Source: Rhodospirillaceae bacterium | GTDB taxonomy: Bacteria > Pseudomonadota > Alphaproteobacteria > Reyranellales > Reyranellaceae | Assembly: GCA_009772935.1 (NCBI GenBank) | Contig: WOUR01000017.1 | Location: 1 to 64,000 of the forward strand | Direction of reading: 5' to 3' | DNA: 64,000 nt | Shown here: one piece after another, positions 1 through 64,000 of the stretch | Layout: every line of letters begins with the position of its first letter | Numbering within the stretch: the first letter of the stretch is position 1 | Position numbers and translations under genes: made by a program | The notes under the pieces: generated by a model | Told to the model about the DNA's origin: nothing | The model's database searches: none | What the model saw: the letters and a program-made list of their open reading frames with translations, nothing else

Positions 1-270
1 GCTCGCGCGGCCGACAGCATGAAGACCAGCTACTCGGAAGGCGCGAAGTCGGTCTCTGGTGCCGGCGATACGTCCGCCCCGAGTCCGACCGGCGCAAGCG
101 CCACTGAGAGTGCGCCGGCCGAGGCCACCGACGGGCCACCGGCCTGGGCCCGTCGCATGAAGCGCTCCCAGGCCATGAGTCACGGCGTCACCGCCGTCGC
201 CCACGCCGTGCGCAGCGGCGACAGCCACGGCGGCGGCACTTCCATTAACCTTTCTCAAGGCGACCGCTGA
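1..270 (+). CDS. trbL: TrbL, C-terminal fragment (conjugative transfer membrane protein)
   Basis: The reading frame is open from the first base of the window and stops at 268-270, so only the last 89 codons or so are visible. The residues are low-complexity (Ala, Ser, Gly, Pro) with a conserved-looking stretch around WARRMKRSQ, as in the hydrophilic tails of P-type TrbL/VirB6 proteins. The call rests mainly on position: it directly precedes trbF, and its stop overlaps the trbF ATG (TGATG). TrbL is the polytopic inner-membrane part of the mating-pair-formation channel. The membrane segments lie outside the window, so homology cannot be judged from this piece alone. Confidence 0.75.
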   Translation, partial: ARAADSMKTSYSEGAKSVSGAGDTSAPSPTGASATESAPAEATDGPPAWARRMKRSQAMSHGVTAVAHAVRSGDSHGGGTSINLSQGDR

Positions 271-953
271 TGTTCAAGCGCCCTTCCACTCATTACGGCA
301 AGTCACCGGAACCCGAAACGCCCTACCAGCGGGCCGCCCAGGTCTGGGACGACCGGATCGGCAGCGCGCGCGTCCAGGCTAGGAACTGGCGGCTGATGGC
401 TTTCGGGTCGCTGATCCTGTCCGTGAGCTTCGCGGCCGGCCTCATCTGGCAATCGGCGCGCGGCACGGTGGTGCCGTGGGTTGTGCAGATCGACAAGGTC
501 GGCCAGGCGCAGGCGATCGCGCCCGCCGTGGCAGACTATCGTCCGACCGATCCGCAGGTCGCCTTCCATCTCGCCCGCTTCGTCGAGCAGGTCCGGTCGA
601 TCCCGTCGGACGCGATCATCGTCCGGCAGAACTGGCTGCGCGCCTACGACTTCACGACCGACCGCGGCGCGGCAGCCCTCAACGATTATGCGCGCTCGAA
701 CGACCCTTTTGCCAAGGTCGGCCGCCAGCAGGTCGCGGTCGATGTCTCGAGCGTCATTCGGGCCTCGCCGGAGAGTTTTCGCGTGGCGTGGGTCGAACGC
801 CGCTACGAGAACGGCCAGCTCGCAGAGACCAGCCGCTGGACCGCCATCCTGACCATCGTCGTGCAGATGCCGCGCAACGCCGACCGCCTGCGCGCCAATC
901 CGCTCGGCATCTACGTCAACGCCATCAACTGGTCACGGGAGCTCGATCAATGA
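270..953 (+). CDS. trbF: TrbF, VirB8-like type IV secretion protein
   Basis: This 227-residue protein has a short cytoplasmic N-terminus, one membrane helix at about residues 45-65 (LMAFGSLILSVSFAAGLIW), and a periplasmic domain of the VirB8/TrbF fold. The motif TPYQRAAQVWDDRIGSARVQARNWR before the helix is typical of TrbF in alphaproteobacterial conjugative elements (only partly quoted as key residues: Y, W, D, R, N, W). VirB8 proteins nucleate the inner-membrane assembly of the secretion channel. It overlaps trbL at its start and trbG at its end (ATGA), so the genes are translationally coupled. Confidence 0.93.
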   Translation: MFKRPSTHYGKSPEPETPYQRAAQVWDDRIGSARVQARNWRLMAFGSLILSVSFAAGLIWQSARGTVVPWVVQIDKVGQAQAIAPAVADYRPTDPQVAFHLARFVEQVRSIPSDAIIVRQNWLRAYDFTTDRGAAALNDYARSNDPFAKVGRQQVAVDVSSVIRASPESFRVAWVERRYENGQLAETSRWTAILTIVVQMPRNADRLRANPLGIYVNAINWSRELDQ

Positions 954-1969
954 CGCAATCCCACAAAGGACTCACGCCGTCTCCGCAGCGCACCGTTCTC
1001 GCTCTTCTGCTGGGCTCGTCAGCTCTGGCGGCTTGCGACTCCGCTGGCAAGCCGCCGCTGATCTCCTATGACGATGCGGCGCCCGCGGTGCAGGCCACCG
1101 ATCCGCCCGCGCCGGTGCAGGTGGTCGAGCTGCCGCAGCCATTGCCGCTGCCCGGGCAATTGAAGCGGGTAGGTGGATCGAGCCGGGCGCCTGAGGCCTC
1201 GGACCCCGCCGTCCGTGTGAATCTGGCCAATGACGCTGCGCGCGTGCAGCCGGTGCGCGACGGGTTCATCAATGCGATGCAGGTGTACCCGTATACCAGC
1301 GGCGCGCTCTACCAAGTCTATACGGCCATCGGGCAGCTCACCGATATTGCCCTCCAGCCCGGCGAACAACTGGTCGGTACGGGACCTGTCGCCGCGGGCG
1401 ACACGGTGCGCTGGATCATCGGCGATACGGTGAGTGGCACGGGAGCGACGCAGCAGGTTCACATCCTGGTCAAGCCGACCCGCACCGACCTCACGACCAA
1501 CCTGGTCATCAACACCAACATCCGCACCTACCATGTCGAGCTGCGCTCGACCGAGCGCACCTACATGGCGTCGGTGTCCTGGCAGTACCCGCAGGACCAG
1601 CTCATTGCGCTGCGGCGGCAGAACGCGCAGGCCGAAGCCGCCCGTCCGGTCGCCACGGACGTGGATCTGTCGAAGCTCAACTTCCGCTACGCCGTCGAGG
1701 GAGACCGCGTACCGTGGCGGCCGCTGCGGGTTTATGACGACGGGCGGCAGGTATTCATCGAGTTCCCGCGTGGCATCGGCCAGGGCGAGATGCCGCCCCT
1801 ATTCGTCGTCGGACCTGAAGGAAACACCTCCGAGCTCGTGAACTACCGTGTCCGCGGCAACTACATGGTCGTCGACCGGCTGTTCGCGGCTGCCGAGCTG
1901 CGCTTCGGCGCAGCCGACCACCAGCAGCGTGTGCGCATCGTCCGTACCGATGGGAAGCCAGCGTCGTGA
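950..1969 (+). CDS. trbG: TrbG, VirB9-like outer-membrane channel component
   Basis: The frame is open upstream, but the ATG at 950 overlaps the trbF stop and gives a 339-residue protein with a signal sequence ending in a lipobox (LAAC). VirB9/TrbG proteins line the outer-membrane pore with VirB7 and VirB10. The C-terminal half carries the family pattern, with TDLTTNLVINTNIRTYHVEL and a final RIVR block. Proline-rich residues about 40-70 separate the lipoprotein anchor from the folded domain. The stop overlaps the GTG start of trbI. Confidence 0.93.
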   Translation: MTQSHKGLTPSPQRTVLALLLGSSALAACDSAGKPPLISYDDAAPAVQATDPPAPVQVVELPQPLPLPGQLKRVGGSSRAPEASDPAVRVNLANDAARVQPVRDGFINAMQVYPYTSGALYQVYTAIGQLTDIALQPGEQLVGTGPVAAGDTVRWIIGDTVSGTGATQQVHILVKPTRTDLTTNLVINTNIRTYHVELRSTERTYMASVSWQYPQDQLIALRRQNAQAEAARPVATDVDLSKLNFRYAVEGDRVPWRPLRVYDDGRQVFIEFPRGIGQGEMPPLFVVGPEGNTSELVNYRVRGNYMVVDRLFAAAELRFGAADHQQRVRIVRTDGKPAS

Positions 1970-3150
1970 GCGATATCCGGAGCGAAGACGTCGCCATGCC
2001 GCTGACCGGTGCCCCGTCCGATGGGGCCGGGTCGATGAGGTTGGGCGGAGAGGCGCCGCGCGTGACGCGGCTGTCGCGCAAGGTGCTCATGGGCCTCGGT
2101 CTCGCGGCAGGGGTCGGGATTGGGGGCGCGCTCATCTATGCGTTTCAGTCCCGCTACGGCGCCAGGCTCGTCGAGGAGCTTTATTCGACCGACAATCGGT
2201 CGACGGCAGACGGCTTGGCAGGTTTGCCGCGCGATTACAGCAGTGTTCCCAAGCTCGGTCCGCCCTTACCCGGCGACCTCGGCCGACCAGCCCTTGGCGC
2301 GCAAGCCCGAAGCCAAGCGACACTGAACGCGGGTATGACTGCCGAGGATCAGCGCCGCCTGCAAGAGATCGAATCCGCTCGCACAAGCAAACTGTTTGTC
2401 GGCACGGAAAGCCGATCGCGTGCCGCTCATCCCGAAATCGCAGCACCTGCACCAAGCCCTGTGTCCAGCCTCGCAAATCTGGGCTTGGCGCCATCCATGA
2501 TATCATCGGCCCAGGATCAGAAGCTTGCCTTCCTGAATGCCGCTCCCGACCGGCGCACCGTGTCGCCGGATCGGATAGTGGCGCCGGCGTCGCCGAACAT
2601 CCTTCAGGCGGGCGCCGTGATCCCGGCCGCGCTGATCACCGGCATCCGCTCGGACCTTCCCGGTCAGATCATCGCGCAGGTCACGGAGAACATCCATGAC
2701 AGTCCGACCGGTCGCATTTTGCTCGTGCCCCAGGGCACGCGCATCATCGGCCAATACGACAGCAATGTGCAGTTCGGCCAAGGACGCGTCTTGCTGGTCT
2801 GGAACCGGCTGATATTCCCGAACGGCCGGTCGATCGTCCTCGAGCGGCAGCCCGGCGCCGACGCCGAGGGTTATGCCGGCCTTCAGGACGGCGTCGACTA
2901 TCATTGGTGGGATCTCGCCAAGGCGGCAGGCCTGTCAACCTTGCTCAGCATCGGCGCCGAGCTGGCCACCAACAACGACGATGCGCTGATCCGGGCGATC
3001 CGCAACGGCGGTCAGGACACGATCAATGATGCCGGCCAGCAGATCATCCGGCGGCAGCTCAACGTCGCACCGACGTTGACCATCCGGCCAGGTTTTCCCG
3101 TGCGCATCATCGTCACGCGGGACTTGGTCCTCGAACCGTTTGGAGGCTAG
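1966..3150 (+). CDS. trbI: TrbI, VirB10-like type IV secretion protein
   Basis: This 394-residue protein starts at a GTG inside GTGA, shared with the trbG stop. A single membrane helix at about residues 42-62 (VLMGLGLAAGVGIGGALIYAF) is followed by a Pro-rich linker and the TrbI/VirB10 C-terminal domain. Landmarks of that domain are the stretch around GRILLVPQGTRIIGQYDS and the later FPNGRSIVLER. VirB10 spans both membranes and links the energy-coupling ATPases to the outer-membrane pore. Length and order (F-G-I) match P-type conjugation operons. Confidence 0.95.
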   Translation: MSDIRSEDVAMPLTGAPSDGAGSMRLGGEAPRVTRLSRKVLMGLGLAAGVGIGGALIYAFQSRYGARLVEELYSTDNRSTADGLAGLPRDYSSVPKLGPPLPGDLGRPALGAQARSQATLNAGMTAEDQRRLQEIESARTSKLFVGTESRSRAAHPEIAAPAPSPVSSLANLGLAPSMISSAQDQKLAFLNAAPDRRTVSPDRIVAPASPNILQAGAVIPAALITGIRSDLPGQIIAQVTENIHDSPTGRILLVPQGTRIIGQYDSNVQFGQGRVLLVWNRLIFPNGRSIVLERQPGADAEGYAGLQDGVDYHWWDLAKAAGLSTLLSIGAELATNNDDALIRAIRNGGQDTINDAGQQIIRRQLNVAPTLTIRPGFPVRIIVTRDLVLEPFGG

Positions 3151-3153
3151 CCC

Positions 3154-3411
3154 ATGGCCAAGCTGAAGCTTGGACCCCTCGAGAGCGACCGGCCAGTGAA
3201 GTTGACCGTTGAACTGCCGGCGGCAGTCCACCGCGACCTGCTGGCCTATGCCGAGGTGCTAGGACGCGAGACGGGACAGCCGATTGCTGACCCGGTCAAG
3301 CTGATTGGGCCGATGCTCGCCCGCTTCATGGCGACGGACCGTGCCTTCGGCAAGGCGCGTAGGCAGGCAGGCCCATCGGGGCCTCAGCTGGGATCGCGCA
3401 ACGCCGGGTAA
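3154..3411 (+). CDS. DUF2274 protein at the end of the trb operon
   Basis: This 85-residue protein starts 3 bp after trbI. It begins MAKLKLGPLESDRPVKLTVELP and contains HRDLLAYAEVLGRETG, the pattern of the DUF2274 family. That family is regularly found just after trbI in alphaproteobacterial conjugative elements. The first half looks like a ribbon-helix-helix strand and helix, so a DNA-binding or relaxosome-related role is possible, but the function is not established. Its last 28 bp overlap the convergent LysR gene tail to tail. Confidence 0.85.
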   Translation: MAKLKLGPLESDRPVKLTVELPAAVHRDLLAYAEVLGRETGQPIADPVKLIGPMLARFMATDRAFGKARRQAGPSGPQLGSRNAG

Positions 3412-4295
3412 CGCTCTCGCAGCAATCTTAAGAATGGTACCAGGGCAGGATTGTCGTTGTCCTTCGACCAATGCGCCGCATAGCCTATCCGACAGCCGCC
3501 CTTGCTGTCGCGGGCTTCGCGATAGACGACACCCGCATAATGCGCGCCAAGACAAGCATCGGAGACTAGGGTCACTCCGTGTCCCAATCCGACAAGCGCC
3601 TTGATGTTCGCGTGGCTGACATTGTGCTTGACCACCCTGGGGCGGTCACCGGGTGTTGCAAGGTTGGCAATCAGCAGGTCGTGGACGTCGGGACCTGGGT
3701 CGTGCTCCCCGATCAGGAAAGTTTCGCCTCTGAGATCGCCCCAGCTTACGACATCCTGTGAGGCAAGCGGATGATCCGTCGGCAAGGCGACGAGTATCCG
3801 CTCGCTCCATAGTGCCAACGCCTGGCTTTCAACAAGCGTCGGATTGCCCGTAACGATCGCGACATCGAGCGCATCGATGGCGAGATCGCCGAGCAGACGC
3901 TCCCGCGCCGCCTCGACTGTGCGTATCTCCACCGCAGGATAGCGTTGCGCATAGTCGAGGAGCGTGGCTCGCAAGCTTCCGGCGGACAATGAATTGTAGA
4001 AGCCAAGCCGCAGGCGCCCAGCCTCGCCCCGGGCAGCAGCCTTGGCGATGCTGATGGTTCCCTCGACCTCTTGCACGACGCGACGTGCGCCCGAGATGAA
4101 GGCTGCCCCCGCTACTGTCGGCCGCACGCCGGCGCGCGAGCGTTCGAACAGAACGACGTCCAAGCCTGCTTCCAGGTCGCGCACACAACGGCTCAGCGTG
4201 GACTCCTTCAGGCGTAACGCCTCCGCCGCCCGGCGCATGCTGCGGTAATCGGCCGCCGCAATGGCGTAGCGCAACTGCCTAAGATCGACCGGCAA
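3384..4295 (-). CDS. LysR-family transcriptional regulator
   Basis: The protein is 303 residues, the usual length for LysR regulators. It has an N-terminal winged helix (residues about 3-62; DLRQLRYAIAAADYRSMRRAAEALRLKESTLSRC, with L-R-Y, S, A-A-L, S-x-S-R as key positions) and a substrate-binding domain from about residue 90. LysR genes of this type commonly sit convergent to the trb operon of alphaproteobacterial conjugative elements and may control transfer. Its effector is not predictable. No divergently transcribed partner with a clear operator lies upstream. Confidence 0.9.
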   Translation of the reverse strand: MPVDLRQLRYAIAAADYRSMRRAAEALRLKESTLSRCVRDLEAGLDVVLFERSRAGVRPTVAGAAFISGARRVVQEVEGTISIAKAAARGEAGRLRLGFYNSLSAGSLRATLLDYAQRYPAVEIRTVEAARERLLGDLAIDALDVAIVTGNPTLVESQALALWSERILVALPTDHPLASQDVVSWGDLRGETFLIGEHDPGPDVHDLLIANLATPGDRPRVVKHNVSHANIKALVGLGHGVTLVSDACLGAHYAGVVYREARDSKGGCRIGYAAHWSKDNDNPALVPFLRLLRERYPALRDPS

Positions 4296-4955
4296 TGCCC
4301 TTTTCCCTCATGCTGTTTCAATTGCGTAGACGCCGGCCGCCATCACAGTCCCAGTCTCCTCGCCGTGGCCGTTGCGGTTGCTTGGGCCGGAACGCGATCA
4401 TTGCCTCTGCCATGACGAGCAATCCGGCTCGTTACACAGCAGCGTGCGCAATCGTGTGGTCCGCTGGCTTGGCGCCTTGAAGATTCTGCCTTTGATACCG
4501 GCTGTTCGGCACTCGACCATGGCAATTTCGTTGCGCACCATGTGAGCCGCCGGACCGTACCTTAAGCCCGACTCGATCGGTCGGAACCCACCGAGGTCGG
4601 CGGCGCAGCATTTCGGCTCTGCAAGGCTCTCTGCAAATCGGCCACGGACCAGTGCGGGTGTTGGATGCCAGCCTTTAGTGATCGCTTCAGGATGTCGGCC
4701 CAGATCAGCGACGACGTCACGGATATTCGTCGACTATGAGCTTCTGAATCGAGCCCTCTAGCGTCGGGCACTTGAAGGCCCACGAGAGCGGACTCCCTTT
4801 TGCTGGCGGGAACTCGCGTCTGAAGCAGTGCAAACCGGCACCACTTCATTCTGGCCCTTTGCCTCCCGGCTGTTGGCGCGCATCTGTGCCGCTTGTCGGA
4901 GGTCATGTTGCGTTCGTGCCAACTTCCGAGGGCATTGGCTCCATCGCCATTTGCG
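4296..4955. other. Intergenic stretch without a supported gene
   Basis: About 660 bases lie between the 5' end of the LysR gene and the 3' end of copB. Short frames exist on both strands, but none has a recognisable domain, signal peptide or ribosome site. It marks the border between the conjugation module and the copper cargo and may contain decayed sequence. Confidence 0.4.
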
Positions 4956-5714
4956 CTAGAACCATGCACGGAGGCCTACCGTGAACCGAATCTGTTGGGT
5001 CGAGCCGCCGGCTGCGCTGACATAGTCGGCAGTCGCGCCGTATTGGCCCAAATAGGTAATGCCGACATAGGGCGCGAACTCGCGCGTAATCTCGTAGCGC
5101 AGGCGCAGCCCCGCGTCGAGTTCCGACAGGCCGGCGCCAACCAATCGCGCTGGATCATCCTTGGTGTAGAAATTCATTTCGAGTTGCGGCTGCAGGATGA
5201 GGCGTTGCGTGATCAACAGGTCGTAGCTGGCCTCCAGCCTGGCCGCGAGATGGCCTTCGCCGCTGACGTAGCCTATGGCCGAGACCTTGAAGAACTGGGG
5301 CGCCAGCCCCTGGATGCCGATCGCGCCCCAGCCGCGGCTCGGCGCGGAGTCCAGATCGTATCGGATGCCGACGAGAGCGTCGAAGTAAGTGGTGATCGCC
5401 CGGCCGTAGAGGAGCTGCTGGATACCGTCATCCAGTTCGTTGTTGGTGAACCTTCCTTCGCTGAGCAGCCATACCCGGTTCTCGTCCGTGCCCAGCCACC
5501 CTTGCGCTGACCACCGGAAGGTGTTGCCTTCGGCGAAGCCGAACCGCCCTTCGAGCTGGTCGAACAACAGATGGGCAAAGATGGCCTGATCCAACATCTT
5601 CGGCATGCTGTGCGGCTGTCCCTGGTCGGCGGCAGGTGTCTGCTGGGCGTGGGCGCCGCCCGCGAAAATGGCGACCATAAGAGCAGCGCAGAGAGCGGCG
5701 ACGAGCTTCTTCAT
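4956..5714 (-). CDS. copB: CopB, copper-resistance outer-membrane protein
   Basis: The longer frame upstream is the antisense-compatible tail of copA; the true start is the ATG at 5714, which overlaps the copA stop (ATGA). The 252-residue protein has a signal peptide (MKKLVAALCAALMVAIFAGGAHAQ) and then a beta-rich domain typical of CopB/PcoB, ending in the aromatic Phe expected of outer-membrane barrels (LRAWF). CopB is thought to bind copper or release it across the outer membrane. It is shorter than Pseudomonas CopB and lacks the long Met-rich N-terminal repeat, which in this operon is carried by CopA and the upstream lipoprotein. Confidence 0.92.
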   Translation of the reverse strand: MKKLVAALCAALMVAIFAGGAHAQQTPAADQGQPHSMPKMLDQAIFAHLLFDQLEGRFGFAEGNTFRWSAQGWLGTDENRVWLLSEGRFTNNELDDGIQQLLYGRAITTYFDALVGIRYDLDSAPSRGWGAIGIQGLAPQFFKVSAIGYVSGEGHLAARLEASYDLLITQRLILQPQLEMNFYTKDDPARLVGAGLSELDAGLRLRYEITREFAPYVGITYLGQYGATADYVSAAGGSTQQIRFTVGLRAWF

Positions 5715-7597
5715 GATATGCGCACCTCGCGCATCATGCCGAGCTCCATGTGGTAGAGGAGGTGGCAGTGGAAGGCCCACCGGCCAGGCTCGTCGGCGCT
5801 CACCAGGAAGCTCAGCTTCTCGCCAGGCTTGACCAGGATGGTGTGCTTGTAGGGGCGATAGTCGCTCTGCCCGTTCTCCAGCTCGCTCCACACGCCATGC
5901 AGGTGCATGGGATGATCCATCATCGTGTCGTTGATCAAGGTGAAGCGCACGCGCTCGCCGAGCTTCAGCATGATCGGCGCGGCATCCGAGAACTTGATGC
6001 CGTCGAGGCTCCACATGAAGCGTTCCATGTTGCCCGTCAGGTGCAGCACGATCTCGCGCGTCGGTGGCCGCAGATCGTTGCCGCGTTTGGCGTTGCGCAG
6101 ATCGCTGAGCAGCAGCACACGGCGGCCGTTACCGTCGAGACCATCTCCGGCTTCTGAGAGACGCGACTTCGGCGCCATCGCGACATTGTCGACGCCGACC
6201 CGGCCTTCAAGCTGGGACGCGGTATTTGCCGCCGACATATCAACCATCGATCCCTGGCTCGGCATTGCGCTGCCCGCGCCCGGCATGCCTCCGTGCGCGC
6301 TGTGGTCCTGCGGGGTGACAGCGTTTGGTCCCGGCTCCATGCCCGGCATCGAGTGCTGCATTCCAGGCATCGCAGCTTGGTTCCCCGCCGGCATAGTGTG
6401 GCCGGCGTGAGGGTTACTCGATGCCGCCGGCACCGCATCACTGGGTGCCGTTCCACCATGCGCGCCGTGCCCAGCCGCACCGTGCTCCATTCCCATGTCG
6501 GCCATCGTGCGCATAGGCCGAGGGTCCATCGGCGGTACTGCCGCGCTCATGCCCGACCGTGGGGCCAAGGTGCCGCGGGCGTAGCCCGTGCGATCCTGGG
6601 CTTGGGCGAAGATCGTGTAGGCTTGCGCCTCGCGCGGCTCAACGATCACGTCGTACGTCTCGCCCGGACCGATGCGGAATTCATCGACTGTCACCGGCAC
6701 GATGTCGTTGCCGTCGGTCTGTACCACCGTCATCGGCAAGCCGGGGACGCGCACGTCGAAGATGCTCATGGTCCCGGCGTCGATGAAGCGCAGCCGCACG
6801 CGCTCGCCCGGGTGAAACAGCGCCGTCCAGTTGGCGGCTGGCGGCCGGCCGTTCATGAGATAGGTGTAGGTGGCACCCGACACGTCGAGGATATCGGTGG
6901 GGGCCATGCGCATATTGCCCCACATCAACCGATCCGACACCGTTGCACCGAGACCGCTGCGGCGGATGTCGTCGATAAACGTCCCCAATGTCCGCTGGCC
7001 ATAGTTGTAATAGGTGCTCTGGAACTTGAGGTTGCTGATGATTGCAAGCGGGCTCTCGTCGCTCCAGTCCGACAGCACGACGACATAGTCGCGATCGAAG
7101 CGTTGCGCGAAGCCTCCCTTGGGCTCGATAACCAGCGAGCCATAGACGCCGGTCTGCTCCTCAGGGCCATGCGCGTGATACCAGTAGGTGCCACTCTGGC
7201 GGAGCGCGTACCGATACACGAAGGTCTCACCCGGGGCGATGCCGTTGAAGCTGAAGCCCGGCACACCGTCCATGGGGGACGGAATGCGCAACCCATGCCA
7301 ATGGATCGATGTCGTGAAGGCCAGCCGATTAGTAACAGCGAGTGTGACCGTATCACCCTCGCGAAAGCGCAGCGTGGGTCCCGGAACCTGCCCGTTGATG
7401 GCGGTGGCGGTCATCGTCCGACCGGTGACGTTGAAGCGCAGAGGTGCAATTTCGAGCTGGAATTCGGTACCGCTCAGCACCGAGGGCGACGCGGCCGACG
7501 CGCTCCAAGGAGGCAGCGCCGTGGCAGCGCCCGCAGCCGCAATGCCCTGGACGAAACGACGACGGCCGACAGGTGGCTTGGAAGGATGGCCTGCCAT
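5711..7597 (-). CDS. copA: CopA, periplasmic multicopper oxidase
   Basis: This 628-residue protein has a Tat signal (GRRRFVQGIAAAGAA) and four copper-site motifs: HWHG near residue 96, HAHG near 142, HPMHLHG near 559 and HCHLLYHMELGM near 606, the last containing the type-1 Cys. A Met/His-rich insert (about residues 370-445, with DHSAHGG- and MPGM-type repeats) probably binds Cu(I). CopA-type oxidases convert Cu(I) to the less toxic Cu(II). It is translationally coupled to the upstream lipoprotein gene (TGATG) and to copB downstream. A second, different multicopper oxidase is encoded at 36378-37769. Confidence 0.96.
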   Translation of the reverse strand: MAGHPSKPPVGRRRFVQGIAAAGAATALPPWSASAASPSVLSGTEFQLEIAPLRFNVTGRTMTATAINGQVPGPTLRFREGDTVTLAVTNRLAFTTSIHWHGLRIPSPMDGVPGFSFNGIAPGETFVYRYALRQSGTYWYHAHGPEEQTGVYGSLVIEPKGGFAQRFDRDYVVVLSDWSDESPLAIISNLKFQSTYYNYGQRTLGTFIDDIRRSGLGATVSDRLMWGNMRMAPTDILDVSGATYTYLMNGRPPAANWTALFHPGERVRLRFIDAGTMSIFDVRVPGLPMTVVQTDGNDIVPVTVDEFRIGPGETYDVIVEPREAQAYTIFAQAQDRTGYARGTLAPRSGMSAAVPPMDPRPMRTMADMGMEHGAAGHGAHGGTAPSDAVPAASSNPHAGHTMPAGNQAAMPGMQHSMPGMEPGPNAVTPQDHSAHGGMPGAGSAMPSQGSMVDMSAANTASQLEGRVGVDNVAMAPKSRLSEAGDGLDGNGRRVLLLSDLRNAKRGNDLRPPTREIVLHLTGNMERFMWSLDGIKFSDAAPIMLKLGERVRFTLINDTMMDHPMHLHGVWSELENGQSDYRPYKHTILVKPGEKLSFLVSADEPGRWAFHCHLLYHMELGMMREVRIS

Positions 7598-8205
7598 CAG
7601 TGCCCACCCCCAGCTGTCACTGATTGGATGACGTACATGCCGTCAGGACTCCGATCCATCATGAAGTTGACGCGCGCCCCGGGTTTCAGCGCGCTCAAAT
7701 CGACAGAGGGAGCCACAGCGAAGTCCATGGTCATGGCCGGCCAGCCGATCGCCGGAATCGCATTGTGGCTCAGATTGACCTTGCGGCTCGCGGGATCGAC
7801 CGCGTTGACCGTGCCGGTGCCCTGGACGTGTGCCGCTTGTGCCATTTGTGGGGCGGCGGCCGGCGAAGGGGTCACGCTCGGCGTTGCACCATGGCCCATC
7901 TTGCTGTGATCCATGGTGCTCTGGCCAGCCGTCGTGATTGACGCGTTGGCCATCGTTGAAGTGGCCTGGTGGGACATCCCAGTCATCGACGTATGAGCCG
8001 CGGAGGCGGCTTGTACCATGCCATATCCCTCGCCCTCGCCCGCCGATCCAACGATGTGGGGAATGCGCGACGAGGCTCCTAGATCGACTGTCGGGGGTGC
8101 ATTGTCAGATCCCGCTGTCAGAGCGACCGGGCTGGTGCTGGCACAAGCCGTTGCCAGGAGCAGGAGAGTGGCCGCTGACGGCGCGAGGAAGCAACTGATT
8201 CTCAT
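7597..8205 (-). CDS. Copper-binding lipoprotein with CusF-like domain, first gene of cop operon
   Basis: The chosen ATG at 8205 gives a 202-residue protein starting with a lipoprotein signal (LLLLATACAS). The middle is rich in Met and His (SMTGMSHQ, MDHSKMGHG). The C-terminal 70 residues contain PAIGWPAMTMDFAV and VNFMMDRSPDG, matching the CusF/CopB_2 copper-binding OB fold with its W and MxM ligands. It probably loads or buffers Cu(I) for CopA. It is first in a three-gene operon with overlapping stop/start. A codon further upstream could extend the frame to 8307, but that would place 34 residues before the signal peptide. Confidence 0.85.
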   Translation of the reverse strand: MRISCFLAPSAATLLLLATACASTSPVALTAGSDNAPPTVDLGASSRIPHIVGSAGEGEGYGMVQAASAAHTSMTGMSHQATSTMANASITTAGQSTMDHSKMGHGATPSVTPSPAAAPQMAQAAHVQGTGTVNAVDPASRKVNLSHNAIPAIGWPAMTMDFAVAPSVDLSALKPGARVNFMMDRSPDGMYVIQSVTAGGGH

Positions 8206-8240
8206 AGGACTTTTACCAACGGTCCGGACGTCTGTGTCCA

Positions 8241-8256
8241 AGCAAGTGTTAAGCCC
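8241..8256 (-). promoter_or_regulatory. Candidate sigma-54 promoter of the cop operon
   Basis: Read on the minus strand, GGGCTTAACACTTGCT has GG and GC elements with the 12-bp G-to-G spacing of -24/-12 promoters. The -12 element TTGCT is perfect but the -24 half is weak (GGGCTTA against TGGCACG). It lies about 35 bp upstream of the first cop gene. The palindrome at 8600-8615, about 350 bp upstream, could be the activator site. Confidence 0.3.
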
Positions 8257-8599
8257 TCTCCTCTGCTGATGGGAGGTGCTACCCGGCGATTGGCAAGTCG
8301 ATCCCATGGCGTCCCTTCGAAAGGTCCAGAGCGTATCGACATCGATGCGAAGCTCCTATTCAGCTGAAATCACATCATCGAAAAACATCGCCACAGTCAT
8401 GCGTTCTCATCATGGGAAACGTAACCGCAGGCGTCGCAACGACCACAGGCGGGGAAACCCCCGACCGTAGTCTTGAGAAAGAACTTCCCCGTCCAAGGAA
8501 CATCATCTGGCACAGTCGTAAGCGGCAAAGCTCATCCTCCAGCGATGCCGCCAAACCGCATCACTTTGTAAAACATTGGAACAAAGAAGCCGTGCACGC

Positions 8600-8615
8600 T
8601 GTCCAATTTGGGACT
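8600..8615. promoter_or_regulatory. Palindrome TGTCC-N6-GGAC(T), copy 1 of 5
   Basis: TGTCCAATTTGGGACT has arms TGTCC/GGAC(T) around a six-base AT-rich core. Four more copies with the same arm spacing occur at 21701, 21935, 25597 and 42264, all intergenic. It sits in an otherwise gene-free stretch (8206-8866) between the cop operon and the broken ABC transporter. It is probably a regulator binding site; the regulator is unknown. Confidence 0.55.
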
Positions 8616-8866
8616 CCTCTCCACGTCGCATATTGGGGAATGCTACGCTGGATTGGTTGGAGCAGGAGCGCCGACACGAATGGCCGATCCGACACAGTTT
8701 CGCTGGTCTTTTCGTGCGTCCGCTGGCTTGAGGGGCTTGGCTGCATCCGCACTTGCTGATCCACCTCATGGCTGTCACGCTGAGAGGAAAGGTGTTCTCT
8801 TGTCGGGTTTTACGATGTCGGGTTCGGACCGCGGCCTGATGACAAGGTCGGTCGGCCACCGCTCAG

Positions 8867-10043
8867 ATGTCCCTTGCCCTAATCGGTGGTGGCCCGTGGA
8901 CTACCCGTGACATGGCTGAGCTCGGGTCCGTTATACGTGGACGCCCGGTAGAGCAGTTTTGGCGAGCGGCACGGGGATTCTGGCGTGGCAACACACGTTG
9001 GTATGCTTGGGGACTGATCGCGTTCCTGGTTGTCTGCGTGATCCTTCAGTTGCTGGTGCAATATCGGCTGAATCTCTGGAATCGAGATTTCTTCAACGCT
9101 CTTGGTCGGCGTGACGGCAGCGAAATCTGGCAACAGGCTCGCGCAGTGTTGAGCTTGGTCGCCCAAAGTGTCGTTCTGGCGATCGCTGCTGTCTGGGGCC
9201 GCATGAGTTTTCAGCGCCGGTGGCGCGCTTGGCTGACCTCACGGCTGATCTTGAACTGGTTTTCTGTGGGCGGCGAGGGTGATGACAAGGCCGGTGAGAG
9301 CGAGCCGCAATTCATCGAATACCGCATCGCCGACGATGCCCGGATTGCCACGGATGCCCCGATCGATTTTGCCGTCGGGCTTCTTGCCTCCGTGCTGACT
9401 GCGGGCACGTTCGCAGCGGTCCTATGGAATGTCGGCGGCTCCCTCAGCCTCGCCCCTTTTGGCATTGAGGCGCAGGTGCCAGGTTATTTGGTCCTCGCAG
9501 CGGTGCTGTACGCTGCCTCGACAACGACGGCAATGATGGTAATCGGCGGCAATATGGCTTCCGTCATCGAACGGAAAAGCCAAGCCGAGTCCGAGTTCAA
9601 GTTTGCGGTTGCGCGCTTGCGTGAGAATTTGATGAGCCGTCGGGGGCCAGCGACCAGCAGTCCCGACAAGGCCTTGGTGGTGCCCCGTCGAGACAAGCCT
9701 GAAGCAGGTCATCTCCCAATGGCGTCGCCTCTGCGGTCAGCACATGCGGACCACCCTTGTATCCCATGGCAACTCCCTCCTGGCGCCGTTGATGGGACTT
9801 CTCCTTTGTGTACCGAACTACGTCCATGGGCCCATGCAGCTGGGCGAGATGACCCAATCGGCGGGCGCTTTCGTTGCCGTGCAGGGAGCATTCAATTGGT
9901 TGGTGGACAATTATCCTCGACTGGCGGACTGGGTGTCGTCTGCCGGCCGGGTCGGCGTCCTCTTGGCAAGTCTCGAAGATGCGCACCCTGCTATCGAACG
10001 AGTTCCCACTCAGCAGCAGAAGCAGAGGGAATATCCAGCCTGA
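8867..10043 (+). pseudogene. Frameshifted, truncated SbmA/BacA-like ABC transporter
   Basis: The first frame encodes the membrane half of an SbmA/BacA/YddA-type ABC exporter: RLNLWNRDFFNAL, QRRWRAWLTSRLILNWF and NMASVIERKSQAESEFKFAVARLREN are family signatures. Near 9690 the match moves to another frame, where SLKQVISQWRRLCGQHMRTTLVSHG and FVAVQGAFNWLVDNYPRLADW continue the same protein up to a stop at 10043. The stretch just after RLREN is also divergent. No Walker A or signature motif follows, so the ATPase domain is gone. The remaining 10044-10271 shows no recognisable product. Confidence 0.8.
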
Positions 10044-10271
10044 TCTTCTTGTACTCACATTCGCCAGAGGGTTTGGCGCAGCGATCGGCAACTTGGCAGG
10101 GGCAGCTCTTCAGACTCCGGTGCTCGGTACGGGGCCTCTCCTGATAGTGACTTGGCCGCCGACCACCGCAGCAACACGCGTCCTGCTGGCTGCGTCGATG
10201 CATCTCGATCAACGCCTTTCCCTACCAGCACGTGGCTGTCGAAAGAGCACATCACACCAGGGAGGACTCGC

Positions 10272-10679
10272 TTGAGTACAGCCGAGCCATTTGGAGAAGG
10301 CGAGGTCCCCCCGATGGTGGCCGCGATCCTGAACGAAGTAATTGCAGGGCTGCACACGCTGGTGACGACGGGCCAGCCGACGACAATCGATCTGCGGCGC
10401 TTGCCGCTGCTTCCGTACGATTTGCAACGCCTTCGCGGTATCCTTGGAAAAGGCGAAGTGGCGATCGAGGTAAGTGCTCTCGGCGCAACGCGTATTCAAG
10501 AAACCTCGCTGGCAGCCGTATGGTGGATCGACCATTCAAACGACCTTGGTGATCATCTCTGGTCTACAGTCGAGATGGCTTTCGTCCCAACCCTGCTGCC
10601 GGCGACCATCGAGGAGGCGAGCGAAGCAGCCGACAAGCTGCAGGCCAAGCTGGAAACCTGGGCACAACCGTATCAGTAA
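10272..10679 (+). CDS. HupH/HyaF C-terminal-domain-like hydrogenase expression protein
   Basis: A TTG at 10272 preceded by GGGAGG with 6-7 bp spacing gives a 135-residue product. The block RGILGKGEVAIEVSALGATRIQETSLAAVWWI matches the conserved C-terminal domain of HupH/HyaF, which helps mature the hydrogenase small subunit (key residues G-K-G-E, I-x-E-T, V-W-W). The protein is only about half the length of normal HupH and lacks its N-terminal domain. It converges with hypE, leaving 3 bp between stops, and is not in the hyp operon. It could be a stand-alone domain protein or a reduced relic still being translated. Confidence 0.75.
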   Translation: MSTAEPFGEGEVPPMVAAILNEVIAGLHTLVTTGQPTTIDLRRLPLLPYDLQRLRGILGKGEVAIEVSALGATRIQETSLAAVWWIDHSNDLGDHLWSTVEMAFVPTLLPATIEEASEAADKLQAKLETWAQPYQ

Positions 10680-10682
10680 CGC

Positions 10683-11708
10683 TCAGCAGATCCTCGGCAA
10701 GGGATCGTGTTCGAGTTCCTCGATCAGGCGTTCACCCAATTCGGTCCTGAGTGTTACATAGCTCTCGGTCGTGATGGAGCCGACGATCGCTGCGTCTGGG
10801 CATCCGTGTTGCTGCATCGCCGCCAGTGATCGTTCAGCTGCAGCGGGCGCTACGACAGCGACTAGCCGACCCTCACTGGGAAGGATCAACGGATCAAAGC
10901 CAAGTATCTCGCAGACGCCTTTGGCCGCTTCGCTTACGGGAATATTCTGCTCATCCAGTCGAACACCGCAGCCAGTGCCGCGCAGGATATCGTGAGCGAC
11001 GGTCGCAAGGCCGCCCCGTGTGGGATCCCGCATGAAGCGCAGGCCGGGGACATCTATGAGGGCCATCGCCACTCCGACCAAGCAGCCACAATCCGAGCGC
11101 AGATTCCCCGTCAGCCCGAATTCCTGCCGAGCCAGCAGCACCGCTGCGCCGTGGTCGCCGATGGTTCCACTGACCAGCAGCCTGTCGCCCACTCGAATGT
11201 GTTCGAGGCCAAGTTTCGGCGTACGTCCCCGCACGCCGACGCCGGCCATGCCGAGATAAAGGCCGCTTCCTTCGCCCTGACGGAGAACCTTCGTATCGCC
11301 GGCGACGATCGCGGCGCCGGCAGCATGGGCGGCTCGAGCGGCATCGGCCACCAGTCGATCCAGGAGGCGGATTTCTAAGCCTTCTTCGATGAAGGCGTTC
11401 AAGGTGAGGTAGAGTGGCCTCGCGCCCATGACCGCGAGATCGTTCGCGGTGCCGTTTACGGCGAGGCTGCCGATGCTTCCGCCAGGGAATTCCAGCGGCT
11501 CGACGATGAAACCGTCGGTCGTCATCACCAACTCGCCGTTCACCGGGCTCAGCGGCGCGGCATCAACCGTGGTGTTCAAATCATCGCCAAAATGGAAGGC
11601 AAAGATGCCCTCGACCAGGTCACGAGTCAGACGTCCTCCATTGCCATGGGCCAGACTCACCGTTTGCTGGAGCAGTTCATGGCGTAGCTTGTGAAGATCA
11701 TTGTCCAT
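10683..11708 (-). CDS. hypE: HypE, carbamoyl dehydratase for hydrogenase CN ligand synthesis
   Basis: The 341-residue protein starts at the ATG at 11708, overlapping the 3' end of hypF by 11 bp. It shows the AIR-synthase-like fold signatures HGNGG, DDLNTTVDAAPLS, GDTKVL and MRDPTRGGLA, and ends in the obligatory PRIC whose Cys receives the carbamoyl group from HypF and is dehydrated to thiocyanate. It hands cyanide to HypC-HypD. It is the last gene of the hyp operon. Confidence 0.97.
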   Translation of the reverse strand: MDNDLHKLRHELLQQTVSLAHGNGGRLTRDLVEGIFAFHFGDDLNTTVDAAPLSPVNGELVMTTDGFIVEPLEFPGGSIGSLAVNGTANDLAVMGARPLYLTLNAFIEEGLEIRLLDRLVADAARAAHAAGAAIVAGDTKVLRQGEGSGLYLGMAGVGVRGRTPKLGLEHIRVGDRLLVSGTIGDHGAAVLLARQEFGLTGNLRSDCGCLVGVAMALIDVPGLRFMRDPTRGGLATVAHDILRGTGCGVRLDEQNIPVSEAAKGVCEILGFDPLILPSEGRLVAVVAPAAAERSLAAMQQHGCPDAAIVGSITTESYVTLRTELGERLIEELEHDPLPRIC

Positions 11709-13989
11709 TGGCGCCAACGCTTTGTGCCGCCAGCAGGGCCGCCGCCTCGATGATCTGTCCGTAGCTGAGACCGGCATCGTTCATGGGCACGGCGCTCGGC
11801 AACAAGACCTCGAAATCCGCCTCGGTAAGCAAATGTGCGGCGCGCTCGGTCAGCCGTTTGTTCTGGAACACGCCACCGACGAGTCCGACCTTGCAGATTG
11901 GAGTCGTTCGGCGGATCAGTACCGCCTGGTCGCGAATGGTTTCCGCCAGCCACTCGTGGAAAATGGCGCTGCGCTCGCCGACCGATCGGGAAGCATCTGC
12001 CACGATCCCGATCAGCGGCTCCCAATCGGCGATCGTCAGGCTGGCCGGCGTCTGTAGGGCGATCCGTGTCGCGTCGCCGAGATTGGCTTCCGTCTCCAGC
12101 CAAATCGCCGCCTGTGCCTCGTACGTCGCCCGACCGGCAAAGCCCAGCATGGCAGCCACCGCGTCGAACAGCCGTCCGACCGACGTCGTGACGGGACAGT
12201 TGATGTTGCTTTCCCAGGCCCGTCGCAACAGCCTGGTCTCCACGGCTACGTCGTCCGAATCCAGGCCGGCCTCCCAGCAGAGACCCAGGGCGCAGCGCCA
12301 GGGCTCGCGTGCGGCTCGTTCTCCACCAGGCAGTCGAAACGGTCGCAGCGAGGCGACGCGACGCCAATGACCTGGTCCTCCCAGGAAAGCCTCGCCGCCC
12401 CACAACGTGTCGTCATCCCCTTTGCCCACGCCGTCCCAGGTGAACACCAACATGCCGGAGGATTGCTTATGTTCTCCCGCCAACGCCGATGCGTGCGCCC
12501 GATGATGTTGTACGGCAATCAAGGGTAACCCGCTGCGTCGGGCCCAACGCGTCGAGCTGTAGTCGGGATGCTGGTCGCAAACGATGGCTTGCGGCTGCAC
12601 GCCGAACAACGTCTGAAGGTCCAGTACCGTATCGACGAACAGTGACTGAGTTCGCAGCGATCCCAGATCGCCAATGTGGGGAGACACCACCGCGCGGTTC
12701 GCCCAGGCTAGCGCAACCGTGTTCTTCTTCTGACCACCGACTGCCAGCAATGGGCGGTCCAGCGCGACCGGCAGGTGGAGCTGTAACGGCGCGTTGCCGC
12801 GGCCCAGGCGCAACGGCCGCACGTGGCCTGCAATCCGTCGGCAAACCGGATCGTCGGCGGGCCGCCGTATCGGCCGGTTGTGAATCAAGAAGGCGTCCGC
12901 GACATCCTTCAAGCGCTCAACGGCTGCGCTCTCGTCGATCTCCACCGGATCCCCGGAGCGATTGCCGCTGGTCGCAACGACCGGACCGCCAAACCCATCG
13001 AGCAGCAGCGCATGGAGCGGGCTGTAGGGGAGCAGGAGGCCAATTTCACGCAGCCCCGGCGCTATGGAGGAGGCAAGCGCCTGCGGCCGCTTGGCGGCAA
13101 TGACCACAGGTCGTACGGGATCGAGCAAGGCGACAGCCTCTTCGTCGGTCAATCGGGCAATTGCCCGCGCTTCGGCCAAACCGTCGGCCCCACGCTCCCT
13201 GACCATGACGGCCAACGGCTTGTCCGGCCGTTGCTTACGCCGCCTCAGATGGCGCACCGCGGCCTCGGACCGAGCGTCACAAAACAGATGAAATCCACCG
13301 ATCCCCTTGACGGCCACAACGCGTCCCTGGCGCAGATGCGCAATGACCGCCCGGAGGGCTTGTTCACCGGTTGATTGGCCAGGGGACATCTTAGGGTCGC
13401 CCGGCACTACAAACTGCAGCCTGGGGCCGCAGTCGGTGCAAGCCAGCGGCTGCGCATGATATCGACGATCGTCGGGTCGCTCATACTCCGACTGGCATGC
13501 TGCGCACATCGAAAAGGCCGCCATCGCCGTGTTGGGCCTGTCGTACGGCAGAACATCGATGATCGTATATCTCGGGCCGCACTGCGTGCAGTTGATGAAC
13601 GGATAGCGATATCGCCGGTCGGACGGATCGCGTAGTTCCATCAAGCACGCGGGGCAAGCGGGATAGTCCGGCGGAATCGACGCCATTGCCATCTCGCCTT
13701 GAGCGCTGGTGTCGATCGAGAAGCCGGCAAGAGCGGCCCAGTCCAGCCGCTTGCGGGTCACCAGCCGCGGCCGCGCGAAGGCGGGTGCCCTCTCGATTAG
13801 CTTGCCGGAGAAGGCGTCAATCGCATCTTCCGCTCCTTCCAGGCGGATCAGTACCCGGGCACCTTCGTTGCGCACCCAGCCGGCCAGATGATGATCCCGA
13901 GCCAGTCGCCAGACAAAGGGGCGGAAGCCGACGCCTTGAACGCGCCCTTCGACGAGCAGCAGAACCGACGCGAGAGACCCGACGGTCAC
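11698..13989 (-). CDS. hypF: HypF, carbamoyltransferase
   Basis: The GTG at 13989, one base after the stop of the protease gene, gives 763 residues, the normal size. Domains in order are acylphosphatase (VEGRVQGVGFRPFVW), two zinc-finger pairs (CPACLMEL with CTQCGPRYT; CAACQSEY with CTDCGPRL), a YrdC-like domain, and a Kae1/TobZ-like carbamoyltransferase domain with the metal ligands in QHHRAHAS. It uses carbamoyl phosphate and ATP to carbamoylate HypE. Confidence 0.97.
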   Translation of the reverse strand: MTVGSLASVLLLVEGRVQGVGFRPFVWRLARDHHLAGWVRNEGARVLIRLEGAEDAIDAFSGKLIERAPAFARPRLVTRKRLDWAALAGFSIDTSAQGEMAMASIPPDYPACPACLMELRDPSDRRYRYPFINCTQCGPRYTIIDVLPYDRPNTAMAAFSMCAACQSEYERPDDRRYHAQPLACTDCGPRLQFVVPGDPKMSPGQSTGEQALRAVIAHLRQGRVVAVKGIGGFHLFCDARSEAAVRHLRRRKQRPDKPLAVMVRERGADGLAEARAIARLTDEEAVALLDPVRPVVIAAKRPQALASSIAPGLREIGLLLPYSPLHALLLDGFGGPVVATSGNRSGDPVEIDESAAVERLKDVADAFLIHNRPIRRPADDPVCRRIAGHVRPLRLGRGNAPLQLHLPVALDRPLLAVGGQKKNTVALAWANRAVVSPHIGDLGSLRTQSLFVDTVLDLQTLFGVQPQAIVCDQHPDYSSTRWARRSGLPLIAVQHHRAHASALAGEHKQSSGMLVFTWDGVGKGDDDTLWGGEAFLGGPGHWRRVASLRPFRLPGGERAAREPWRCALGLCWEAGLDSDDVAVETRLLRRAWESNINCPVTTSVGRLFDAVAAMLGFAGRATYEAQAAIWLETEANLGDATRIALQTPASLTIADWEPLIGIVADASRSVGERSAIFHEWLAETIRDQAVLIRRTTPICKVGLVGGVFQNKRLTERAAHLLTEADFEVLLPSAVPMNDAGLSYGQIIEAAALLAAQSVGANGQ

Positions 13990-13990
13990 G

Positions 13991-14473
13991 CTAGCTCCAT
14001 CCGCGGCGCAACAGCTGGAGGAGCTTATCGCGCACAAGCGGAAGCGATCGTTCCACTTCCGGCGAGAGCCCAACTTTGAAGTCCAGGCTCTTGGGTTGGA
14101 CGCCTATCAGGGCGCGCTCTAACGGCAGCACCTCCTGCAGGCGGGCGACATCCAGAATATCGCGCAACGCTACCTCATGGGCGGTGTGCCGCGCGCCTCC
14201 CAGCTGACGGTCCATGTCGATGCCAAGAAAGCAGCGCACCGTGCCCGGTTCTGCCGCCAAGTGTGCCGCGTCGACCACGACGAGACGGTTGCATCGCTCG
14301 ATATGCGACAACAGTTCGAATACTGCCGTGCCGCCGTCCAGAAGAAGCAGGTCCGCGGGGAAATCGGAAGCGTCCTGGGACCTAAGATAGGCAATCGCGC
14401 GAGTCCCCAGGCCATCGTCCGCGTAGGATGAATTGCCGTAACCCAGCACCAGCGTCGAGAGCCGATTCTGCAT
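13991..14473 (-). CDS. hupD: Hydrogenase maturation protease (HupD/HyaD type)
   Basis: The ATG at 14473 lies two bases after the hypD stop and gives 160 residues. The N-terminus has the family motif LGYGNSSYADDGLG, and VVDAAHLAAEPGTV supplies the second metal-binding segment. These proteases read the nickel in the immature large subunit and cut after the His of DPCxxCxxH; the large subunit at 17835-19559 carries such a cleavable tail. Its place inside the hyp operon, between hypD and hypF, is unusual compared with hupSLCD orders. Confidence 0.88.
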   Translation of the reverse strand: MQNRLSTLVLGYGNSSYADDGLGTRAIAYLRSQDASDFPADLLLLDGGTAVFELLSHIERCNRLVVVDAAHLAAEPGTVRCFLGIDMDRQLGGARHTAHEVALRDILDVARLQEVLPLERALIGVQPKSLDFKVGLSPEVERSLPLVRDKLLQLLRRGWS

Positions 14474-14475
14474 TG

Positions 14476-15603
14476 TCAGGCCGCGACGCCAGTACGCCGA
14501 TGAGGCGCGTGTGTGCGGTTGTGTAGGCCCGAGGTCCACCAGATGTGACAGGCGCCTTCGTCCGACACCATGCACGGTCCGATCGGACGTCGGGGCGTGC
14601 AGGCTTTGCCGTAGAGCTTGCAGTTCGTGGGCACCACCTTGCCCAGGACCACACGGGCGCAATCGCAGCCCGGCGGCATTTCTCCTGCGTGTCGACGGGC
14701 GGCGTCCTGTGGTGACGCCAGCAGGCTGCGCGCGTCACGGCTTGCAAAAGTTTCTGAAAGGGCAAAGCCGGAGCGGGCAATCGTGCCAATGCCGCGCCAA
14801 TTCGCATCCACGATCCGCATCGAGTGCGACAACTGCTGCTGCGCCACGCGATTGCCGCCGGGCCGTACGATCGCCGGATAGCAGTTCTTCAAGTGGGCCG
14901 TGGTCGCGAGAAGCTGCGTCAGGACGTAGTAGGTGGCGGCCAGCAGGCTTTCCGCCGTGAAGCCCGCCACGGCAATCGGCAGGCCATAGCGTTCCGCCAC
15001 GAACGACCATTCTTCCGGCCCCATCACCGTGGCGACGTGACCCGGTGCAATCAGGGCATCGAACCCTGGCTTCTCTGAAGCGAGCAGCATGTCGACCGCC
15101 GGCCAGGTCAGCCGGCCTGACACCAGGAGGAAAAGATTGTCTGGCACGCCTTGGCACAGCATCGCGGCGACCGGCGCCATCGTGGTCTCAAAGCCAGCGG
15201 CGAAGAAGACCACGCGCTTGTCCGGAAGCGCCCGCGCAATCGCCACAGCCTCCCGCGGACTGGCAATCGGCCGGATGTCGGCACCGGCGCCGCGCGCATC
15301 ACTGAGGCAACGCGGATCGCTTCTGGCGGCGTTGATCGGCACACGCAGCATGTCCCCGAACGCAACGACGACGACATCGCATTCGCGCGCAAGCCGCATG
15401 GCGTCGCAAATGTCTTCTTCGGGGCAGACACAAACCGGACAGCCCGGTCCGGGAATGATCCGAATTGTCTCGGGCAGGGCCGCCCGCAACCCGGTGTGAG
15501 ACAGCGTGCGTTCGTGTCCGCCGCAGACATTGAGAATGCTAACCGGGTGATCCAATGGCAGATCGCGGAGTCGATCCAACCAGACCTTAGCCGTGGCGCT
15601 CAT
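14476..15603 (-). CDS. hypD: HypD, Fe(CN)2CO scaffold protein
   Basis: This 375-residue protein has all the HypD hallmarks: NVCGGHE, IPGPGCPVCVCP, a GFETT motif near residue 155, and a C-terminal iron-sulfur region with CDCARVVLGK, CKLYGKACTPRRPIGPCMVSDEGAC. With HypC it assembles the iron atom with its CN and CO ligands. Its start overlaps the end of hypB by 17 bp. The last 20 residues extend slightly past the usual end. Confidence 0.97.
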   Translation of the reverse strand: MSATAKVWLDRLRDLPLDHPVSILNVCGGHERTLSHTGLRAALPETIRIIPGPGCPVCVCPEEDICDAMRLARECDVVVVAFGDMLRVPINAARSDPRCLSDARGAGADIRPIASPREAVAIARALPDKRVVFFAAGFETTMAPVAAMLCQGVPDNLFLLVSGRLTWPAVDMLLASEKPGFDALIAPGHVATVMGPEEWSFVAERYGLPIAVAGFTAESLLAATYYVLTQLLATTAHLKNCYPAIVRPGGNRVAQQQLSHSMRIVDANWRGIGTIARSGFALSETFASRDARSLLASPQDAARRHAGEMPPGCDCARVVLGKVVPTNCKLYGKACTPRRPIGPCMVSDEGACHIWWTSGLHNRTHAPHRRTGVAA

Positions 15604-16369
15604 GGGCCGACTCTCCTATGACGGTTGCCGGCTTCGCCGCTCGACGATCCAGCCGCTGCCGATCAAGCCAGTCGATCCATGGGTCAAGGCCGCCCTTGCT
15701 GCGCACCGAGATGCCGATGACGGGAGAGACACAGCCGATCTCCCGGACTGCCGCTTCCGCCCGGTCGAAACGAAAATCGTCAAAGTGCGGCAGCAAATCG
15801 GTCTTGCTGACCAGAATGATGTCGCTGCCCCGGAACATGATCGGATACTTGGCCGGCTTGTCGTCGCCTTCGGGCACCGACAGCAAGGTGACGTTCCGAT
15901 GCTGGCCAAGGTCGAACGACGCTGGGCAGACGAGGTTCCCTACGTTTTCGATGAAGAGAACATCGAGGCCCTGTAGCGGCATGTCGTGCAAGGCCGCGTG
16001 GATCATTTGCGCGTCGAGATGGCAGGCCGTTCCAGTGGTGATCTGCACTGCCGGAACACCATGTCTCCGGATTCGCGCCGCGTCGTTCTCAGTTGCGAGA
16101 TCTCCCTCGATGACGCCGATGTGCAGTCGACCTTTCAGGGCTTCGATCGTCGCTTCGAGGAGCGCGGTCTTGCCGGACCCCGGTGCCGACATAAGGTTCA
16201 CAGCGAAGACATTCGCCTCGTCTAGATGCGCCCGATTATGCTTCGCCATCCGATCGTTCTCGGCCATGAGATCGTGGAGCACGGTCAACGACCGGGGCTG
16301 ACGGCGTGGCGTTGAGTCATCGTGATCATGGCGCGAATCATGCGCCGCGCATCCACAGTCATTGCACAT
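15587..16369 (-). CDS. hypB: HypB, GTP-dependent nickel insertion protein
   Basis: The protein is 260 residues. The N-terminus contains a CxxCGC metal motif and a short His stretch (HDSRHDHDD) for nickel binding. The GTPase core follows with the P-loop APGSGKT, IEGDLATENDA, and ENVGNLVCPA, whose Cys is part of the G-domain metal site. It delivers nickel with HypA. It overlaps hypA (11 bp) and hypD (17 bp). Confidence 0.97.
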   Translation of the reverse strand: MCNDCGCAAHDSRHDHDDSTPRRQPRSLTVLHDLMAENDRMAKHNRAHLDEANVFAVNLMSAPGSGKTALLEATIEALKGRLHIGVIEGDLATENDAARIRRHGVPAVQITTGTACHLDAQMIHAALHDMPLQGLDVLFIENVGNLVCPASFDLGQHRNVTLLSVPEGDDKPAKYPIMFRGSDIILVSKTDLLPHFDDFRFDRAEAAVREIGCVSPVIGISVRSKGGLDPWIDWLDRQRLDRRAAKPATVIGESAHERHG

Positions 16370-16724
16370 GAGCTTCCTCCGCTGTTTCCAGCTCCAAGCT
16401 TTGGAAAATCAGGTCCTTCCCGCTGGCGACACGAACGTCGGCTGTATCGCAGGCCGCGCATCGCATATGACTGAGCCGGCCCGGCGTCTGCCTGCCGCAC
16501 CGGCGGCATTCGAGAATCAATGGAGCCCTCTCAATGACGAGCTGAGCGTCATTGGCGACCGTGCCTCGCCGGGCGGCAGTGAAGGCCCGTTGCAGCAGCC
16601 CCGCCTCCACCCCCGCCAAAGGTCCGATTCGGACGGTCACGGACAGGACCCTGGCCGCGCCGTGCTTTCGGGCAAAGCGAGCGACCTCGTCGAGCAGAGC
16701 CTGACATATCGAAAGTTCGTGCAC
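16359..16724 (-). CDS. hypA: HypA, nickel metallochaperone
   Basis: This 121-residue protein starts MHELSICQ, with His2 as nickel ligand, and has the zinc site made of CRRCG and CAACD. It hands nickel to the hydrogenase large subunit together with HypB. It follows hypC by 10 bp and overlaps hypB. Confidence 0.96.
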   Translation of the reverse strand: MHELSICQALLDEVARFARKHGAARVLSVTVRIGPLAGVEAGLLQRAFTAARRGTVANDAQLVIERAPLILECRRCGRQTPGRLSHMRCAACDTADVRVASGKDLIFQSLELETAEEAHVQ

Positions 16725-16734
16725 GATACTTGCT

Positions 16735-16959
16735 TCACTGTCCGGAGAGAGCTTCGTCGATCACTTGCCAAGTTGCCGCTGCGTCCGTGCCGCTGATGAC
16801 CTGGATTGCATAGCCAACGTGGACAAGTACGTAATCCCCTGCGAGGACCGAGCCCTCTTCCAGCATGAAGAGACTGACATCGCGGGACACGCCACGGACC
16901 GAGCACCGGGCGACGAACCCGTTGATCGACTCGACCCGCATCGGGATGGCCAAGCACAC
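16735..16959 (-). CDS. hypC: HypC, hydrogenase assembly chaperone
   Basis: The 74-residue protein starts MCLAIPMRV, the defining HypC N-terminus; Cys2 binds the iron intermediate on HypD and contacts the large subunit. The rest (GDYVLVHVGYAIQVI) is the OB-like fold. It lies 14 bp after the haem/LTXXQ gene, so structural and accessory genes are probably one transcript. Confidence 0.96.
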   Translation of the reverse strand: MCLAIPMRVESINGFVARCSVRGVSRDVSLFMLEEGSVLAGDYVLVHVGYAIQVISGTDAAATWQVIDEALSGQ

Positions 16960-16973
16960 GATATCCTCCTTCC

Positions 16974-17828
16974 CTAGAGGACCTCTAGGATCAATGAGAA
17001 GCGTTCATTGGCGACTTTGCGTTGCTGTTCGGTCAGGTCCGGCAGGAGCCGGGTGAAAGCCGTCGCAACGTAGCGAAGCGCCGCAATTCGCGCGGAAAGA
17101 CGCCGTTCCTGCTGGCGCACCAGGGCTACGGCGTCCAACGGCTCGTTCGAGGGCGTCTGTTCCGTGAATGCCCGGCGGTCCGCCGCTGCTGCTGAACGTA
17201 CCGATTCGGCAAAGCCAGTCCAATTCGCAGGTTCGGGCTGACCGATTCCGATCTCGTCGCGGAATCGCGTCAATCGGACTTCGACTTCTGCCGGCGCTAC
17301 TGGTTGCCGGTCGGCAACAGAAGGAGGGGCAAGGGCAGGGCGCGCAGCAGGCATGGGCATGGTATGCGGCTCTGGTGATGCTGCAGATCCCGCTCCCTGC
17401 TGGGGGGCTGGCGGGCGTCCGTGCATTGACATCGTGGGCGACCCGGAGAGCTCTCCAGTGCCGCTTGAGGGTGCCGGTTCCGCAGTGGCTGCGGAGGCAG
17501 GGGGAGAAGCCCCGGTGCTGCCGCCTGGACAGAAGAAGCTGAAGTCGCCGGTCGCCCTGCCTTTGTCGAACTCGGCCCAGTTCGGCTGAACACGATGGGC
17601 AGGAAGACTGTCGAAGGTTCCTGTCTGATGGCACATCGCACAGTGGGACTGGTGAGCCGGCACACGCAGGCGCCCTTGCGAAATGCAGTAGGTGTCGATC
17701 AAGTCGCCATAGCCTTGGCTTGGCCTTGCCATCGTTGACACGCCGCCGGCGAGGGCGAGCGTCGTGATCAGCAGCCCGGCCAAGGTCATCTTACGGTCAA
17801 GCATGCTGGTGTTCCGCGTACTCGGCAT
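16974..17828 (-). CDS. Periplasmic monohaem protein with LTXXQ-like C-terminus, in hydrogenase operon
   Basis: This 284-residue protein has a signal peptide (LAGLLITTLALAGGVSTMA), one CxxCH haem motif (CAMCH, near residue 63), a Pro/Ala/Ser-rich linker with MSMHG and MPMP, and a helical C-terminal half. That half ends LPDLTEQQRKVANERF, an LTxxQ-type motif of the Spy/CpxP class. It lies between hupL (6 bp) and hypC (14 bp), where other clusters have hupC or hupD. A role in moving electrons from HupSL or in protecting the enzyme is inferred from position; no characterised family with this exact combination is recognised. Confidence 0.75.
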   Translation of the reverse strand: MPSTRNTSMLDRKMTLAGLLITTLALAGGVSTMARPSQGYGDLIDTYCISQGRLRVPAHQSHCAMCHQTGTFDSLPAHRVQPNWAEFDKGRATGDFSFFCPGGSTGASPPASAATAEPAPSSGTGELSGSPTMSMHGRPPAPQQGAGSAASPEPHTMPMPAARPALAPPSVADRQPVAPAEVEVRLTRFRDEIGIGQPEPANWTGFAESVRSAAAADRRAFTEQTPSNEPLDAVALVRQQERRLSARIAALRYVATAFTRLLPDLTEQQRKVANERFSLILEVL

Positions 17829-17834
17829 GGCGCC

Positions 17835-19559
17835 CTAGAGGACCTTGACCTCGACAAGCTCACGTCCGCCCGGGTCGATGACGTGCACGGCGCAGGCCAG
17901 GCAAGGGTCGAAGCTGTGGATGGTCCTCAGGATCTCGAGCGGCCGCGTAGCATCGGCGAGACGATGCCCTCGCAGGGCGGCCTCATAGGGGCCATCTTGT
18001 CCCCGCGCGTCGCGCGGACCCGCGTTCCAGGTGCTGGGAACGACCGCCTGATAGTTTGCGATCTTGCCTTTCTCGATGGCAACCCAGTGTGCCAGCGCGC
18101 CGCGTGGCGCTTCCATGAACCCTGCGCCACGGGCCTGAGGTGGCCACGTTGAGGGATCGAACAGGCTGTCGTCGAACGTGGCTCGATCGCCGGCCGCGAT
18201 GTTGCGCAGCAGCGCGCTGTGCATGTCCGCGAGCGCATCAGCCAGAATCTTCGTTTCAAGGGTTCGTGAGGCAACGCGGCCCAACGTTGAGAAAAGACCT
18301 TCGATCGGCAGATCCAGCCGCTTAAGGCTGCTATCGATGAGTTCTCTCGCCTTGCGATCTCCGGTCGCATAGAGCAGCAGCATGCGCGCCAGCGGGCCGA
18401 CTTCCATTGGTTTGCCACGCCAACGCGGTGACTTGATCCAGGAATAGGAACGATCGACGTCGAGGTGCTCGTACGGTGGCTGTGGTCCCGTGTAGTTCGG
18501 GCGCGTTTCGCCATCGTACGGGTGAAGCGGCTTGTGCTTGCCGACCGAATAATCGTACCAGGAGTGGCTCACGAACTCCTGGACCTGCGCCGGATCTTCG
18601 AGATCGACGGGTAGCACCTTCGACAAATCGCGATCGAGAATGGCGCCGCGCGGAAACAACAGGGTCGACGAATTGAATGTATCGGTCCCGCGTGGAAGAT
18701 CACCATAGCATAGGAAGTTGCCGGTGCCTTCGCCTACCTTGCTCCAATCCTTATAGTAGCTCGCGATCGCCAGGGTGTCGGGTAGGTAGACGTGATCTAC
18801 GAAGTCACGCATCTTCTCGATAATGACGCCCACCTGCTTCAGGCTTGCAGCAGATACGGCCGTCACCTGCTCGCCCTCGCTGATCGTACAGGGAGCGCCC
18901 CCGACCACGAAGTTCGGGTGCGGATTGCGGCCGCCGAAGATGGCGTGAATCTTGACGACCTCGCGTTGCCACGCCAACGCCTCCAGGTAGTGGGCAAAGG
19001 CCAGCAGATTGACCTCGGGGGGCAACTTGTACTCGGGGTGACCCCAATAGCCGTTGGTGAAGATCCCGAGCTGGCCACCGTCAACAAAGCGGCGCAGTCG
19101 GTCGCGGACAGTCGCGAAATAGTCCGTGCTGTTGTTGGTCCAGGGGCTGAGAGAGCGCTGCAATCGTGACGTTGCACCGGGGTCGGCGCTGGCCGCCGAC
19201 ATCACGTCCACCCAGTCGAGGGCATGAAGATGATAGAAGTGCACCACATGGTCGTGGACGAACTGCGTCGCGATCATGATGTTGCGGATGAGCTGGGCGT
19301 TCGGGGGAATCTCGTATCCCAGAGCGAACTCGACGGCGCGCACCGATGCGATGCTGTGAACCACCGTGCACACGCCGCAGAATCGTTGCGTGAACGCCCA
19401 GGCATCGCGTGGGTCACGTCCGTTCAGGATCAGTTCGATGCCACGCATCATGGTGCCGGAGCTCGAAGCGCGGGTGATGAACCCGGAGGCATCGGTCTCC
19501 GCCTCGATCCTGAGGTGCCCTTCGATGCGGGTCACCGGGTCAACGACGATGCGCGCCAT
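17835..19559 (-). CDS. hupL: [NiFe]-hydrogenase large subunit, group 1
   Basis: The 574-residue protein carries the nickel ligands in RFCGVCTVVHS (N-terminal pair) and DPCLACAVH (C-terminal pair). Fifteen residues follow the last His and would be removed by the maturation protease. RIVVDPVTRIEGH at the start and HPEYKLPPE-like stretches fit uptake-type group 1 enzymes. It oxidises H2 in the periplasm with the small subunit. It starts 34 bp after hupS and is followed by the haem/LTXXQ gene, not by a cytochrome b gene. Confidence 0.97.
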   Translation of the reverse strand: MARIVVDPVTRIEGHLRIEAETDASGFITRASSSGTMMRGIELILNGRDPRDAWAFTQRFCGVCTVVHSIASVRAVEFALGYEIPPNAQLIRNIMIATQFVHDHVVHFYHLHALDWVDVMSAASADPGATSRLQRSLSPWTNNSTDYFATVRDRLRRFVDGGQLGIFTNGYWGHPEYKLPPEVNLLAFAHYLEALAWQREVVKIHAIFGGRNPHPNFVVGGAPCTISEGEQVTAVSAASLKQVGVIIEKMRDFVDHVYLPDTLAIASYYKDWSKVGEGTGNFLCYGDLPRGTDTFNSSTLLFPRGAILDRDLSKVLPVDLEDPAQVQEFVSHSWYDYSVGKHKPLHPYDGETRPNYTGPQPPYEHLDVDRSYSWIKSPRWRGKPMEVGPLARMLLLYATGDRKARELIDSSLKRLDLPIEGLFSTLGRVASRTLETKILADALADMHSALLRNIAAGDRATFDDSLFDPSTWPPQARGAGFMEAPRGALAHWVAIEKGKIANYQAVVPSTWNAGPRDARGQDGPYEAALRGHRLADATRPLEILRTIHSFDPCLACAVHVIDPGGRELVEVKVL

Positions 19560-19593
19560 CGAACATTTTCTCCCTCAAGCCGGGCTCGTTTGG

Positions 19594-20562
19594 CTAGAAC
19601 GGCTTTGTGTAGAAGCCGCCAGGGCGATCCCAGAAACTCGGCTGCGCACAGCCCAGACAACCGTGGCCGGAATACATTGGAAAGCTGGTCCCTTGGTTCC
19701 ACTTGATCGTCGTGCAGGCATTGAACGTTAGTGGCCCCTTGCAGCCGAGATCCTTGAGGCACCAGCCCTTGCGAGCGCCTTCGTCGTCAAAGCTGCGCGC
19801 GAACTGCTGGCGCTCGAAGAACGGCAAGCGCGTGCAATTGTCGTGAACGGTCTTGCCGAAGAAGATCTTGGGCCGGCGCAGATCGTCGAGGGCGGGAATC
19901 GAACCGTAAGTGAGATAGTAGGTGACAAGGCCTGTGATCACTTCGGGCACGGGGGGACAACCAGGAATGTTGACGATTGGAGCCGTCACCTTGCCGGCCG
20001 CCACGAGGTCGCCGAGCGCGTCTGCCGCTCCGAAAGCACCGGAAGGATTTGGTGCGGCCGCCCCGATGCCGCCAAAGGCGGCACACGTACCGACCGAGGC
20101 AATAACCGCCGCCCCTTGGGCGGCATTGCGGACCAGCGACAGGCCTGCCTTGCCTCCGGTCGTTGACCGCGCGCCCGCATCCTTTCCGGGAATTGAGCCA
20201 TCGACGATGAGGAAATACTTGCCCCAATTCTGCTCGATCGCCCGATCGCGCGCTGCCTCCGCCGCTGCGCCGGCTGCCGCTTGAAGCACGTGGTGGTAGT
20301 CCAACGAGATGGAGTCGAGGATCAGACTCTCCAGAGTTGGCTCGAAGGAGCGGAGCAGCGATTCGCTGCAGCCGGTGCATTCTTGTACCGACAGCCAGAT
20401 CACGCTTGGCCGGGGCTTGGACGCAAGAGCTTGCGCAATCACTTCCGCGCTTCCCACCGGCAAGGTCAGCACCGAGCTCATGTACCCACAGAACTTCAGG
20501 AAGCCGCGCCGTGACACACCTTGGTTTCGCAATTCTTCGTAGAGCGATGGACGGACTCCCAT
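19594..20562 (-). CDS. hupS: [NiFe]-hydrogenase small subunit, Tat-exported, no C-terminal anchor
   Basis: The 322-residue precursor has a Tat signal (SRRGFLKFC) and three cluster sites: proximal CTGC, GTCAAFGG, PGCPP; distal HDNC with GWCLKDLGC; medial NAC with GHGCLGC. The proximal motif is CTGC, not the CTCC of oxygen-tolerant enzymes, and the extra Cys after the third ligand is absent, so a standard oxygen-sensitive centre is expected. The chain ends GGFYTKPF just after the medial-cluster motif; the usual 40-50 residues with a membrane helix are missing. It may therefore be soluble in the periplasm. Confidence 0.95.
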   Translation of the reverse strand: MGVRPSLYEELRNQGVSRRGFLKFCGYMSSVLTLPVGSAEVIAQALASKPRPSVIWLSVQECTGCSESLLRSFEPTLESLILDSISLDYHHVLQAAAGAAAEAARDRAIEQNWGKYFLIVDGSIPGKDAGARSTTGGKAGLSLVRNAAQGAAVIASVGTCAAFGGIGAAAPNPSGAFGAADALGDLVAAGKVTAPIVNIPGCPPVPEVITGLVTYYLTYGSIPALDDLRRPKIFFGKTVHDNCTRLPFFERQQFARSFDDEGARKGWCLKDLGCKGPLTFNACTTIKWNQGTSFPMYSGHGCLGCAQPSFWDRPGGFYTKPF

Positions 20563-20628
20563 GGCACCGCCTCCTTCCGACTAGCGACGGTCTCTTAGTT
20601 GGCTTTTGGCGACACCAATGCGTGAGAA

Positions 20629-20696
20629 GCGATATCGCGCCCCCAGCTGAGGTTGGGGGATACTGGGGTTTACTTCAGCCAAGGACGCGATATCGC
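20629..20696. promoter_or_regulatory. Paired GCGATATCGC palindromes around a hairpin, upstream of hupS
   Basis: Two perfect copies of the 10-bp palindrome GCGATATCGC lie at 20629-20638 and 20687-20696, about 58 bp apart. Between them, 20640-20659 can form a hairpin with arms CCCCCA/TGGGGG. The block fills the gap between the Spy-like gene and hupS. It may act as operator plus attenuator or processing site for hupSL; no known factor is assigned. Confidence 0.45.
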
Positions 20697-20721
20697 CGGG
20701 GGGCCACGGTGCGCTCGCTTG

Positions 20722-21441
20722 CTACCGAATGCCCATGTGCGGCGCGATGAGTTCGTTGGCGATTTTCTTCTGCTTGTCGTCGAGCGCCGCATAGAGCTTC
20801 GCGTAGGCGGGCTTCAACGCCTTCACGCTTTCCAGGCGCACCGTGAGCCAGCGCTCTTGATCATCCAGTCGGTCGGCGGCGGTTGTCGTGGTCCGCTGCG
20901 GCTGACCCTTTTGGGCGTCCTCGACGCGCTTTGCATTCGTGCGCATAACGGTCGCAAACTCTGTCCATGTCGGCATCTGCGGTTCCGTGATCTTCAGCTC
21001 AGCATGAAGGTAGGCGATGCGACCGTCGATGTGGTCCGTGGGCAGATCCATCATGCGGGTTTGCATCATCATCTGCATCATCTGGGGGCCCATCATGGCT
21101 CCGGGTCCCATTGGTCCCGCCACTTGACCCTGCACGCCAGGACCTTGCATCGCTCCGCACTGTCCGCCAGAGCAATCACCGGGTGTCTGCATGTTCTGCA
21201 TGCCCGAGCCACCCATGTTGTGGCCTTCCATGCCCATGCTCTTTCCCTGGCTCTGCATGCCCTGGCCTTGCATGCCTTGGCCCTTCATACCCTGACCCTT
21301 CATGCCCTTATCGTCGTCCATCATCTGCGCAACGACGATCTTTGTCGGATCGAGGGTCTGCGAAGAACCGATCGCCGGGGCAAGTACGATGGTCGCCATC
21401 GTCGCTAGGCTTGCAGCAGATAAGAAGTTCATACGTGTCAT
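20722..21441 (-). CDS. Met-rich periplasmic Spy/CpxP-like protein upstream of hupS
   Basis: The 239-residue protein has a signal peptide and then a Met/Gly/Gln-rich region with repeated GMKGQ/GMQGQ units (residues about 45-70) and more MM pairs up to residue 135. The C-terminal 110 residues are helical (HIDGRIAYLHAELKITEPQ, LDDKQKKIANELI) like LTXXQ/Spy chaperones. It may bind Cu(I) or shield exported hydrogenase from metal damage. It is codirectional with hupSL, 159 bp upstream, and its C-terminal half resembles that of the monohaem protein at 16974-17828. Confidence 0.75.
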   Translation of the reverse strand: MTRMNFLSAASLATMATIVLAPAIGSSQTLDPTKIVVAQMMDDDKGMKGQGMKGQGMQGQGMQSQGKSMGMEGHNMGGSGMQNMQTPGDCSGGQCGAMQGPGVQGQVAGPMGPGAMMGPQMMQMMMQTRMMDLPTDHIDGRIAYLHAELKITEPQMPTWTEFATVMRTNAKRVEDAQKGQPQRTTTTAADRLDDQERWLTVRLESVKALKPAYAKLYAALDDKQKKIANELIAPHMGIR

Positions 21442-21700
21442 GGGAGTTCCTTTCTTCTGAAGCCAGTTTGTCAGCTACGTGGTTGCCTGCTCTTTTGCAG
21501 TGGCGCGGAACGCGGGGCAGTCGGGCGTCCTCTAAGTTGAGGCAATGCCGTTCGTGGCCAGCGACGTAGCAATATGCGTTTGAGCGGTTCCGGGCGGTCA
21601 GCGTGCTTTCACGTCAATCCCCTCTAGAGCCAGCCTTCTGGCCGTGCCGTGTCTCGTTGCGATGCATTTGAAAGTATTCGGCCAATGAGGCTGATCACGC

Positions 21701-21716
21701 TGTCCCATTTGGGACA
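21701..21716. promoter_or_regulatory. Palindrome TGTCC-N6-GGACA, copy 2 of 5
   Basis: TGTCCCATTTGGGACA is the most symmetrical copy: seven of eight arm bases pair and only the core is imperfect. It lies in the 700-bp divergent region between the hydrogenase side (minus) and the electron-conduit operon (plus). Confidence 0.6.
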
Positions 21717-21934
21717 CGTGCGCGAATTCTGCCGCGGGCTCGTACAAGGGGCATGCGCCAAAGCAATAGGCCCCGTTTCTGCGCCGGACATCTCAGGGGC
21801 CGAGGCTATTGCGGTGGGAGTGAACTCGCCAAGCTTGATGCCCTAAGCGATCGCGACAGTCCCAGGTCGAGCAGATTGAGGGGGCGCCATTGAGGGCCCG
21901 GCAGGCGGCAGATCACGCTAGAAATCTGCATATG

Positions 21935-21950
21935 TGTCTCAAATTGGACA
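21935..21950. promoter_or_regulatory. Palindrome TGTCT-N6-GGACA, copy 3 of 5
   Basis: TGTCTCAAATTGGACA has one arm mismatch relative to the other copies. It is 234 bp from copy 2 in the same divergent region and 200 bp upstream of the gene at 22150. Two sites in one control region are usual for activators that work as dimers or hexamers at a distance. Confidence 0.55.
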
Positions 21951-22149
21951 GCGCAATTCGCCTCTTTGATCAATAGACGCAGAACCGATGCGGAGAAGGT
22001 CGGGCAGCGGGCAAGGATGCTTGTAACCATGCGGGGCAGGGTTGTTCATCCTGAAGTCAACGTCGCTCGTCAATCTGTTGAAGGGGCAACGCGTGCAGAG
22101 CGTCCAGCAAAGGTGTGTCAAGAACATCGAGTAATATTGGGAAGCAGCG

Positions 22150-24102
22150 GTGAAGAGTGAATATCCGCCGGCCCGCAATAAGGCGATGCGCCGTGGCTTG
22201 ATGCTTCTGGCGGTAGCCGTTTTTGGAGGTGCAGCTCCCGCTGCTGCACAGCCCGCAGATTCCCATTCCGAGCATCATCCCGGTCAGACGCCGTCCGCTC
22301 CGTCTGCCGGCCAACCGGCACCATCATCCGCCGGCGGCATGGAGATGATGGGCTCGATGATGGGCGGCCCACCCAGAAAGCAGCTCTATCCCCAGCTGAT
22401 GGAGTTGCCGGTCATGACCCCGGAAGCCCGTCTCAAGATTGAGACGGACGCGCGAGCCCGAATTGTCACCGGCAACGCGGCACTCGTACAGGGGCAGGAC
22501 GATTATCACCGCGCTGCGATGAATAATGACGCGGCCGCAATGTCAGCCGCCTTGTCTCGCCAGCGTGCTGCGTTGGCAGAGATCGAGAGCGGCACATCAG
22601 CGTTGCGTGCGCTCGCAGAGGGGAGTCCGCCCCACGAGATTGCCTTGAGCTGGTTCCGTGACCAGATGAATCTCGCTCGGCCGACCTCGCCAGTACAAGA
22701 AGAGGTTGGACCGCTCAACCTATCTTGGTTCCACATCGTCTCCATGACGGTGGTACTGCTGTTCGCGCTGACGATGCTTGTCGTCGGTGTTGGGCGTCGA
22801 CATCGCTCGCTTGCCTTGGTCAATCGTTTGACTCGACCAGCCGGCCCCCAACCAGCGCAGGGTCGTGCGCCCGTACCGATCTCTGCCTCCCCTACGCCCA
22901 CGACTCCAGCGGTATCCCCTCCACCACCGCCGTCGACAAAGGTCCAGCAGTCACCTCCGCTACCATCGCCTCCAACGTCTATATCGACATGGTCCGGAAC
23001 GCTGCGCGTCGCCAGCATTGTTCGTGAGACACCTCTCGTAAAGACCTTCCGGCTGGTTGAGCCAGGAGGTGGCGCTATCCCGTTCTCCTATGCCCCCGGC
23101 CAGTTCTTGACTTTCTCAGCGCAGATCGACGGCAGACTGGTGCGCCGATCCTACACGATCGCCTCGCCACCAACACGGACCTCGTACGTGGAGGTCACCG
23201 TCAAGCGCGAGGAGGAGGGGGCGTATTCACGCTTCCTGCACGACAGCGTCGTGCCTGGCAGCGTGCTGCAGGTTCGTGGCCCCTCGGGTGTGTTCACCTT
23301 CGATGGGGGAAACGCCGAAAGTATCGTCCTGATCGCCGGCGGCGTCGGTATCACGCCCATGATGTGCGTGATCCGCTATCTGACGGACATGAGCTGGCCA
23401 GGCGAGATCTTCCTGATCCTTGCTGCACGGAACACCGACGAGCTGATCTTCCGTGAAGAGCTCGAGTACCTGCAGCGCCGTCATCCCAAGCTCCATGTTG
23501 TGGCGTCGGTCGGCGCGAGGTCGGAAGGATCAGCATGGATGGGCTTGGAAGGCCAGATAACGAAGGACGCACTCGCCCATGCAGTACCTTCACTAGAAAT
23601 TCGACGCGTCCACCTGTGCGGTCCACCGCCCATGATGGAGACTATACGGCGCATCCTGAGCGAATTGGGTGTGCCAGCCAACCAGGTCAAGACTGAAGCT
23701 TTTGGTCCGGCCACCGGGGCCGTGCCGCCGCCGCGTCCTCTGCCGCCCCCACCGCCACCTTTGATGGTGACGGAGCTTGTCGAGCGGGTCGAGGCTGCCA
23801 CACCTCCGTTGATGGAACCCATACCGGTGGCGGGTCCGGCGACGGCGACCATCTCCTTCGACCGGTCTCACAAATCAGCGCCTCTCCCGCCCGACAAGAC
23901 GGTCCTTGAGGTGGCGGAGTCGATCGGCGTGCCGATCGACTACTCCTGCCGCGTAGGGACCTGTGGCCTCTGCAAGACCAAGTTGCTGGCTGGTCAGGTT
24001 ACTATGGAGGTTCAGGACGCGCTGACGGACGACGATAAGGCGTCCGGGATAATACTCGCCTGCCAAGCCCATTCTCTGGGCGACATCACGGTCGACGCCT
24101 GA
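22150..24102 (+). CDS. Membrane-anchored FAD oxidoreductase/2Fe-2S ferredoxin fusion
   Basis: The GTG at 22150 has GGGAAG six bases upstream and gives 650 residues. In order: signal-like helix (13-33), Met/His-rich periplasmic part with MEMMGSMMGG, a helical domain, a membrane helix (about 193-216) followed by RRHR (positive inside), a Pro-rich linker, an FNR-type domain with RRSYT (flavin), GGVGITPMM near 396 and CGPPPMM near 490 (nucleotide), a second Pro linker, and a plant-type ferredoxin with CRVGTCGLC near 599-607. The flavin and 2Fe-2S parts would be cytoplasmic. It heads an operon with the haem-b-type and seven-haem proteins, divergent from the hydrogenase. Confidence 0.88.
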   Translation: MKSEYPPARNKAMRRGLMLLAVAVFGGAAPAAAQPADSHSEHHPGQTPSAPSAGQPAPSSAGGMEMMGSMMGGPPRKQLYPQLMELPVMTPEARLKIETDARARIVTGNAALVQGQDDYHRAAMNNDAAAMSAALSRQRAALAEIESGTSALRALAEGSPPHEIALSWFRDQMNLARPTSPVQEEVGPLNLSWFHIVSMTVVLLFALTMLVVGVGRRHRSLALVNRLTRPAGPQPAQGRAPVPISASPTPTTPAVSPPPPPSTKVQQSPPLPSPPTSISTWSGTLRVASIVRETPLVKTFRLVEPGGGAIPFSYAPGQFLTFSAQIDGRLVRRSYTIASPPTRTSYVEVTVKREEEGAYSRFLHDSVVPGSVLQVRGPSGVFTFDGGNAESIVLIAGGVGITPMMCVIRYLTDMSWPGEIFLILAARNTDELIFREELEYLQRRHPKLHVVASVGARSEGSAWMGLEGQITKDALAHAVPSLEIRRVHLCGPPPMMETIRRILSELGVPANQVKTEAFGPATGAVPPPRPLPPPPPPLMVTELVERVEAATPPLMEPIPVAGPATATISFDRSHKSAPLPPDKTVLEVAESIGVPIDYSCRVGTCGLCKTKLLAGQVTMEVQDALTDDDKASGIILACQAHSLGDITVDA

Positions 24103-24103
24103 C

Positions 24104-24784
24104 ATGGGCGACAAAGAGCGAGTTGTCGTCCTGGCGCTCGGAACACTGCTGCTCTTCCTTGCGCCTGGCTATCTCTTGCACGTTTCGCCGCGCTTTGCGG
24201 GCAGCCTGGCCGGCGGAGTACTGGGGATCATGGCAGCAACTTTCATGCTGCTGGCGCTCGTCTACCCCGCCGTCAAGTACATCGGTTGGCTGAAAGTTCG
24301 CGTGACGCGGCATGTTTCGCTGGGCCGCCTTCTTAGCTTCCACATCTACGGCGGGCTTCTAGCATCCCTGATTGCCATCCTGCATTCGGGACACAAATAT
24401 CAAAGCGGCCTGGGCATCGCGCTGATTGCGGATATTGTGATTGTGATCGGGACGGGCTTTATCGGCCGTTACTATCTTGCACATCTCGGGACGGAAGTAC
24501 GCCGGCAGCAGGCGCTGCTCGGGACGTTACGCACGGCCTATGATCGCATCGCGCTTCACCTCGGGCGCCAAGCCACTGTCGGCGCAGCCGCACCGGATGT
24601 CCCTATCCTGACACTCGTCGATGCGATTGCAGACATCGAATACTCGCTCGGGATGCGCGACACCGCCAAACGTATCGCCGGTCGATGGATTGTCGTCCAC
24701 ATCGTCGCGTCGATTCTAATGTACGGGCTCCTGTTGCTGCATATCGGCGGAGGAATCTATTATGGGCTGCGGTGGCTTCCATGA
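24104..24784 (+). CDS. Haem-b-type membrane protein (ferric-reductase-like)
   Basis: This 226-residue protein has about five membrane helices. Two of them carry paired His: FHIYGGLLASLIAILHSGH and VVHIVASILMYGLLLLHIGGG, with spacing suited to two stacked b haems crossing the membrane. It starts 1 bp after the FAD/2Fe-2S gene and overlaps the cytochrome gene (ATGA). The arrangement suggests it passes electrons between the periplasmic cytochrome and the cytoplasmic flavin domain. No specific family is recognised with certainty. Confidence 0.75.
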   Translation: MGDKERVVVLALGTLLLFLAPGYLLHVSPRFAGSLAGGVLGIMAATFMLLALVYPAVKYIGWLKVRVTRHVSLGRLLSFHIYGGLLASLIAILHSGHKYQSGLGIALIADIVIVIGTGFIGRYYLAHLGTEVRRQQALLGTLRTAYDRIALHLGRQATVGAAAPDVPILTLVDAIADIEYSLGMRDTAKRIAGRWIVVHIVASILMYGLLLLHIGGGIYYGLRWLP

Positions 24785-25521
24785 AATGGAAGGCGCTTAT
24801 TTACCTGTTGCTTGTAACGGTGACCGTCGCCAGCTCTATCATGGCTGTCGGTACCGTCTATCGTAAGGGATCGGCAAGCTTGCCTCACTGGGCGACATTG
24901 GTGAGGCCGGGCGCCCTTTCAACCAAGCACGCCTTTCTCTCCAATCAGTGCGAGGCGTGCCATACGCCGGTCAAGGGCGTGGAAGCCGCAGCCTGCATCT
25001 CATGTCATGCGGCCGATGCCACGACGCTCGCCCGCGAATCGACGGCCTTTCACGCGACCATTCAGACCTGTGCGACATGCCACGTCGAGCATTTGGGTGA
25101 AGTCCGTCCGACCCGCATGGACCACGATGCTCTGATCGCAATCGGGCGCTCGAGGCTCGTGAACCAACCGTCTCCCTGGTTTGCGTCACTGTCGGGTCAC
25201 GCGCCCGCTGACTTGGGCACGCTCGATTGCTTCGCCTGTCACAGCAACCGCAGTCCGCACCGCGACCTGTTCGGTAAGGAGTGCGCTGCCTGCCATTCGA
25301 CGGCGACGTGGAATGTGGCGGGCTTCAAACACCCGTCGCCCAGTTCGACCGAGTGCGCGCAGTGCCATCAAGCCCCGCCCAGCCATTACATGGGTCACTT
25401 TGAGATGGTCTCGGAGAAGGTGGCGGGCCAGGAGCATGCCCGGGTCGAGCAATGCTATCTCTGCCATCAAACTGATGCTTGGAACGACATCAGGGGGGTG
25501 GGCTGGTACAAACATCACTAA
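24781..25521 (+). CDS. Seven-haem periplasmic cytochrome c
   Basis: The ATG at 24781 overlaps the preceding stop. The 246-residue protein has an N-terminal signal or anchor helix (ALIYLLLVTVTVASSIMAVG) and seven CxxCH motifs: CEACH, CISCH, CATCH, CFACH, CAACH, CAQCH, CYLCH. Extra His residues for bis-His ligation are plentiful. Such c3/c7-like proteins accept electrons from periplasmic hydrogenases in sulfate reducers. Here it is the plausible partner of the unanchored HupSL. A degenerate copy of its C-terminus lies at 41415-41541. Confidence 0.9.
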   Translation: MKWKALIYLLLVTVTVASSIMAVGTVYRKGSASLPHWATLVRPGALSTKHAFLSNQCEACHTPVKGVEAAACISCHAADATTLARESTAFHATIQTCATCHVEHLGEVRPTRMDHDALIAIGRSRLVNQPSPWFASLSGHAPADLGTLDCFACHSNRSPHRDLFGKECAACHSTATWNVAGFKHPSPSSTECAQCHQAPPSHYMGHFEMVSEKVAGQEHARVEQCYLCHQTDAWNDIRGVGWYKHH

Positions 25522-25596
25522 GGGAGTAGACATACAGAAGAAAGAAGAGGGCTCGACACTTTCGCATTATTGCGCTCAAGTGAATACCTCTGGCGA

Positions 25597-25612
25597 TGTC
25601 CCAAATTGGACA
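25597..25612. promoter_or_regulatory. Palindrome TGTCC-N6-GGACA, copy 4 of 5
   Basis: TGTCCCAAATTGGACA is the copy with the longest arms: the symmetry extends to GATGTCC/GGACATC over 20 bp. It lies 76 bp past the seven-haem cytochrome and about 290 bp before the DUF2933 gene. A possible -24/-12 element (TGGCATG and GC, correct spacing) occurs near 25761-25776. No gene is seen in 25522-25899. Confidence 0.55.
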
Positions 25613-25899
25613 TCAGCGAAGGGTGAACTACCAGTAAAGTTCCTCCCTCATCGCTCTGGCCGTACTTCGTTGGTGGTTTCGGAACCTTGGTCCGCTGTTT
25701 AACAATCACGGGCTCCTGCATCCTCACAAGCCCCCGCCTTGCGGCTCATCTGCCATGGTCAATGGCATGACCCCAGCCATTCGCGGATCTACAGCGCGCG
25801 CCAGTGCACGCGTTCCTCAGAAGGGGCCACATTCGAAGTGTCCAACGACTTCTGGCGGCGCTGTCTCGCCTCGATCAACACAGAGGGGCCGACGGACAA

Positions 25900-26142
25900 A
25901 TGGATCATACAAATAAGCCAGCTTGGTGGCGTCAACCGTTCCCCTGGGTGCTGATCGGCTTCCTCACTGCAGGCGGTTTTCTCCTGTTTACCGAACACCG
26001 AGCGCACGTTCTAGGTGTTCTGCCCTTCCTCCTTCTCTTGCTGTGTCCTGTGATGCATCTCTTCATGCATCATGGGCACGGCGGTCGCAGCGGGCAGCGA
26101 CGCAACGCTGATGATCGGCTTAACGAAACCCATCACGACTGA
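25900..26142 (+). CDS. DUF2933 small membrane protein
   Basis: The ATG at 25900 gives 80 residues with two membrane helices (WVLIGFLTAGGFLLFTEH and VLPFLLLLLCPVMHLFMHHGHGG). The ending CPVMHLFMHHGHGG is the signature of DUF2933, a small family that sits beside isoprenylcysteine methyltransferase-like genes in metal-resistance islands. The Cys, Met and His cluster suggests metal binding. Stop and the next start overlap (ATGA). Confidence 0.85.
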   Translation: MDHTNKPAWWRQPFPWVLIGFLTAGGFLLFTEHRAHVLGVLPFLLLLLCPVMHLFMHHGHGGRSGQRRNADDRLNETHHD

Positions 26143-26834
26143 TGACGAAGGCGATCTTGCAAGATCACTCTCCTGCCTATGGGCTCTGGTTTCTGGTCAT
26201 CGTCAACTCGGTGATCTTCATCGGATTCGCCTTCGCCTTCTTCAAGCCGCATACAGGGCGTGACTGGCGTTCCTTTGGCGCCTTCAGTGCCTTCTTGGTT
26301 GCACTGTTCGCCGAAATGTATGGCTTTCCGCTGACGATCTACGTCTTGTCAGGTTGGCTGCAGAGTCGCTTCCCTAATGTTGACTGGTTCTCCCACGACG
26401 CCGGTCATCTCCTCGAGATGATATTTGGCTGGCAGGCAAATCCACACGCCGGCCCGTTCCACGTGTTGAGCTTCCTCTTCATCGGTGCGGGCTTCTTGCT
26501 GATATCGGTAGGCTGGAAGGCACTCTATCAGGGCCAACGACAGCACCAGCTGGTCACGACTGGCGTTTATGGCTACATGCGTCATCCCCAATACGTCGGC
26601 TTCATCCTTGTGATGTTCGGCTTCCTGCTTCAGTGGCCGACCTTGTTGACCCTGACGATGTTCCCCGTGCTCGTCTTCATGTATGTGCGCTTGGCTCGCG
26701 TCGAGGAGCGGGATGCCGCCGCTGAATTCGGCAGTCTGTATGAACGCTATCGACACGACGTTGCTGGCTTCGTCCCGCGGCTATCGGGATTCTTTTCCGC
26801 ACCCTCTCGCCGGGCTGCGAACGATGAAGAATGA
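26142..26834 (+). CDS. Isoprenylcysteine carboxyl methyltransferase-like membrane protein
   Basis: This 230-residue protein has about five membrane helices. The C-terminal part carries VTTGVYGYMRHPQYVGFILVMFGF and RVEERDAAAEFGSLYERYRHDVAGFVPR, the SAM-binding pattern of the ICMT/PEMT family (R-H-P-Q-Y, E-E-R, Y-x-x-Y). Copies with DUF2933 occur repeatedly in copper and mercury islands of proteobacteria, but the substrate is unknown. It is coupled to the genes on both sides. Confidence 0.85.
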   Translation: MTKAILQDHSPAYGLWFLVIVNSVIFIGFAFAFFKPHTGRDWRSFGAFSAFLVALFAEMYGFPLTIYVLSGWLQSRFPNVDWFSHDAGHLLEMIFGWQANPHAGPFHVLSFLFIGAGFLLISVGWKALYQGQRQHQLVTTGVYGYMRHPQYVGFILVMFGFLLQWPTLLTLTMFPVLVFMYVRLARVEERDAAAEFGSLYERYRHDVAGFVPRLSGFFSAPSRRAANDEE

Positions 26835-27213
26835 GCGAAAACCGGGGTGCCCTGGCAGGAGAGGCATCGGCTTCGCTTGCAGCGTGATGTACTTCGGGGT
26901 CTTGGTCATTGCGACTATCGGCCTACCTGGTGCCGCACGGGCCACTGACACGTGCCGCAGTGCACTTGAGGACTTGGTAACGGAGTGGCGATCCATCGCC
27001 GTGCCGGGCAAGCCCGAGCCGCCCGACCACGTCCACACAGCGCTCGAGGTCTGGTACATGCGCGGCCAACTACGACTGGCGCTCCGGTTGTGCGAAGAGG
27101 ACAAAGACCACGAAGCCATGCTGCGAATGGATCTCGTAAGAGCTTGGCTCAGACTTCCAGAAGTGCGCCATCCGGCCGATCACCGTTATCGCTATGACGA
27201 CGATCTTCGCTGA
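26824..27213 (+). CDS. Secreted hypothetical protein
   Basis: Start at the ATG at 26824 overlaps the methyltransferase gene by 11 bp and gives 129 residues. A signal peptide (FACSVMYFGVLVIATIGLPGAARA) is followed by a helical domain with two Cys (CRSALEDLV, LRLCEEDKD) that could form a disulfide. The stretch VWYMRGQLRLALRL and HPADHRYRYDDDLR are distinctive. No family is recognised; the context suggests a periplasmic partner of the DUF2933/methyltransferase pair. Confidence 0.6.
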   Translation: MKNERKPGCPGRRGIGFACSVMYFGVLVIATIGLPGAARATDTCRSALEDLVTEWRSIAVPGKPEPPDHVHTALEVWYMRGQLRLALRLCEEDKDHEAMLRMDLVRAWLRLPEVRHPADHRYRYDDDLR

Positions 27214-27388
27214 GTTGGGTTCGCGGGTTGGCGGTTTGTCAGGTGGGTGACGATCGCCGGAAGAGGGGATGCGCTCGCCAACCAAAGCCTGGATCCATTC
27301 ATCGACAATCATTGATTCGACCTGAAGCCGAGCGATGTCGCGTGCAGCCGTGCTTCCGTGCGGCGTGGTCTTTTGAGGGCAAGATGAC

Positions 27389-28294
27389 ATGCGTCGCATG
27401 AGCCATTCCGCCTCGGCGTTGGGCAGGTTGGGCCTTACCGTCGTTGCGGCATTGGATGCCCTCTGCTATCCGCTCATTTTGGTGGGTGCGAGCAGTGCTC
27501 CTCATTTGACGTTTGCCGCCCTAAGAGCATTGGTTGCTGGCGCAGTATTGGCTGGAGTTGCGATCCGCCTCGGCCGCCCGATACCTCGTGAACCGCGTAC
27601 TTGGGCATATCTCGCGCTCATCGGCATTGGGACGATAAGCTTTGGCTACCTGGGAATGTTCAGAGGTGCCGAGTTTGTTTCGGCTGGTATGGCAACCACA
27701 ATTACTCACGTGCAGCCGTTCATTGCCGCGCTACTGGCATATCCGCTCTTGGCGGAGAGGCCGACTTCCCATCAGGTCATCGGTCTCATGCTCGGTTTTG
27801 TGGGCGTTCTCGTTGTTGCGATCCCACCTTGGATGGGCGGTCGCTCCAGCGACTTCTCTCTAGGCTTTTTGTACCTCGTGATCGCAGCCATAGGCGTCGC
27901 AACCGGCAATGTCCTCACTCGCAAGGTCGCTGGCAACGTTGACCCGATCGTGGCTACGTCTGCACAGTGTCTTTTCGGCTTCTTGCCGTTGAGTGCCACC
28001 GCTGTTGTTGTTGAGGACCCGCTGGCCGTTGTGTGGTCCTACAGTTTTGTCGGAAGCCTGCTCGGTCTGGCCTTGGTCGGCACAGCCTTGGCTCGGTGCC
28101 TATGGTTCGCACTCCTGAGCCGTGTCCCGCTACATGAAGGCAATGCCTTTACTTTCTTGACGCCGTTCATCGCACTGGGCTACGGCGCATTGTTCTTCGG
28201 AGAGGATATTGAAACCTCTACCTTCTTGGGCTTGGGCGTCGCAGCCTTGGGCATTTTGTTCGTGGAATCAGACAGCGCACGTCAAAGGAAGTAA
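27389..28294 (+). CDS. EamA/DMT-family permease
   Basis: The 301-residue protein has ten membrane helices in two homologous halves. Signatures are FAALRALVAGAVLAG, GAEFVSAGMATTITHVQPFIAALLAYPLLAERPT and NAFTFLTPFIALGYGALFFGE, typical of the drug/metabolite transporter superfamily. The substrate cannot be told from sequence. An imperfect hairpin with arms CCAGCC/GGCTGG at 28363-28377 lies downstream but lacks a T tract. Confidence 0.88.
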   Translation: MRRMSHSASALGRLGLTVVAALDALCYPLILVGASSAPHLTFAALRALVAGAVLAGVAIRLGRPIPREPRTWAYLALIGIGTISFGYLGMFRGAEFVSAGMATTITHVQPFIAALLAYPLLAERPTSHQVIGLMLGFVGVLVVAIPPWMGGRSSDFSLGFLYLVIAAIGVATGNVLTRKVAGNVDPIVATSAQCLFGFLPLSATAVVVEDPLAVVWSYSFVGSLLGLALVGTALARCLWFALLSRVPLHEGNAFTFLTPFIALGYGALFFGEDIETSTFLGLGVAALGILFVESDSARQRK

Positions 28295-28524
28295 CGGACT
28301 CAGTGGCCAACACGATCGGTGAGTCGTGAAGGCTACAAGGAGTGGGCCACAAGATGAAGGCGCCAGCCCTTGGCTGGGGTTAAGCAATTGAGCCAAGAGG
28401 ACACGCCTTGCTGGTCTACCAACTGCTTGTCTCTGTTTGGCTCTTCAATTGCCCGCGGACGTACCTTTGTCCTTCGCCCTAATGAGCGATAGTCTTGTGG
28501 CAGTCCTGTAAAAAGGGGGCTTGC

Positions 28525-28788
28525 CTACTGACCAGACTTGCCGGTAGCTGGTCCACTCGAATGGCTTGGCGTAGCCGGCATGTTGTGCTGCTGCTGTTGA
28601 ATCTCCTTCGTTTCACCCGGCTTGGGTGACGAGGAGTGGCCGTGCGTTCCGGGTCCGGGTTGCGTTCCGCCCTGTATGTGCTGGCCCTTCGTGGCATCGG
28701 TTGATTGCGCCCACGCGACTTGAGTGAACGCCATGAACCCCAACGCACTTGCGGCAGTCGCCAAGGCCAGTTTCCAACGATTCATCAT
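28525..28788 (-). CDS. Small secreted Gln/His-rich protein
   Basis: A clear AGGAG lies seven bases before the ATG at 28788. The product is 87 residues: signal peptide (ALATAASALGFMAFTQVAWAQ), then a hydrophilic, disordered tail rich in Gly, Pro, Ser and His (GTHGHSSSP, QQQQHNMP). No family is recognised. His/Met content and location suggest weak metal binding in the periplasm. Confidence 0.6.
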   Translation of the reverse strand: MMNRWKLALATAASALGFMAFTQVAWAQSTDATKGQHIQGGTQPGPGTHGHSSSPKPGETKEIQQQQHNMPATPSHSSGPATGKSGQ

Positions 28789-28960
28789 GACAGGTCTCCT
28801 TTGATGAAACCTTGGACCAAGTGTGCGGTTCACGCTGTTCAATCTGAGACTCGAATTCAATCGTGCCAATGATCTCGCATCAGCTGTCCGGGGACGACCA
28901 GCACAGGAGTAGTTCTTGCATTTATCGCTAATGGGCGACGCAATCGAATCCATCGACATT

Positions 28961-29671
28961 TCAATCCATTTCGCCCAATCGTCTCAGACGAGAATGCACC
29001 TTGATTGTGCCGGGCGGCGTCCGGCCTCCGTATTCGATTAGGTTGAGACGCCTGAACTTGTTCAGGAAGTAGTTCACTCGCGGACGCGTTGAGCCGATGA
29101 GATTTGCCAGCATCTCCTGCTTGACGTTCGATGTGATGCCGAAGTCGCGACTCCCGTTGCCGACGTTGGCAAGTTTGAGCAGTACGCGCGCCAAACGCTG
29201 TTCGGCCGATCCGACGAGCTGATCAATCAAGGCGGCTTCGGTTTCGAGGCTGTGTGCAACCAGAAATGCCGTAAACGCGCCAGCGAGGTCTGGCCACTCC
29301 CGGAGCAAGTTGGGCATCAAGCTCCTATCGATCCTCGCGATTTCAGCGTCTTCAACGACAACGGCTGATGTAGTGCGATACGGCTTGTTCGCGAGGCATT
29401 CCTCGCCACAAAAATCACCGGGGCCGAGGATTGCGACGAGACGGTCGTCGCCTTTCTCGGTCGTCACTAACCGGTGCACTTGTCCGTACCCGATGTAAAA
29501 GATTGCATCCGCTGGATCCCCCTGGCGGAACAGGGGGCGGCCTGCTGAGTACCTCATATGTGGAAACTGGACGCAAAGCTTTGCTTGCGAACCGTTGACG
29601 TACGCCCGCTTGAGAGGGACATCGTCCAAGTGTTCAATCCCGCTCGACGGACCAAGTGTCTGCTCGCCCAT
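28961..29671 (-). CDS. Crp/Fnr-family transcriptional regulator
   Basis: The frame is open to 29899, but the ATG at 29671 gives 236 residues, the standard length. A cyclic-nucleotide-type barrel (RPLFRQGDPADAIFYIGYGQVHRL, GDFCGEECL) is followed by a winged helix (SNVKQEMLANLIGSTRPRVNYFLNKF). It lacks the N-terminal Cys set of FNR. GDFCGEECLANKPYRT resembles a subgroup of alphaproteobacterial Crp-like proteins. The target is unknown; the adenylate cyclase at 38862-40271 could provide its ligand. Confidence 0.85.
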   Translation of the reverse strand: MGEQTLGPSSGIEHLDDVPLKRAYVNGSQAKLCVQFPHMRYSAGRPLFRQGDPADAIFYIGYGQVHRLVTTEKGDDRLVAILGPGDFCGEECLANKPYRTTSAVVVEDAEIARIDRSLMPNLLREWPDLAGAFTAFLVAHSLETEAALIDQLVGSAEQRLARVLLKLANVGNGSRDFGITSNVKQEMLANLIGSTRPRVNYFLNKFRRLNLIEYGGRTPPGTIKVHSRLRRLGEMD

Positions 29672-29949
29672 TCTCCGAAGAGGGTCCGTGACGGGACAAG
29701 GTTTGGTTTCAAGCGCGCGGTGGCGAAGTTGACTGATGGGCGGATTTGGGCAGACGCATGGGAGAGCGTCATGCCTCGATGACAGTGGAGATTTCATAGC
29801 TGAGCCATGGTCTAGAAGGGAGAGAAGCGCGAATGATGCGGCGCACGAATCATCCGATCCGTGTCGTCCCTCAAATGGTCGCACGCGAATCACCAACACC
29901 GATGGCCTAAGGAGCCACCGAGCTTCTGGCTTGCACTACGACGATTTGA

Positions 29950-30366
29950 CTAGTGAGCGCGCGGAGGTCTCTCTAGCCGACCTTGGCTTCTGCCGCACAG
30001 CGACGCCGCTACAGTGACAACTGCGCTGAGTGGCAACTGCGATGTTCGACTGTAGTAGTTTCTGCTACCGATGGCGGCGTGACAAGCGACACCGCAGCAA
30101 TCGTCGTTGAGATCGACATCCGATGATGTGTCGTTCGAGCGACCAATGTCCCGTGACTGAGCGAATGCCGCGGGCGACAAGGCAGCCGCTGCTCGCTCTC
30201 GCGGTCCCACTGCGTGTATGGATCGCGAGGCGTCGCCATAGACGGAATGATCCGGGTGGGCAGGAACTGCTCGCTGCTCATGATGAACAGGCGAGTGAGC
30301 CGACGCCGCACCACCAAAGGCGAGTGCGCATATCAAAGCTACGAAGACTATGCCCAAAACGCGCAT
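29950..30366 (-). CDS. Secreted protein with CC-x-VACHAA motif, copy 1
   Basis: The ATG at 30366 gives 138 residues: signal peptide (VLGIVFVALICALAFGGAASA), His-rich region (HSPVHHEQRAVPAHPDHS), then DDCCGVACHAA and a second hydrophobic helix, ending in ERPPRAH. The same layout occurs at 34077-34529 (DGCCNVACHAA, ending ERPPKQQD) and, broken, at 42408-42825. The Cys/His cluster suggests metal binding. It is unrelated in sequence to cytochromes, as there is no CxxCH. Confidence 0.65.
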   Translation of the reverse strand: MRVLGIVFVALICALAFGGAASAHSPVHHEQRAVPAHPDHSVYGDASRSIHAVGPRERAAAALSPAAFAQSRDIGRSNDTSSDVDLNDDCCGVACHAAIGSRNYYSRTSQLPLSAVVTVAASLCGRSQGRLERPPRAH

Positions 30367-30622
30367 GCCACATCCGCGTGCTTCAGGGTTGGCCGAACGG
30401 CACACAACCGATGGCGCTTCGACTATGCGTCAGAAGCCCGGAACAAGCCAGTATCATCGACTGCTGCATGAAAAGACTACGCTAACCGTAGGCTCTGCCG
30501 GCCCGGTTTTCCTTGATCTGGATCAACGACTTGAGGTTGTGGCTGCCTCCAGCTCTCAAATCGCGGCGTCGGGCTTCTGGCCCCGTTGGTATTTGGAAAA
30601 CCTATCCGGAGCGCTTCCATGG

Positions 30623-31000
30623 CTATCGTCCTTCGATCTCGACTTCGAGCGAAAAGCTCAAGAAGGTTTGTATTGTGATGATCAACCCCAACACGCCGAG
30701 ACTGTGAAAGGTCGGTGCCACGGCAACGGTTCCGATGATATCGGCCGCTACGAGGATATCGGCCGCTACGAGGAACTCCAGTCCCAGCAATATGCCGCGG
30801 CCGAGATCAGCCCGATAGCTCGGCATCGCGCCATTCCAGCCACTCCTCACCCCCGCCTTGACGAAAACGATAGTCGACGCAACTGCCGCGATGACGATGG
30901 CCCCCACGCCCACGACTTCAATGATCGTTGCAATCCAATGCAAGACCTGGACCATTACGGCGCGTGCATCTCCCGTCGACACGACCTCGAATGAATTCAT
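30623..31000 (-). CDS. DUF1622 membrane protein with internal duplication
   Basis: The 125-residue protein has three membrane helices and matches DUF1622 (GRGILLGLEFLVAADI, VLGLIITIQTFLSFSLEVEIEG). In the second helix LVAADI occurs twice in a row because of an 18-bp perfect tandem repeat at 30737-30772, where the family has it once. This adds six residues to a membrane segment. It is upstream-adjacent to nothing but lies 21 bp after the Cu ATPase in the opposite transcriptional order, so it is probably the second gene of that transcript. Confidence 0.82.
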   Translation of the reverse strand: MNSFEVVSTGDARAVMVQVLHWIATIIEVVGVGAIVIAAVASTIVFVKAGVRSGWNGAMPSYRADLGRGILLGLEFLVAADILVAADIIGTVAVAPTFHSLGVLGLIITIQTFLSFSLEVEIEGR

Positions 31001-31021
31001 GGCGGCGGGATCTCCTCGCCC

Positions 31022-33370
31022 TTACAGATGCAGGGTGCGCAACCGAAGCGCATTGCCGATGACACTCACCGAGCTCAGCGCCATGGCTGTTGCCGCGATG
31101 ATAGGCGACAGCAAGATGCCGAAGATCGGATACAGCACGCCGGCCGCGATCGGCACGCCGGCGGCGTTGTAAACAAAGGCGAAAAACAGGTTCTGCCGGA
31201 TGTTGCGCATGGTCGCCTGGGACAAGCGCCGCGCCTTGACGATCCCCATGAGATCCCCCTTGAGCAGAGTGACGCCGGCGCTCTCGATCGCGACGTCGGT
31301 GCCGGTGCCCATGGCGATGCCGACCTCGGCTGCGGCCAGCGCTGGCGCGTCGTTGACGCCATCGCCCGCCATGGCCACCACGCGGCCCTCGCGGCGCAGT
31401 TTCTCGACCACGGCGCTCTTCTGGTCGGGCAGCACCTCGGCTTCGACCTCGGCAATGCCGAGCCGTCGAGCAACGGCCTGCGCGGTGGTAAGGTTGTCGC
31501 CGGTCAGCATGACGACGCGGATCTTCTCTCGCGCCAGCGCCGCAAGGGCGGCGGGTGTCGTCTCCTTCACTGGATCGGCAATGGCGAATATCGCAGCCGG
31601 ACTTCCGTCGACCGCGAGGAAGATGGCAGTGGCGCCCTCCTGGCGCTGCCGCTCGGCCTCGCCCTCGAGCGCGGTCGTGGCGATGCCGAGCTCGCCCAGA
31701 AACCGCGCATTGCCGAGCGCCAGGCGGCGGCCCTCCACCGTGCCGACCACGCCCTTGCCGGTGGGCGAATCGAAATCGGCGACGTCGGACAGGGCGAGCT
31801 TGCGCTCGGCCGCCGCGGCGACGATCGCCAGCGCCAATGGATGCTCGCTGGCCTTCTCTGCGCTGGCCGCGAGGCGCAGCACATCGGCCTCGGCGAACCC
31901 CGCCGCCGGAACGATCGCTACCACCTTGGGCTTGCCCTCGGTCAGCGTGCCGGTCTTGTCGATCACCAGGGTGTCGACCCGCTCCATTCGCTCCAGCGCC
32001 TCGGCGTTCTTAATCAGGACGCCGGCCTGAGCGCCGCGCCCGACGCCGACCATAATCGACATCGGCGTCGCGAGACCGAGCGCACAGGGGCAGGCGATGA
32101 TCAGCACCGTCACCGCCGCCACCAGGCCGAAGGCGAGGCGCGGCTCGGGGCCCCAGATGGCCCAGGCCGCGAAGGCCGCGAGCGCGATGGCGATGACCAC
32201 GGGCACGAAATAGCCCGAGACCATGTCGGCTAGACGCTGGATCGGGGCGCGCGAGCGCTGCGCCTCGGCCACCATCTGCACGATGCGCGACAGCATGGTA
32301 TCGCGGCCGACCTTCTCGGCCCGCATCACGAAGCTGCCGGTCGTGTTCAGCGTGCCGGCGATCACCTTGGCGCCGACCTCCTTTGTGACCGGCATGGACT
32401 CGCCCGTCACCATCGATTCGTCGAGCGAGGAACGGCCTTCGCTCACCTCGCCGTCGACCGGCACCTTCTCGCCCGGCCGTACACGCAGTCGGTCGCCGAC
32501 GCCGATGGCGTCGAGGGAAACCTCCTCGTCGGTGCCGTCGGTCTTCAGCCGCTGCGCGGTCTTAGGTGCCAGATCGAGCAGGGCGCGGATCGCGCCTGAC
32601 GTCTGGTCGCGGGCGCGCAATTCGAGCACCTGGCCGAGTAGCACCAGGACTGTGATGACCGCCGCGGCCTCGAAATACACCGCCACCGTTCCCTCAGCCC
32701 CTCGAAAGGCCGGCGGGAAGAGGTCAGGTATGGCAATTGCCACCACGCTATAGGCCCAGGCGACGCCGATGCCCATGGCGATCAGGGTGAACATGTTGAG
32801 ATTGCGCGTCTTGAGGGACTGCCACGCACGCTCAAAGAACGGCCAGCCGGCCCAAAGGACCACCGGCGTGGCCAACACGAACTGGATCCAGCTTGAGGTT
32901 TTGGCGCCCAGAAGCATGTGCAGGTTAGTCAGGTGACCTCCCATTTCCAGGGCCAGCACAGGCAAAGACAGAACAAGCCCGATCCAGAACCGCTTTGTCA
33001 TGTCCGCGAGTTCGGGATTGGGCGCGGCTTCGCCCGTTATCAGCTCCGGCTCCAGAGCCATGCCGCAAATCGGACAGTTGCCCGGCCCGGCCTGTCGGAT
33101 TTGGGGATGCATGGGACACGTGTAGATCGTCCCGGCAGGGGTATCCGGCTGCTTGGCCGGGGAGGGCTTCAAGTAACGCTCAGGCTCGGCGATGAACTTC
33201 GCCAGGCATTTGGCGCTGCAGAAGTAGTAAGTCTGCGCGCGATGCACCGTTTTGTGCTTCGCGCCCTCGATCTTCACTGCCATCCCACACACCGGGTCGA
33301 TCGCGGTCGTGGCAGAGCCGTGGGAATGCGTCGCGTGGTCATGACCAGCGTGGCAGCAAGTGTTCTTCAT
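31022..33370 (-). CDS. copA: Cu(I)-exporting P-type ATPase with YHS and HMBD metal domains
   Basis: This 782-residue P1B ATPase has a His-rich N-terminus, a YHS domain ([25 protein letters not shown]; residues 25-68), a heavy-metal-binding HMBD domain ([19 protein letters not shown]; 82-110), eight membrane helices with [11 protein letters not shown] near 428, and the phosphorylation site DKTGTLTEG near 479. There is no classic HMA domain. The CPC motif with downstream family residues fits Cu(I). It is divergent from csoR across a 39-bp gap holding the operator. Confidence 0.95.
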
Positions 33371-33382
33371 GACTTGCTATCT

Positions 33383-33399
33383 ATACCCTGCGGGGGTAT
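33383..33399. promoter_or_regulatory. CsoR operator
   Basis: ATACCC-TGCGG-GGGTAT is a 17-bp inverted repeat with the C/G runs typical of CsoR/RcnR operators. It sits between the divergent starts of the Cu(I) ATPase (33370) and csoR (33410), so one site can repress both. Confidence 0.8.
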
Positions 33400-33409
33400 T
33401 ATTCAAGCC

Positions 33410-33685
33410 ATGGACGATAAGATCAAGAAATCCCAGCTCGCTCGACTTAGCCGAATCGAGGGCCAAGTTCGTGGCGTCGCCCGCATGATCGAAGAAAATC
33501 GCTATTGCATTGATGTGCTCACTCAGATCAAGGCGGTGCGAGCGGCGCTAGACAAGGTCGAGCAGGAAACCTTGAGCGACCACCTACACCATTGCGTCGC
33601 ACACGCTTTTCACGCGGGCTCGGCGCGGGACCGTCAGACCAAGATCGACGAATTGATCGCGGTGCTCGACAATCGAGGGCGTTAG
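33410..33685 (+). CDS. csoR: CsoR-family Cu(I)-sensing repressor
   Basis: The ATG at 33410 gives 91 residues. The helical bundle pattern RLSRIEGQVRGVARMIEENRYCIDVLTQ (first Cys ligand) and HLHHCVAHAF (His and Cys ligands) reproduces the Cys-His-Cys Cu(I) site of CsoR. Copper binding releases the operator. The longer frame upstream of the ATG is antisense to the ATPase gene and is not coding. Confidence 0.93.
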   Translation: MDDKIKKSQLARLSRIEGQVRGVARMIEENRYCIDVLTQIKAVRAALDKVEQETLSDHLHHCVAHAFHAGSARDRQTKIDELIAVLDNRGR

Positions 33686-33721
33686 CCGCCCGCGGTCCGG
33701 TATCGGCCTCTTTGGCGGGTC

Positions 33722-33767
33722 GATCTAAGTCACTGACCGGAAATGATCTAAGTCACTGACCGGAAAT
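33722..33767. repeat. Perfect 23-bp tandem repeat, two units
   Basis: The unit starting GATCTAAGTCACTGACCGG occurs twice without a gap (33722-33744 and 33745-33767). It lies in a gene-free stretch (33686-34076) after csoR. No transposase is present; it may be an insertion-sequence end or slippage product. Confidence 0.8.
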
Positions 33768-34076
33768 GAGGCTGAGTAAGTTGCCGCCTCTCTCCCCGAC
33801 TTCTGCTCATTCTAGCCGCACACCCGAGAGCGGTCGGCCTTGCGTCCTTACGCTCGGGCATTCCGGATTACTATGGATCCGGCGCTTATTCTTGTGCTGG
33901 GCCATTCCGATCCTCCCGTGGGTTCGCCTGGCCGTTACCAGTCAGAGCAAATCACATACCCTGCCAGGGTGGGGTGTATGGGCGTCAAGCTCTTGATTCA
34001 TCGACTCTTTCAACGCTCCGGCATTGATATCGATGCAGTGTAAGGCGAATCTCGGGGCGCCACTGCATTGACAACG

Positions 34077-34529
34077 ATGATCGCTGAAGCCATTTTGATT
34101 GCGATGCGAAGAATTGATCCCTTGAGCCACATTGGGCGAGTCGTATTGCTCGCTGTGCTGGGATTCGTCATCGCATCCGGTACGGCCCTAGCTCATGGTG
34201 GAACATCTCCCACGTCTGCCGAACGCAGCCATGTGCAGACTTCCACCGGCCGGCACGTAGAGCACGACCAGCCCATCACGACGCCGGCAACGATCGCTTC
34301 GCCGCTCGAGCAGGCCACTCATTCGGATGAACCTTGCTCGGATCGGCAGCCACGCGGACATGCTGGCGACGGATGCTGCAATGTGGCCTGCCACGCTGCC
34401 CTCGCGACGCCACTGTCGAGCGTGGGCAGCAGTCAGGCTTCGGCCAGCCAGTACGCTGGCAGCTTGTCCGACATGCTTGTCGGGCGATCCAGCGATCGCG
34501 CAGAACGACCTCCCAAACAGCAGGACTGA
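34077..34529 (+). CDS. Secreted protein with CC-x-VACHAA motif, copy 2
   Basis: Start is uncertain: TTG 34068, ATG 34077 and ATG 34104 are possible, and the last best fits a signal peptide (RRIDPLSHIGRVVLLAVLGFVIASGTALA). No good ribosome site is seen. The mature part is His/Thr/Ser-rich, then DGCCNVACHAALATP and a final RSSDRAERPPKQQD. It shares the layout of 29950-30366. It precedes the second copper operon by about 150 bp and may be part of the copper response. Confidence 0.6.
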   Translation: MIAEAILIAMRRIDPLSHIGRVVLLAVLGFVIASGTALAHGGTSPTSAERSHVQTSTGRHVEHDQPITTPATIASPLEQATHSDEPCSDRQPRGHAGDGCCNVACHAALATPLSSVGSSQASASQYAGSLSDMLVGRSSDRAERPPKQQD

Positions 34530-34675
34530 TCGGGTTCGCGCGAGAAGCGCGTAAGGCGACGTGCGCATGTGACGTAGCACGTCCTAACGCGAGAATTGCG
34601 CAAACTGAGTGATGGCGCCGCCTTACAGCGGCGGCCAGCAGCATCGTTGCATCGATCCTCCGTTGGATGTCGTAG

Positions 34676-34903
34676 ATGAATTTCTCCATGTTTCTTGCGC
34701 TCGCTCTCGGGCTTGCAGCCTGCAGTCTGCCGTCTCTGCCGGAGCCGTCTGACTCCGATCCGCACAGTCCCTTCGCGCCCGATGTGCCGATGACCTACCA
34801 GCCGGTCATGGGCGGAACCGTCGACTATGCGCCGGTGGCATCACCCAGACCGTGGCGTGAACTGAACGACAGCGTGGCCCCTCGGCCGGGACGGGCGCCA
34901 TGA
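34676..34903 (+). CDS. Small lipoprotein preceding TolC-family gene
   Basis: The 75-residue product has a lipobox (LGLAACS) and then a Pro/Asp/Ser-rich tail with YQPVMGGTVDYAP and a final GRAP. An equivalent small lipoprotein (YRPVMAGTVYHGLGRAP) precedes the other TolC-family gene, at 44470-44646. Stop and the TolC start overlap (ATGA), so the two are made together. It probably works with the outer-membrane channel. Confidence 0.75.
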   Translation: MNFSMFLALALGLAACSLPSLPEPSDSDPHSPFAPDVPMTYQPVMGGTVDYAPVASPRPWRELNDSVAPRPGRAP

Positions 34904-36360
34904 AAGCACCCGCGAATCTCGCTGCTGCAGTCCTCGCCAGCCTTCTTGCCGCGGGCTGCGCAAAGTTCACCGGCGACGGCGGCATGGCGCCGGTGACCGA
35001 AGGGGTACGTCGCGAGATCGGCAAAGAGGTCGCCAAGCATGCCTCACCAGAGGCTCTTCGGGCCGCCCACGGGCGCGTGCAGGCGATGCTGACAGAGCCG
35101 CTCAGCGAGGACACTGCCGTTCAAATCGCCTTGCTGAGCAATCGCGGTTTGCAAGCCTCTTACAACGACCTCGGCATCTCCGAGGCCGACTACGTGCAGG
35201 CTACACTGCCAGCCAATCCGTCGCTCGTTGTCTCGCGCGCATTCGGCACCGCCGCGTCCGGAACGGGCAGCTTTGTCGGCTTGGGACTCCAGCTCGTCGG
35301 CAACCTGCTTTCGCTTGCGACCTTGCCCAGGAAAGCGGAGATCGCGAAGCGCGAGTTCGAAGAGGAGCGGTATCGAGCCATCGCTACCACCTTGACCTTC
35401 GCCGTGGACGTGCGTCGCGCCTGGGTTCGAGCCGTGGCCGCTCGACAACGCCTCGCCCTGCTGGAGGACGTCCGGCTGAGTGCCGATGCATCGGCCAGCC
35501 TTATGAAGCAGTTGGGTGAGACCGGGGCGGTCAACAAACTCGACCAGGGGCGCGTCGCAGCTTTCTATGCCGACATAAGTGCGCAGGTGGGGCTCGCGCG
35601 CTTAACCGCCCAGCGTGAGCGCGAATCCCTCACCCGGCTGCTCGGTCTGTGGGGCTCCGACATCGAATACAAGTTGCCAGCAACCCTACCGAAGTTGCCC
35701 GTCTCCGCCCGAATGCTGACTGATGTCGAGGTCGAGGCCATGCGACGGCGGACCGACCTGCTGATCCTGCGTTACGAGATAGAAACGCTGGCCAAGTCCG
35801 TGGGTTTCGTCAACGCCACTCGCTACGTGTCGTTCTTGGAACTGGGCGGCGTCTACGACAATAAAAGGGAGTCAGGCGAGCAGGCTGACCCGGGCAATGT
35901 TACGAACGTGAACCGTGCAGGCCTGAGTCTCGCCATTTCGATCCCGATCTTCGATACCGGCGAGGCCAGATTGGGTGCGGCGCGAGAAACTTATATGCGC
36001 GCCGTCAACCGCCTCGCCGAGCGCTCCATCAATGCCCGATCCGAAGCGCGTGCGGCCTATGCGACCTATCGCGGAAGCTACGACATCGCCCGCTACTACC
36101 AGACCAAGATCCTGCCTCTGCGGCGCCAGAACTCGGCTGAAGCCCTGCTGCGCTACAACGGCATGCTGATCGACGTCTTGGAACTTCTTATCGAAGAACG
36201 AGAGCGCATCTCGGCCAGCCTCGCCGCGCAGGACGCGTTGCGTGACTACCTTCTGGCCGACGCCGACCTGGAAGCGGCATTGATCGTTGGCGGTACGGTG
36301 CCGCCGTCAGGCGTGATCAATACCGTGCCGCCGCCGCAAACCTTTCCCTTGGGCATTTGA
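34900..36360 (+). CDS. TolC-family outer-membrane efflux protein
   Basis: This 486-residue lipoprotein (LLAAGCAKF) shows the TolC/OEP repeat architecture: AVQIALLSNRGLQASYNDLGISEADYVQA and IFDTGEARLGAARETYMRAVNRLAERSINARSEARAAY are typical of CusC/CopC-like channels (key residues N-R-L-Q-A, D-T-G). It resembles the channel at 43031-44473 across its length. No RND pump lies beside it, so it may serve the Cus pump encoded at 44643-49042 or a copper-export role of its own. Confidence 0.88.
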   Translation: MKAPANLAAAVLASLLAAGCAKFTGDGGMAPVTEGVRREIGKEVAKHASPEALRAAHGRVQAMLTEPLSEDTAVQIALLSNRGLQASYNDLGISEADYVQATLPANPSLVVSRAFGTAASGTGSFVGLGLQLVGNLLSLATLPRKAEIAKREFEEERYRAIATTLTFAVDVRRAWVRAVAARQRLALLEDVRLSADASASLMKQLGETGAVNKLDQGRVAAFYADISAQVGLARLTAQRERESLTRLLGLWGSDIEYKLPATLPKLPVSARMLTDVEVEAMRRRTDLLILRYEIETLAKSVGFVNATRYVSFLELGGVYDNKRESGEQADPGNVTNVNRAGLSLAISIPIFDTGEARLGAARETYMRAVNRLAERSINARSEARAAYATYRGSYDIARYYQTKILPLRRQNSAEALLRYNGMLIDVLELLIEERERISASLAAQDALRDYLLADADLEAALIVGGTVPPSGVINTVPPPQTFPLGI

Positions 36361-36377
36361 GTGAAGAGGAGAACAAC

Positions 36378-37769
36378 ATGAGTCTCTCCAGACGCGATCT
36401 CGTAGGCGCCTCCAGCTTGGCTCTGCTGGGCGCATCCGCCATCAGCGGCCGTGTCCAGGCGCAATCAATTCCCGAAGCGCCCACCACCACGAGCAACACG
36501 ATGCAGCCGCCGCTCTATCCGACGAGCGGACCAGACTATCAACCCGTCGTTACCTTGAACGGGTGGACGTTGCCCTGGCGGCAGAACGGCGATTGGAAGG
36601 AATTCCATCTCGTCGCCGAACCGGTCGAGCGCGAGATGGCGCCCGGCATGATCGCCCGGCTATGGGGCTACAACGGTCAGAGTCCAGGCCCGACCATCGA
36701 GGCGGTGGAGGGCGACAAGGTTCGCATTTTTGTAACTAATCGCCTGCCCGAGCACACCACCATCCATTGGCACGGTCAGCTACTTCCCTCCGGCATGGAT
36801 GGTGTTGGCGGCCTCAATCAGCCGCACATCAAGCCCGGTCAGACCTACGTGTACGAGTATCAGCTCAAGAAAAGCGGCACATTCATGTATCACCCGCATG
36901 CCGACGAGATGGTGCAGATGGCTATGGGAATGATGGGCTTCTTCGTCGTCCATCCCCGCGATCCCACATTGCATCGCGTCGACCGGGACTTCGTGTTCTT
37001 GCTGAGCTCGTACGACATCGAGCCCGGCTCCTACGTCCCGAAGGTCGCCGAGATGTTGAACTTCAACATGTGGACGTGGAACAGCCGCGTCTTCCCCGGC
37101 ATCGACCCGTTAGTCATTGCGAAGGACGATCGCGTTCGGGTCCGTGTGGGCAACCTCACCATGACCAATCATCCGATTCACATGCACGGCTATGACTTTG
37201 AGGTTACCTGCACCGACGGAGGATGGGTACGACCAGAAGCGCGTTGGCCGGAAGTGACGATCGATATCCCTGTTGGCGCTATGCGCGCCTACGAGTTCGA
37301 TGCGATCTACCCCGGAGATTGGGCAATCCACTGCCACAAGTCGCATCACACCATGAATGCCATGGGTCACGACCTGCGCACGTTCATTGGCGTCAACAAG
37401 CGGGATTTCACCCGCAAGATGAAGCGACTGGTCTCGGACTACATGCCGATGGGCAGTGCCGGCATGGCGGACATGGGCGAGATGGAGATGCCGCTCCCAG
37501 AGAACACGCTGCCGATGATGACCGGCTTCGGGCAATTCGGGCCGATTGAGATGGGCGGCATGCTCTCCGTCGTTAAAGTACGCGAGGGGCTCGCCTCCGG
37601 AGATTACAAAGATCCTGGTTGGTACCAGAACCCGCCAGGCACTGTGGCTTGGGAGTGGAAGGGGCCGAAGCCTGAAGCAATCCGCGCCGCGACGCCCACG
37701 CCGTCTGCGAAGCCGGGCAGCACGCCGGCGCGCGTAGTCAAGCCGTCTCCGCACAACTCCCACAAATAG
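36378..37769 (+). CDS. Second periplasmic multicopper oxidase
   Basis: The ATG at 36378 has AGAGGAG upstream; the 463-residue product carries a Tat signal (SRRDLVGASSLALLGASA). Copper sites are HWHGQ, HPHADEM, HPIHMHG and HCHKSHHTM, so all four His-rich motifs of a three-domain laccase-like oxidase are present. The Met-rich MGSAGMADMGEMEMP segment near the C-terminus may gather Cu(I). It differs from the CopA at 5711-7597 in lacking the long Met insert and in ending in a Pro/Lys tail. It is followed by copI and cusF. Confidence 0.9.
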   Translation: MSLSRRDLVGASSLALLGASAISGRVQAQSIPEAPTTTSNTMQPPLYPTSGPDYQPVVTLNGWTLPWRQNGDWKEFHLVAEPVEREMAPGMIARLWGYNGQSPGPTIEAVEGDKVRIFVTNRLPEHTTIHWHGQLLPSGMDGVGGLNQPHIKPGQTYVYEYQLKKSGTFMYHPHADEMVQMAMGMMGFFVVHPRDPTLHRVDRDFVFLLSSYDIEPGSYVPKVAEMLNFNMWTWNSRVFPGIDPLVIAKDDRVRVRVGNLTMTNHPIHMHGYDFEVTCTDGGWVRPEARWPEVTIDIPVGAMRAYEFDAIYPGDWAIHCHKSHHTMNAMGHDLRTFIGVNKRDFTRKMKRLVSDYMPMGSAGMADMGEMEMPLPENTLPMMTGFGQFGPIEMGGMLSVVKVREGLASGDYKDPGWYQNPPGTVAWEWKGPKPEAIRAATPTPSAKPGSTPARVVKPSPHNSHK

Positions 37770-37785
37770 TTAAGCCCAGGAGGTC

Positions 37786-38280
37786 ATGATGAAAACTCGA
37801 CAGTTGATCGTTGCGTCAATCGCTACGGTACTAATGGCTGTGCCCGCCGTAGCCAGCCCCGGACATGCACCAGGAGAAGGGCACTCGCACGCTGACGATA
37901 CAGCGTACGGGAAACCCGGAGATCCTAAGAAGCCCGCGCGCGTGGTCCAAGTCGTCTTCCGCGAGGACGACGGCAGGATGTTGTTCTTGCCCGACCGACT
38001 CAAGTTCAAGAAGGGAGAGCAGATCCGCTTTCAGCTCCGCAACAACGGCGCTGTCGACCACGAGTTCGTCGTCGGCACCGTCGAGGAGAACTTAAAGCAC
38101 ATGAAGGACATGGAGAAGAATCCGGACATGGAGCACGACGATCCGAATGCGAAGCGGCTGAAGCCCAAAGCGACCGGCGAAATTCTGTGGCAATTCACCA
38201 AAGTCGGCACTTTTGACTTCTCGTGCCTGATCCCCGGCCATCGCCAAGCCGGCATGTTCGGGACAATCGTTGTCGAGTGA
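37786..38280 (+). CDS. copI: CopI-like cupredoxin
   Basis: The 164-residue protein follows an AGGAGG site. After a signal peptide and a His-rich stretch (GHAPGEGHSHADD) comes a plastocyanin fold with type-1 copper ligands in VDHEFVVG (His) and CLIPGHRQAGM (Cys, His, Met). KHMKDMEKNPDMEHDDP is a Met/His/Asp insert characteristic of CopI. CopI confers periplasmic copper tolerance, probably by relaying or storing copper next to the oxidase. Confidence 0.9.
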   Translation: MMKTRQLIVASIATVLMAVPAVASPGHAPGEGHSHADDTAYGKPGDPKKPARVVQVVFREDDGRMLFLPDRLKFKKGEQIRFQLRNNGAVDHEFVVGTVEENLKHMKDMEKNPDMEHDDPNAKRLKPKATGEILWQFTKVGTFDFSCLIPGHRQAGMFGTIVVE

Positions 38281-38305
38281 GATCAGCTTACCAAAGGAGC
38301 ATGGC

Positions 38306-38596
38306 ATGTTCAGAATGATAGCCAAAATTGCGCTGGCCGCGATTTTACTCACGAGCCCGGCATGGGCAGACGGCAACATGGTCAAGGCCGAAGTCGTCAA
38401 GGTCGACAAGCCCGCGGGAAAAGTCACGCTTAAGCACGGGCCTATCAAGAACCTAGACATGGATGCGATGACCATGGTGTTCCGGGTCGCCGATCCCGCA
38501 ATGCTCGACAAGCTGAAGGTTGGCCAGCAGATCGAGTTCGAGGCCGACCGCGTCAACGGCGCCATCACCGTCGTCAAGGTCGGTAAGGGGCATTAA
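38306..38596 (+). CDS. cusF: CusF-like periplasmic copper-binding protein
   Basis: AAGGAG precedes the ATG at 38306. The 96-residue product has a signal peptide and the CusF fold with GPIKNLDMDAMTMVFRV, holding the MxM-type copper ligands. CusF passes Cu(I)/Ag(I) to the Cus pump. It is the final gene of the recognised copper set in this operon. A second CusF is at 49855-50175. Confidence 0.88.
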   Translation: MFRMIAKIALAAILLTSPAWADGNMVKAEVVKVDKPAGKVTLKHGPIKNLDMDAMTMVFRVADPAMLDKLKVGQQIEFEADRVNGAITVVKVGKGH

Positions 38597-38608
38597 TTCG
38601 GTGGCTCA

Positions 38609-38890
38609 GTGAGATTCGTGACCCTGGGACGAGCATCCAGTGTGCTCGTCGTCGCCCTGATGTCGCCTCTGCCTGCGCAGGCAGATGATCAGCCCCTTCA
38701 GACGGTCTTGCAGCGATTGCAGTGTGTGCCGTCGAAAATCGCGCCGACGGAGCTTGCGCCAGGAATCGTCCTCTATGAAGTAACCTGCAGGCGCCAAACC
38801 GATGTGCTCCGAATCTTGTGCCAAGGAACCGACTGTAGAGAGCAACTGGGAACCCGGGACGATGAGGAAAGGGACGGAGAGAAGCAGTAA
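38609..38890 (+). CDS. Secreted four-Cys hypothetical protein
   Basis: The GTG at 38609 begins a 93-residue protein with a signal peptide ending at AQA. The mature part has four Cys (LQCVPSK, VTCRRQ, ILCQGTDC) that could form two disulfides. No family is recognised. It overlaps the adenylate cyclase start by 29 bp, so the two are likely co-translated. Confidence 0.55.
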   Translation: MRFVTLGRASSVLVVALMSPLPAQADDQPLQTVLQRLQCVPSKIAPTELAPGIVLYEVTCRRQTDVLRILCQGTDCREQLGTRDDEERDGEKQ

Positions 38891-40271
38891 CTCCGACACC
38901 ATCCGACAGGGCCTTCGACGAGGCGTCTCTGTTGGTCGAGCCGTGAACGAATTCCTGGGGCGGGTGCGTGGATGGATACGGACCGCCTCGGGGCTTGGGT
39001 CGCACGATGAAGAACCGGACCTGAGCGTCAGCGACCGAGAAAGGCGCCATGAGCGCCGGTCGGCGTGGCTGCGACTGGCCGTGCTCGTCATATTGACGCT
39101 CAATCTCATGTTGGGTGAGCACAGTGGCAACATCCTCGTGCACGCAAACGTCTTGGGCGGATATGCGTTGGCAAGCGCCGTCGCCCTTGCGCTGTCACTT
39201 AGCCGACGGGGACTTGCGTGGACGGGCGCGGCCTTCGTCGTTGTCGACGCGCTGGCGATCGTGGCGCTGTTCCACGAGCATCTCTTTGGATCGGCGACTG
39301 CGCTGAATCCGGACCATGCGCTAACGACAACAACCTTCGCCATTGCCTTCGTGTTGCTGAATCACGTGGCCCTTCGCCTGCGTGCGTCGCTCATACTGCT
39401 CTACGCCGGCTTGGTGTTGGCGGGCTGGATTTCCCTGCTGATCGTCAAAGGCGTGATCGAGAACCGGTGGAACAGCCCGGCGTCCGCGGTGCTCGCGACC
39501 GACGCCGCGCTCGCAACCGCCTTTGCCTTTGCTGCATTTGTCACTTTCTTGATAATTCAAGAGCATGGCGCCTGGCTGACGAGTGCGCTCAAGCTCGAGC
39601 GCCGCCGTTTGAGCCTTTCACGTTTCTTTTCGCCCGGTATCGTAGCTGAGCTGCAGAGTGGTTCAGTTGATCTCGAGCGGCGAACGGCTGCTGTGATGTT
39701 CGTCGACTTGCGGTCGTTTACTCATTTTGCCGAGACAGCCAAGCCGACAGCGTTGTCTGAACTGCTTGTTGACTATCGAACACATGTCGCCCAGGCCGTC
39801 TTCGACTGGGGTGGCACCGTGGACAAGTTTATCGGCGATGGTGTGATGGCTGTATTTGGCCACCCGTGGGCGAAGCCCGATGATGGCGAGCGGGCGATCC
39901 GATGTGCGCTACAGCTGAGCCAATCGCTCATCCGGTGGAAACGACAGAGGCGGGAAGAGGCTAAGCCTGCACTTGATGCTGCCATCGGACTTCACATTGG
40001 TCTAGTGACGGCGGGTGTGCTCGAAAGCGGTCAACACTATGAGTTCACCGTCGTCGGCGACGCGGTGAACGTCGCGCAACGCCTTGAGCGACTGGCAAAG
40101 GAGCTTGACGCTGTGCTTGTGGTTTCTGCTGCCATCCTGGAGAGGCGTCTGCCTAGTGCCGAGGCTGTTCCGTGGGTTTGGAGGGATCAAGTTGAGCTCC
40201 AGGGCAGAGAGGGCGTCCTGAAGGTTGCCTATCTACCGCGGTCATCTGCTTGGGTTTGGAAGAGCCCATGA
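38862..40271 (+). CDS. Membrane adenylate/guanylate cyclase (class III)
   Basis: The ATG at 38862 gives 469 residues (a GTG at 38943 is also possible). Five or six membrane helices occupy residues 70-250. The class III cyclase domain (about 270-460) has the metal-binding Asp residues in MFVDLRSFTHFAE and IGDGVMAVFG, and GLHIGLVTAGV, VVGDAVNVAQRLE. It probably makes cAMP. Placement after a copper operon is unusual; a link with the Crp-like regulator at 28961-29671 is possible. Confidence 0.88.
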   Translation: MRKGTERSSNSDTIRQGLRRGVSVGRAVNEFLGRVRGWIRTASGLGSHDEEPDLSVSDRERRHERRSAWLRLAVLVILTLNLMLGEHSGNILVHANVLGGYALASAVALALSLSRRGLAWTGAAFVVVDALAIVALFHEHLFGSATALNPDHALTTTTFAIAFVLLNHVALRLRASLILLYAGLVLAGWISLLIVKGVIENRWNSPASAVLATDAALATAFAFAAFVTFLIIQEHGAWLTSALKLERRRLSLSRFFSPGIVAELQSGSVDLERRTAAVMFVDLRSFTHFAETAKPTALSELLVDYRTHVAQAVFDWGGTVDKFIGDGVMAVFGHPWAKPDDGERAIRCALQLSQSLIRWKRQRREEAKPALDAAIGLHIGLVTAGVLESGQHYEFTVVGDAVNVAQRLERLAKELDAVLVVSAAILERRLPSAEAVPWVWRDQVELQGREGVLKVAYLPRSSAWVWKSP

Positions 40272-40792
40272 ATAGGAAGCAACGCCGACTCTTCATCAAG
40301 CATGAGCGTATCGACGGGAAGCAGATAACTCAGCATGGATTGCGCCTTTGGCTTGTTGCTTTGATCGCTATCGTGGCGTTTTCGGCCCTCGGGCTCTACG
40401 TGTTCCTTTCCACTAAGACGCTCCCTCCCATACGTCATACTGACCAACTGGTCGTCGACAGAGGGCGCAGCATCTATGCAAGCGAGTGCGCTAGCTGTCA
40501 TGGAGTAAATCTGGAGGGCCAACCTAACTGGAGGGTACGTTTGCCAAGCGGAAAGCTGCCGGCGCCACCCCATGACGCCGCAGGTCATACTTGGCATCAT
40601 ACGGATGAGGTGCTGTTTGATATCATCAAGCGAGGACCCGCAGCCTACCCGAGTGGCTATGCGACCGATATGCCGGCTTTTAACTCCCGGTTGAGCGATC
40701 AGGACATCGCTGCCACGATATCTTTCATTAAGAGTACGTGGACTGACAGTATTTTGCGGCGCCAACCGAGAACCAACGCTCAAGTGCGATAG
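40268..40792 (+). CDS. Membrane-anchored monohaem cytochrome c
   Basis: The ATG at 40268 overlaps the cyclase stop. The 174-residue protein has one N-terminal membrane helix (LWLVALIAIVAFSALGLYVFL) and one CASCH haem site near residue 78, with the Met ligand probably in ATDMPAFNSRLSDQDIAATISFI. This is a class I cytochrome c of the cbb3/alcohol-dehydrogenase accessory kind. It may accept electrons from the multicopper oxidase route. Confidence 0.87.
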   Translation: MNRKQRRLFIKHERIDGKQITQHGLRLWLVALIAIVAFSALGLYVFLSTKTLPPIRHTDQLVVDRGRSIYASECASCHGVNLEGQPNWRVRLPSGKLPAPPHDAAGHTWHHTDEVLFDIIKRGPAAYPSGYATDMPAFNSRLSDQDIAATISFIKSTWTDSILRRQPRTNAQVR

Positions 40793-40948
40793 AGTAGGAA
40801 AGATTTTCCTATTGCAGTCGCCTCCGGACCGTCCCCATCAGCTGGATCTCCTGGCGCTGCGTCCCTGCGTCGATACCATCAGCGAACGGTCAGTTCAGAT
40901 GCGTAGTGTGGGCCTGACGTTGGGAAAGGCAGCATCAAAATATGTTGG

Positions 40949-41166
40949 TTACTGGCAGTGATCCTTGGCTCTCGCGCTTGCGGCGGCCAGCCCAACGTCC
41001 TCAGGATCTCAACCTCAATGGCTGGATCGGACGCAGCGCGAATCACCTAAATTGCATGATCAATTGCGTCGTCGGCAGCAGTCGCATTGTCGACGACACT
41101 ACGGCGACAGGAATTAAGTGCCGGATTGGTCCTCGCGGCGAAATGCATCCGCCGGCCGAAAAGACG
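40949..41166 (+). pseudogene. Degenerate copy of the lipoprotein at 41690-42058
   Basis: DLNLNGWIGRSANHL and CMINCVVGSSRIVDDTTATG followed by MHPPAEKT closely resemble the intact gene on the other strand (DLNVKDWVGHSSAHL, CMINFTVDANGIIDDATATG, MHPPASKT). The middle 40 or so residues are deleted, and the lipoprotein signal is in another frame (LGSRACGGQP). It is a relic in inverted orientation to its homologue. Confidence 0.7.
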
Positions 41167-41414
41167 TGGTTATCGTTCGGCGATCACCGGAATTGCAGCG
41201 CAGCGAAAATCGCTTGGCGATAACGCCGCCGAGATCAAAACGATTATCTCCTGTGCCGGCATTGTATCATGGCGCGCCGGGACGATCCGTGAGGAAACCG
41301 ACGATGATGATCCCGCGACCAGCTTGGAACACTGCCAGCAGTCGGGCAATGTGTTGTGAGCGCCGCGCCTTAGCAAATCTCCTCGTCCGATCGCGCGAGC
41401 CTACCCGCGCGAAC

Positions 41415-41541
41415 TGGGCGATTTCGACATTGCTGCCTATTAGCCGGTCAACCTCATGCCCGCGTCGAACAGTGCCATCTTTATCACCAGACGGAGGCCT
41501 GGAACGACATCCAGGGTGTCGGATGGTATAAGCGCCATTAG
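41415..41541 (+). pseudogene. C-terminal remnant of a seven-haem cytochrome gene
   Basis: HARVEQCHLYHQTEAWNDIQGVGWYKRH followed by TAG copies the end of the protein at 24781-25521 (key residues: HARVEQC, HQT-AWNDI, GVGWYK). The last haem motif CYLCH has become CHLYH and can no longer bind haem. Upstream LGDFDIAAY aligns with the parent but in another frame. Confidence 0.75.
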
Positions 41542-41689
41542 CACATGAGCGCCGCTACACGGATTTGACCGCGAAGGATCCGTGTGATCCAGGCCGGCCA
41601 GAAGCCCGCTGGATAACGAAGGAGGACCGTCAATGCTGACGCTCCTTGCGTTGGCGCCTGTGCCGGGGACAGCAATGCCGCTTGAGCAA

Positions 41690-42058
41690 TCAGGTCTTGC
41701 TGGCAGGTGGATGCATGTCGCCGTGCGGCCCGATCGTGCACTTGGAACCGGTCGCGGTAGCATCATCGATGATGCCGTTGGCATCGACGGTGAAGTTGAT
41801 CATGCAGCGTTGTGCTCGAAAAATGACCTGCGACTTCGGCCCCGTCACCGCCTGATTCGTAATCAGATACCCGATGGCGCGACCGCCGTCAGAGGTCGGA
41901 TCATCGTGATGCGGCTTGCCCCATGACTGGATGAGATGAGCCGAGCTATGGCCAACCCAGTCCTTCACGTTGAGGTCCTTGACCTGCCCAGTGGACATAG
42001 GACCGCATGCAGCGGTGACCATCGCAAGACCCAACGAGAAAATTCCTCCGAGCTTCAT
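41690..42058 (-). CDS. Small lipoprotein of unknown function
   Basis: The ATG at 42058 gives 122 residues with a lipobox (LAMVTAACG). The mature part contains NVKDWVGHSSAHLIQSWGKP, GYLIT and an RCMINFTVDANGIIDD segment with two Cys about 18 residues apart, like SmpA/OmlA-type or BamE-like outer-membrane lipoproteins (VGxSxxxLIxxWGxP). No specific role is known. A decayed relative lies at 40949-41166. Confidence 0.7.
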   Translation of the reverse strand: MKLGGIFSLGLAMVTAACGPMSTGQVKDLNVKDWVGHSSAHLIQSWGKPHHDDPTSDGGRAIGYLITNQAVTGPKSQVIFRAQRCMINFTVDANGIIDDATATGSKCTIGPHGDMHPPASKT

Positions 42059-42263
42059 GTCCCTTATCTCCTTCACGAGTTCGCCACTCACTTCAATGCC
42101 TCCTTCATATTTCAGGAGATGGCCCTGGCGTTTGAGCCACATCAATCTCCACGCGTGAATAGAGAGAAGGCAAGTACGATTGTGGCAGCACGATTTATGC
42201 CAAGGGTGTCACCGGAGGTGTGTTGCGATTGCATCGGCAACCACCACGAATATGACCCGTTGG

Positions 42264-42279
42264 TGTCCAATATTGGACT
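42264..42279. promoter_or_regulatory. Palindrome TGTCC-N6-GGAC(T), copy 5 of 5
   Basis: TGTCCAATATTGGACT has fully complementary cores and arms TGTCC/GGAC(T), extending to GTGTCC/GGACTC. It lies in a 350-bp gene-free interval (42059-42407) between the lipoprotein gene (minus) and the broken CC-x-VACHAA gene (plus). Confidence 0.55.
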
Positions 42280-42407
42280 CGTCCTCTACCAGAGGATGGG
42301 TCAGCATTGTTGGACTTATGTCTGCGGATATGACGTCGTCGCATGTTGACGCTTGTCGCAACGACGTTCGGCTTCAGACATCATGAGAAGCTCTTGCGGT
42401 CCTCAAT

Positions 42408-42825
42408 TTGGCGCAGCGAGAAATCATTGTAGTCGTCGTCGGTTTGAGGCGAGTGGCGACGTTGGCCTTACCTGTTGATCGCTCAGTAGCGTGCGGATGC
42501 GCTCTGCGGCGTTGGGGCGTGATCATCGTGGCCATAGCAAGCGTGCGCCTGTTTCAAGGCGTAGCGCTGGCCCATACATCTAGTCACCACGGCCGGGGCA
42601 TACGGCCACTCTGGGATGAGCAAACCGCTAAGGGCTGAAGCAGCATCCTCAGCCTATGCTTAGGCCTGTGAATGGCCGCAGGTTGGCGGTCACCACGTCG
42701 TCGGAAATCTCTTTGACGCAGCGTCCCAGATGGACAGGCGCGTCGCTGCCAGCAAATGGAATGCGCGCGACGATTGGGATCCGAGTGACGATTGTCGCGG
42801 CATCGCGTGTCATGCAAACGGTTGA
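42408..42825 (+). pseudogene. Broken third CC-x-VACHAA family gene
   Basis: An N-terminal piece looks like a signal peptide followed by His (ALRRWGVIIVAIASVRLFQGVALAHTSSHH) and stops at 42638. In another frame, SDDCRGIACHANG ends at 42825 and resembles the NDDCCGVACHAAIG core of the genes at 29950 and 34077, with one Cys lost. A frame change and stop codons separate the two pieces. Homology is inferred from a short motif. Confidence 0.45.
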
Positions 42826-43030
42826 GCGCAGGGGTGCGACGACAGGCTTATGTCGTATGTACATTCAAACTCTGTCGCCCAGCCGTCACATCGGAACTGC
42901 TCGGCACCACATAGGGCCGACGGGAGCCATCGGCACCCTTAGCCGTATCGTCCTGCGCAACGCCGTTAGTTCGATCGCTGCGTAATGGCGCAGCATCTGC
43001 GCGTTGCGTAGGACGGTGGTCGTCATGGCT

Positions 43031-44473
43031 TTATCGCATCGGAGTTGATGCTGCTGGCTCGCTTCCCGCCGAACCGCCGCCGCCAATGGACAGAGCGGCC
43101 TGCAGGTCGGCAGCGGCGAGATAGTAGTCACGTCTGGCGTCCAGTGCGGAGGCGGTGGCGCCAATGCGCACGCGAGCGTCGACGAAGAACCGGAACAGAT
43201 CGACGCGTAGCCCCTCACTGGCCAGTACGCCATTGGTGTACCGGAGTGACACCTCACGGGAGACCGTCTGGCGTAGCGGCAAGACTTGGTCACGCCAGAA
43301 GCGGGCGATGTCGTAGGTGCCGCGATAGGTCTCGTAGGCGATGCGCGCCTCGGACCGTGCATTGACAGCTTTCGCAGCCAGCCGGTTCAGCGCCCGCATG
43401 TAGGTCTCCCGCGCTGTCCGCGTGCGGGCTTCGCCGGTATCGAAGATCGGTATCTGGAAGTCGAGCTGGGCGCCGCCGCGGTTGATTGCGGTATTGCTGT
43501 TGGTCAGCATGTTGGGCGATTCGTTGTTATAGATACCGGCCAGTTGCAGCATCGAGACGTACTGGGTCGCTTCCGTGAGTGACAGGGATTTAGCCAGCGC
43601 GGCGACATCGTAGCGCGCCATGGTCAGGTCGACTCTGCGGTTGATGGCTTCGACCTCCACCGCAGCCATTGATTCGGGTTCGCCAGGAAGGGGCGGCAGC
43701 TCGGCGGGGAGGTTGAAGGAAGTGTCGCCTCCCCACAGCCCCATGAAGCGGATCAGCGTCTCACGCTCGCGGCGCGCCGTGAGCCGGGCCTGGGCCATGC
43801 GCGCGCTCAATTCGGCATAGAAGGCGGCCAGTTCGGCCTGATCGAGCTGGTCGCCGCCGCCGGCTTGACCTAGCTGCATATTTAGCCTCACGGCCGCGTC
43901 GACCGTGCTGCGCGCCTGGTCCAGGAAGCCGACCTGCTGCTGGGCCGCAACCGCCCGGATATAGGCCCGGCGCGTGTCCGTCGCGAGGGTCAGCGTGGTC
44001 GCCACAGCTTGTTGCCGAGCACGGGCAAACTGATCAGCGGCAATCTCCGTGCGACGAGGCAGGGTGATCAAGCTGAGGATGTCTCCAATCATCCTCAGCT
44101 CGAAATTCGCCACGCCCGTGCCTCCGATATTCATCAGCGAGATCCCGGGGTTGGGCGGCAGGCTGGCCTGGACATATGTTGCCTCAGAGATTCCCAAGTC
44201 GTTGTAGGCAGCCTGCAAGTCGCGGTTGCCAAGTAGCGCCACCTGCACCGCCGCATCGGCCGAGAGGGGTGCAGCCAGCAGGGCCGCTACTTGTTCCTTC
44301 ACCTGCCGCGCCTGCTCGACACTAGTGATCTTGACGACGTTCTTGCCAATGCCGGGGCCGGTCTCCCGGCCGACGCCCCGCGCCACCTCGCTCATGCCGC
44401 CATCGGGCGAGAACGAGGCACAGCCGGGAAGCAAGCCGACGAGCAAGAGCACAATGGCGGTGGATCGGATCAT
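43031..44473 (-). CDS. cusC: CusC-like TolC-family outer-membrane channel
   Basis: This 480-residue lipoprotein (LLVGLLPGCASF) shows the two-repeat OEP fold with VQVALLGNRDLQAAYNDLGISEATYVQA and FDTGEARTRTARETYMRALNRLA. It is the outer-membrane part of the Cus efflux system encoded directly upstream. Its overlap with the small lipoprotein gene (ATGA) and the pump genes makes one operon: cusB, cusA, lipoprotein, cusC. Confidence 0.9.
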   Translation of the reverse strand: MIRSTAIVLLLVGLLPGCASFSPDGGMSEVARGVGRETGPGIGKNVVKITSVEQARQVKEQVAALLAAPLSADAAVQVALLGNRDLQAAYNDLGISEATYVQASLPPNPGISLMNIGGTGVANFELRMIGDILSLITLPRRTEIAADQFARARQQAVATTLTLATDTRRAYIRAVAAQQQVGFLDQARSTVDAAVRLNMQLGQAGGGDQLDQAELAAFYAELSARMAQARLTARRERETLIRFMGLWGGDTSFNLPAELPPLPGEPESMAAVEVEAINRRVDLTMARYDVAALAKSLSLTEATQYVSMLQLAGIYNNESPNMLTNSNTAINRGGAQLDFQIPIFDTGEARTRTARETYMRALNRLAAKAVNARSEARIAYETYRGTYDIARFWRDQVLPLRQTVSREVSLRYTNGVLASEGLRVDLFRFFVDARVRIGATASALDARRDYYLAAADLQAALSIGGGGSAGSEPAASTPMR

Positions 44474-44646
44474 GGCGCCCTCCCAAGCCCGTGATAGACG
44501 GTGCCGGCCATTACCGGGCGATAAGGCGCGTCGGAAGAAACGGCGGCCGGGTCGTCAGGTCCGGGTGACGGCGCCAGCGTCGGCGGTGGCGACTCCGAGC
44601 AGGCCTGAAGCAGCGCAAGCAGTGCTGCGAGCATGAAATATCTCAT
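44470..44646 (-). CDS. Small lipoprotein between cusA and cusC
   Basis: The 58-residue product has a lipobox (LALLQACS), a Pro/Ser/Asp-rich middle, and YRPVMAGTVYHGLGRAP at the end. It overlaps both neighbours by 4 bp. A matching gene sits before the TolC-family gene at 34900, so lipoprotein and channel appear to be a conserved pair. Confidence 0.8.
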   Translation of the reverse strand: MRYFMLAALLALLQACSESPPPTLAPSPGPDDPAAVSSDAPYRPVMAGTVYHGLGRAP

Positions 44647-47600
44647 GTGCTTGCCTCCGCTAAGCGAGTCGATGCCGGCTGCAGGCTCCAGCCCTTCACC
44701 AGGGCGTAGAGCGCGGGAATGACCAGCAGAGTGAGCAATGTCGAGCTCACCATGCCGCCGATCATCGGCACGGCGATGCGCTGCATCACTTCCGAGCCCG
44801 TACCTGTGCTCCACAGGATCGGCAGCAGGCCCGCCATGATGGCCGTCACGGTCATCATCTTGGGCCGCACGCGCTCCACGGCGCCTTCGACGATCGCCGC
44901 CGTGAGGTCGGAACGGTCGAGTGGCCGGCCCTCGGCTTCCGCTCGTCGCCGGCGCTCGGCCAAGGCGTGGTCTAGGTAGATCAGCATCACGACGCCGGTC
45001 TCGGCGGCGACGCCAGCAAGGGCGATGAAGCCCACAGCGACGGCGACACTCATGTTGAAGCCCATCCACCACACGAACCAGAAGCCGCCGACCAGCGAGA
45101 AGGGCAGCGACAGCATCACGATCAGAGTTTCGGTCATGCGCTGGAAGTTGAGGTAGAGCAGCAGGAAGATCAGCAGCAGAGTCACCGGCACCACGATCTG
45201 CAGCCGCGCCTCTGCTCGCTGCAAGAACTCGAACTGCCCACTCCACACGGCGTAGAACCCCGGCGGAAACTTCACCTTTTCCTGTACGGCGCGCTGGGCG
45301 TCGGCGACGTAGCTGCCGAGGTCGCGGTCGCGGTAATCGATGAAGATGTAGACCGCAAGCTGGGCGTTCTCGGTGCGGATCGTTGTCGGACCCCGATTGG
45401 GCTTCACCTCGGCGAGCTGGCCGAGCGGAATCATGCTGCCGCTCATGGTCGAGACCAGGACGTCGGAGGCGATGGCCCGCGGATCGGAGCGCAGGTCACG
45501 CGGATAGCGGACATTGATCGTATAGCGTTCGCGGCCCTCGACCGTCGTGGCGACTGCCTCACCACCGAGCGCGCTCGATACGGCCAACTGAAGATCCTCG
45601 ATCAGCACACCGTATTGTGCCAGTCGAGTCCGGTCGGGCACGATGTCGAGGAAGGAGCCGCCGGTGACGCGCTCAGCGAACGCTGATGTCGTGCCGGGCA
45701 CATCGCGCACTGCAGCTTCGACCTGGCGCGCGAGGTTTTCCAGCTCACCGAGATCACGGCCCAAGAGCTTGATGCCGACTGGCGTGCGGATGCCGGTTGC
45801 CAGCATGTCAGTGCGGGCCTTGATGGGCATGGTCCAGGCGTTGCTGACGCCGGGGAACTGCAGGGCCCGGTCGAGCTCAGCAATTACCTTGTCGATGTTC
45901 ATGCCAGGCCGCCACTGGTCCTTGGGCTTGAGGTTGATCACCGTCTCGAACATCTCGAGCGGCGCGGGATCGGTGGCGGTGGCCGCGCGGCCGGCTTTGC
46001 CGTAGACCGAGGCCACCTCTGGGAACGACTTGATGATCTTGTCCTGGGTCTGCAGCAGCTCGGCCGACTTGGTGACCGAGAGCCCAGGCAACGTCGTCGG
46101 CATGTAAAACAGCGTACCCTCGTCGAGGCTTGGCATGAACTCGCTGCCGACCCGCATCGCAGGCCATGCCGTCGCGCCCAAGACCGCCACCGCCAACAGG
46201 ATAGTCGGCACGCGCGCCCACAATACCAGCCGGATCGCCGGACGATAGAGCCAGATCAGCGCTCGGTTCACCGGGTTGCGTCGCTCGGGCAAAATGCGGC
46301 CGCGCACGAACAGGACCATCAGCGCCGGCACCAGGGTCACCGACAACAGCGCCGACGCGGCCATTGCGAGGCTCTTGGTCCAGGCCAGCGGCTTGAAGAG
46401 CCGGCCCTCCTGGGCCTCCAGGGTGAAGATCGGCAGGAACGAGACGGTGATGACCAGCAGGCTGAAGAACAGCGCCGGGCCAACCTCGACCGCCGCCGCT
46501 ATGATCGCCTCAGTGCGCGACTCCCCCGGCTTCAATCGCTCAAGGTGCTTGTGGGCATTCTCGATCATGACGATCGCGGCGTCGATCATGGCGCCGATGG
46601 CGATGGCGATGCCGCCAAGGCTCATGATGTTCGAGCCAATGCCCAACGCATGCATGGCGAGGAACGCCATCAGAATGCCAACCGGCAAGGTGATGATCGC
46701 CACCAACGCCGAGCGTAGATGAAGCAGGAATACGAAACAGACCACTGCCACCACGATGCTTTCCTCGATCAGCGTGTCCACGAGGGTATCGATGGCCCGA
46801 TAGATCAGGTCCGAGCGATCGTAGACTGGCTCGATGCGAACGCCCTCCGGCAGGCCGCCGACGACTTCCTTGATCTTGGTCTTGACGTTGGCGATGACAT
46901 CGAGCGCGTTCTGCCCGAAGCGCTGCAGGACGATGCCGCTCACCACTTCACCCTCGCCGTCGAGCTCGGTGACGCCGCGCCGCTCGTCGGGGCCAAACTC
47001 GACCCGCGCCACGTCGCGCAGCAGTACCGGCACCGTCCCGTCGGCGCGCAGCACGATCTGCTCGAGATCCGCCACGTTCTTGATGTAGCCTCGCCCGCGC
47101 ACCATGAACTCGGTCTCGGCCATCTCGACGACCCGGCCGCCGACCTCCCGGTTGGAGGCCCGGATAGTCTCGATGACTCGGGCGAGCGGCACGCCGAACG
47201 AGCGCAGCTTCACGGGATCGACGACGACGTTATACTGCCGCACGAAGCCGCCGACGCTCGCCACTTCGGCCACGCCTTCGGCCTTGGCCAGGCCGAAGCG
47301 GATGAACCAGTCCTGCAGCGAGCGCAGTTCGGCCAGGGAGCGATTGGCACCGACCACAACGTACTGGTAGACCCAGCCGACTCCGGTGGCGTCCGGTCCC
47401 AGGGTCGGCTTGACGTCGGCCGGCAGTTTCTGGGCGCCCGAGTTGAGATATTCCAGCACGCGGCTGCGCGCCCAGTAGATGTCGGTGCCATCCTCGAAGA
47501 TGATGTAGACGAACGACACGCCGAAGAAAGAGAAGCCGCGCACGGCGCGGCTACGCGGCACCGCCAGCATGGCGGTGGTGAGCGGATAGGTGACCTGATC

Positions 47601-47786
47601 CTCGACGACCTGCGGCGCCTGTCCCGGCATCTCGGTGTAGACGATGACCTGGGTGTCGGAGAGATCCGGAATGGCGTCGAGCGAGACGTGGCGGACGGCG
47701 TAGAGACCGCCGCCGATCAGACCGAGGGTCGCGATGAAAACCAGCAGCAGACTCCGGGCCGACCAGCGGATGAGGCCGGCGATCAT
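44643..47786 (-). CDS. cusA: CusA, heavy-metal RND efflux pump
   Basis: The 1047-residue protein has the 12-helix RND layout with large periplasmic loops. VSLDAIPDLSDTQVIVYTEMPGQAPQ near residue 40 and GIAIAIGAMIDAAIVMIENAHKHLE in helix 4 (Asp pair for proton relay) are CusA/CzcA family features. Met residues in the porter domain (for example near PIKARTDMLATGI) fit monovalent Cu/Ag export. It pumps Cu(I)/Ag(I) through CusB and CusC. Confidence 0.95.
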   Translation of the reverse strand: MIAGLIRWSARSLLLVFIATLGLIGGGLYAVRHVSLDAIPDLSDTQVIVYTEMPGQAPQVVEDQVTYPLTTAMLAVPRSRAVRGFSFFGVSFVYIIFEDGTDIYWARSRVLEYLNSGAQKLPADVKPTLGPDATGVGWVYQYVVVGANRSLAELRSLQDWFIRFGLAKAEGVAEVASVGGFVRQYNVVVDPVKLRSFGVPLARVIETIRASNREVGGRVVEMAETEFMVRGRGYIKNVADLEQIVLRADGTVPVLLRDVARVEFGPDERRGVTELDGEGEVVSGIVLQRFGQNALDVIANVKTKIKEVVGGLPEGVRIEPVYDRSDLIYRAIDTLVDTLIEESIVVAVVCFVFLLHLRSALVAIITLPVGILMAFLAMHALGIGSNIMSLGGIAIAIGAMIDAAIVMIENAHKHLERLKPGESRTEAIIAAAVEVGPALFFSLLVITVSFLPIFTLEAQEGRLFKPLAWTKSLAMAASALLSVTLVPALMVLFVRGRILPERRNPVNRALIWLYRPAIRLVLWARVPTILLAVAVLGATAWPAMRVGSEFMPSLDEGTLFYMPTTLPGLSVTKSAELLQTQDKIIKSFPEVASVYGKAGRAATATDPAPLEMFETVINLKPKDQWRPGMNIDKVIAELDRALQFPGVSNAWTMPIKARTDMLATGIRTPVGIKLLGRDLGELENLARQVEAAVRDVPGTTSAFAERVTGGSFLDIVPDRTRLAQYGVLIEDLQLAVSSALGGEAVATTVEGRERYTINVRYPRDLRSDPRAIASDVLVSTMSGSMIPLGQLAEVKPNRGPTTIRTENAQLAVYIFIDYRDRDLGSYVADAQRAVQEKVKFPPGFYAVWSGQFEFLQRAEARLQIVVPVTLLLIFLLLYLNFQRMTETLIVMLSLPFSLVGGFWFVWWMGFNMSVAVAVGFIALAGVAAETGVVMLIYLDHALAERRRRAEAEGRPLDRSDLTAAIVEGAVERVRPKMMTVTAIMAGLLPILWSTGTGSEVMQRIAVPMIGGMVSSTLLTLLVIPALYALVKGWSLQPASTRLAEAST

Positions 47787-49042
47787 TTGATCTCTCCCGC
47801 CGTGAAAGCGCCGAGGGCCGCCCTGAGGTTGCTTTCGGCATCGATCAGGAAGGTCGCCGAGGTGACCACACGCTCGCCAGGTTTCAGCCCGTCGAGTACC
47901 TGCATGTATCCCGGCACGCGCGCGCCAAGTTTCACAGTCACCGGCTGGTAGCGGCCCTCGCCGCGCTCGACCAGCACGATCTGGCGCTGGCCGCTGTCGA
48001 TAACCGCGGAATCAGGTACGGCGAGCGCGCGGCCTAACGGCGCCTCGATCTCGACAGTGGCCGCCATATCGGCGCGCAGCAGCCCGTCAGGGTTGGCAAC
48101 TTCGATGCGCAGCCGCGCCGTGCGGCTTTCCTTGCCAACATTGGGATAGATGAAGATCACGCGGCCGGGAAACGACCGATCGGGCCAGGTGTTGACCATT
48201 ACCTTGGCCATGTCGCCCACCTTCACGTAGGCGAGATCCTGTTCGTACACCTCGGCCAGTACCCACATTGTTGACGTATCGACGATGCGAAACAGCACCT
48301 CGCCAGGCTGGTAGCGCATCCCCTTGACCGCCACCTTCTCGACGACCGTGCCGGCTTCCGGCGCCGGTACGCCGATGATGCGTAACGCACGGTCGCCACG
48401 GCGCAGCTTCTCAAGCTCTGCCTCGGGATAATCGAGATTGCGCAGGCGGCTCTCGGCGCCGCTCTGCGTGCCGCGCGACAGCATGAATTCCTGCTGCAGC
48501 ACGTTGAGCTCGGGGCTGTAGACATCAAACAACGTCTGACCGGCCGTCACGGCGTCGCCGGTGGCGTTGACGTAAAGCTTCTCGATCCAGCCGCCGAACT
48601 TGGGCGCGACCACCGCCTGCCGGCGCTCGTCATACTGCACCGAGGCGAAAGTGCGAACAGTGCGTGCCATCGTCCGCTCCTCGACGACCTCGCTACGGAC
48701 GCCCAGCCTCTGCACGCGGTCGAGGCTTACTTTGACCACATTGCCGTTTTCAGGCCCACCTTCGTCCTCGCAGACAGGAATGTAGTCCATGTTCATCGAA
48801 TCCTTTTTGGGCACCGGAGATGTATCGGGTGCGCCCATGGGATTGCGATAGAATTTGGCCGGCTTGCCGTTGCACGGCCCGCCACCGGGCGCGACAGCTT
48901 GGGCGGCCTCCGCTGGCACGCCAGGTGCGTTCCCCTTCCACAACCACAGTACGGCCCCCGCACCGACGGCAAGCCCCAATACGAGGCCCAGCAACGCCAG
49001 TGACAGGGCGACACTGCGCTTCGAACTCGATCCGTTCGACAT
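47783..49042 (-). CDS. cusB: CusB, periplasmic adaptor of the RND pump
   Basis: The ATG at 49042 follows GGAAGGGAAG and gives 419 residues. After an N-terminal membrane helix the segment FYRNPMGAPDTS and KKDSMNMDYIPVC is the CusB metal-binding motif (YxNPMG, DxMGMxYxPV). The membrane-fusion core follows (GGWIEKLYVNATGDAVTAGQTLFDVYSPEL). It passes Cu(I) from CusF to CusA. Its stop overlaps the cusA start. Confidence 0.95.
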   Translation of the reverse strand: MSNGSSSKRSVALSLALLGLVLGLAVGAGAVLWLWKGNAPGVPAEAAQAVAPGGGPCNGKPAKFYRNPMGAPDTSPVPKKDSMNMDYIPVCEDEGGPENGNVVKVSLDRVQRLGVRSEVVEERTMARTVRTFASVQYDERRQAVVAPKFGGWIEKLYVNATGDAVTAGQTLFDVYSPELNVLQQEFMLSRGTQSGAESRLRNLDYPEAELEKLRRGDRALRIIGVPAPEAGTVVEKVAVKGMRYQPGEVLFRIVDTSTMWVLAEVYEQDLAYVKVGDMAKVMVNTWPDRSFPGRVIFIYPNVGKESRTARLRIEVANPDGLLRADMAATVEIEAPLGRALAVPDSAVIDSGQRQIVLVERGEGRYQPVTVKLGARVPGYMQVLDGLKPGERVVTSATFLIDAESNLRAALGAFTAGEIK

Positions 49043-49135
49043 AGGACTTCCCTTCCAAAGACCACGCGTGCAAACGCGCTTGCCACGTCGCGCAACCCTT
49101 TGGGTGTGCGCCACGCTCCTAGAATGATCGGGAAA

Positions 49136-49483
49136 TCAGACGCGCGGTGGGAAGGGATCGGGTGGCGGAGATCGGCCGTGCAGGGCGGCCAGCGGCGGGG
49201 AACTTACCGCTTCTATAGTTGATACCTCGCCCAAGGAAAAATCCGCCACGCCGAGTGCGGGCGCCGAAGCCACGCAGGTCTGGACGCAACCGGCCATCGC
49301 TGGCTGGCACGGCGCTCCTTGGCAATCGGGGCAGCCATCACAGGGCTCGGACGCTGCCGTCTGCGCCGGCACGCAATTGAGCGAAGGTGCCGACCAAAAA
49401 GCGACCGCGGGCAGACTTGCCGCGAGAACGGCAAAGCAGCCTAGCAGGCCAGCAAGGAGGCGCAGACGACGCATGGCTATCAT
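49136..49483 (-). CDS. Secreted Cys-rich hypothetical protein
   Basis: This 115-residue protein has a signal peptide (LLAGLLGCFAVLAASLPAVA) and eight or so Cys in the mature part, including CDGCPDC, APCQP and GCVQTC. Such clustering suggests thiol metal binding. The last 30 residues are Pro-rich (SPPPDPFPPRV). It lies just upstream of cusB on the same strand. No family is recognised. Confidence 0.65.
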   Translation of the reverse strand: MIAMRRLRLLAGLLGCFAVLAASLPAVAFWSAPSLNCVPAQTAASEPCDGCPDCQGAPCQPAMAGCVQTCVASAPALGVADFSLGEVSTIEAVSSPPLAALHGRSPPPDPFPPRV

Positions 49484-49608
49484 AGTGTGCTAATCGGCCG
49501 AACCTGCCAACAGCGCAGTTGTCACGGTAGCGTTATGCAGAGACGCTGCATCGATAACGTGGCGCTCGGTCGAGACCATCCAGCCTCCGGTTCGAACAAT
49601 GCGACTTC

Positions 49609-49728
49609 TCACTTCGATCGAAGGTATTTGACGAGAGCCGCCGCGCCCAACAGAAGAACGACGAGGGCTAGTATTCCAATCACCCATCCGCCCCACATCA
49701 TGGCACCGCAGGACATGTATTCGCTCAT
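49609..49728 (-). CDS. Very small membrane protein with Cys/Met head
   Basis: The ATG at 49728 gives 39 residues: MSEYMSCGAMMWGGWVIGI, then a hydrophobic helix and RSK. The Met/Cys head could bind copper. Immediately upstream is an 18-bp perfect tandem repeat that duplicates the Shine-Dalgarno TAGGAG. Small one-helix proteins of this type are common beside copper genes. Confidence 0.6.
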   Translation of the reverse strand: MSEYMSCGAMMWGGWVIGILALVVLLLGAAALVKYLRSK

Positions 49729-49730
49729 CT

Positions 49731-49766
49731 GGTTTGCTCCTATCGGATGGTTTGCTCCTATCGGAT
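49731..49766 (-). repeat. 18-bp tandem repeat carrying two Shine-Dalgarno copies
   Basis: On the minus strand the unit ATCCGATAGGAGCAAACC occurs twice without a gap, ending two bases before the ATG at 49728. Each unit holds AGGAG. The copy nearest the start is correctly spaced; the other may be a standby ribosome site. Confidence 0.8.
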
Positions 49767-49854
49767 TGGCCAGCGCGCAGTGACGTAACGGCGCCACATT
49801 TCGGCAGTTGCCGATCGCCGACGGACTGAAGCGCGCGGGATAGACACGATCTTC

Positions 49855-50175
49855 TCAATTGGCGTTCTCTATTCTGCTAATGACAAACCCATCATTGTCG
49901 CGTTCCACTTTGAACCGAATCTTGTCTCCCGGGGTCAGTCCCGTGAGCATCGTCGGCTCCTCGACCTGAAAGATCATGGTCATGGACTCCATATAGAGGT
50001 GGGGAATCGGCTTGTGCGCGATGGCGATTTTGCCGGCATCGCTATCGACTTTGACGACACGGCCAGCCGGCAGAACCCGGTCGCCGGACAGGCTGGCGTC
50101 CCATGCCAGCGTGGGCGCGGCAATGGTGCTGGTCGCTGCTGCGACGACCACCACGATAGCTCTTCGGCGGAACAT
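49855..50175 (-). CDS. cusF: CusF-like copper-binding protein, second copy
   Basis: GGAGGGCAAGA precedes the ATG at 50175. The 106-residue product has a signal peptide and the CusF core (VVKVDSDAGKIAIAHKPIPHLYMESMTMIFQV), with His and MxM ligands. It probably serves the Cus pump encoded just downstream. Confidence 0.88.
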   Translation of the reverse strand: MFRRRAIVVVVAAATSTIAAPTLAWDASLSGDRVLPAGRVVKVDSDAGKIAIAHKPIPHLYMESMTMIFQVEEPTMLTGLTPGDKIRFKVERDNDGFVISRIENAN

Positions 50176-50268
50176 TCTTGCCCTCCAATAGTGTTTCTGG
50201 ATCTGGCGAGTGCCCGGCATGGGCAGACACCGTAGGCCGAGTTCGTCATCGCGGGGCCTGCCAAGACT

Positions 50269-50724
50269 TCATTGGGCCTCAAAAGTGACCGCGCCGGTGA
50301 CAATCTCGCTCGCGCCGCGGATGGTCCTTCCCTGCATAAACTTCACCGAAAAATTGAATGTCCGTTCGACGCGAGTTACCCTCGGCACCTTGGCGGAGAG
50401 CTGCAATGTCTGGGGACCGGCCGTTGCCGTCTCGACCCGGAATCGGCGAGAACCCGTTGGCTCGACGACGCTGTTGATCGCCGCGGCCGCAGAGATCTCT
50501 GCATTCGCAACCATCCTGCCGTCGGCCGCACGCACGAGGCGGACGGTTACATCCGACTTGCCGGGACCGGCAGGTACCGCCTGCACCAGCTCGAAGCGAT
50601 AGTCTGAGGGCGCGGCGAGGGCGGGGCCGGACATCGTGATCGCCACCGCGGCGGCGAAGCTCGCTGCCCTCGCGGCCAAAACGGCGCCTGCGCCGACGAG
50701 TGTTCTGTGAAGTGAACAATCCAT
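50269..50724 (-). CDS. Secreted beta-rich hypothetical protein
   Basis: AAGGAG lies eight bases before the ATG at 50724. The 151-residue protein has a long signal peptide ending ALA and a beta-sheet domain (YRFELVQAVPAGPGKSDVTVRLV, with ERTFNFSVKFMQGRTIRGASEIVTG). The pattern resembles YtkA/FixH-like copper-related domains, but this is a weak resemblance. It is likely first in the transcript with cusF. Confidence 0.55.
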   Translation of the reverse strand: MDCSLHRTLVGAGAVLAARAASFAAAVAITMSGPALAAPSDYRFELVQAVPAGPGKSDVTVRLVRAADGRMVANAEISAAAAINSVVEPTGSRRFRVETATAGPQTLQLSAKVPRVTRVERTFNFSVKFMQGRTIRGASEIVTGAVTFEAQ

Positions 50725-50924
50725 GTCGATCTCCTTGTCTTAAGGGTTCCCGTCCTAAGGGAGTGGCCTCTTCCAGGAAGTTCGGCGTGGCGGGGGCAAC
50801 GGATACAGGGTCATGCTCACGTTGACGTGAACGGCGCATTCGAGTGCACTGCGTGCCGTGACGATTTTTTTGGCGGTCCGTGTAACCAGGGTTGGCTCTC
50901 GCCCGAATAAAAGACTGCAGCCGT

Positions 50925-51482
50925 ATGTCGACGAACGAGCAAGAGCTGAAGGCACTTATGACGGCCGGCCTCGACGGCGACGCTGCTGCATATCGGATGC
51001 TGCTCGAACGGCTCAGCCAGCATTTGCGCAGCTACTACCGAGGACGGCTTTCGCGTGTCGGGCGAGGGGGCTTTGAAGCGGAGGATTTATTGCAGGAGGC
51101 GTTGCTGGCGATCCACACCAGACGGCATACCTACGATCGAGCCGAGCTCTTCACGCCATGGATGCACGCCATCGCACGTTACAAGCTCATCGACTATCTG
51201 CGCCACACCAACTCGTCCTACCGCGACGTGCCGCTCGAAGACGCCGGCGAACTTACGTCGCACGCCGATCACGACGGGGTGGAAAGCTCGATCGATCTCG
51301 GGAGGCTAATGGCCCGACTGCCGGTGAAGATGCAGCGGGCCATTCGCTATGTGAAGCTGGACGGGCTGAGCGTCGCCGACGCGGCGCGCCGGTCCGGCAT
51401 GACCGAGGCGGCAGTCAAGATCAGCATCCATCGCGGACTGAAGGCGTTGTCGGCGGCAATCCGACCGAAGGGCTCGTCATGA
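50925..51482 (+). CDS. ECF sigma factor
   Basis: The ATG at 50925 gives 185 residues. Region 2 is seen in EAEDLLQEALLAIHTRRHTYDRAELFTPWMHAIARYKLIDYLR and region 4 in LDGLSVADAARRSGMTEAAVKISIHRGLKAL. This combination with an NrsF gene is a known sigma/anti-sigma pair, often answering oxidative or metal stress. The stop overlaps the nrsF start. Confidence 0.93.
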   Translation: MSTNEQELKALMTAGLDGDAAAYRMLLERLSQHLRSYYRGRLSRVGRGGFEAEDLLQEALLAIHTRRHTYDRAELFTPWMHAIARYKLIDYLRHTNSSYRDVPLEDAGELTSHADHDGVESSIDLGRLMARLPVKMQRAIRYVKLDGLSVADAARRSGMTEAAVKISIHRGLKALSAAIRPKGSS

Positions 51483-52120
51483 AAACAGACGATCTGGTCA
51501 ATATGCTGAGCACCAATGTCGAAGCCGTCGATCAACGGCTGGTATCTCGTACCATCGCCGGAGCCATCGCGGCCGGCGCGGTGGTCGCTCTTGGCGCCTC
51601 ACTGGTCATGCTTGGCGGCCGGACCGACGTTTGGACCGCCGAGGCACTTGGCTTCATGATCGCCAAGCTCACTTTCGCAGTGGCGGTCGCGGCGCTCGCC
51701 TTCCTCTATTTGACCAGATTTGCGCGGCCGGCCGGAAGCCGGCGTGGCTCGATAGCGCTGGTGGCGCTGCCGTTTGTCGGCATCGTCGGGTTGGCCACGA
51801 TCAGCCTGGCTTACGCGCCCACGGTGCATTGGCAGGTAATGTTCATGGGGGACGAATGGCTCGAATGCCTGCTGTCCATACCAATTATCGCCGTCGCTCC
51901 CTTCGCCCTTGTGGTCTGGGCGGTGCGCCAAGCCGCGCCGACGGACCTCAGGCGAGCTGGCGCACTTGCCGGCCTGGTCGCAGGGGGTCTGAGCGCCGCC
52001 GGCTACGCCCTGCATTGCACCGCCGATTCGCTGCCGTTCGTCGCCATCTGGTACAGCGGTACGATCATGCTGTGCACGCTTGCTGGCACCATGCTCGGCC
52101 CCCGGCTGCTTCGTTGGTAG
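51479..52120 (+). CDS. nrsF: NrsF (DUF1109) membrane anti-sigma factor
   Basis: The ATG at 51479 overlaps the sigma-factor stop and gives 213 residues with six membrane helices. The N-terminal cytoplasmic segment MKTDDLVNMLSTNVEAVD is the sigma-binding part of DUF1109. The periplasmic Cys and aromatic residues (DEWLECLLSIP, ALHCTADS) may sense redox or metal. It holds the ECF factor until stress releases it. Confidence 0.92.
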   Translation: MKTDDLVNMLSTNVEAVDQRLVSRTIAGAIAAGAVVALGASLVMLGGRTDVWTAEALGFMIAKLTFAVAVAALAFLYLTRFARPAGSRRGSIALVALPFVGIVGLATISLAYAPTVHWQVMFMGDEWLECLLSIPIIAVAPFALVVWAVRQAAPTDLRRAGALAGLVAGGLSAAGYALHCTADSLPFVAIWYSGTIMLCTLAGTMLGPRLLRW

Positions 52121-52643
52121 GGGCAACGACGTTATGAGGAGCTAGAGCAGCCCTACATAGATGGGATGGGACCGCCTTGCCGCGCTCGATCTGCCGGCAG
52201 ACGCGCTGAGGAAGACCCAAACGGTCCCACGGCTCTTCCGTGCAGGCGCAACACTCCGTCGTTCCTTCCTAAGCCTATTTTTCATTAGCTCGACCGCGGA
52301 TGGCCTTCCCGTGTCCCACCTATCGTTGTCGTCGCGAGGTTGAGCAAGCAACTGGCAGTCCGCCGCTAAGCATTGGCCACTCGACAGCCCGCAGCGAAAA
52401 CAGGAGCAAGACCCTACATAAGCAAAGTCTTGCAAGAGCACAGCGTGAGCATTGAGCCGCCCCTTGCTGTGCGCGGGCCGGACACTCAAGACGTCACCGG
52501 CTGGCAGTGGGGAATTCCATACAGGCGGATGCCTGGACCACCTGAGCTTGTCGCGGACCGGGTAGGTTAGGCTGGGAGTGAATAGTTAAGCGCAGCCCGG
52601 TCTTCGGGGAGAAGTAGCGAGGACGTTTGCCGGAGGTGCACGC
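52121..52643. other. Intergenic stretch without a supported gene
   Basis: About 520 bases between nrsF and the metal-responsive promoter at 52644. Short frames on both strands lack domains or ribosome sites. Confidence 0.4.
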
Positions 52644-52674
52644 TTGCTTCCGTAGCGGCTACAGGAGTTATGAT
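52644..52674 (+). promoter_or_regulatory. MerR-type promoter of the Pb/Cd/Zn ATPase
   Basis: TTGCTT and TATGAT are separated by 19 bp instead of 17, and the spacer holds CGTAGCGGCTACAG, a dyad like those bound by CadR, PbrR and ZntR. Two near-copies occur at 56646-56676 and 59105-59135. Confidence 0.82.
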
Positions 52675-52732
52675 CTTCGAAAGAGCAAGGAGAAGCAGAG
52701 GGCTGAACTCGAATCGCGACACCAAGGAGCGA

Positions 52733-55700
52733 ATGATGAAAGTTAATGACGCGACGATGAGCCCTTCAAGCTCGCTACGCTTTAAGGTCGACGGCTTGGA
52801 CTGCCAGAACGAGGTTCGCGTGCTTCGCGCGGCGGTCGGTCCGCTCGTCAGCGGCGACGACAAGCTGTCCTTCAATACTCAAGCCGGTGTCATGGAGGTG
52901 ATCTCCGAGAGCGCACCGATGGTCGACGCCATACAGCGGGCGGTCGCAACGACCGGCATGCACGCGCGTCTCCTGGGAGAACTGGAACAGCAGCTTGCCC
53001 CGACATTGCTGTTCCGGATAGAGGGGCTCGACGGCAAGAACGAAGTCGCCACGCTAAAGCGTGAGGTTGGTCCGCTCGTTGGGAGCGAAGCTTGGCTATC
53101 GTTCGATACTGCGAAAGGGCTCATGACGGTCGCGCCGCAAAGGCAGGCGACAGTCGACGATATCGTCGTCCGCGTCGGCCCGACCGGCATGCGTGCCTCC
53201 GTTGTTGAGGACGGCACGGCCGAAGCAATGCTGTTCCGCGTTCATGGCCTCGACTGCAAGAACGAGGTTGCCGCGCTCACGCGTGAACTGGGTCCGCTCG
53301 TCGGCGAGGACAGGCTGGCTTTCGACACCGCGCAAGGCACGATGACCGTGGCTCCCCAGAGCCGGACGGCGCTCGACGCGATCCAAGAAGCCGTGGAGCG
53401 AACAGGTATGCGCGCCGAGCCCTGGTCGCCGCCGGCAGTTTCCCTCGGCGCGCCCGCGCCCGCCGGGGTACTTGAAGGTCCTGCATCCGGCGGTGCCGAA
53501 GGGGCGCAGGAGGCACTCGGCTCGCCGCTCCCGACCCGCTTGGCCGGCCAAGTTGTGTTTCGCATTCACGGCATGGACTGTGCCGACGAGATAGCGGCGC
53601 TGAAGCGCGAAGTTGGGCCTCTCGTCGGCGAAGACAAGCTTGCCTTTGATCTCCTCAACGGCCGCATGTCGATCGATATGGCGCCAGATGCGGCACTCGA
53701 ATCAAGAGTCGAGAAGGCCGTGGCGAGCGCTGGGCTGCGTGCCGAGCCCTGGATTGAAGGTGGTACCAGCGAAGCCGCGCAGGCCGAAGAGCGCCGCAGG
53801 CGTCTGCAATCGTGGCTGACGACCGCGAGCGGCGTGTTCACGGCGCTGGGGTTCGCGATCCATGCTTGGCTGGGTGACGGCATTATCGCGGCTTTTGAGG
53901 CGGGCGAACACGGCTTGGGAGCGACACCACCGCCGAGCATGGCTCTGTACACACTCGCGGTGCTCTGTGCGGCACGCTATGTTGCGCCCAAGGCTTGGCT
54001 CGCAGCCAAACGGCTTCGTCCCGACATGAATCTGCTGATGATGGTTGCGGTTGCGGGCGCCATTGGTATTGGCGCCTGGTTTGAGGCTGCCACGGTTTCG
54101 TTCTTCTTCGCGCTCGCTCTGGCGCTTGAGGCTTGGAGCCTGGGTCGCGCGCGCCGCGCGGTTGCTGCCCTCATGGAACTTGCGCCGCCCACGGCACGCC
54201 TCAAGTTCGAAGACGGCTCCGAGCATGAGGTCCCGGCGGCTGAGGTCCTGGTTGGCATGCATGTCATCGTCCGGCCAGGGGACAAGGTACCGCTCGACGG
54301 CCGAGTTGCCGCCGGCGAAAGCGAGGTCAATCAGGCGCCGATCACCGGTGAAAGCGTCCCCGTATTGAAGGCAGAGGGCGACGAGGTCTTTGCCGGCACC
54401 ATCAACGGCGAGGGTGCCCTTGATATTGTGACAACCAAAGCGGCAAACGACACGACACTCGCTCAGATCATCCGGATGGTCGGCTCGGCTCAGAGCCGAC
54501 GCGCCCCCAGTGAGCAGTGGGTGGAGAAGTTCGCACGCATCTACACGCCCGTCGTGATGGCGCTTGCCATCGCTATCTTTCTGGCTCCGCCTTTGCTCCT
54601 GGGCGGTGCCTGGGACGTCTGGTTCTACCGTGCGTTAGTGCTTCTTGTGATCGCTTGCCCCTGCGCCCTCGTGATTTCGACGCCAGTGACGATCGTTGCC
54701 GCACTCGCCGGCGCGGCGAAACAGGGTGTCCTGGTGAAGGGCGGTACTCATCTGGAAACGCCCGCGCACCTCAAGGCCATTGCCATGGACAAGACCGGCA
54801 CGCTCACCGAAGGGCAGCCACGGGTCGTCGAGATCGTGCCGCTCGGCGGCCGCAACGAGATTGATATTCTCGGCTTGGCAGCAGCCTTGGAGGCACGCAG
54901 CGCGCATCCGATTGCGCGCGCCGTCCTGGCGAAAGCCACTGAATTCAAGATCGCGGCCGAACCCGCCGAGGCCGTCCAAGCCATCGCCGGCCGAGGCGTC
55001 ACCGGGCGGATAGCAGGCCGCGAGACGTGGCTTGGCTCGCGCCGCTACCTTGAGGAGCGGGGCATCAACTCAGATGCAGTGCTGCGGCAGGCCGACGCAC
55101 TTTCAAGCGCCGGTCGCACCATCATCGGGGTAGGCGTGGGGCAGGAAATCTGGGGCCTCGTGGCAGTTGCCGATGCCGTCAGGCCGGAAGCGAGGGACAT
55201 CGTAACTGCGCTGCACCGTGCAGGCATCAAACACGTCGTGATGCTCACAGGCGACAATCGCGCGACGGCAGAAACGATTGCGAAGCAGACTGGGATCGAC
55301 GAGGTCCGAGCGGAGCTTCTACCGGCCGACAAGGTAGCAGCCGTCGAGGATTTGGTGCGGCGCTACGGGTCGGTCGCCATGGTCGGCGACGGGGTCAATG
55401 ATGCTCCCGCGATGGGGCGTGCCAATCTCGGCATCGCCATGGGCGCCATGGGCAGCGACGCTGCCATCGAAACGGCCGATGTGGCGCTAATGTCGGACGA
55501 CCTGTCCAAGCTTCCTTGGCTCGTGCGCCATTCGCGCGCGACTCTCGCCGTGATCCGGCAGAACGTTGCGTTTTCCATAGTCGTGAAACTCGTGTTCACA
55601 GCTCTGACAGTATTTGGTCTCGCGTCGCTCTGGGGTGCCATCGCCGCGGACGTTGGCGCGTCACTTCTGGTCGTTCTTAACGGCCTGCGCCTGCTCAACC

Positions 55701-55804
55701 GTAATCAGACGAGCATTCAGCAGGGTGGCCCTTCCGGTGGGATTGGCGTTCCGGCACAGCCGCATCATGTACCGGCGATGACCGGGACGGCGCACGCGCG
55801 CTGA
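52733..55804 (+). CDS. Pb/Cd/Zn-type P-type ATPase with four degenerate HMA domains
   Basis: AAGGAG precedes the ATG at 52733; the product is 1023 residues, about 300 longer than ZntA. Four HMA-like repeats start near residues 12, 90, 165 and 275 with the metal loops GLDCQNE, GLDGKNE, GLDCKNE and GMDCADE, so each has one Cys or none instead of CxxC, followed by Glu. Helices carry ACPCALV near 641 and DKTGTLTEG near 685. The single-Cys-plus-Glu pattern fits divalent metals (Zn, Cd, Pb). The cluster with LspA, MerR and PbrT resembles pbr operons, where this would be PbrA. Confidence 0.92.
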   Translation: MMKVNDATMSPSSSLRFKVDGLDCQNEVRVLRAAVGPLVSGDDKLSFNTQAGVMEVISESAPMVDAIQRAVATTGMHARLLGELEQQLAPTLLFRIEGLDGKNEVATLKREVGPLVGSEAWLSFDTAKGLMTVAPQRQATVDDIVVRVGPTGMRASVVEDGTAEAMLFRVHGLDCKNEVAALTRELGPLVGEDRLAFDTAQGTMTVAPQSRTALDAIQEAVERTGMRAEPWSPPAVSLGAPAPAGVLEGPASGGAEGAQEALGSPLPTRLAGQVVFRIHGMDCADEIAALKREVGPLVGEDKLAFDLLNGRMSIDMAPDAALESRVEKAVASAGLRAEPWIEGGTSEAAQAEERRRRLQSWLTTASGVFTALGFAIHAWLGDGIIAAFEAGEHGLGATPPPSMALYTLAVLCAARYVAPKAWLAAKRLRPDMNLLMMVAVAGAIGIGAWFEAATVSFFFALALALEAWSLGRARRAVAALMELAPPTARLKFEDGSEHEVPAAEVLVGMHVIVRPGDKVPLDGRVAAGESEVNQAPITGESVPVLKAEGDEVFAGTINGEGALDIVTTKAANDTTLAQIIRMVGSAQSRRAPSEQWVEKFARIYTPVVMALAIAIFLAPPLLLGGAWDVWFYRALVLLVIACPCALVISTPVTIVAALAGAAKQGVLVKGGTHLETPAHLKAIAMDKTGTLTEGQPRVVEIVPLGGRNEIDILGLAAALEARSAHPIARAVLAKATEFKIAAEPAEAVQAIAGRGVTGRIAGRETWLGSRRYLEERGINSDAVLRQADALSSAGRTIIGVGVGQEIWGLVAVADAVRPEARDIVTALHRAGIKHVVMLTGDNRATAETIAKQTGIDEVRAELLPADKVAAVEDLVRRYGSVAMVGDGVNDAPAMGRANLGIAMGAMGSDAAIETADVALMSDDLSKLPWLVRHSRATLAVIRQNVAFSIVVKLVFTALTVFGLASLWGAIAADVGASLLVVLNGLRLLNRNQTSIQQGGPSGGIGVPAQPHHVPAMTGTAHAR

Positions 55805-55995
55805 TCGCAGCCTGCGGCCACGCGAAAGACGGCAAGGGAATCCGAAGTCAACCTAGCGCGAGGTAACCCCTTCGAGATACAGCGGGATCGGCAGGTAAAG
55901 CCTGCCAAGGCGACGGAGCCGTGCTAGGCACAAGCGCCCAAGTACAGCGCGACAGTGCGGCGTCGGACTCCTGCCAGGCGCTCTGCAGATGCCGT

Positions 55996-56460
55996 TCACG
56001 ACATACGGGGTTCTGGCCGCCGTAGAAGGAGCAACACCACGCCGAAAACGATTGCAACGTCGGCGAAATTGAACGCTGGCCAGTGATACTGTCCGACGTG
56101 GAAGTCGAGAAAGTCTGTGACTGCGCCCCATCGTATTCGATCGGCAATGTTGCCGAGCGCACCGCCAATTATCAGGCCAATTGCGGCGCCGCTTAGTTTC
56201 GTACGGGTGCGCCAGAGCCACACGGATAGTAGCGTGACCGCCGTGAGCCCTAAGAAGGCGAGCGTCCACCACGGCAGCCCCGAAAAAAGGCCAAAGCTCA
56301 CGCCTCGATTGCGTGTGAGCACCACATTGAAGATCGGCAACACCTCGACGCTCTCATGCGACCCTGAGAAAAATGCAATCGTGGTGGCCTTGCTCGCCTG
56401 ATCGACGATATACACCGCGATAGCGCACGCCGAGCCAATCCCTTGCGCGGACCACCTCAT
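55996..56460 (-). CDS. lspA: LspA-like signal peptidase II
   Basis: The ATG at 56460 gives 154 residues with four membrane helices. Catalytic region NIADRIRWGAVTDFLDF holds both Asp residues, and LTRNRGVSFGLFSG is the other conserved block. This is a second, cargo-encoded LspA; in pbr clusters the homologue PbrC processes a resistance protein. It follows the small frame at 56457-56639 with a 4-bp overlap. Confidence 0.9.
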   Translation of the reverse strand: MRWSAQGIGSACAIAVYIVDQASKATTIAFFSGSHESVEVLPIFNVVLTRNRGVSFGLFSGLPWWTLAFLGLTAVTLLSVWLWRTRTKLSGAAIGLIIGGALGNIADRIRWGAVTDFLDFHVGQYHWPAFNFADVAIVFGVVLLLLRRPEPRMS

Positions 56461-56639
56461 ACGACGCACTTGGTCTGTCCCAGATCGGCACGCGTGTCGG
56501 CAATGATCAGCCATGCGTGCTGCAGAAAAAGTGCAGCCATGACAGTGGCGAAAACAGGGTCGAGCAAGCCACGTCGCTGACTCAGTGCATCACGGGAGAA
56601 TCGGAGGTTGTTGTCGTAGCTGTCGTCCTTGATTTGCAT
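56457..56639 (-). CDS. Small hypothetical protein before lspA
   Basis: This 60-residue frame has one hydrophobic segment (LLDPVFATVMAALFLQHAWLII). Its ATG lies about seven bases after the -10 of the promoter at 56646-56676, so it would be translated from a leaderless mRNA. It overlaps lspA by 4 bp. Reality as a protein is moderately likely because of that overlap and spacing. Confidence 0.5.
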   Translation of the reverse strand: MQIKDDSYDNNLRFSRDALSQRRGLLDPVFATVMAALFLQHAWLIIADTRADLGQTKCVV

Positions 56640-56645
56640 GTCAAA

Positions 56646-56676
56646 AGTATACATCCTGTAGCGACTACAGAAACAA
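56646..56676 (-). promoter_or_regulatory. MerR-type promoter of the lspA transcript
   Basis: On the minus strand TTGTTT and TATACT are 19 bp apart, and the spacer holds the perfect dyad CTGTAG-TCG-CTACAG. It lies between lspA and the divergent merR gene, whose start is 16 bp away, so the regulator probably controls itself as well. Confidence 0.85.
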
Positions 56677-56691
56677 GCGAGGCGTCTAGCA

Positions 56692-57087
56692 ATGATGTCC
56701 ATCGGCACGCTTTCAAAGCAAAGCGGCGTTCACATTGAGACCATCCGTTACTACGAGCGCGTTGGCGTATTGCCGAAGGCACGCCGCGCGCCCAACGGCC
56801 GCCGCATTTATGGCAACGAGGATGCCGGCCGACTGGCCTTCATCCGCCACGCGCGCGAACTGGGGTTCGAGCTTGTTTCCGTACGAGCTCTACTTGCCCT
56901 GCAAGAGAAGCCTGAACTGTCCTGCAAAGCAGCATCAGACCTGGCCTCGGCCCAACTTTCAGCCGTCGAGAGCCGGTTGAGCCGCCTTACCGTGCTGCGC
57001 GATGAACTAAGGCGCATGGTGCGTGCCTGCAAGAATGGCCGCGTCGTTGATTGCCGCGTGATCGATGCGCTTACCAACATGCGCTGA
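56692..57087 (+). CDS. MerR-family metal regulator (PbrR/CadR/ZntR type)
   Basis: The 131-residue protein has an N-terminal winged helix (SIGTLSKQSGVHIETIRYYERVGVLPKARR) and a dimer coil. Metal-binding Cys are in ELSCKAA near residue 81 and CKNGRVVDCRV near 113 and 120, the three-Cys layout of PbrR and CadR. It would twist the 19-bp-spaced promoters at 52644, 56646 and 59105. Two adjacent ATGs (56692, 56695) are possible starts. Confidence 0.93.
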   Translation: MMSIGTLSKQSGVHIETIRYYERVGVLPKARRAPNGRRIYGNEDAGRLAFIRHARELGFELVSVRALLALQEKPELSCKAASDLASAQLSAVESRLSRLTVLRDELRRMVRACKNGRVVDCRVIDALTNMR

Positions 57088-57103
57088 TCATCGGTCGGCC
57101 GGC

Positions 57104-58477
57104 TCAGTTCTCAGCAGGTGGTGGAGGTAACTCTACATTGATCGTTGCCGGGTCGGCAGCCGATGCCGGCACCCGCGTCACGATTTGCGGTACCGCAATG
57201 AGAAGCGCAACCATCATGATCTGCAGAACCAGAAACGGCACAGCTCCCCAATAGATCTGCGATGTAGGAACAGACGAAGGCGTTACGCTTCGAAGGTTAT
57301 AGAGGGCGATCCCAAAGGGCGGATGCATGAAAGAAGTCTGAAGGTTGACGGCGAGCAGCACCGTGAACCACACCATGTCGATGCCGAGATGCCGCGCGAT
57401 CGGAGCGATCAGCGGCAGCACGATGAAAGCGATCTCGAAGAAATCCAAAAAGAACGCCAGGAAGAATATCGCCAGGTTGATGAACACGATGAAGCCCACC
57501 TGGCCTGCGGGCAGAAACTTAAAAAGCGATTCGATCCAAAGATGACCTTCAAGGCCACGGAACACCAGCATGAAGAAGGACGCTCCGAGCAATAGAAAGA
57601 TGATGCCGGAACAAAGTATGCCGGTGACATCCATTGCTTGGCGGAGATTGCGCCCGGTCAGCTTCCGCCCCGCCAGTCCCAGGAGCAATATGGCGACGAC
57701 CCCAATGGCGCCGCCCTCTGTCGGCGTCGCCACGCCGAAAAAGATGGCTGCCAGCACGGCAGACACGATACCCAACGGCAGTCCGGCCGCGCGCACAACT
57801 TCAAGGATTATCTGCGGCTGTGGCGCGACATCCCTACCCAATGTGGAAGGAGCGCGCTCGGGCCACAGGCGCGTGACGAGGAAAATGTACGACAGATACA
57901 AAGCGACGAGGAGCGCCGCCGGCAAGAGCGCGCCTCGATAGATCTCAAGAAGAGACACTTCGAGTTGCTCCGCCAGAATGATGAGAACCAGGCTCGGCGG
58001 AATGACTTGGGCGAGCGTGCCCGCCGCAGCAACTACCCCGGTGGCAAGTTTCGGATCGTACCTTGCGCGCAGCATCACAGGCAGCGAGATCAGCCCGATG
58101 GCCACCACCGACGCTGAAACGAATCCGGTGATCGCAGAGAGGGCTGCACCTACAATAATGGTTGTGTACGCCAACCCGCCGGAAAGACGCCCGAATAAGC
58201 GATTCAGGGCTGTGAACATTTCCTCAGCGATGCCGGTTCGCTCCAGCAGCATCCCCATGAAGATCAGGAGCGGCAGTGCCAACAGGTTGTCGTTGTTGAA
58301 CGTTCCCTGAATGCGGAAGAGCATGTTGTTCAAGAAGGTAACGTTGAAGTGGCCTGTGGTGACGCCGATGATGCCGAAGGCGCCTCCCACCGCCGCCAAG
58401 GAGAAAGCAACCGGAAATCCGGCGAAGAGTGCCACCATGAGGCAAAGGAACATCGCCGGCGCGAGGATTTCCGCCAT
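57104..58477 (-). CDS. dctM: TRAP transporter large permease (DctM family)
   Basis: The 457-residue protein has about twelve membrane helices. Signature stretches include FLGMLLERTGIAEEM-like residues (MGMLLERTGIAEEMF), AGTLAQVIPPSLVLIILA and MHPPFGIALYNLRSVTP, typical of DctM. It lies 1 bp after the dctQ gene. No binding-protein gene (dctP) is in the window, so the substrate is undefined. Position inside a lead/cadmium cluster is unusual. Confidence 0.93.
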   Translation of the reverse strand: MAEILAPAMFLCLMVALFAGFPVAFSLAAVGGAFGIIGVTTGHFNVTFLNNMLFRIQGTFNNDNLLALPLLIFMGMLLERTGIAEEMFTALNRLFGRLSGGLAYTTIIVGAALSAITGFVSASVVAIGLISLPVMLRARYDPKLATGVVAAAGTLAQVIPPSLVLIILAEQLEVSLLEIYRGALLPAALLVALYLSYIFLVTRLWPERAPSTLGRDVAPQPQIILEVVRAAGLPLGIVSAVLAAIFFGVATPTEGGAIGVVAILLLGLAGRKLTGRNLRQAMDVTGILCSGIIFLLLGASFFMLVFRGLEGHLWIESLFKFLPAGQVGFIVFINLAIFFLAFFLDFFEIAFIVLPLIAPIARHLGIDMVWFTVLLAVNLQTSFMHPPFGIALYNLRSVTPSSVPTSQIYWGAVPFLVLQIMMVALLIAVPQIVTRVPASAADPATINVELPPPPAEN

Positions 58478-58478
58478 A

Positions 58479-59033
58479 TCAACGGTCTTCGATCAGCCTA
58501 TGTCGGTGCATCGGTCGCGGAAGAATTCCTCTGAGACAGGCAGCGCAGCGGATAGCTTCGGCGATGCCCTGCAAAGCGAGCAGGAGAAAGCCGACGGGGA
58601 TGAAGCCCTTTATGATCCACGCCGGAATGTGGCTCGTGCTTTCGCGCGTCGCCCGGCTCTCGCCAGAAAGAAAGGCGATGACGAATTGCGGCAAGCTCAC
58701 CCATACGAGCACTGCGCATACCGGCAGAAGAACGAGACAAATTCCAATGAGATCCAGCCAAGCAAGGCCCCGTTCGCCCAGCCGGTCAGCCAGGATGTCG
58801 ATCCGCACATGCTCGTCTCGTTGAAAGGTATAGGCAGCCATCAACAAGACAACGGCGGCGAAAAACTGCCATTGGAGATCGAACGCCGACGCCCACGCCA
58901 GCGAGAGGAATTTCCGGCTCAGCGCGTTTACCGTGATGAGAATGGCGTTCGCGAGCAATCCCCAACGCACGAACTGAGAAACGGTTCTATTCAGGCCGTC
59001 GATTGCGCGCGCCAGGCGCAGCAACACCCGCAT
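58479..59033 (-). CDS. dctQ: TRAP transporter small permease (DctQ family)
   Basis: The 184-residue protein has four membrane helices, and the motif SAFDLQWQFFAAVVLLMAAYTFQRDEHVRIDI (key residues W-Q, A-Y, D-x-H-V-R-I-D) is diagnostic of DctQ. It starts about 70 bp from the MerR-type promoter at 59105, which suggests that metal induces the transporter. Confidence 0.92.
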   Translation of the reverse strand: MRVLLRLARAIDGLNRTVSQFVRWGLLANAILITVNALSRKFLSLAWASAFDLQWQFFAAVVLLMAAYTFQRDEHVRIDILADRLGERGLAWLDLIGICLVLLPVCAVLVWVSLPQFVIAFLSGESRATRESTSHIPAWIIKGFIPVGFLLLALQGIAEAIRCAACLRGILPRPMHRHRLIEDR

Positions 59034-59104
59034 TTCAGTCGCCCCGCTTCAGGCTGGAAAGATCGTGCCGGCAGGAGGATCGCTGCTTCCAGTCCATACA
59101 AGCG

Positions 59105-59135
59105 ATGGTGCACCCTGTAGCCGCTAAAGGAGCAA
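59105..59135 (-). promoter_or_regulatory. MerR-type promoter upstream of the TRAP genes
   Basis: On the minus strand TTGCTC and CACCAT are 19 bp apart with TTAGCGGCTACAGGG in the spacer, nearly identical to the operator at 52644. The -10 is poor. The rest of 59034-59324 shows no gene. Confidence 0.65.
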
Positions 59136-59324
59136 GAAGGAAAGAATCCTCAGCGGCCGACTCACGCTTTCACTGGTACTGCATTGGCAAAAGCAGAGTG
59201 TGCCTGCTCCACCGATCAAGACGCCACCGATTTGGAGGCGACGCAAGCGCACGAAGATAAAATGACGGTTGTGGCGAGAGAAGCGGAGTGCTTGGTACCT
59301 TCCAATCGCCAACAAGGCGCCGCC

Positions 59325-61259
59325 TCAGCCCTGTGAATCCCCGCGATGCGCGGAAGCGATACGCTGATTGTTCCAGAAGCCAATCAGGAGCAAGGTGGCC
59401 ATTACGACCTGCGCTGAAAGACCCTGGACTGTCGGATACACGCCGAGGACTTCCACGCGAATGAAGCCAGCAAGGGGACTGATCGGCAGCCATCCGGCTT
59501 CCTGCAAGGCCGACACGCCTTTGCCGATGAGCACAACGCACAGGACGGCAAGCAACGCCGAACTGTAGGCGAAGAATTTTCCGACTGGCAGGACGCGACC
59601 GTAGCGCATTAAGATCCAGGCGATGGCTGCCAAGACGATGATCGCCGTGCCGGCACCGGCGATGACTGCCGCACCATGCTCGCGGCTCCAGATTGCCGTG
59701 TAGAACAAGATGGTTTCGAAGACCTCGCGGTAGACAACAATAAAGGTGAGCCCGAACAGGCCCCAGGTGGATCCTCGCGAAATCGCCTGGCCGAGCTTGT
59801 CTCGAATGTAGCGCTGCCAGGCATCCGCCTGGCTCTTGCCATGCATCCAGATACCTACCCACAACAGAACAATTGCCGCGAGCAACGATCCAAAACCCTC
59901 GGTGAGTTCGCGGTCTGCCCCGCTGATTGCGATGAGGTAGGTCGCTGCTGCCCAGGTAAGGACGCCCGCTACCAGCGCCGCGATCCAGCCACCGTGTACA
60001 TAGGACAGGATTTCGTGTCGCTCCGCCTTGCGCAGGAGGGTGAGCATGACGACCACGATCAACAGTGCCTCAAGGCCTTCACGCAGCAAGACCGTGAATG
60101 CGGCGAAAAAGCTGGACGACATCGAGGCATGCTGGGGGTCGAGTGCAGCTTCGGCGTCGCTGAACAAGTTCTCCAGGGCCTTGGCCTGTGCGCGTATGCC
60201 TTCCACGGCGGCGCCGCGCGTAATGGCAGCACGCAGTTCACCCATCCCGGCTTCGATCCCTACCATCAGCGCATGATTGCGGGTCGACAGGATTGGCTCG
60301 ATCGGCTCGAACCCGTCGAGGTAGGCCGACAAGGCCAGATCGGTCGCAGCGCGGCGATCCCCCTTTTCATAGGCAAGGACCGCCTCGCCGAGCCGCGTTC
60401 GGGCCAGCGTGAGTGATGCGGTCGACGGCTGGACGACTGCTGAAGGATTGCGGCGCAGGTAGGCGGTGATCGCATCAGCCTTGTCGTCGCCAAGGCTGGT
60501 CACGAGCGTTGCCGGCCTCTCTCCGACCAGACTCACCAAAGTGGTGCGTTGGCGCAGGTCGGCGTCTGACTTCCAAACCTGCTCGCCTTTGGCGGCATCC
60601 TCAGCCGGATAGGCCAGCGAGCCGACATAAAATGCCAGGGCCCACCGGTCCTGCGGTGGCAGATGGCCGAAGCTTGCCATGCTGGTGCCGTCAAGACCCT
60701 GCTCGATCACTTGGTAGAGCGCGAAAATACTGCGCTCGTTGGCGCGGTCCTTGTCCGTAAAGGCGATCGGGGCCGGGTCCAGGCCGGCCGAGGCAACGCC
60801 TTTGCCATTGCCGGTGGCGCCATGGCAGCTCGCACAATTCTCGGCATAGAGAGCTCGGCCACGCGCGTAATCGGGAACGGCGCTTGGCGCCAAGGGAACT
60901 GGATAGGCTTTGATCAAGTCGGCAGCCAGCGATCGAGCCAAGGTGGCAATAACTTCAGGCGCCGCCTTCCGGCCGATCGCGGCTTGAACGTCGACCGCTT
61001 GTCGTTGCAGCTCCGCTTTCGCGGCAGACGGCAGGAGGGTCTCGAGCCTATCCTTCACAGAGCCGGCGAATTCGACCATCTCTGCATATTCGTTCTCGCT
61101 GATGATCGTTCCGTCACGTACAGCCTCCCGATAGTCGATCGCCATGTAGTCGAGCAGCCGCCACACGGTGAGGACGTTGGCGTTATCGGCACGGATTGCT
61201 GTTACTGGGATGAGACTGGCGATGAGCAGGACGCAAAGCGCGATCGCACGAGTGAACAT
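59325..61259 (-). CDS. pbrT: PbrT-like cytochrome c/FTR1 family permease
   Basis: The ATG at 61259 gives 644 residues (a TTG at 61277 is also possible). A signal peptide is followed by helical periplasmic domains, one CASCH haem site near residue 145 and a C-terminal FTR1 membrane part. The two REGLE-type motifs are LLREGLEALLIV and VYREVFETILF, with Glu/Arg ligands of iron permeases. Fusions of a cytochrome domain to FTR1 are typical of PbrT, which takes up Pb(II) in Cupriavidus. Uptake of Fe(II) remains an alternative. Confidence 0.9.
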   Translation of the reverse strand: MFTRAIALCVLLIASLIPVTAIRADNANVLTVWRLLDYMAIDYREAVRDGTIISENEYAEMVEFAGSVKDRLETLLPSAAKAELQRQAVDVQAAIGRKAAPEVIATLARSLAADLIKAYPVPLAPSAVPDYARGRALYAENCASCHGATGNGKGVASAGLDPAPIAFTDKDRANERSIFALYQVIEQGLDGTSMASFGHLPPQDRWALAFYVGSLAYPAEDAAKGEQVWKSDADLRQRTTLVSLVGERPATLVTSLGDDKADAITAYLRRNPSAVVQPSTASLTLARTRLGEAVLAYEKGDRRAATDLALSAYLDGFEPIEPILSTRNHALMVGIEAGMGELRAAITRGAAVEGIRAQAKALENLFSDAEAALDPQHASMSSSFFAAFTVLLREGLEALLIVVVMLTLLRKAERHEILSYVHGGWIAALVAGVLTWAAATYLIAISGADRELTEGFGSLLAAIVLLWVGIWMHGKSQADAWQRYIRDKLGQAISRGSTWGLFGLTFIVVYREVFETILFYTAIWSREHGAAVIAGAGTAIIVLAAIAWILMRYGRVLPVGKFFAYSSALLAVLCVVLIGKGVSALQEAGWLPISPLAGFIRVEVLGVYPTVQGLSAQVVMATLLLIGFWNNQRIASAHRGDSQG

Positions 61260-61445
61260 CTCGACTTCGTATCGCAAATGCGACTCTCTCGCAATGACGG
61301 TTGCGCTGACTGAATGATCGAGCCGCCCACGCCTTCATGCAATTCAGTCGACAGGCGACTGCGCTTTGCACTCGTTGTGCGAGGGAAGCCTGGGCGACCT
61401 CTTGGGGGTCGAGATTGAATACCGGCTTCGATGTAGTGGTTAGGT

Positions 61446-61500
61446 GCCATCCCCCCGATCATCGGCACCGCGATGCGTTGCATGACCTCCGAACCACGAG
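61446..61500 (-). pseudogene. Fragment of a cusA-type gene
   Basis: On the minus strand EVMQRIAVPMIGGMA reproduces the C-terminal region of CusA (compare 44752-44802), but the match stops on both sides after about 50 bases. It is a recombination scar. Confidence 0.7.
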
Positions 61501-61505
61501 TTCCC

Positions 61506-61536
61506 TTGACCTTGGAGCTAACTCCAGGGGTTAGGT
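61506..61536 (+). promoter_or_regulatory. CueR/HmrR-type promoter of the copZ-ATPase operon
   Basis: TTGACC and TTAGGT are 19 bp apart and the spacer carries a dyad with arms CTTGGAG and CTCCAGG. This is the form bound by copper-sensing MerR proteins (CueR, HmrR). The matching regulator gene is not in the window. Confidence 0.75.
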
Positions 61537-61572
61537 TACGCTCGTAGACAGCACTTCACCGGGAGCCGATGA

Positions 61573-61788
61573 ATGAAATCCGCGACATTCAAGATCGAAG
61601 GGATGAACTGCGATGGCTGCGCCGGCAGGATCAAGGCGCTGGCCGAGAAACTACCTGGCGTGCAGGCAGCTACTGTCTCCTTCTCACAGGCCGAAGCCTG
61701 CATCCTCTTCAATCCGCAGACCGTAACCGAAGATCGTCTTGTCGCGCTGGTTCACGACGCTGGCTTTCGCGTCGTCGCCCACGAATAG
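61573..61788 (+). CDS. copZ: CopZ-like copper chaperone
   Basis: The 71-residue protein is a single HMA domain with the copper loop GMNCDGC near residue 12. Such proteins carry Cu(I) to P-type ATPases. It lies 27 bp before the ATPase gene and 37 bp after a copper-type promoter. Confidence 0.93.
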   Translation: MKSATFKIEGMNCDGCAGRIKALAEKLPGVQAATVSFSQAEACILFNPQTVTEDRLVALVHDAGFRVVAHE

Positions 61789-61815
61789 CGATCGTCGCAT
61801 TCACTGGTGCAAGCA

Positions 61816-64000
61816 ATGACCACCGCAACTCTGGCTCAATCCACTTTCCAACCCTGGAGCGAAGAACCGTCGAGTCGCCCTGATCGACGGAAGATCCGCG
61901 CTCGCATCGGGGGCCTTCATTGCTCGCTGTGCACCGGCACCATCGAGAAAGCGCTTGGCCGCATGCCGGGCGTCGACAAGGTGGCGGTGAGCCTCACGCA
62001 CGAGCAGGCGCTCGTCGAATACGATCCAGCGGTCGCGCGTCCCGAGCATTTGCTGCAAACCTTGCGCGACATCGGCTACACGATCTCCGATCCGCGCAAG
62101 CTTCGCGCCTTCGAGGACGAAGAGCGCGATCTCGTGCACGAAGCGCGGCGGTTCGTGCTCGCGGTCGTTCTCAGTGTTGCGGCCATCCCTATCATCGCTG
62201 ATCCAACGGTCGGCTGGATCGGCTTTCTGCCGGCACTGGTCTGCCTCAGTCTCGGTGGATTCGTGTTCCTCGTCCTTCGATCGACCGGTTTGTGGATCGC
62301 GATCGGCGCAGCGACGGGCCTCACGGTCATGGCGCTGTCGCTGCTCTATCTCAATCTGGCAGGACACCTGACCCGCGCCGCGCCCTGGCTGGCTGGTGCG
62401 TTGGCCGTCGTGCTGATCTTCGGAGTGGGCAGGCATATCCTGCACATGGCCGTCCAGGCGCTGCGGCGCGGCATCCTCAACCAGCACGTCCTGCTGGAGA
62501 TCGGCGCCTTCGCCGGCATGGCGGGTGGTGTCATCGGATTGGTGCTGGATCGACCCGACTATCCGACCGCAGCTTTCTTTGCTGTCTCGGTGATGGTCGG
62601 CACTTATCACATTTTCTCAGAGTGGCTCTCGCTCATCGTCAAGACGCGCAGTTCGCAGGCCGTGAAGCGTCTGCTTGATCTGCAGCCGGAAACGGCGCGG
62701 GTCGTGCGCGCCGGCCTGGAGCTTGAAGTTCCGATCGAGGAAGTAGAGCTCGGCGAGCGCGTGCGAATTCGTCCAGGTGAACGCATCCCGGCCGACGGTA
62801 CCGTGGTCAACGGACACTCCGGCGTCGACCAGTCTCTGGTAACCGGCGAGGTCGTTCCCGTCGAGAAGCGTGAGGGTGACGCGGTGATCGGTGGATCGAT
62901 CAATGGCACTGGCACGCTGTTGGTAAGGATCACGGCTGTGGGGGAAGGCAGCTTTCTCCATCAGGTGATCCGCCACGTCGAGGACGCGCGGGCGCTAAAG
63001 CCCGGCATGCTCCATCTCATCGACCGCGTGCTGCGGGTCTATACGCCGGCGGTCCTGGTGATCGCGGCGTTGGCCGCCGTCGGATGGCTTGCCGGTTCGT
63101 GGCTCGCTACCGGGCAAGTCGACATCGAGCGCGCCATCTTTGCCGGCCTCAGCGTCCTGGTGATGGGTTATCCCTGCGCCGTGGGCATTTCCGCACCGCT
63201 GTCCATTGTGCGCGGCGCGGGTCAAGCCGCCGAACGGGGCATCCTCATGCGCACCGGCGAAGCGTTTCAGGGCTTCAGGCTCGTAAGGAAGATCATCCTC
63301 GACAAGACGGGTACGCTGACCGAAGGCCGCCCCACGGTTCGCGAGGTTGAAACGGCCGGAGGAAGCGAAGCCGAGCTCCTGGCCATTGCGGCCGCGGTGG
63401 AAGCGTCTTCCGAGCATCCGCTCGCCCAGGCCGTCGTCAAGGCAGCGTTCGAACGCGGTGTTACACCGCCCGAGGTGGCCTCGTTCCAGGCGTTCCCGGG
63501 ACAGGGCGTTGTCGCCCAAATCGGCCGCGGCGAGGCTATCGTCGGTAGCCCACGCTTCCTCACCGACCGGGCCGTCGACCTTTCGCTCCTTCAGAAGCGA
63601 ATGGAAATACTCGAGGCGGCGGGGCGGACCGTGATTGCCGTTGCGAACGAAGGGCGAGCGTTGGGCATCGTCGCTCTGGGGGACACGCTGCGGCCGGATG
63701 CGATCGAAGCCGTCGCCAGCCTGCGCAAGTCCGGCCTCTCGACCATCCTCGTCACCGGAGACAACGAACGCGCGGCGCAACGGGTGGGCCGCGAGGTGGG
63801 CGTCGATGAAGTCCATGCCGGCATATTGCCCCAGCGCAAAGCGGCCATCGTTCGGGAGCTTCAGGCGGATGCGCGAGTTGCCATGGTCGGCGACGGCATC
63901 AACGATGCCCCCGCCCTGATGCAGGCTGACATTGGCATCGCGATGGGCGGCGGCACCGATATCGCCATCGAGGCGGCCGACATCATTATACTATCCAACC
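61816..64000 (+). CDS. Heavy-metal P-type ATPase with YPC motif, 3' end outside window
   Basis: The ATG at 61816 opens a frame that reaches the window end (728 codons). It has one HMA domain with GGLHCSLCTGT near residues 33-43, membrane helices, phosphatase motif SLVTGEVVPV, helix-6 motif VMGYPCAVGIS near 452, [11 protein letters not shown] near 495, and GDGINDAP. The usual CPC is YPC here. With copZ and the CueR-type promoter it is probably Cu-related, but the changed first Cys may alter specificity or speed. Confidence 0.92.
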   Translation, partial: MTTATLAQSTFQPWSEEPSSRPDRRKIRARIGGLHCSLCTGTIEKALGRMPGVDKVAVSLTHEQALVEYDPAVARPEHLLQTLRDIGYTISDPRKLRAFEDEERDLVHEARRFVLAVVLSVAAIPIIADPTVGWIGFLPALVCLSLGGFVFLVLRSTGLWIAIGAATGLTVMALSLLYLNLAGHLTRAAPWLAGALAVVLIFGVGRHILHMAVQALRRGILNQHVLLEIGAFAGMAGGVIGLVLDRPDYPTAAFFAVSVMVGTYHIFSEWLSLIVKTRSSQAVKRLLDLQPETARVVRAGLELEVPIEEVELGERVRIRPGERIPADGTVVNGHSGVDQSLVTGEVVPVEKREGDAVIGGSINGTGTLLVRITAVGEGSFLHQVIRHVEDARALKPGMLHLIDRVLRVYTPAVLVIAALAAVGWLAGSWLATGQVDIERAIFAGLSVLVMGYPCAVGISAPLSIVRGAGQAAERGILMRTGEAFQGFRLVRKIILDKTGTLTEGRPTVREVETAGGSEAELLAIAAAVEASSEHPLAQAVVKAAFERGVTPPEVASFQAFPGQGVVAQIGRGEAIVGSPRFLTDRAVDLSLLQKRMEILEAAGRTVIAVANEGRALGIVALGDTLRPDAIEAVASLRKSGLSTILVTGDNERAAQRVGREVGVDEVHAGILPQRKAAIVRELQADARVAMVGDGINDAPALMQADIGIAMGGGTDIAIEAADIIILSN

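Follow-up and report, generated by a model that had tools for sequence, protein, structure and literature searches.

The locus examined here raises the question of how a periplasmic [NiFe] hydrogenase that has neither a membrane anchor nor a hupC partner disposes of its electrons, and whether three divergent genes beside it, which encode a putative transmembrane electron conduit, are the partner that it uses. An earlier note on this DNA had proposed a chain running from H2 through HupSL, haems c, haems b and a flavin to a 2Fe-2S centre, so that electrons of periplasmic H2 would enter the cytoplasm, a reading which, taken as a whole, is partly supported by the analysis below. The locus is a mobile copper-resistance island in which an anchorless hydrogenase lies beside a three-protein transmembrane wire that is usually found without hydrogenase. 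In the current work, "the window" refers to the entire stretch of 64,000 nucleotides that was analysed.

Anatomy of the hydrogenase locus

The genes and predicted sites are collected in Table 1. HupS has a Tat motif, SRRGFLKF, and its last cluster motif is followed by a tail of 10 residues that is not hydrophobic, which bears out the description of an exported small subunit lacking a C-terminal anchor. It is separated by 34 bp from hupL. Homologues of isp1 and isp2 gave no tblastn match within the 64-kb window, no hupC was found among those window proteins (part of the ORFs) that were searched against Pfam, and the best scores of the own genome (98% complete) against the hydrogenase cytochrome b family TIGR02125 were 34 and 28.6 bits with a cut-off of 121.5, in agreement with the claimed absence of hupC. 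The exported one-haem protein encoded after hupL, which did not figure in the earlier account, retains its single CXXCH in six of six clade members. The order of spy and hupS is the same in genome G030, a carrier of a close HupL relative.

Table 1. Features of the hydrogenase-conduit locus (positions in the window; a full stop denotes no strand)
Feature	Position	Strand	Remarks
Palindrome TGTCCAATTTGGGACT	8600..8615	.	Predicted operator, CusF-like/MCO/CopB operon
hypE	10683..11777	-	Named from sequence
hypF	11698..14073	-	Named from sequence
Hydrogenase maturation protease, hupD-like	13991..14662	-	True start probably internal
hypD	14476..15603	-	Family search
hypB	15587..16369	-	Pfam cobW/HypB/UreG domain
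hypA	16359..16724	-	Family search
hypC-like ORF	16735..16959	-	Named from sequence
Exported one-haem (CAMCH) protein, LTXXQ C-terminus	16974..17828	-	Gene right after hupL
hupL	17835..19559	-	[NiFe] hydrogenase large subunit, Isp-less branch of 1e-like radiation
hupS	19594..20562	-	Tat signal, standard proximal motif ECTGCSE, no C-terminal anchor
Spy/LTXXQ periplasmic protein	20722..21441	-	Upstream of hupS, same direction; between hupS and module
Palindrome TGTCCCATTTGGGACA	21701..21716	.	Predicted operator, spy-hup operon
Palindrome TGTCTCAAATTGGACA	21935..21950	.	Predicted operator, conduit operon
Conduit gene 1, FAD/NAD/2Fe-2S protein	22150..24102	+	Pfam, AlphaFold model, PDR-like fold, charge pattern
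Conduit gene 2, five-helix membrane protein	24104..24784	+	Two predicted haems b (H80/H199, H94/H213)
Conduit gene 3, membrane-anchored heptahaem cytochrome c	24781..25521	+	Seven CXXCH; Cytochrome_C7
Palindrome TGTCCCAAATTGGACA	25597..25612	.	Predicted operator, DUF2933-ICMT
Crp/Fnr-family regulator	28961..29899	-	cNMP_binding, HTH_Crp_2

The three divergent genes encode the proteins that had been described, as judged by invariant paired histidines, seven CXXCH motifs and Pfam domains, and the anatomy of the hydrogenase and its locus is confirmed with some corrections. The gene order is FAD, b, c, not the cytochrome, membrane protein and FAD fusion of the earlier listing, the spy gene intervenes between hupS and the module, and overlap is confined to the b and c genes (ATGA), the FAD and b genes being 1 bp apart. 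This overlap places the likely start of conduit gene 3 at 24781 rather than at the ORF-list start of 24685.

The protein specified by conduit gene 1 consists of a signal-like helix (residues 16-34), a Met/His-rich helical domain (approximately 79-172) which is predicted to be periplasmic and matches no Pfam family above cut-off, a second helix (196-214, with the transmembrane segment within 193-228) followed by GRRHR, and the Pfam domains FAD_binding_6, NAD_binding_1 and a C-terminal Fer2. Because GRRHR follows helix 196-214, the catalytic FAD-NAD(P)-2Fe-2S part should be cytoplasmic. The order of flavin, NAD and C-terminal 2Fe-2S domains and the fold (2pia being the second-best fold match) are those of phthalate-dioxygenase-reductase-type (PDR-type) enzymes, from which the protein differs by its fusion to a signal/TM anchor and to the periplasmic domain.

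In conduit gene 2 the histidines H80/H94 and H199/H213 are invariant and lie 14 residues apart within each pair, a spacing that marks the ferric reductase/NOX family and is also present in cytochrome b. The protein resembles the ferric reductase/NOX domain in having two helices with such pairs and a connection to an FAD/NAD domain, and differs from it in its five helices, in the separate reductase polypeptide and in the heptahaem c partner. Its match to PF01794 lies below cut-off (E 0.44; 11.1 bits against 28), and searches of Pfam and NCBIfam retrieved no family at E<=0.001. A structural model (pLDDT 81.7) yielded no Foldseek match at E<=0.001, a result that proves nothing about family, and Z scores of 8.6 to SpNOX and 8.4 to STEAP1, which are not above background, unrelated helical rows reaching equal Z. 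Neither the b profile nor the c protein gave a significant match when searched against PDB sequences.

Lineage of the hydrogenase

The group labels 1d and 1e used here were assigned from motif, tree and isp genes. In the HupL tree the window protein falls within a starred clade of 22 rows, of which 14 are accompanied by isp genes, seven are Isp-less and one could not be assigned. Among 14 relatives in a phylum sample (64-70% identity), 12 are accompanied by both isp1 and isp2, as are two more relatives; in the remaining two of the 14, hupL is located at a contig start. At the loci examined of the Isp-less enzymes (the loci only), both genes are absent. The hydrophobic HupS tail follows the same division, being present in 13 of 13 Isp-type proteins read and absent from eight of eight Isp-less rows. 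On the HupL tree, which has a long Alteromonas branch (0.4), two changes are required to explain the Isp-less label, and a single change sufficed in none of 200 bootstrap trees. By tree and gene content, this comparison shows the hydrogenase to be part of an Isp-type (1e-like) radiation with at least two apparent losses of Isp1/Isp2 and the anchor, here and in the Alteromonadaceae. Both Isp-less lineages adjoin the module.

The window hydrogenase thereby resembles group 1e enzymes such as Thiocapsa Hyn and that of Allochromatium in its standard proximal motif and in a HupL nested among isp-bearing enzymes, and differs from them in lacking Isp1, Isp2 and the HupS anchor. The closest solved HupS sequence is 3myr, which we take to be that of Allochromatium vinosum. 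With group 1d HupSLC it shares Tat export, and rows with ECTCCSE, taken as 1d, have 50-57% HupL identity; it carries ECTGCSE instead (no extra proximal Cys), has no HupC above cut-off and no anchor, and an ordinary HupSLC is ruled out by motif, tree and the absence of HupC. At another locus with a hupL relative (L254), a 2Fe-2S/FAD reductase of different architecture is encoded near hupL.

The three genes form a module of copper-resistance islands

Relatives are encoded by 247 stretches, the best 80 of which were analysed as loci. The FAD, b and c genes occur together in all of these best 80 loci, and seven haems were counted in 91 of the 95 c proteins, with four exceptions that are short readings (54-186 residues); chance is excluded by this conservation. 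Hosts belong to several proteobacterial classes and to Bacteroidota, and one locus (L074) is labelled Nitrospirae, which may be a binning error. Among the best 80 of 247, tblastn detected island markers near the module as follows: MCO in 27 loci, CopB in 17, Cu-ATPase in 16, Spy in 40 and DUF1622 in 31. Pentose-phosphate genes adjoin some modules, zwf doing so in 14 of these best 80 loci, and such genes were present in 5 of 61 clusters formed at 95% cytb identity. In an even class sample, where at most seven first-look candidates were scored per genome, the module was found in at least 3 of 385 genomes including the window's own.

Hydrogenase genes flank the module in at least six of the best 80 loci, one of them with a decayed hupS; this is a lower bound because flanks are short in many loci, extending for 9.5 kb or more to each side of the b gene in 42 of 80 and for 5 kb or more in 56 of 80. 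A module copy that is 96-100% identical is carried by a genome whose hydrogenase is a hupS fragment, and the Salinimonas module adjoins a hypE remnant, with no hydrogenase subunits in the annotated stretch. The three-gene unit is thus a conserved module of copper-resistance islands and not a hydrogenase part, and the specificity for hydrogenase that had been ascribed to it is not upheld: wide occurrence without hydrogenase, which the earlier note held to speak against its idea, is largely what these loci display. The literature searched, mainly abstracts, contained no assigned role for the unit.

Linkage between module and hydrogenase

The proposed association with this hydrogenase type nevertheless recurs, in that a check of co-occurrence recovered the linkage in two separate hydrogenase lineages, and in Alteromonas and Glaciecola module and hydrogenase are contiguous within a gene cluster. 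The co-occurrence statistics weaken on cleaning: in the order sample, window-type HupL is present in only three genomes, one of which is a clone of the window. With the clone removed, the module is present in two of two window-type HupL genomes versus 9 of 73 (Fisher test, p 0.02), and with the window removed as well the count is one of one (p 0.14). In a scan where the three genomes with window-type HupL all carry a module, a biased count since each was first reached through the module, 7 of 38 family-sample genomes with HupL of at most 67% identity had a module match, one of these weak (E 2e-16), and five of the seven carry the module on a contig other than that of HupL; the distance to HupL is 0.8 Mb in G732 and approximately 32 kb in G687, the genome with the weak match. 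In G030, whose HupL is 93% identical, no module is present in the 25 kb to the contig start or in 24 kb downstream, and the nearest module of that contig begins approximately 33 kb from HupL. The module as a common trait of hydrogenase genomes was discarded: it was found in none of 12 genomes of Alphaproteobacteria whose HupL is more distant (a count made with no positive control).

A dedicated hydrogenase-linked lineage of the module was likewise ruled out, the linked loci being scattered on the module tree with seven changes, a number as low in 115 of 500 shuffles. This tree was built by a quick method from 76 rows of 95 loci, has long branches at L029 and L054-L058, and omits 19 near-duplicate, truncated or short-contig rows, including two that are hydrogenase-linked (L061, a duplicate of the window, and L023, a duplicate of L029) and the Salinimonas locus L059, which is without hydrogenase and near L029.

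The known Alteromonas/Glaciecola counterpart

The plasmid-borne hynSL cluster of Alteromonas and Glaciecola has the order orf1-cyt-orf2-hynD-hupH-hynSL-hyp. It resembles the present locus in placing the three-gene unit by an anchorless, Isp-less hydrogenase in a metal-resistance island (described in part in PMC4781885). It differs in that the unit runs head-to-tail with the hydrogenase in one gene run, with orf2 between, directly upstream of hynD-hupH-hynSL and in one orientation, whereas here it is divergent with spy in between; its HupL occupies a separate tree branch, its b and c proteins are 33-43% identical to those of the window, and no homologue of the one-haem protein was found in that cluster. 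By gene-order matching, two genes of the unit correspond to orf1 and cyt, which had been cloned together with hynSL (PMC3102683). The supposition that no such set had been described is not borne out, as the unit heads the Alteromonas hynSL cluster, though this is gammaproteobacterial and passages of PMC3102683 hold no test of an electron-transfer role. In the same passages the maximal activity of HynSL in E. coli is reported not to require Orf1 and Cyt; the paper's own assay used methyl viologen.

A shared palindrome

A 16-bp palindrome is common to the upstream regions of the hydrogenase, module and copper operons. It has 10 sites in 6.01 Mb, five of them in the island, and the reversed pattern has five sites; the pattern was derived from two sites that were later counted, so that the figure of 1e-9 is overstated; apart from these seeds, the island holds three independent sites. 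The exact palindrome is absent from other hydrogenase loci and restricted to the window and its near-identical copies, and with at most one mismatch it has scattered matches in many loci, including the G030 module locus (L045, 13140) and four clustered in L105. On inspection, the upstream regions of G030 and L063 were seen to contain perfect but different palindromes. Hydrogenase and conduit may share a control site, of which the Crp/Fnr-family regulator is a candidate reader given the 5-6-5 spacing. In the hup/module intergenic region no sigma-54 promoter was found between palindromes and genes at the threshold used, and neither sigma-70 promoters nor terminators were predicted.

Electron flow

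We propose, at a probability of roughly 0.4, that a single pool of periplasmic haems receives electrons from both H2 and NAD(P)H, two modules of a metal-stress island meeting in the periplasm. The three-gene unit would act as an NAD(P)H-fed electron exporter, electrons passing in the cytoplasm from NAD(P)H to FAD and 2Fe-2S, and from there to haem b (H80/H199), haem b (H94/H213) and the periplasmic heptahaem c. Since the PDR-type domain order puts the 2Fe-2S centre between flavin and acceptor, 2Fe-2S would meet haem b and flavin would meet NAD(P), and the inward direction of the original chain and its placing of the flavin before 2Fe-2S are not retained. Its transmembrane wire is plausible. 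Anatomy and conservation of the conduit are observed, and its outward direction is suggested by the reductase family. HupSL would be a hydrogenase of Isp-type (1e-like) ancestry that is soluble in the periplasm and, having lost Isp1/Isp2 and the anchor, must hand its electrons to a carrier there. Its simplest acceptor would be the one-haem protein whose gene follows hupL; this protein could pass electrons to the heptahaem c or to other island redox proteins, making H2 and NAD(P)H alternative donors to one pool serving metal/redox detoxification.

It is quite conceivable, if short of an even chance, that there is no functional link at all, hydrogenase and conduit being separate copper-island cargoes, with HupSL feeding the respiratory chain through the one-haem protein and the module serving copper/redox homeostasis alone. 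The prevalence of modules without hydrogenase, including those beside the decayed hupS and the Salinimonas hypE remnant, the scatter of linkage on the module tree, the unlinked HupL of G030 and the one-haem gene that travels with hupSL all agree with such independence; they are set against the loss of Isp and anchor in two separate lineages, each module-linked, the contiguity in Alteromonas and Glaciecola, the shared palindrome, and the biased count of three of three window-type genomes versus 7 of 38 with other HupL. Rather doubtful is the stronger proposal that a mobile copper-island conduit replaced Isp1/Isp2 of a 1e-type hydrogenase at least twice, the anchor being shed by what became a soluble plug-in donor, and that the pair couples periplasmic H2 to cytoplasmic NAD(P)H in either direction under metal stress.

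A corrected chain, from H2 through HupSL, haem c, haem b, 2Fe-2S and FAD to NAD(P)+, would charge the cytoplasmic NAD(P)H pool and is unlikely. Its anatomy is complete, an Isp-less HupSL needs a new partner and has the module as recurrent neighbour, and H2/H+ is more reducing than NAD+/NADH; the names of the reductase relatives, however, refer to reactions driven by NAD(P)H, the module usually lacks a hydrogenase, and its setting in the island points to export of reductant. The conduit being reversible in principle, such flow to NAD(P)+ could occur, and is not the default reading. Most improbable is a redox valve, in which NAD(P)H electrons would exit via the conduit for HupSL to evolve H2 when acceptors are lacking, NAD(P)H to H2 being energetically uphill at ordinary H2 pressure; in its favour, the HydDB table of PMC5037454 lists 1e enzymes as physiologically reversible.

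Implications

If hydrogenase and conduit are indeed coupled, the membrane partner of group 1 hydrogenases can be swapped for a generic electron wire that spreads horizontally, and H2, NAD(P)H and the haems of the periplasm are connected by a route that metal-resistance islands encode. Such coupling is directly testable, as Alteromonas macleodii is cultured and its hynSL has been cloned. Even without coupling, the three-gene unit is a recurrent copper-island module, the membrane subunit of which lies below all Pfam/NCBIfam thresholds.

Locus organization and a shared palindrome

A 166-kb contig from a genome of 6.0 Mb carries the window, and identical copies of conduit gene 2 are present on contigs labelled as Enhydrobacter aerosaccus ATCC 27094 and Reyranella. 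The hydrogenase/conduit locus is surrounded by conjugation genes (VirB8, CagX, TrbI), copper genes (CusF-like, MCO, CopB, heavy-metal ATPases, metal-sensitive repressor) and RND efflux genes. The minus strand carries, in order, spy, hupS, hupL, a gene for a one-haem exported LTXXQ protein, hypC, hypA, hypB, hypD, a maturation protease gene, hypF and hypE (hypC, hypF and hypE being assigned from sequence); the divergent plus strand encodes the FAD/NAD/2Fe-2S protein, a membrane protein and a heptahaem cytochrome c, followed by DUF2933 and an ICMT-type methyltransferase. The earlier note had described this locus correctly in all main points. A further stretch of the window encodes 33 residues with 79% identity to the heptahaem cytochrome C-terminus and may be what is left of another copy of the module; similar DNA occurs in locus L034 of the genome collection.

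Coordinates of features in the window and in loci (L-numbers) of the genome collection
Feature	Position	Strand
Conduit gene 1 (FAD/NAD/2Fe-2S)	22150-24102	+
Conduit gene 2 (b)	24104-24784	+
Conduit gene 3 (heptahaem c)	24781-25521	+
spy	20722-21441	-
hupS	19594-20562	-
hupL	17835-19559	-
One-haem gene	16974-17828	-
Palindrome, upstream of copper operon	8600	
Palindrome, upstream of spy-hup	21701	
Palindrome, upstream of conduit	21935	
Palindrome, upstream of DUF2933	25597	
Palindrome, further site	42264	
Crp-family regulator ORF	28961-29899	-
Cytochrome-like stretch	41440-41538	+
FTR1 iron permease-cytochrome c domain fusion	59325-61277	-
Stretch resembling 41440-41538	L034 454-558	
hupS fragment	L062 6018-6461 (= position L034 13861-14304)	
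Palindrome upstream of spy-hup or hupS	L049 8356-8371	
Palindrome upstream of spy-hup or hupS	L063 449-464	
1e-like hupL to reductase	L254 450-4635	

The 16-bp palindrome TGTCC-N6-GGACA occurs at 10 sites in the whole genome (at most one mismatch), of which five, including both perfect ones, lie in the window, and its exact form was found elsewhere only in near-identical island copies; a control with the palindrome read backwards gave five sites, about the off-island count. These sites probably mark an island regulon, and a Crp-family regulator encoded in the window, for which the spacing is suitable, is conjectured to be their reader. The palindromes of the related loci L049 and L063, located where the window has TGTCC-N6-GGACA, resemble FNR boxes.

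Anatomy of the conduit

Gene 1 specifies a signal-like helix, a periplasmic Met/His-rich stretch, a helical domain (modelled at 91-172), a helix (193-228) containing the transmembrane segment, and FAD, NAD and 2Fe-2S domains. Its model has a mean pLDDT of 76 and a pTM of 0.45, with ten-residue blocks in 281-520 mostly at about 90 or higher, and phthalate dioxygenase reductase (2pia) ranks second among the closest solved folds. In that reductase family electrons pass from NAD(P)H to flavin, to 2Fe-2S and to the partner. Six gene 2 histidines (H26, H80, H94, H97, H199, H213) are invariant both among 23 diverse sequences and among 42. Spacing is 14 within each of the pairs H80/H94 and H199/H213, and by charge distribution H80 and H199 face the cytoplasmic side. 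Seven CXXCH motifs are present in 91 of 95 gene 3 proteins, the remaining four being short readings.

Distribution of the module

Gene 2 is present in 12 of 76 genomes of the order sample, 52 plasmid records match the conduit, and relatives are encoded on 247 stretches of the genome collection, the best 80 of which all carry the three genes together; the module is rare among genomes sampled evenly across the class (at least 3/385). Its annotated context is a copper or heavy-metal island in Rhizorhabdus, Bradyrhizobium, Legionella, Roseomonas (where gene 1 is annotated as two pieces and the cytochrome is merely a fragment), Sphingomonas, Methylophaga, Variovorax, Spirosoma, Sphingobium and Salinimonas; the annotated stretch around the Methylocystis module holds no copper gene. 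The genome G030 (a 7.8-Mb MAG with 8% contamination) has seven gene 2 matches on five contigs (L008, L016, L018-L022); with one short partial discounted and two fragments joined as a single gene, about five copies remain. Pentose-phosphate genes (zwf, gnd, tal) recur less than 10 kb away from the conduit (L025, L076, L106, L126), as if supplying NADPH.

Hydrogenase genes fall within the flank examined in at least six of the best 80 loci of 247: L061, L084 and L092 have complete hupSL, L063 has hupS where its contig ends, L075 has hypE with hupL farther along, and L062 has a 148-residue hupS fragment beside the module in the near-identical island of a Reyranella MAG in whose genome no hupL was found, the hydrogenase having been lost and the module retained. 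This hydrogenase type is encoded on at least nine of the 52 plasmid records as well (BTAi1, seven Alteromonas records, Glaciecola). Given so few linked loci and plasmid records, the module is in substance widespread without hydrogenase, which by the earlier note's own terms tells against the proposed pairing.

A hydrogenase lineage without Isp partners

HupS has the proximal motif ECTGCSE rather than the oxygen-tolerant ECTCCSE. Among solved structures its best relative is 3myr, from Allochromatium vinosum. Among the 14 genomes nearest the window (64-70% HupL identity; 398-genome phylum sample, window excluded), 12 carry isp1 and isp2, and in the remaining two hupL sits where its contig begins; both isp genes are also present in Methylovirgula and in a further genome, G621. 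In the window and five relatives (HupL identity 93% for G030, about 75% for SupBloom, AWTP1-5 and BTAi1, 73% for a Xanthobacteraceae MAG) hupS adjoins hupL, and isp genes were found neither at these loci nor at those of Alteromonas and Glaciecola. A hydrophobic HupS tail is present in 13/13 Isp-type proteins read versus 0/8 Isp-less rows. In a HupL tree (44 rows), in which the Alteromonas type is represented by Glaciecola, whose branch is long, Isp-less enzymes fall in two places, and one-change trees were obtained in 0/200 bootstraps. Judged from these genes, the window's lineage has lost its own membrane partners, and the loss of isp genes with matching HupS tails is the strongest support for something having replaced them. 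In L254 a 1e-like hupL precedes genes for a maturation protease and for a 2Fe-2S/FAD reductase whose Fer2 domain is N-terminal, possibly a different hydrogenase-reductase pairing.

Relationship between hydrogenase and conduit

Replacement by the conduit is favoured by the position of the unit immediately upstream of the hydrogenase genes in Alteromonas and Glaciecola, and, in 5/6 window-clade members (window, BTAi1, SupBloom, Xanthobacteraceae MAG, AWTP1-5), by a module at a distance of 0.7-9 kb from the hydrogenase operon, a rate biased because three of the five (SupBloom, Xanthobacteraceae MAG, AWTP1-5) were originally reached via the module. The Alteromonas cluster was expressed as orf1/cyt/orf2/hynD/hupH/hynSL/hyp, with Orf1 and Cyt reported as dispensable for maximal hydrogenase activity in E. 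coli and Thiocapsa Isp1/2 as serving electron transfer (PMC3102683); judged by gene order, orf1 and cyt would correspond to conduit genes 2 and 3. Metal resistance and hydrogenase are reported to share one island on a plasmid (PMC4781885), and the titles and abstract openings returned by literature queries, several of them narrow and mostly outside subscription papers, assign the three-gene unit no role. Against replacement, the cleaned order-sample test is weak (2/2 versus 9/73, p 0.02; without the window 1/1, p 0.14), the G030 hydrogenase is unlinked to the module, and hydrogenase-linked modules form no lineage in the module tree. These observations leave it quite conceivable, if doubtful, that hydrogenase and conduit have no functional link, a reading to which the recurrent proximity and the lost Isp partners are opposed.

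The earlier note had proposed a chain from H2 through HupSL, haems c, haems b and flavin to 2Fe-2S in the cytoplasm. It was half right: the wire is present, the association is a recurrent one and this hydrogenase lineage has lost the membrane partners it once had, but the order and likely direction of the wire differ, and H2-driven NAD(P)+ reduction through it is unlikely. An H2-evolving valve is highly improbable. HydDB describes group 1e hydrogenases as Isp-type, reversible and mainly linked to sulfur respiration (PMC5037454). We tentatively prefer, with a probability of about 0.43, that hydrogenase and conduit, the latter probably an exporter, would both feed a shared periplasmic pool. The one-haem gene adjoins hupL in 6/6 window-clade members, and its product, at least as good a candidate as the conduit for first acceptor of HupSL, also counts against replacement by the conduit. 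In Salinimonas the module stands beside a hypE remnant with no hydrogenase subunits annotated, and in G067, a genome in which no hupL was found, beside a hupS fragment; retained in these settings, the module is useful alone. The conduit is a general copper-island module.
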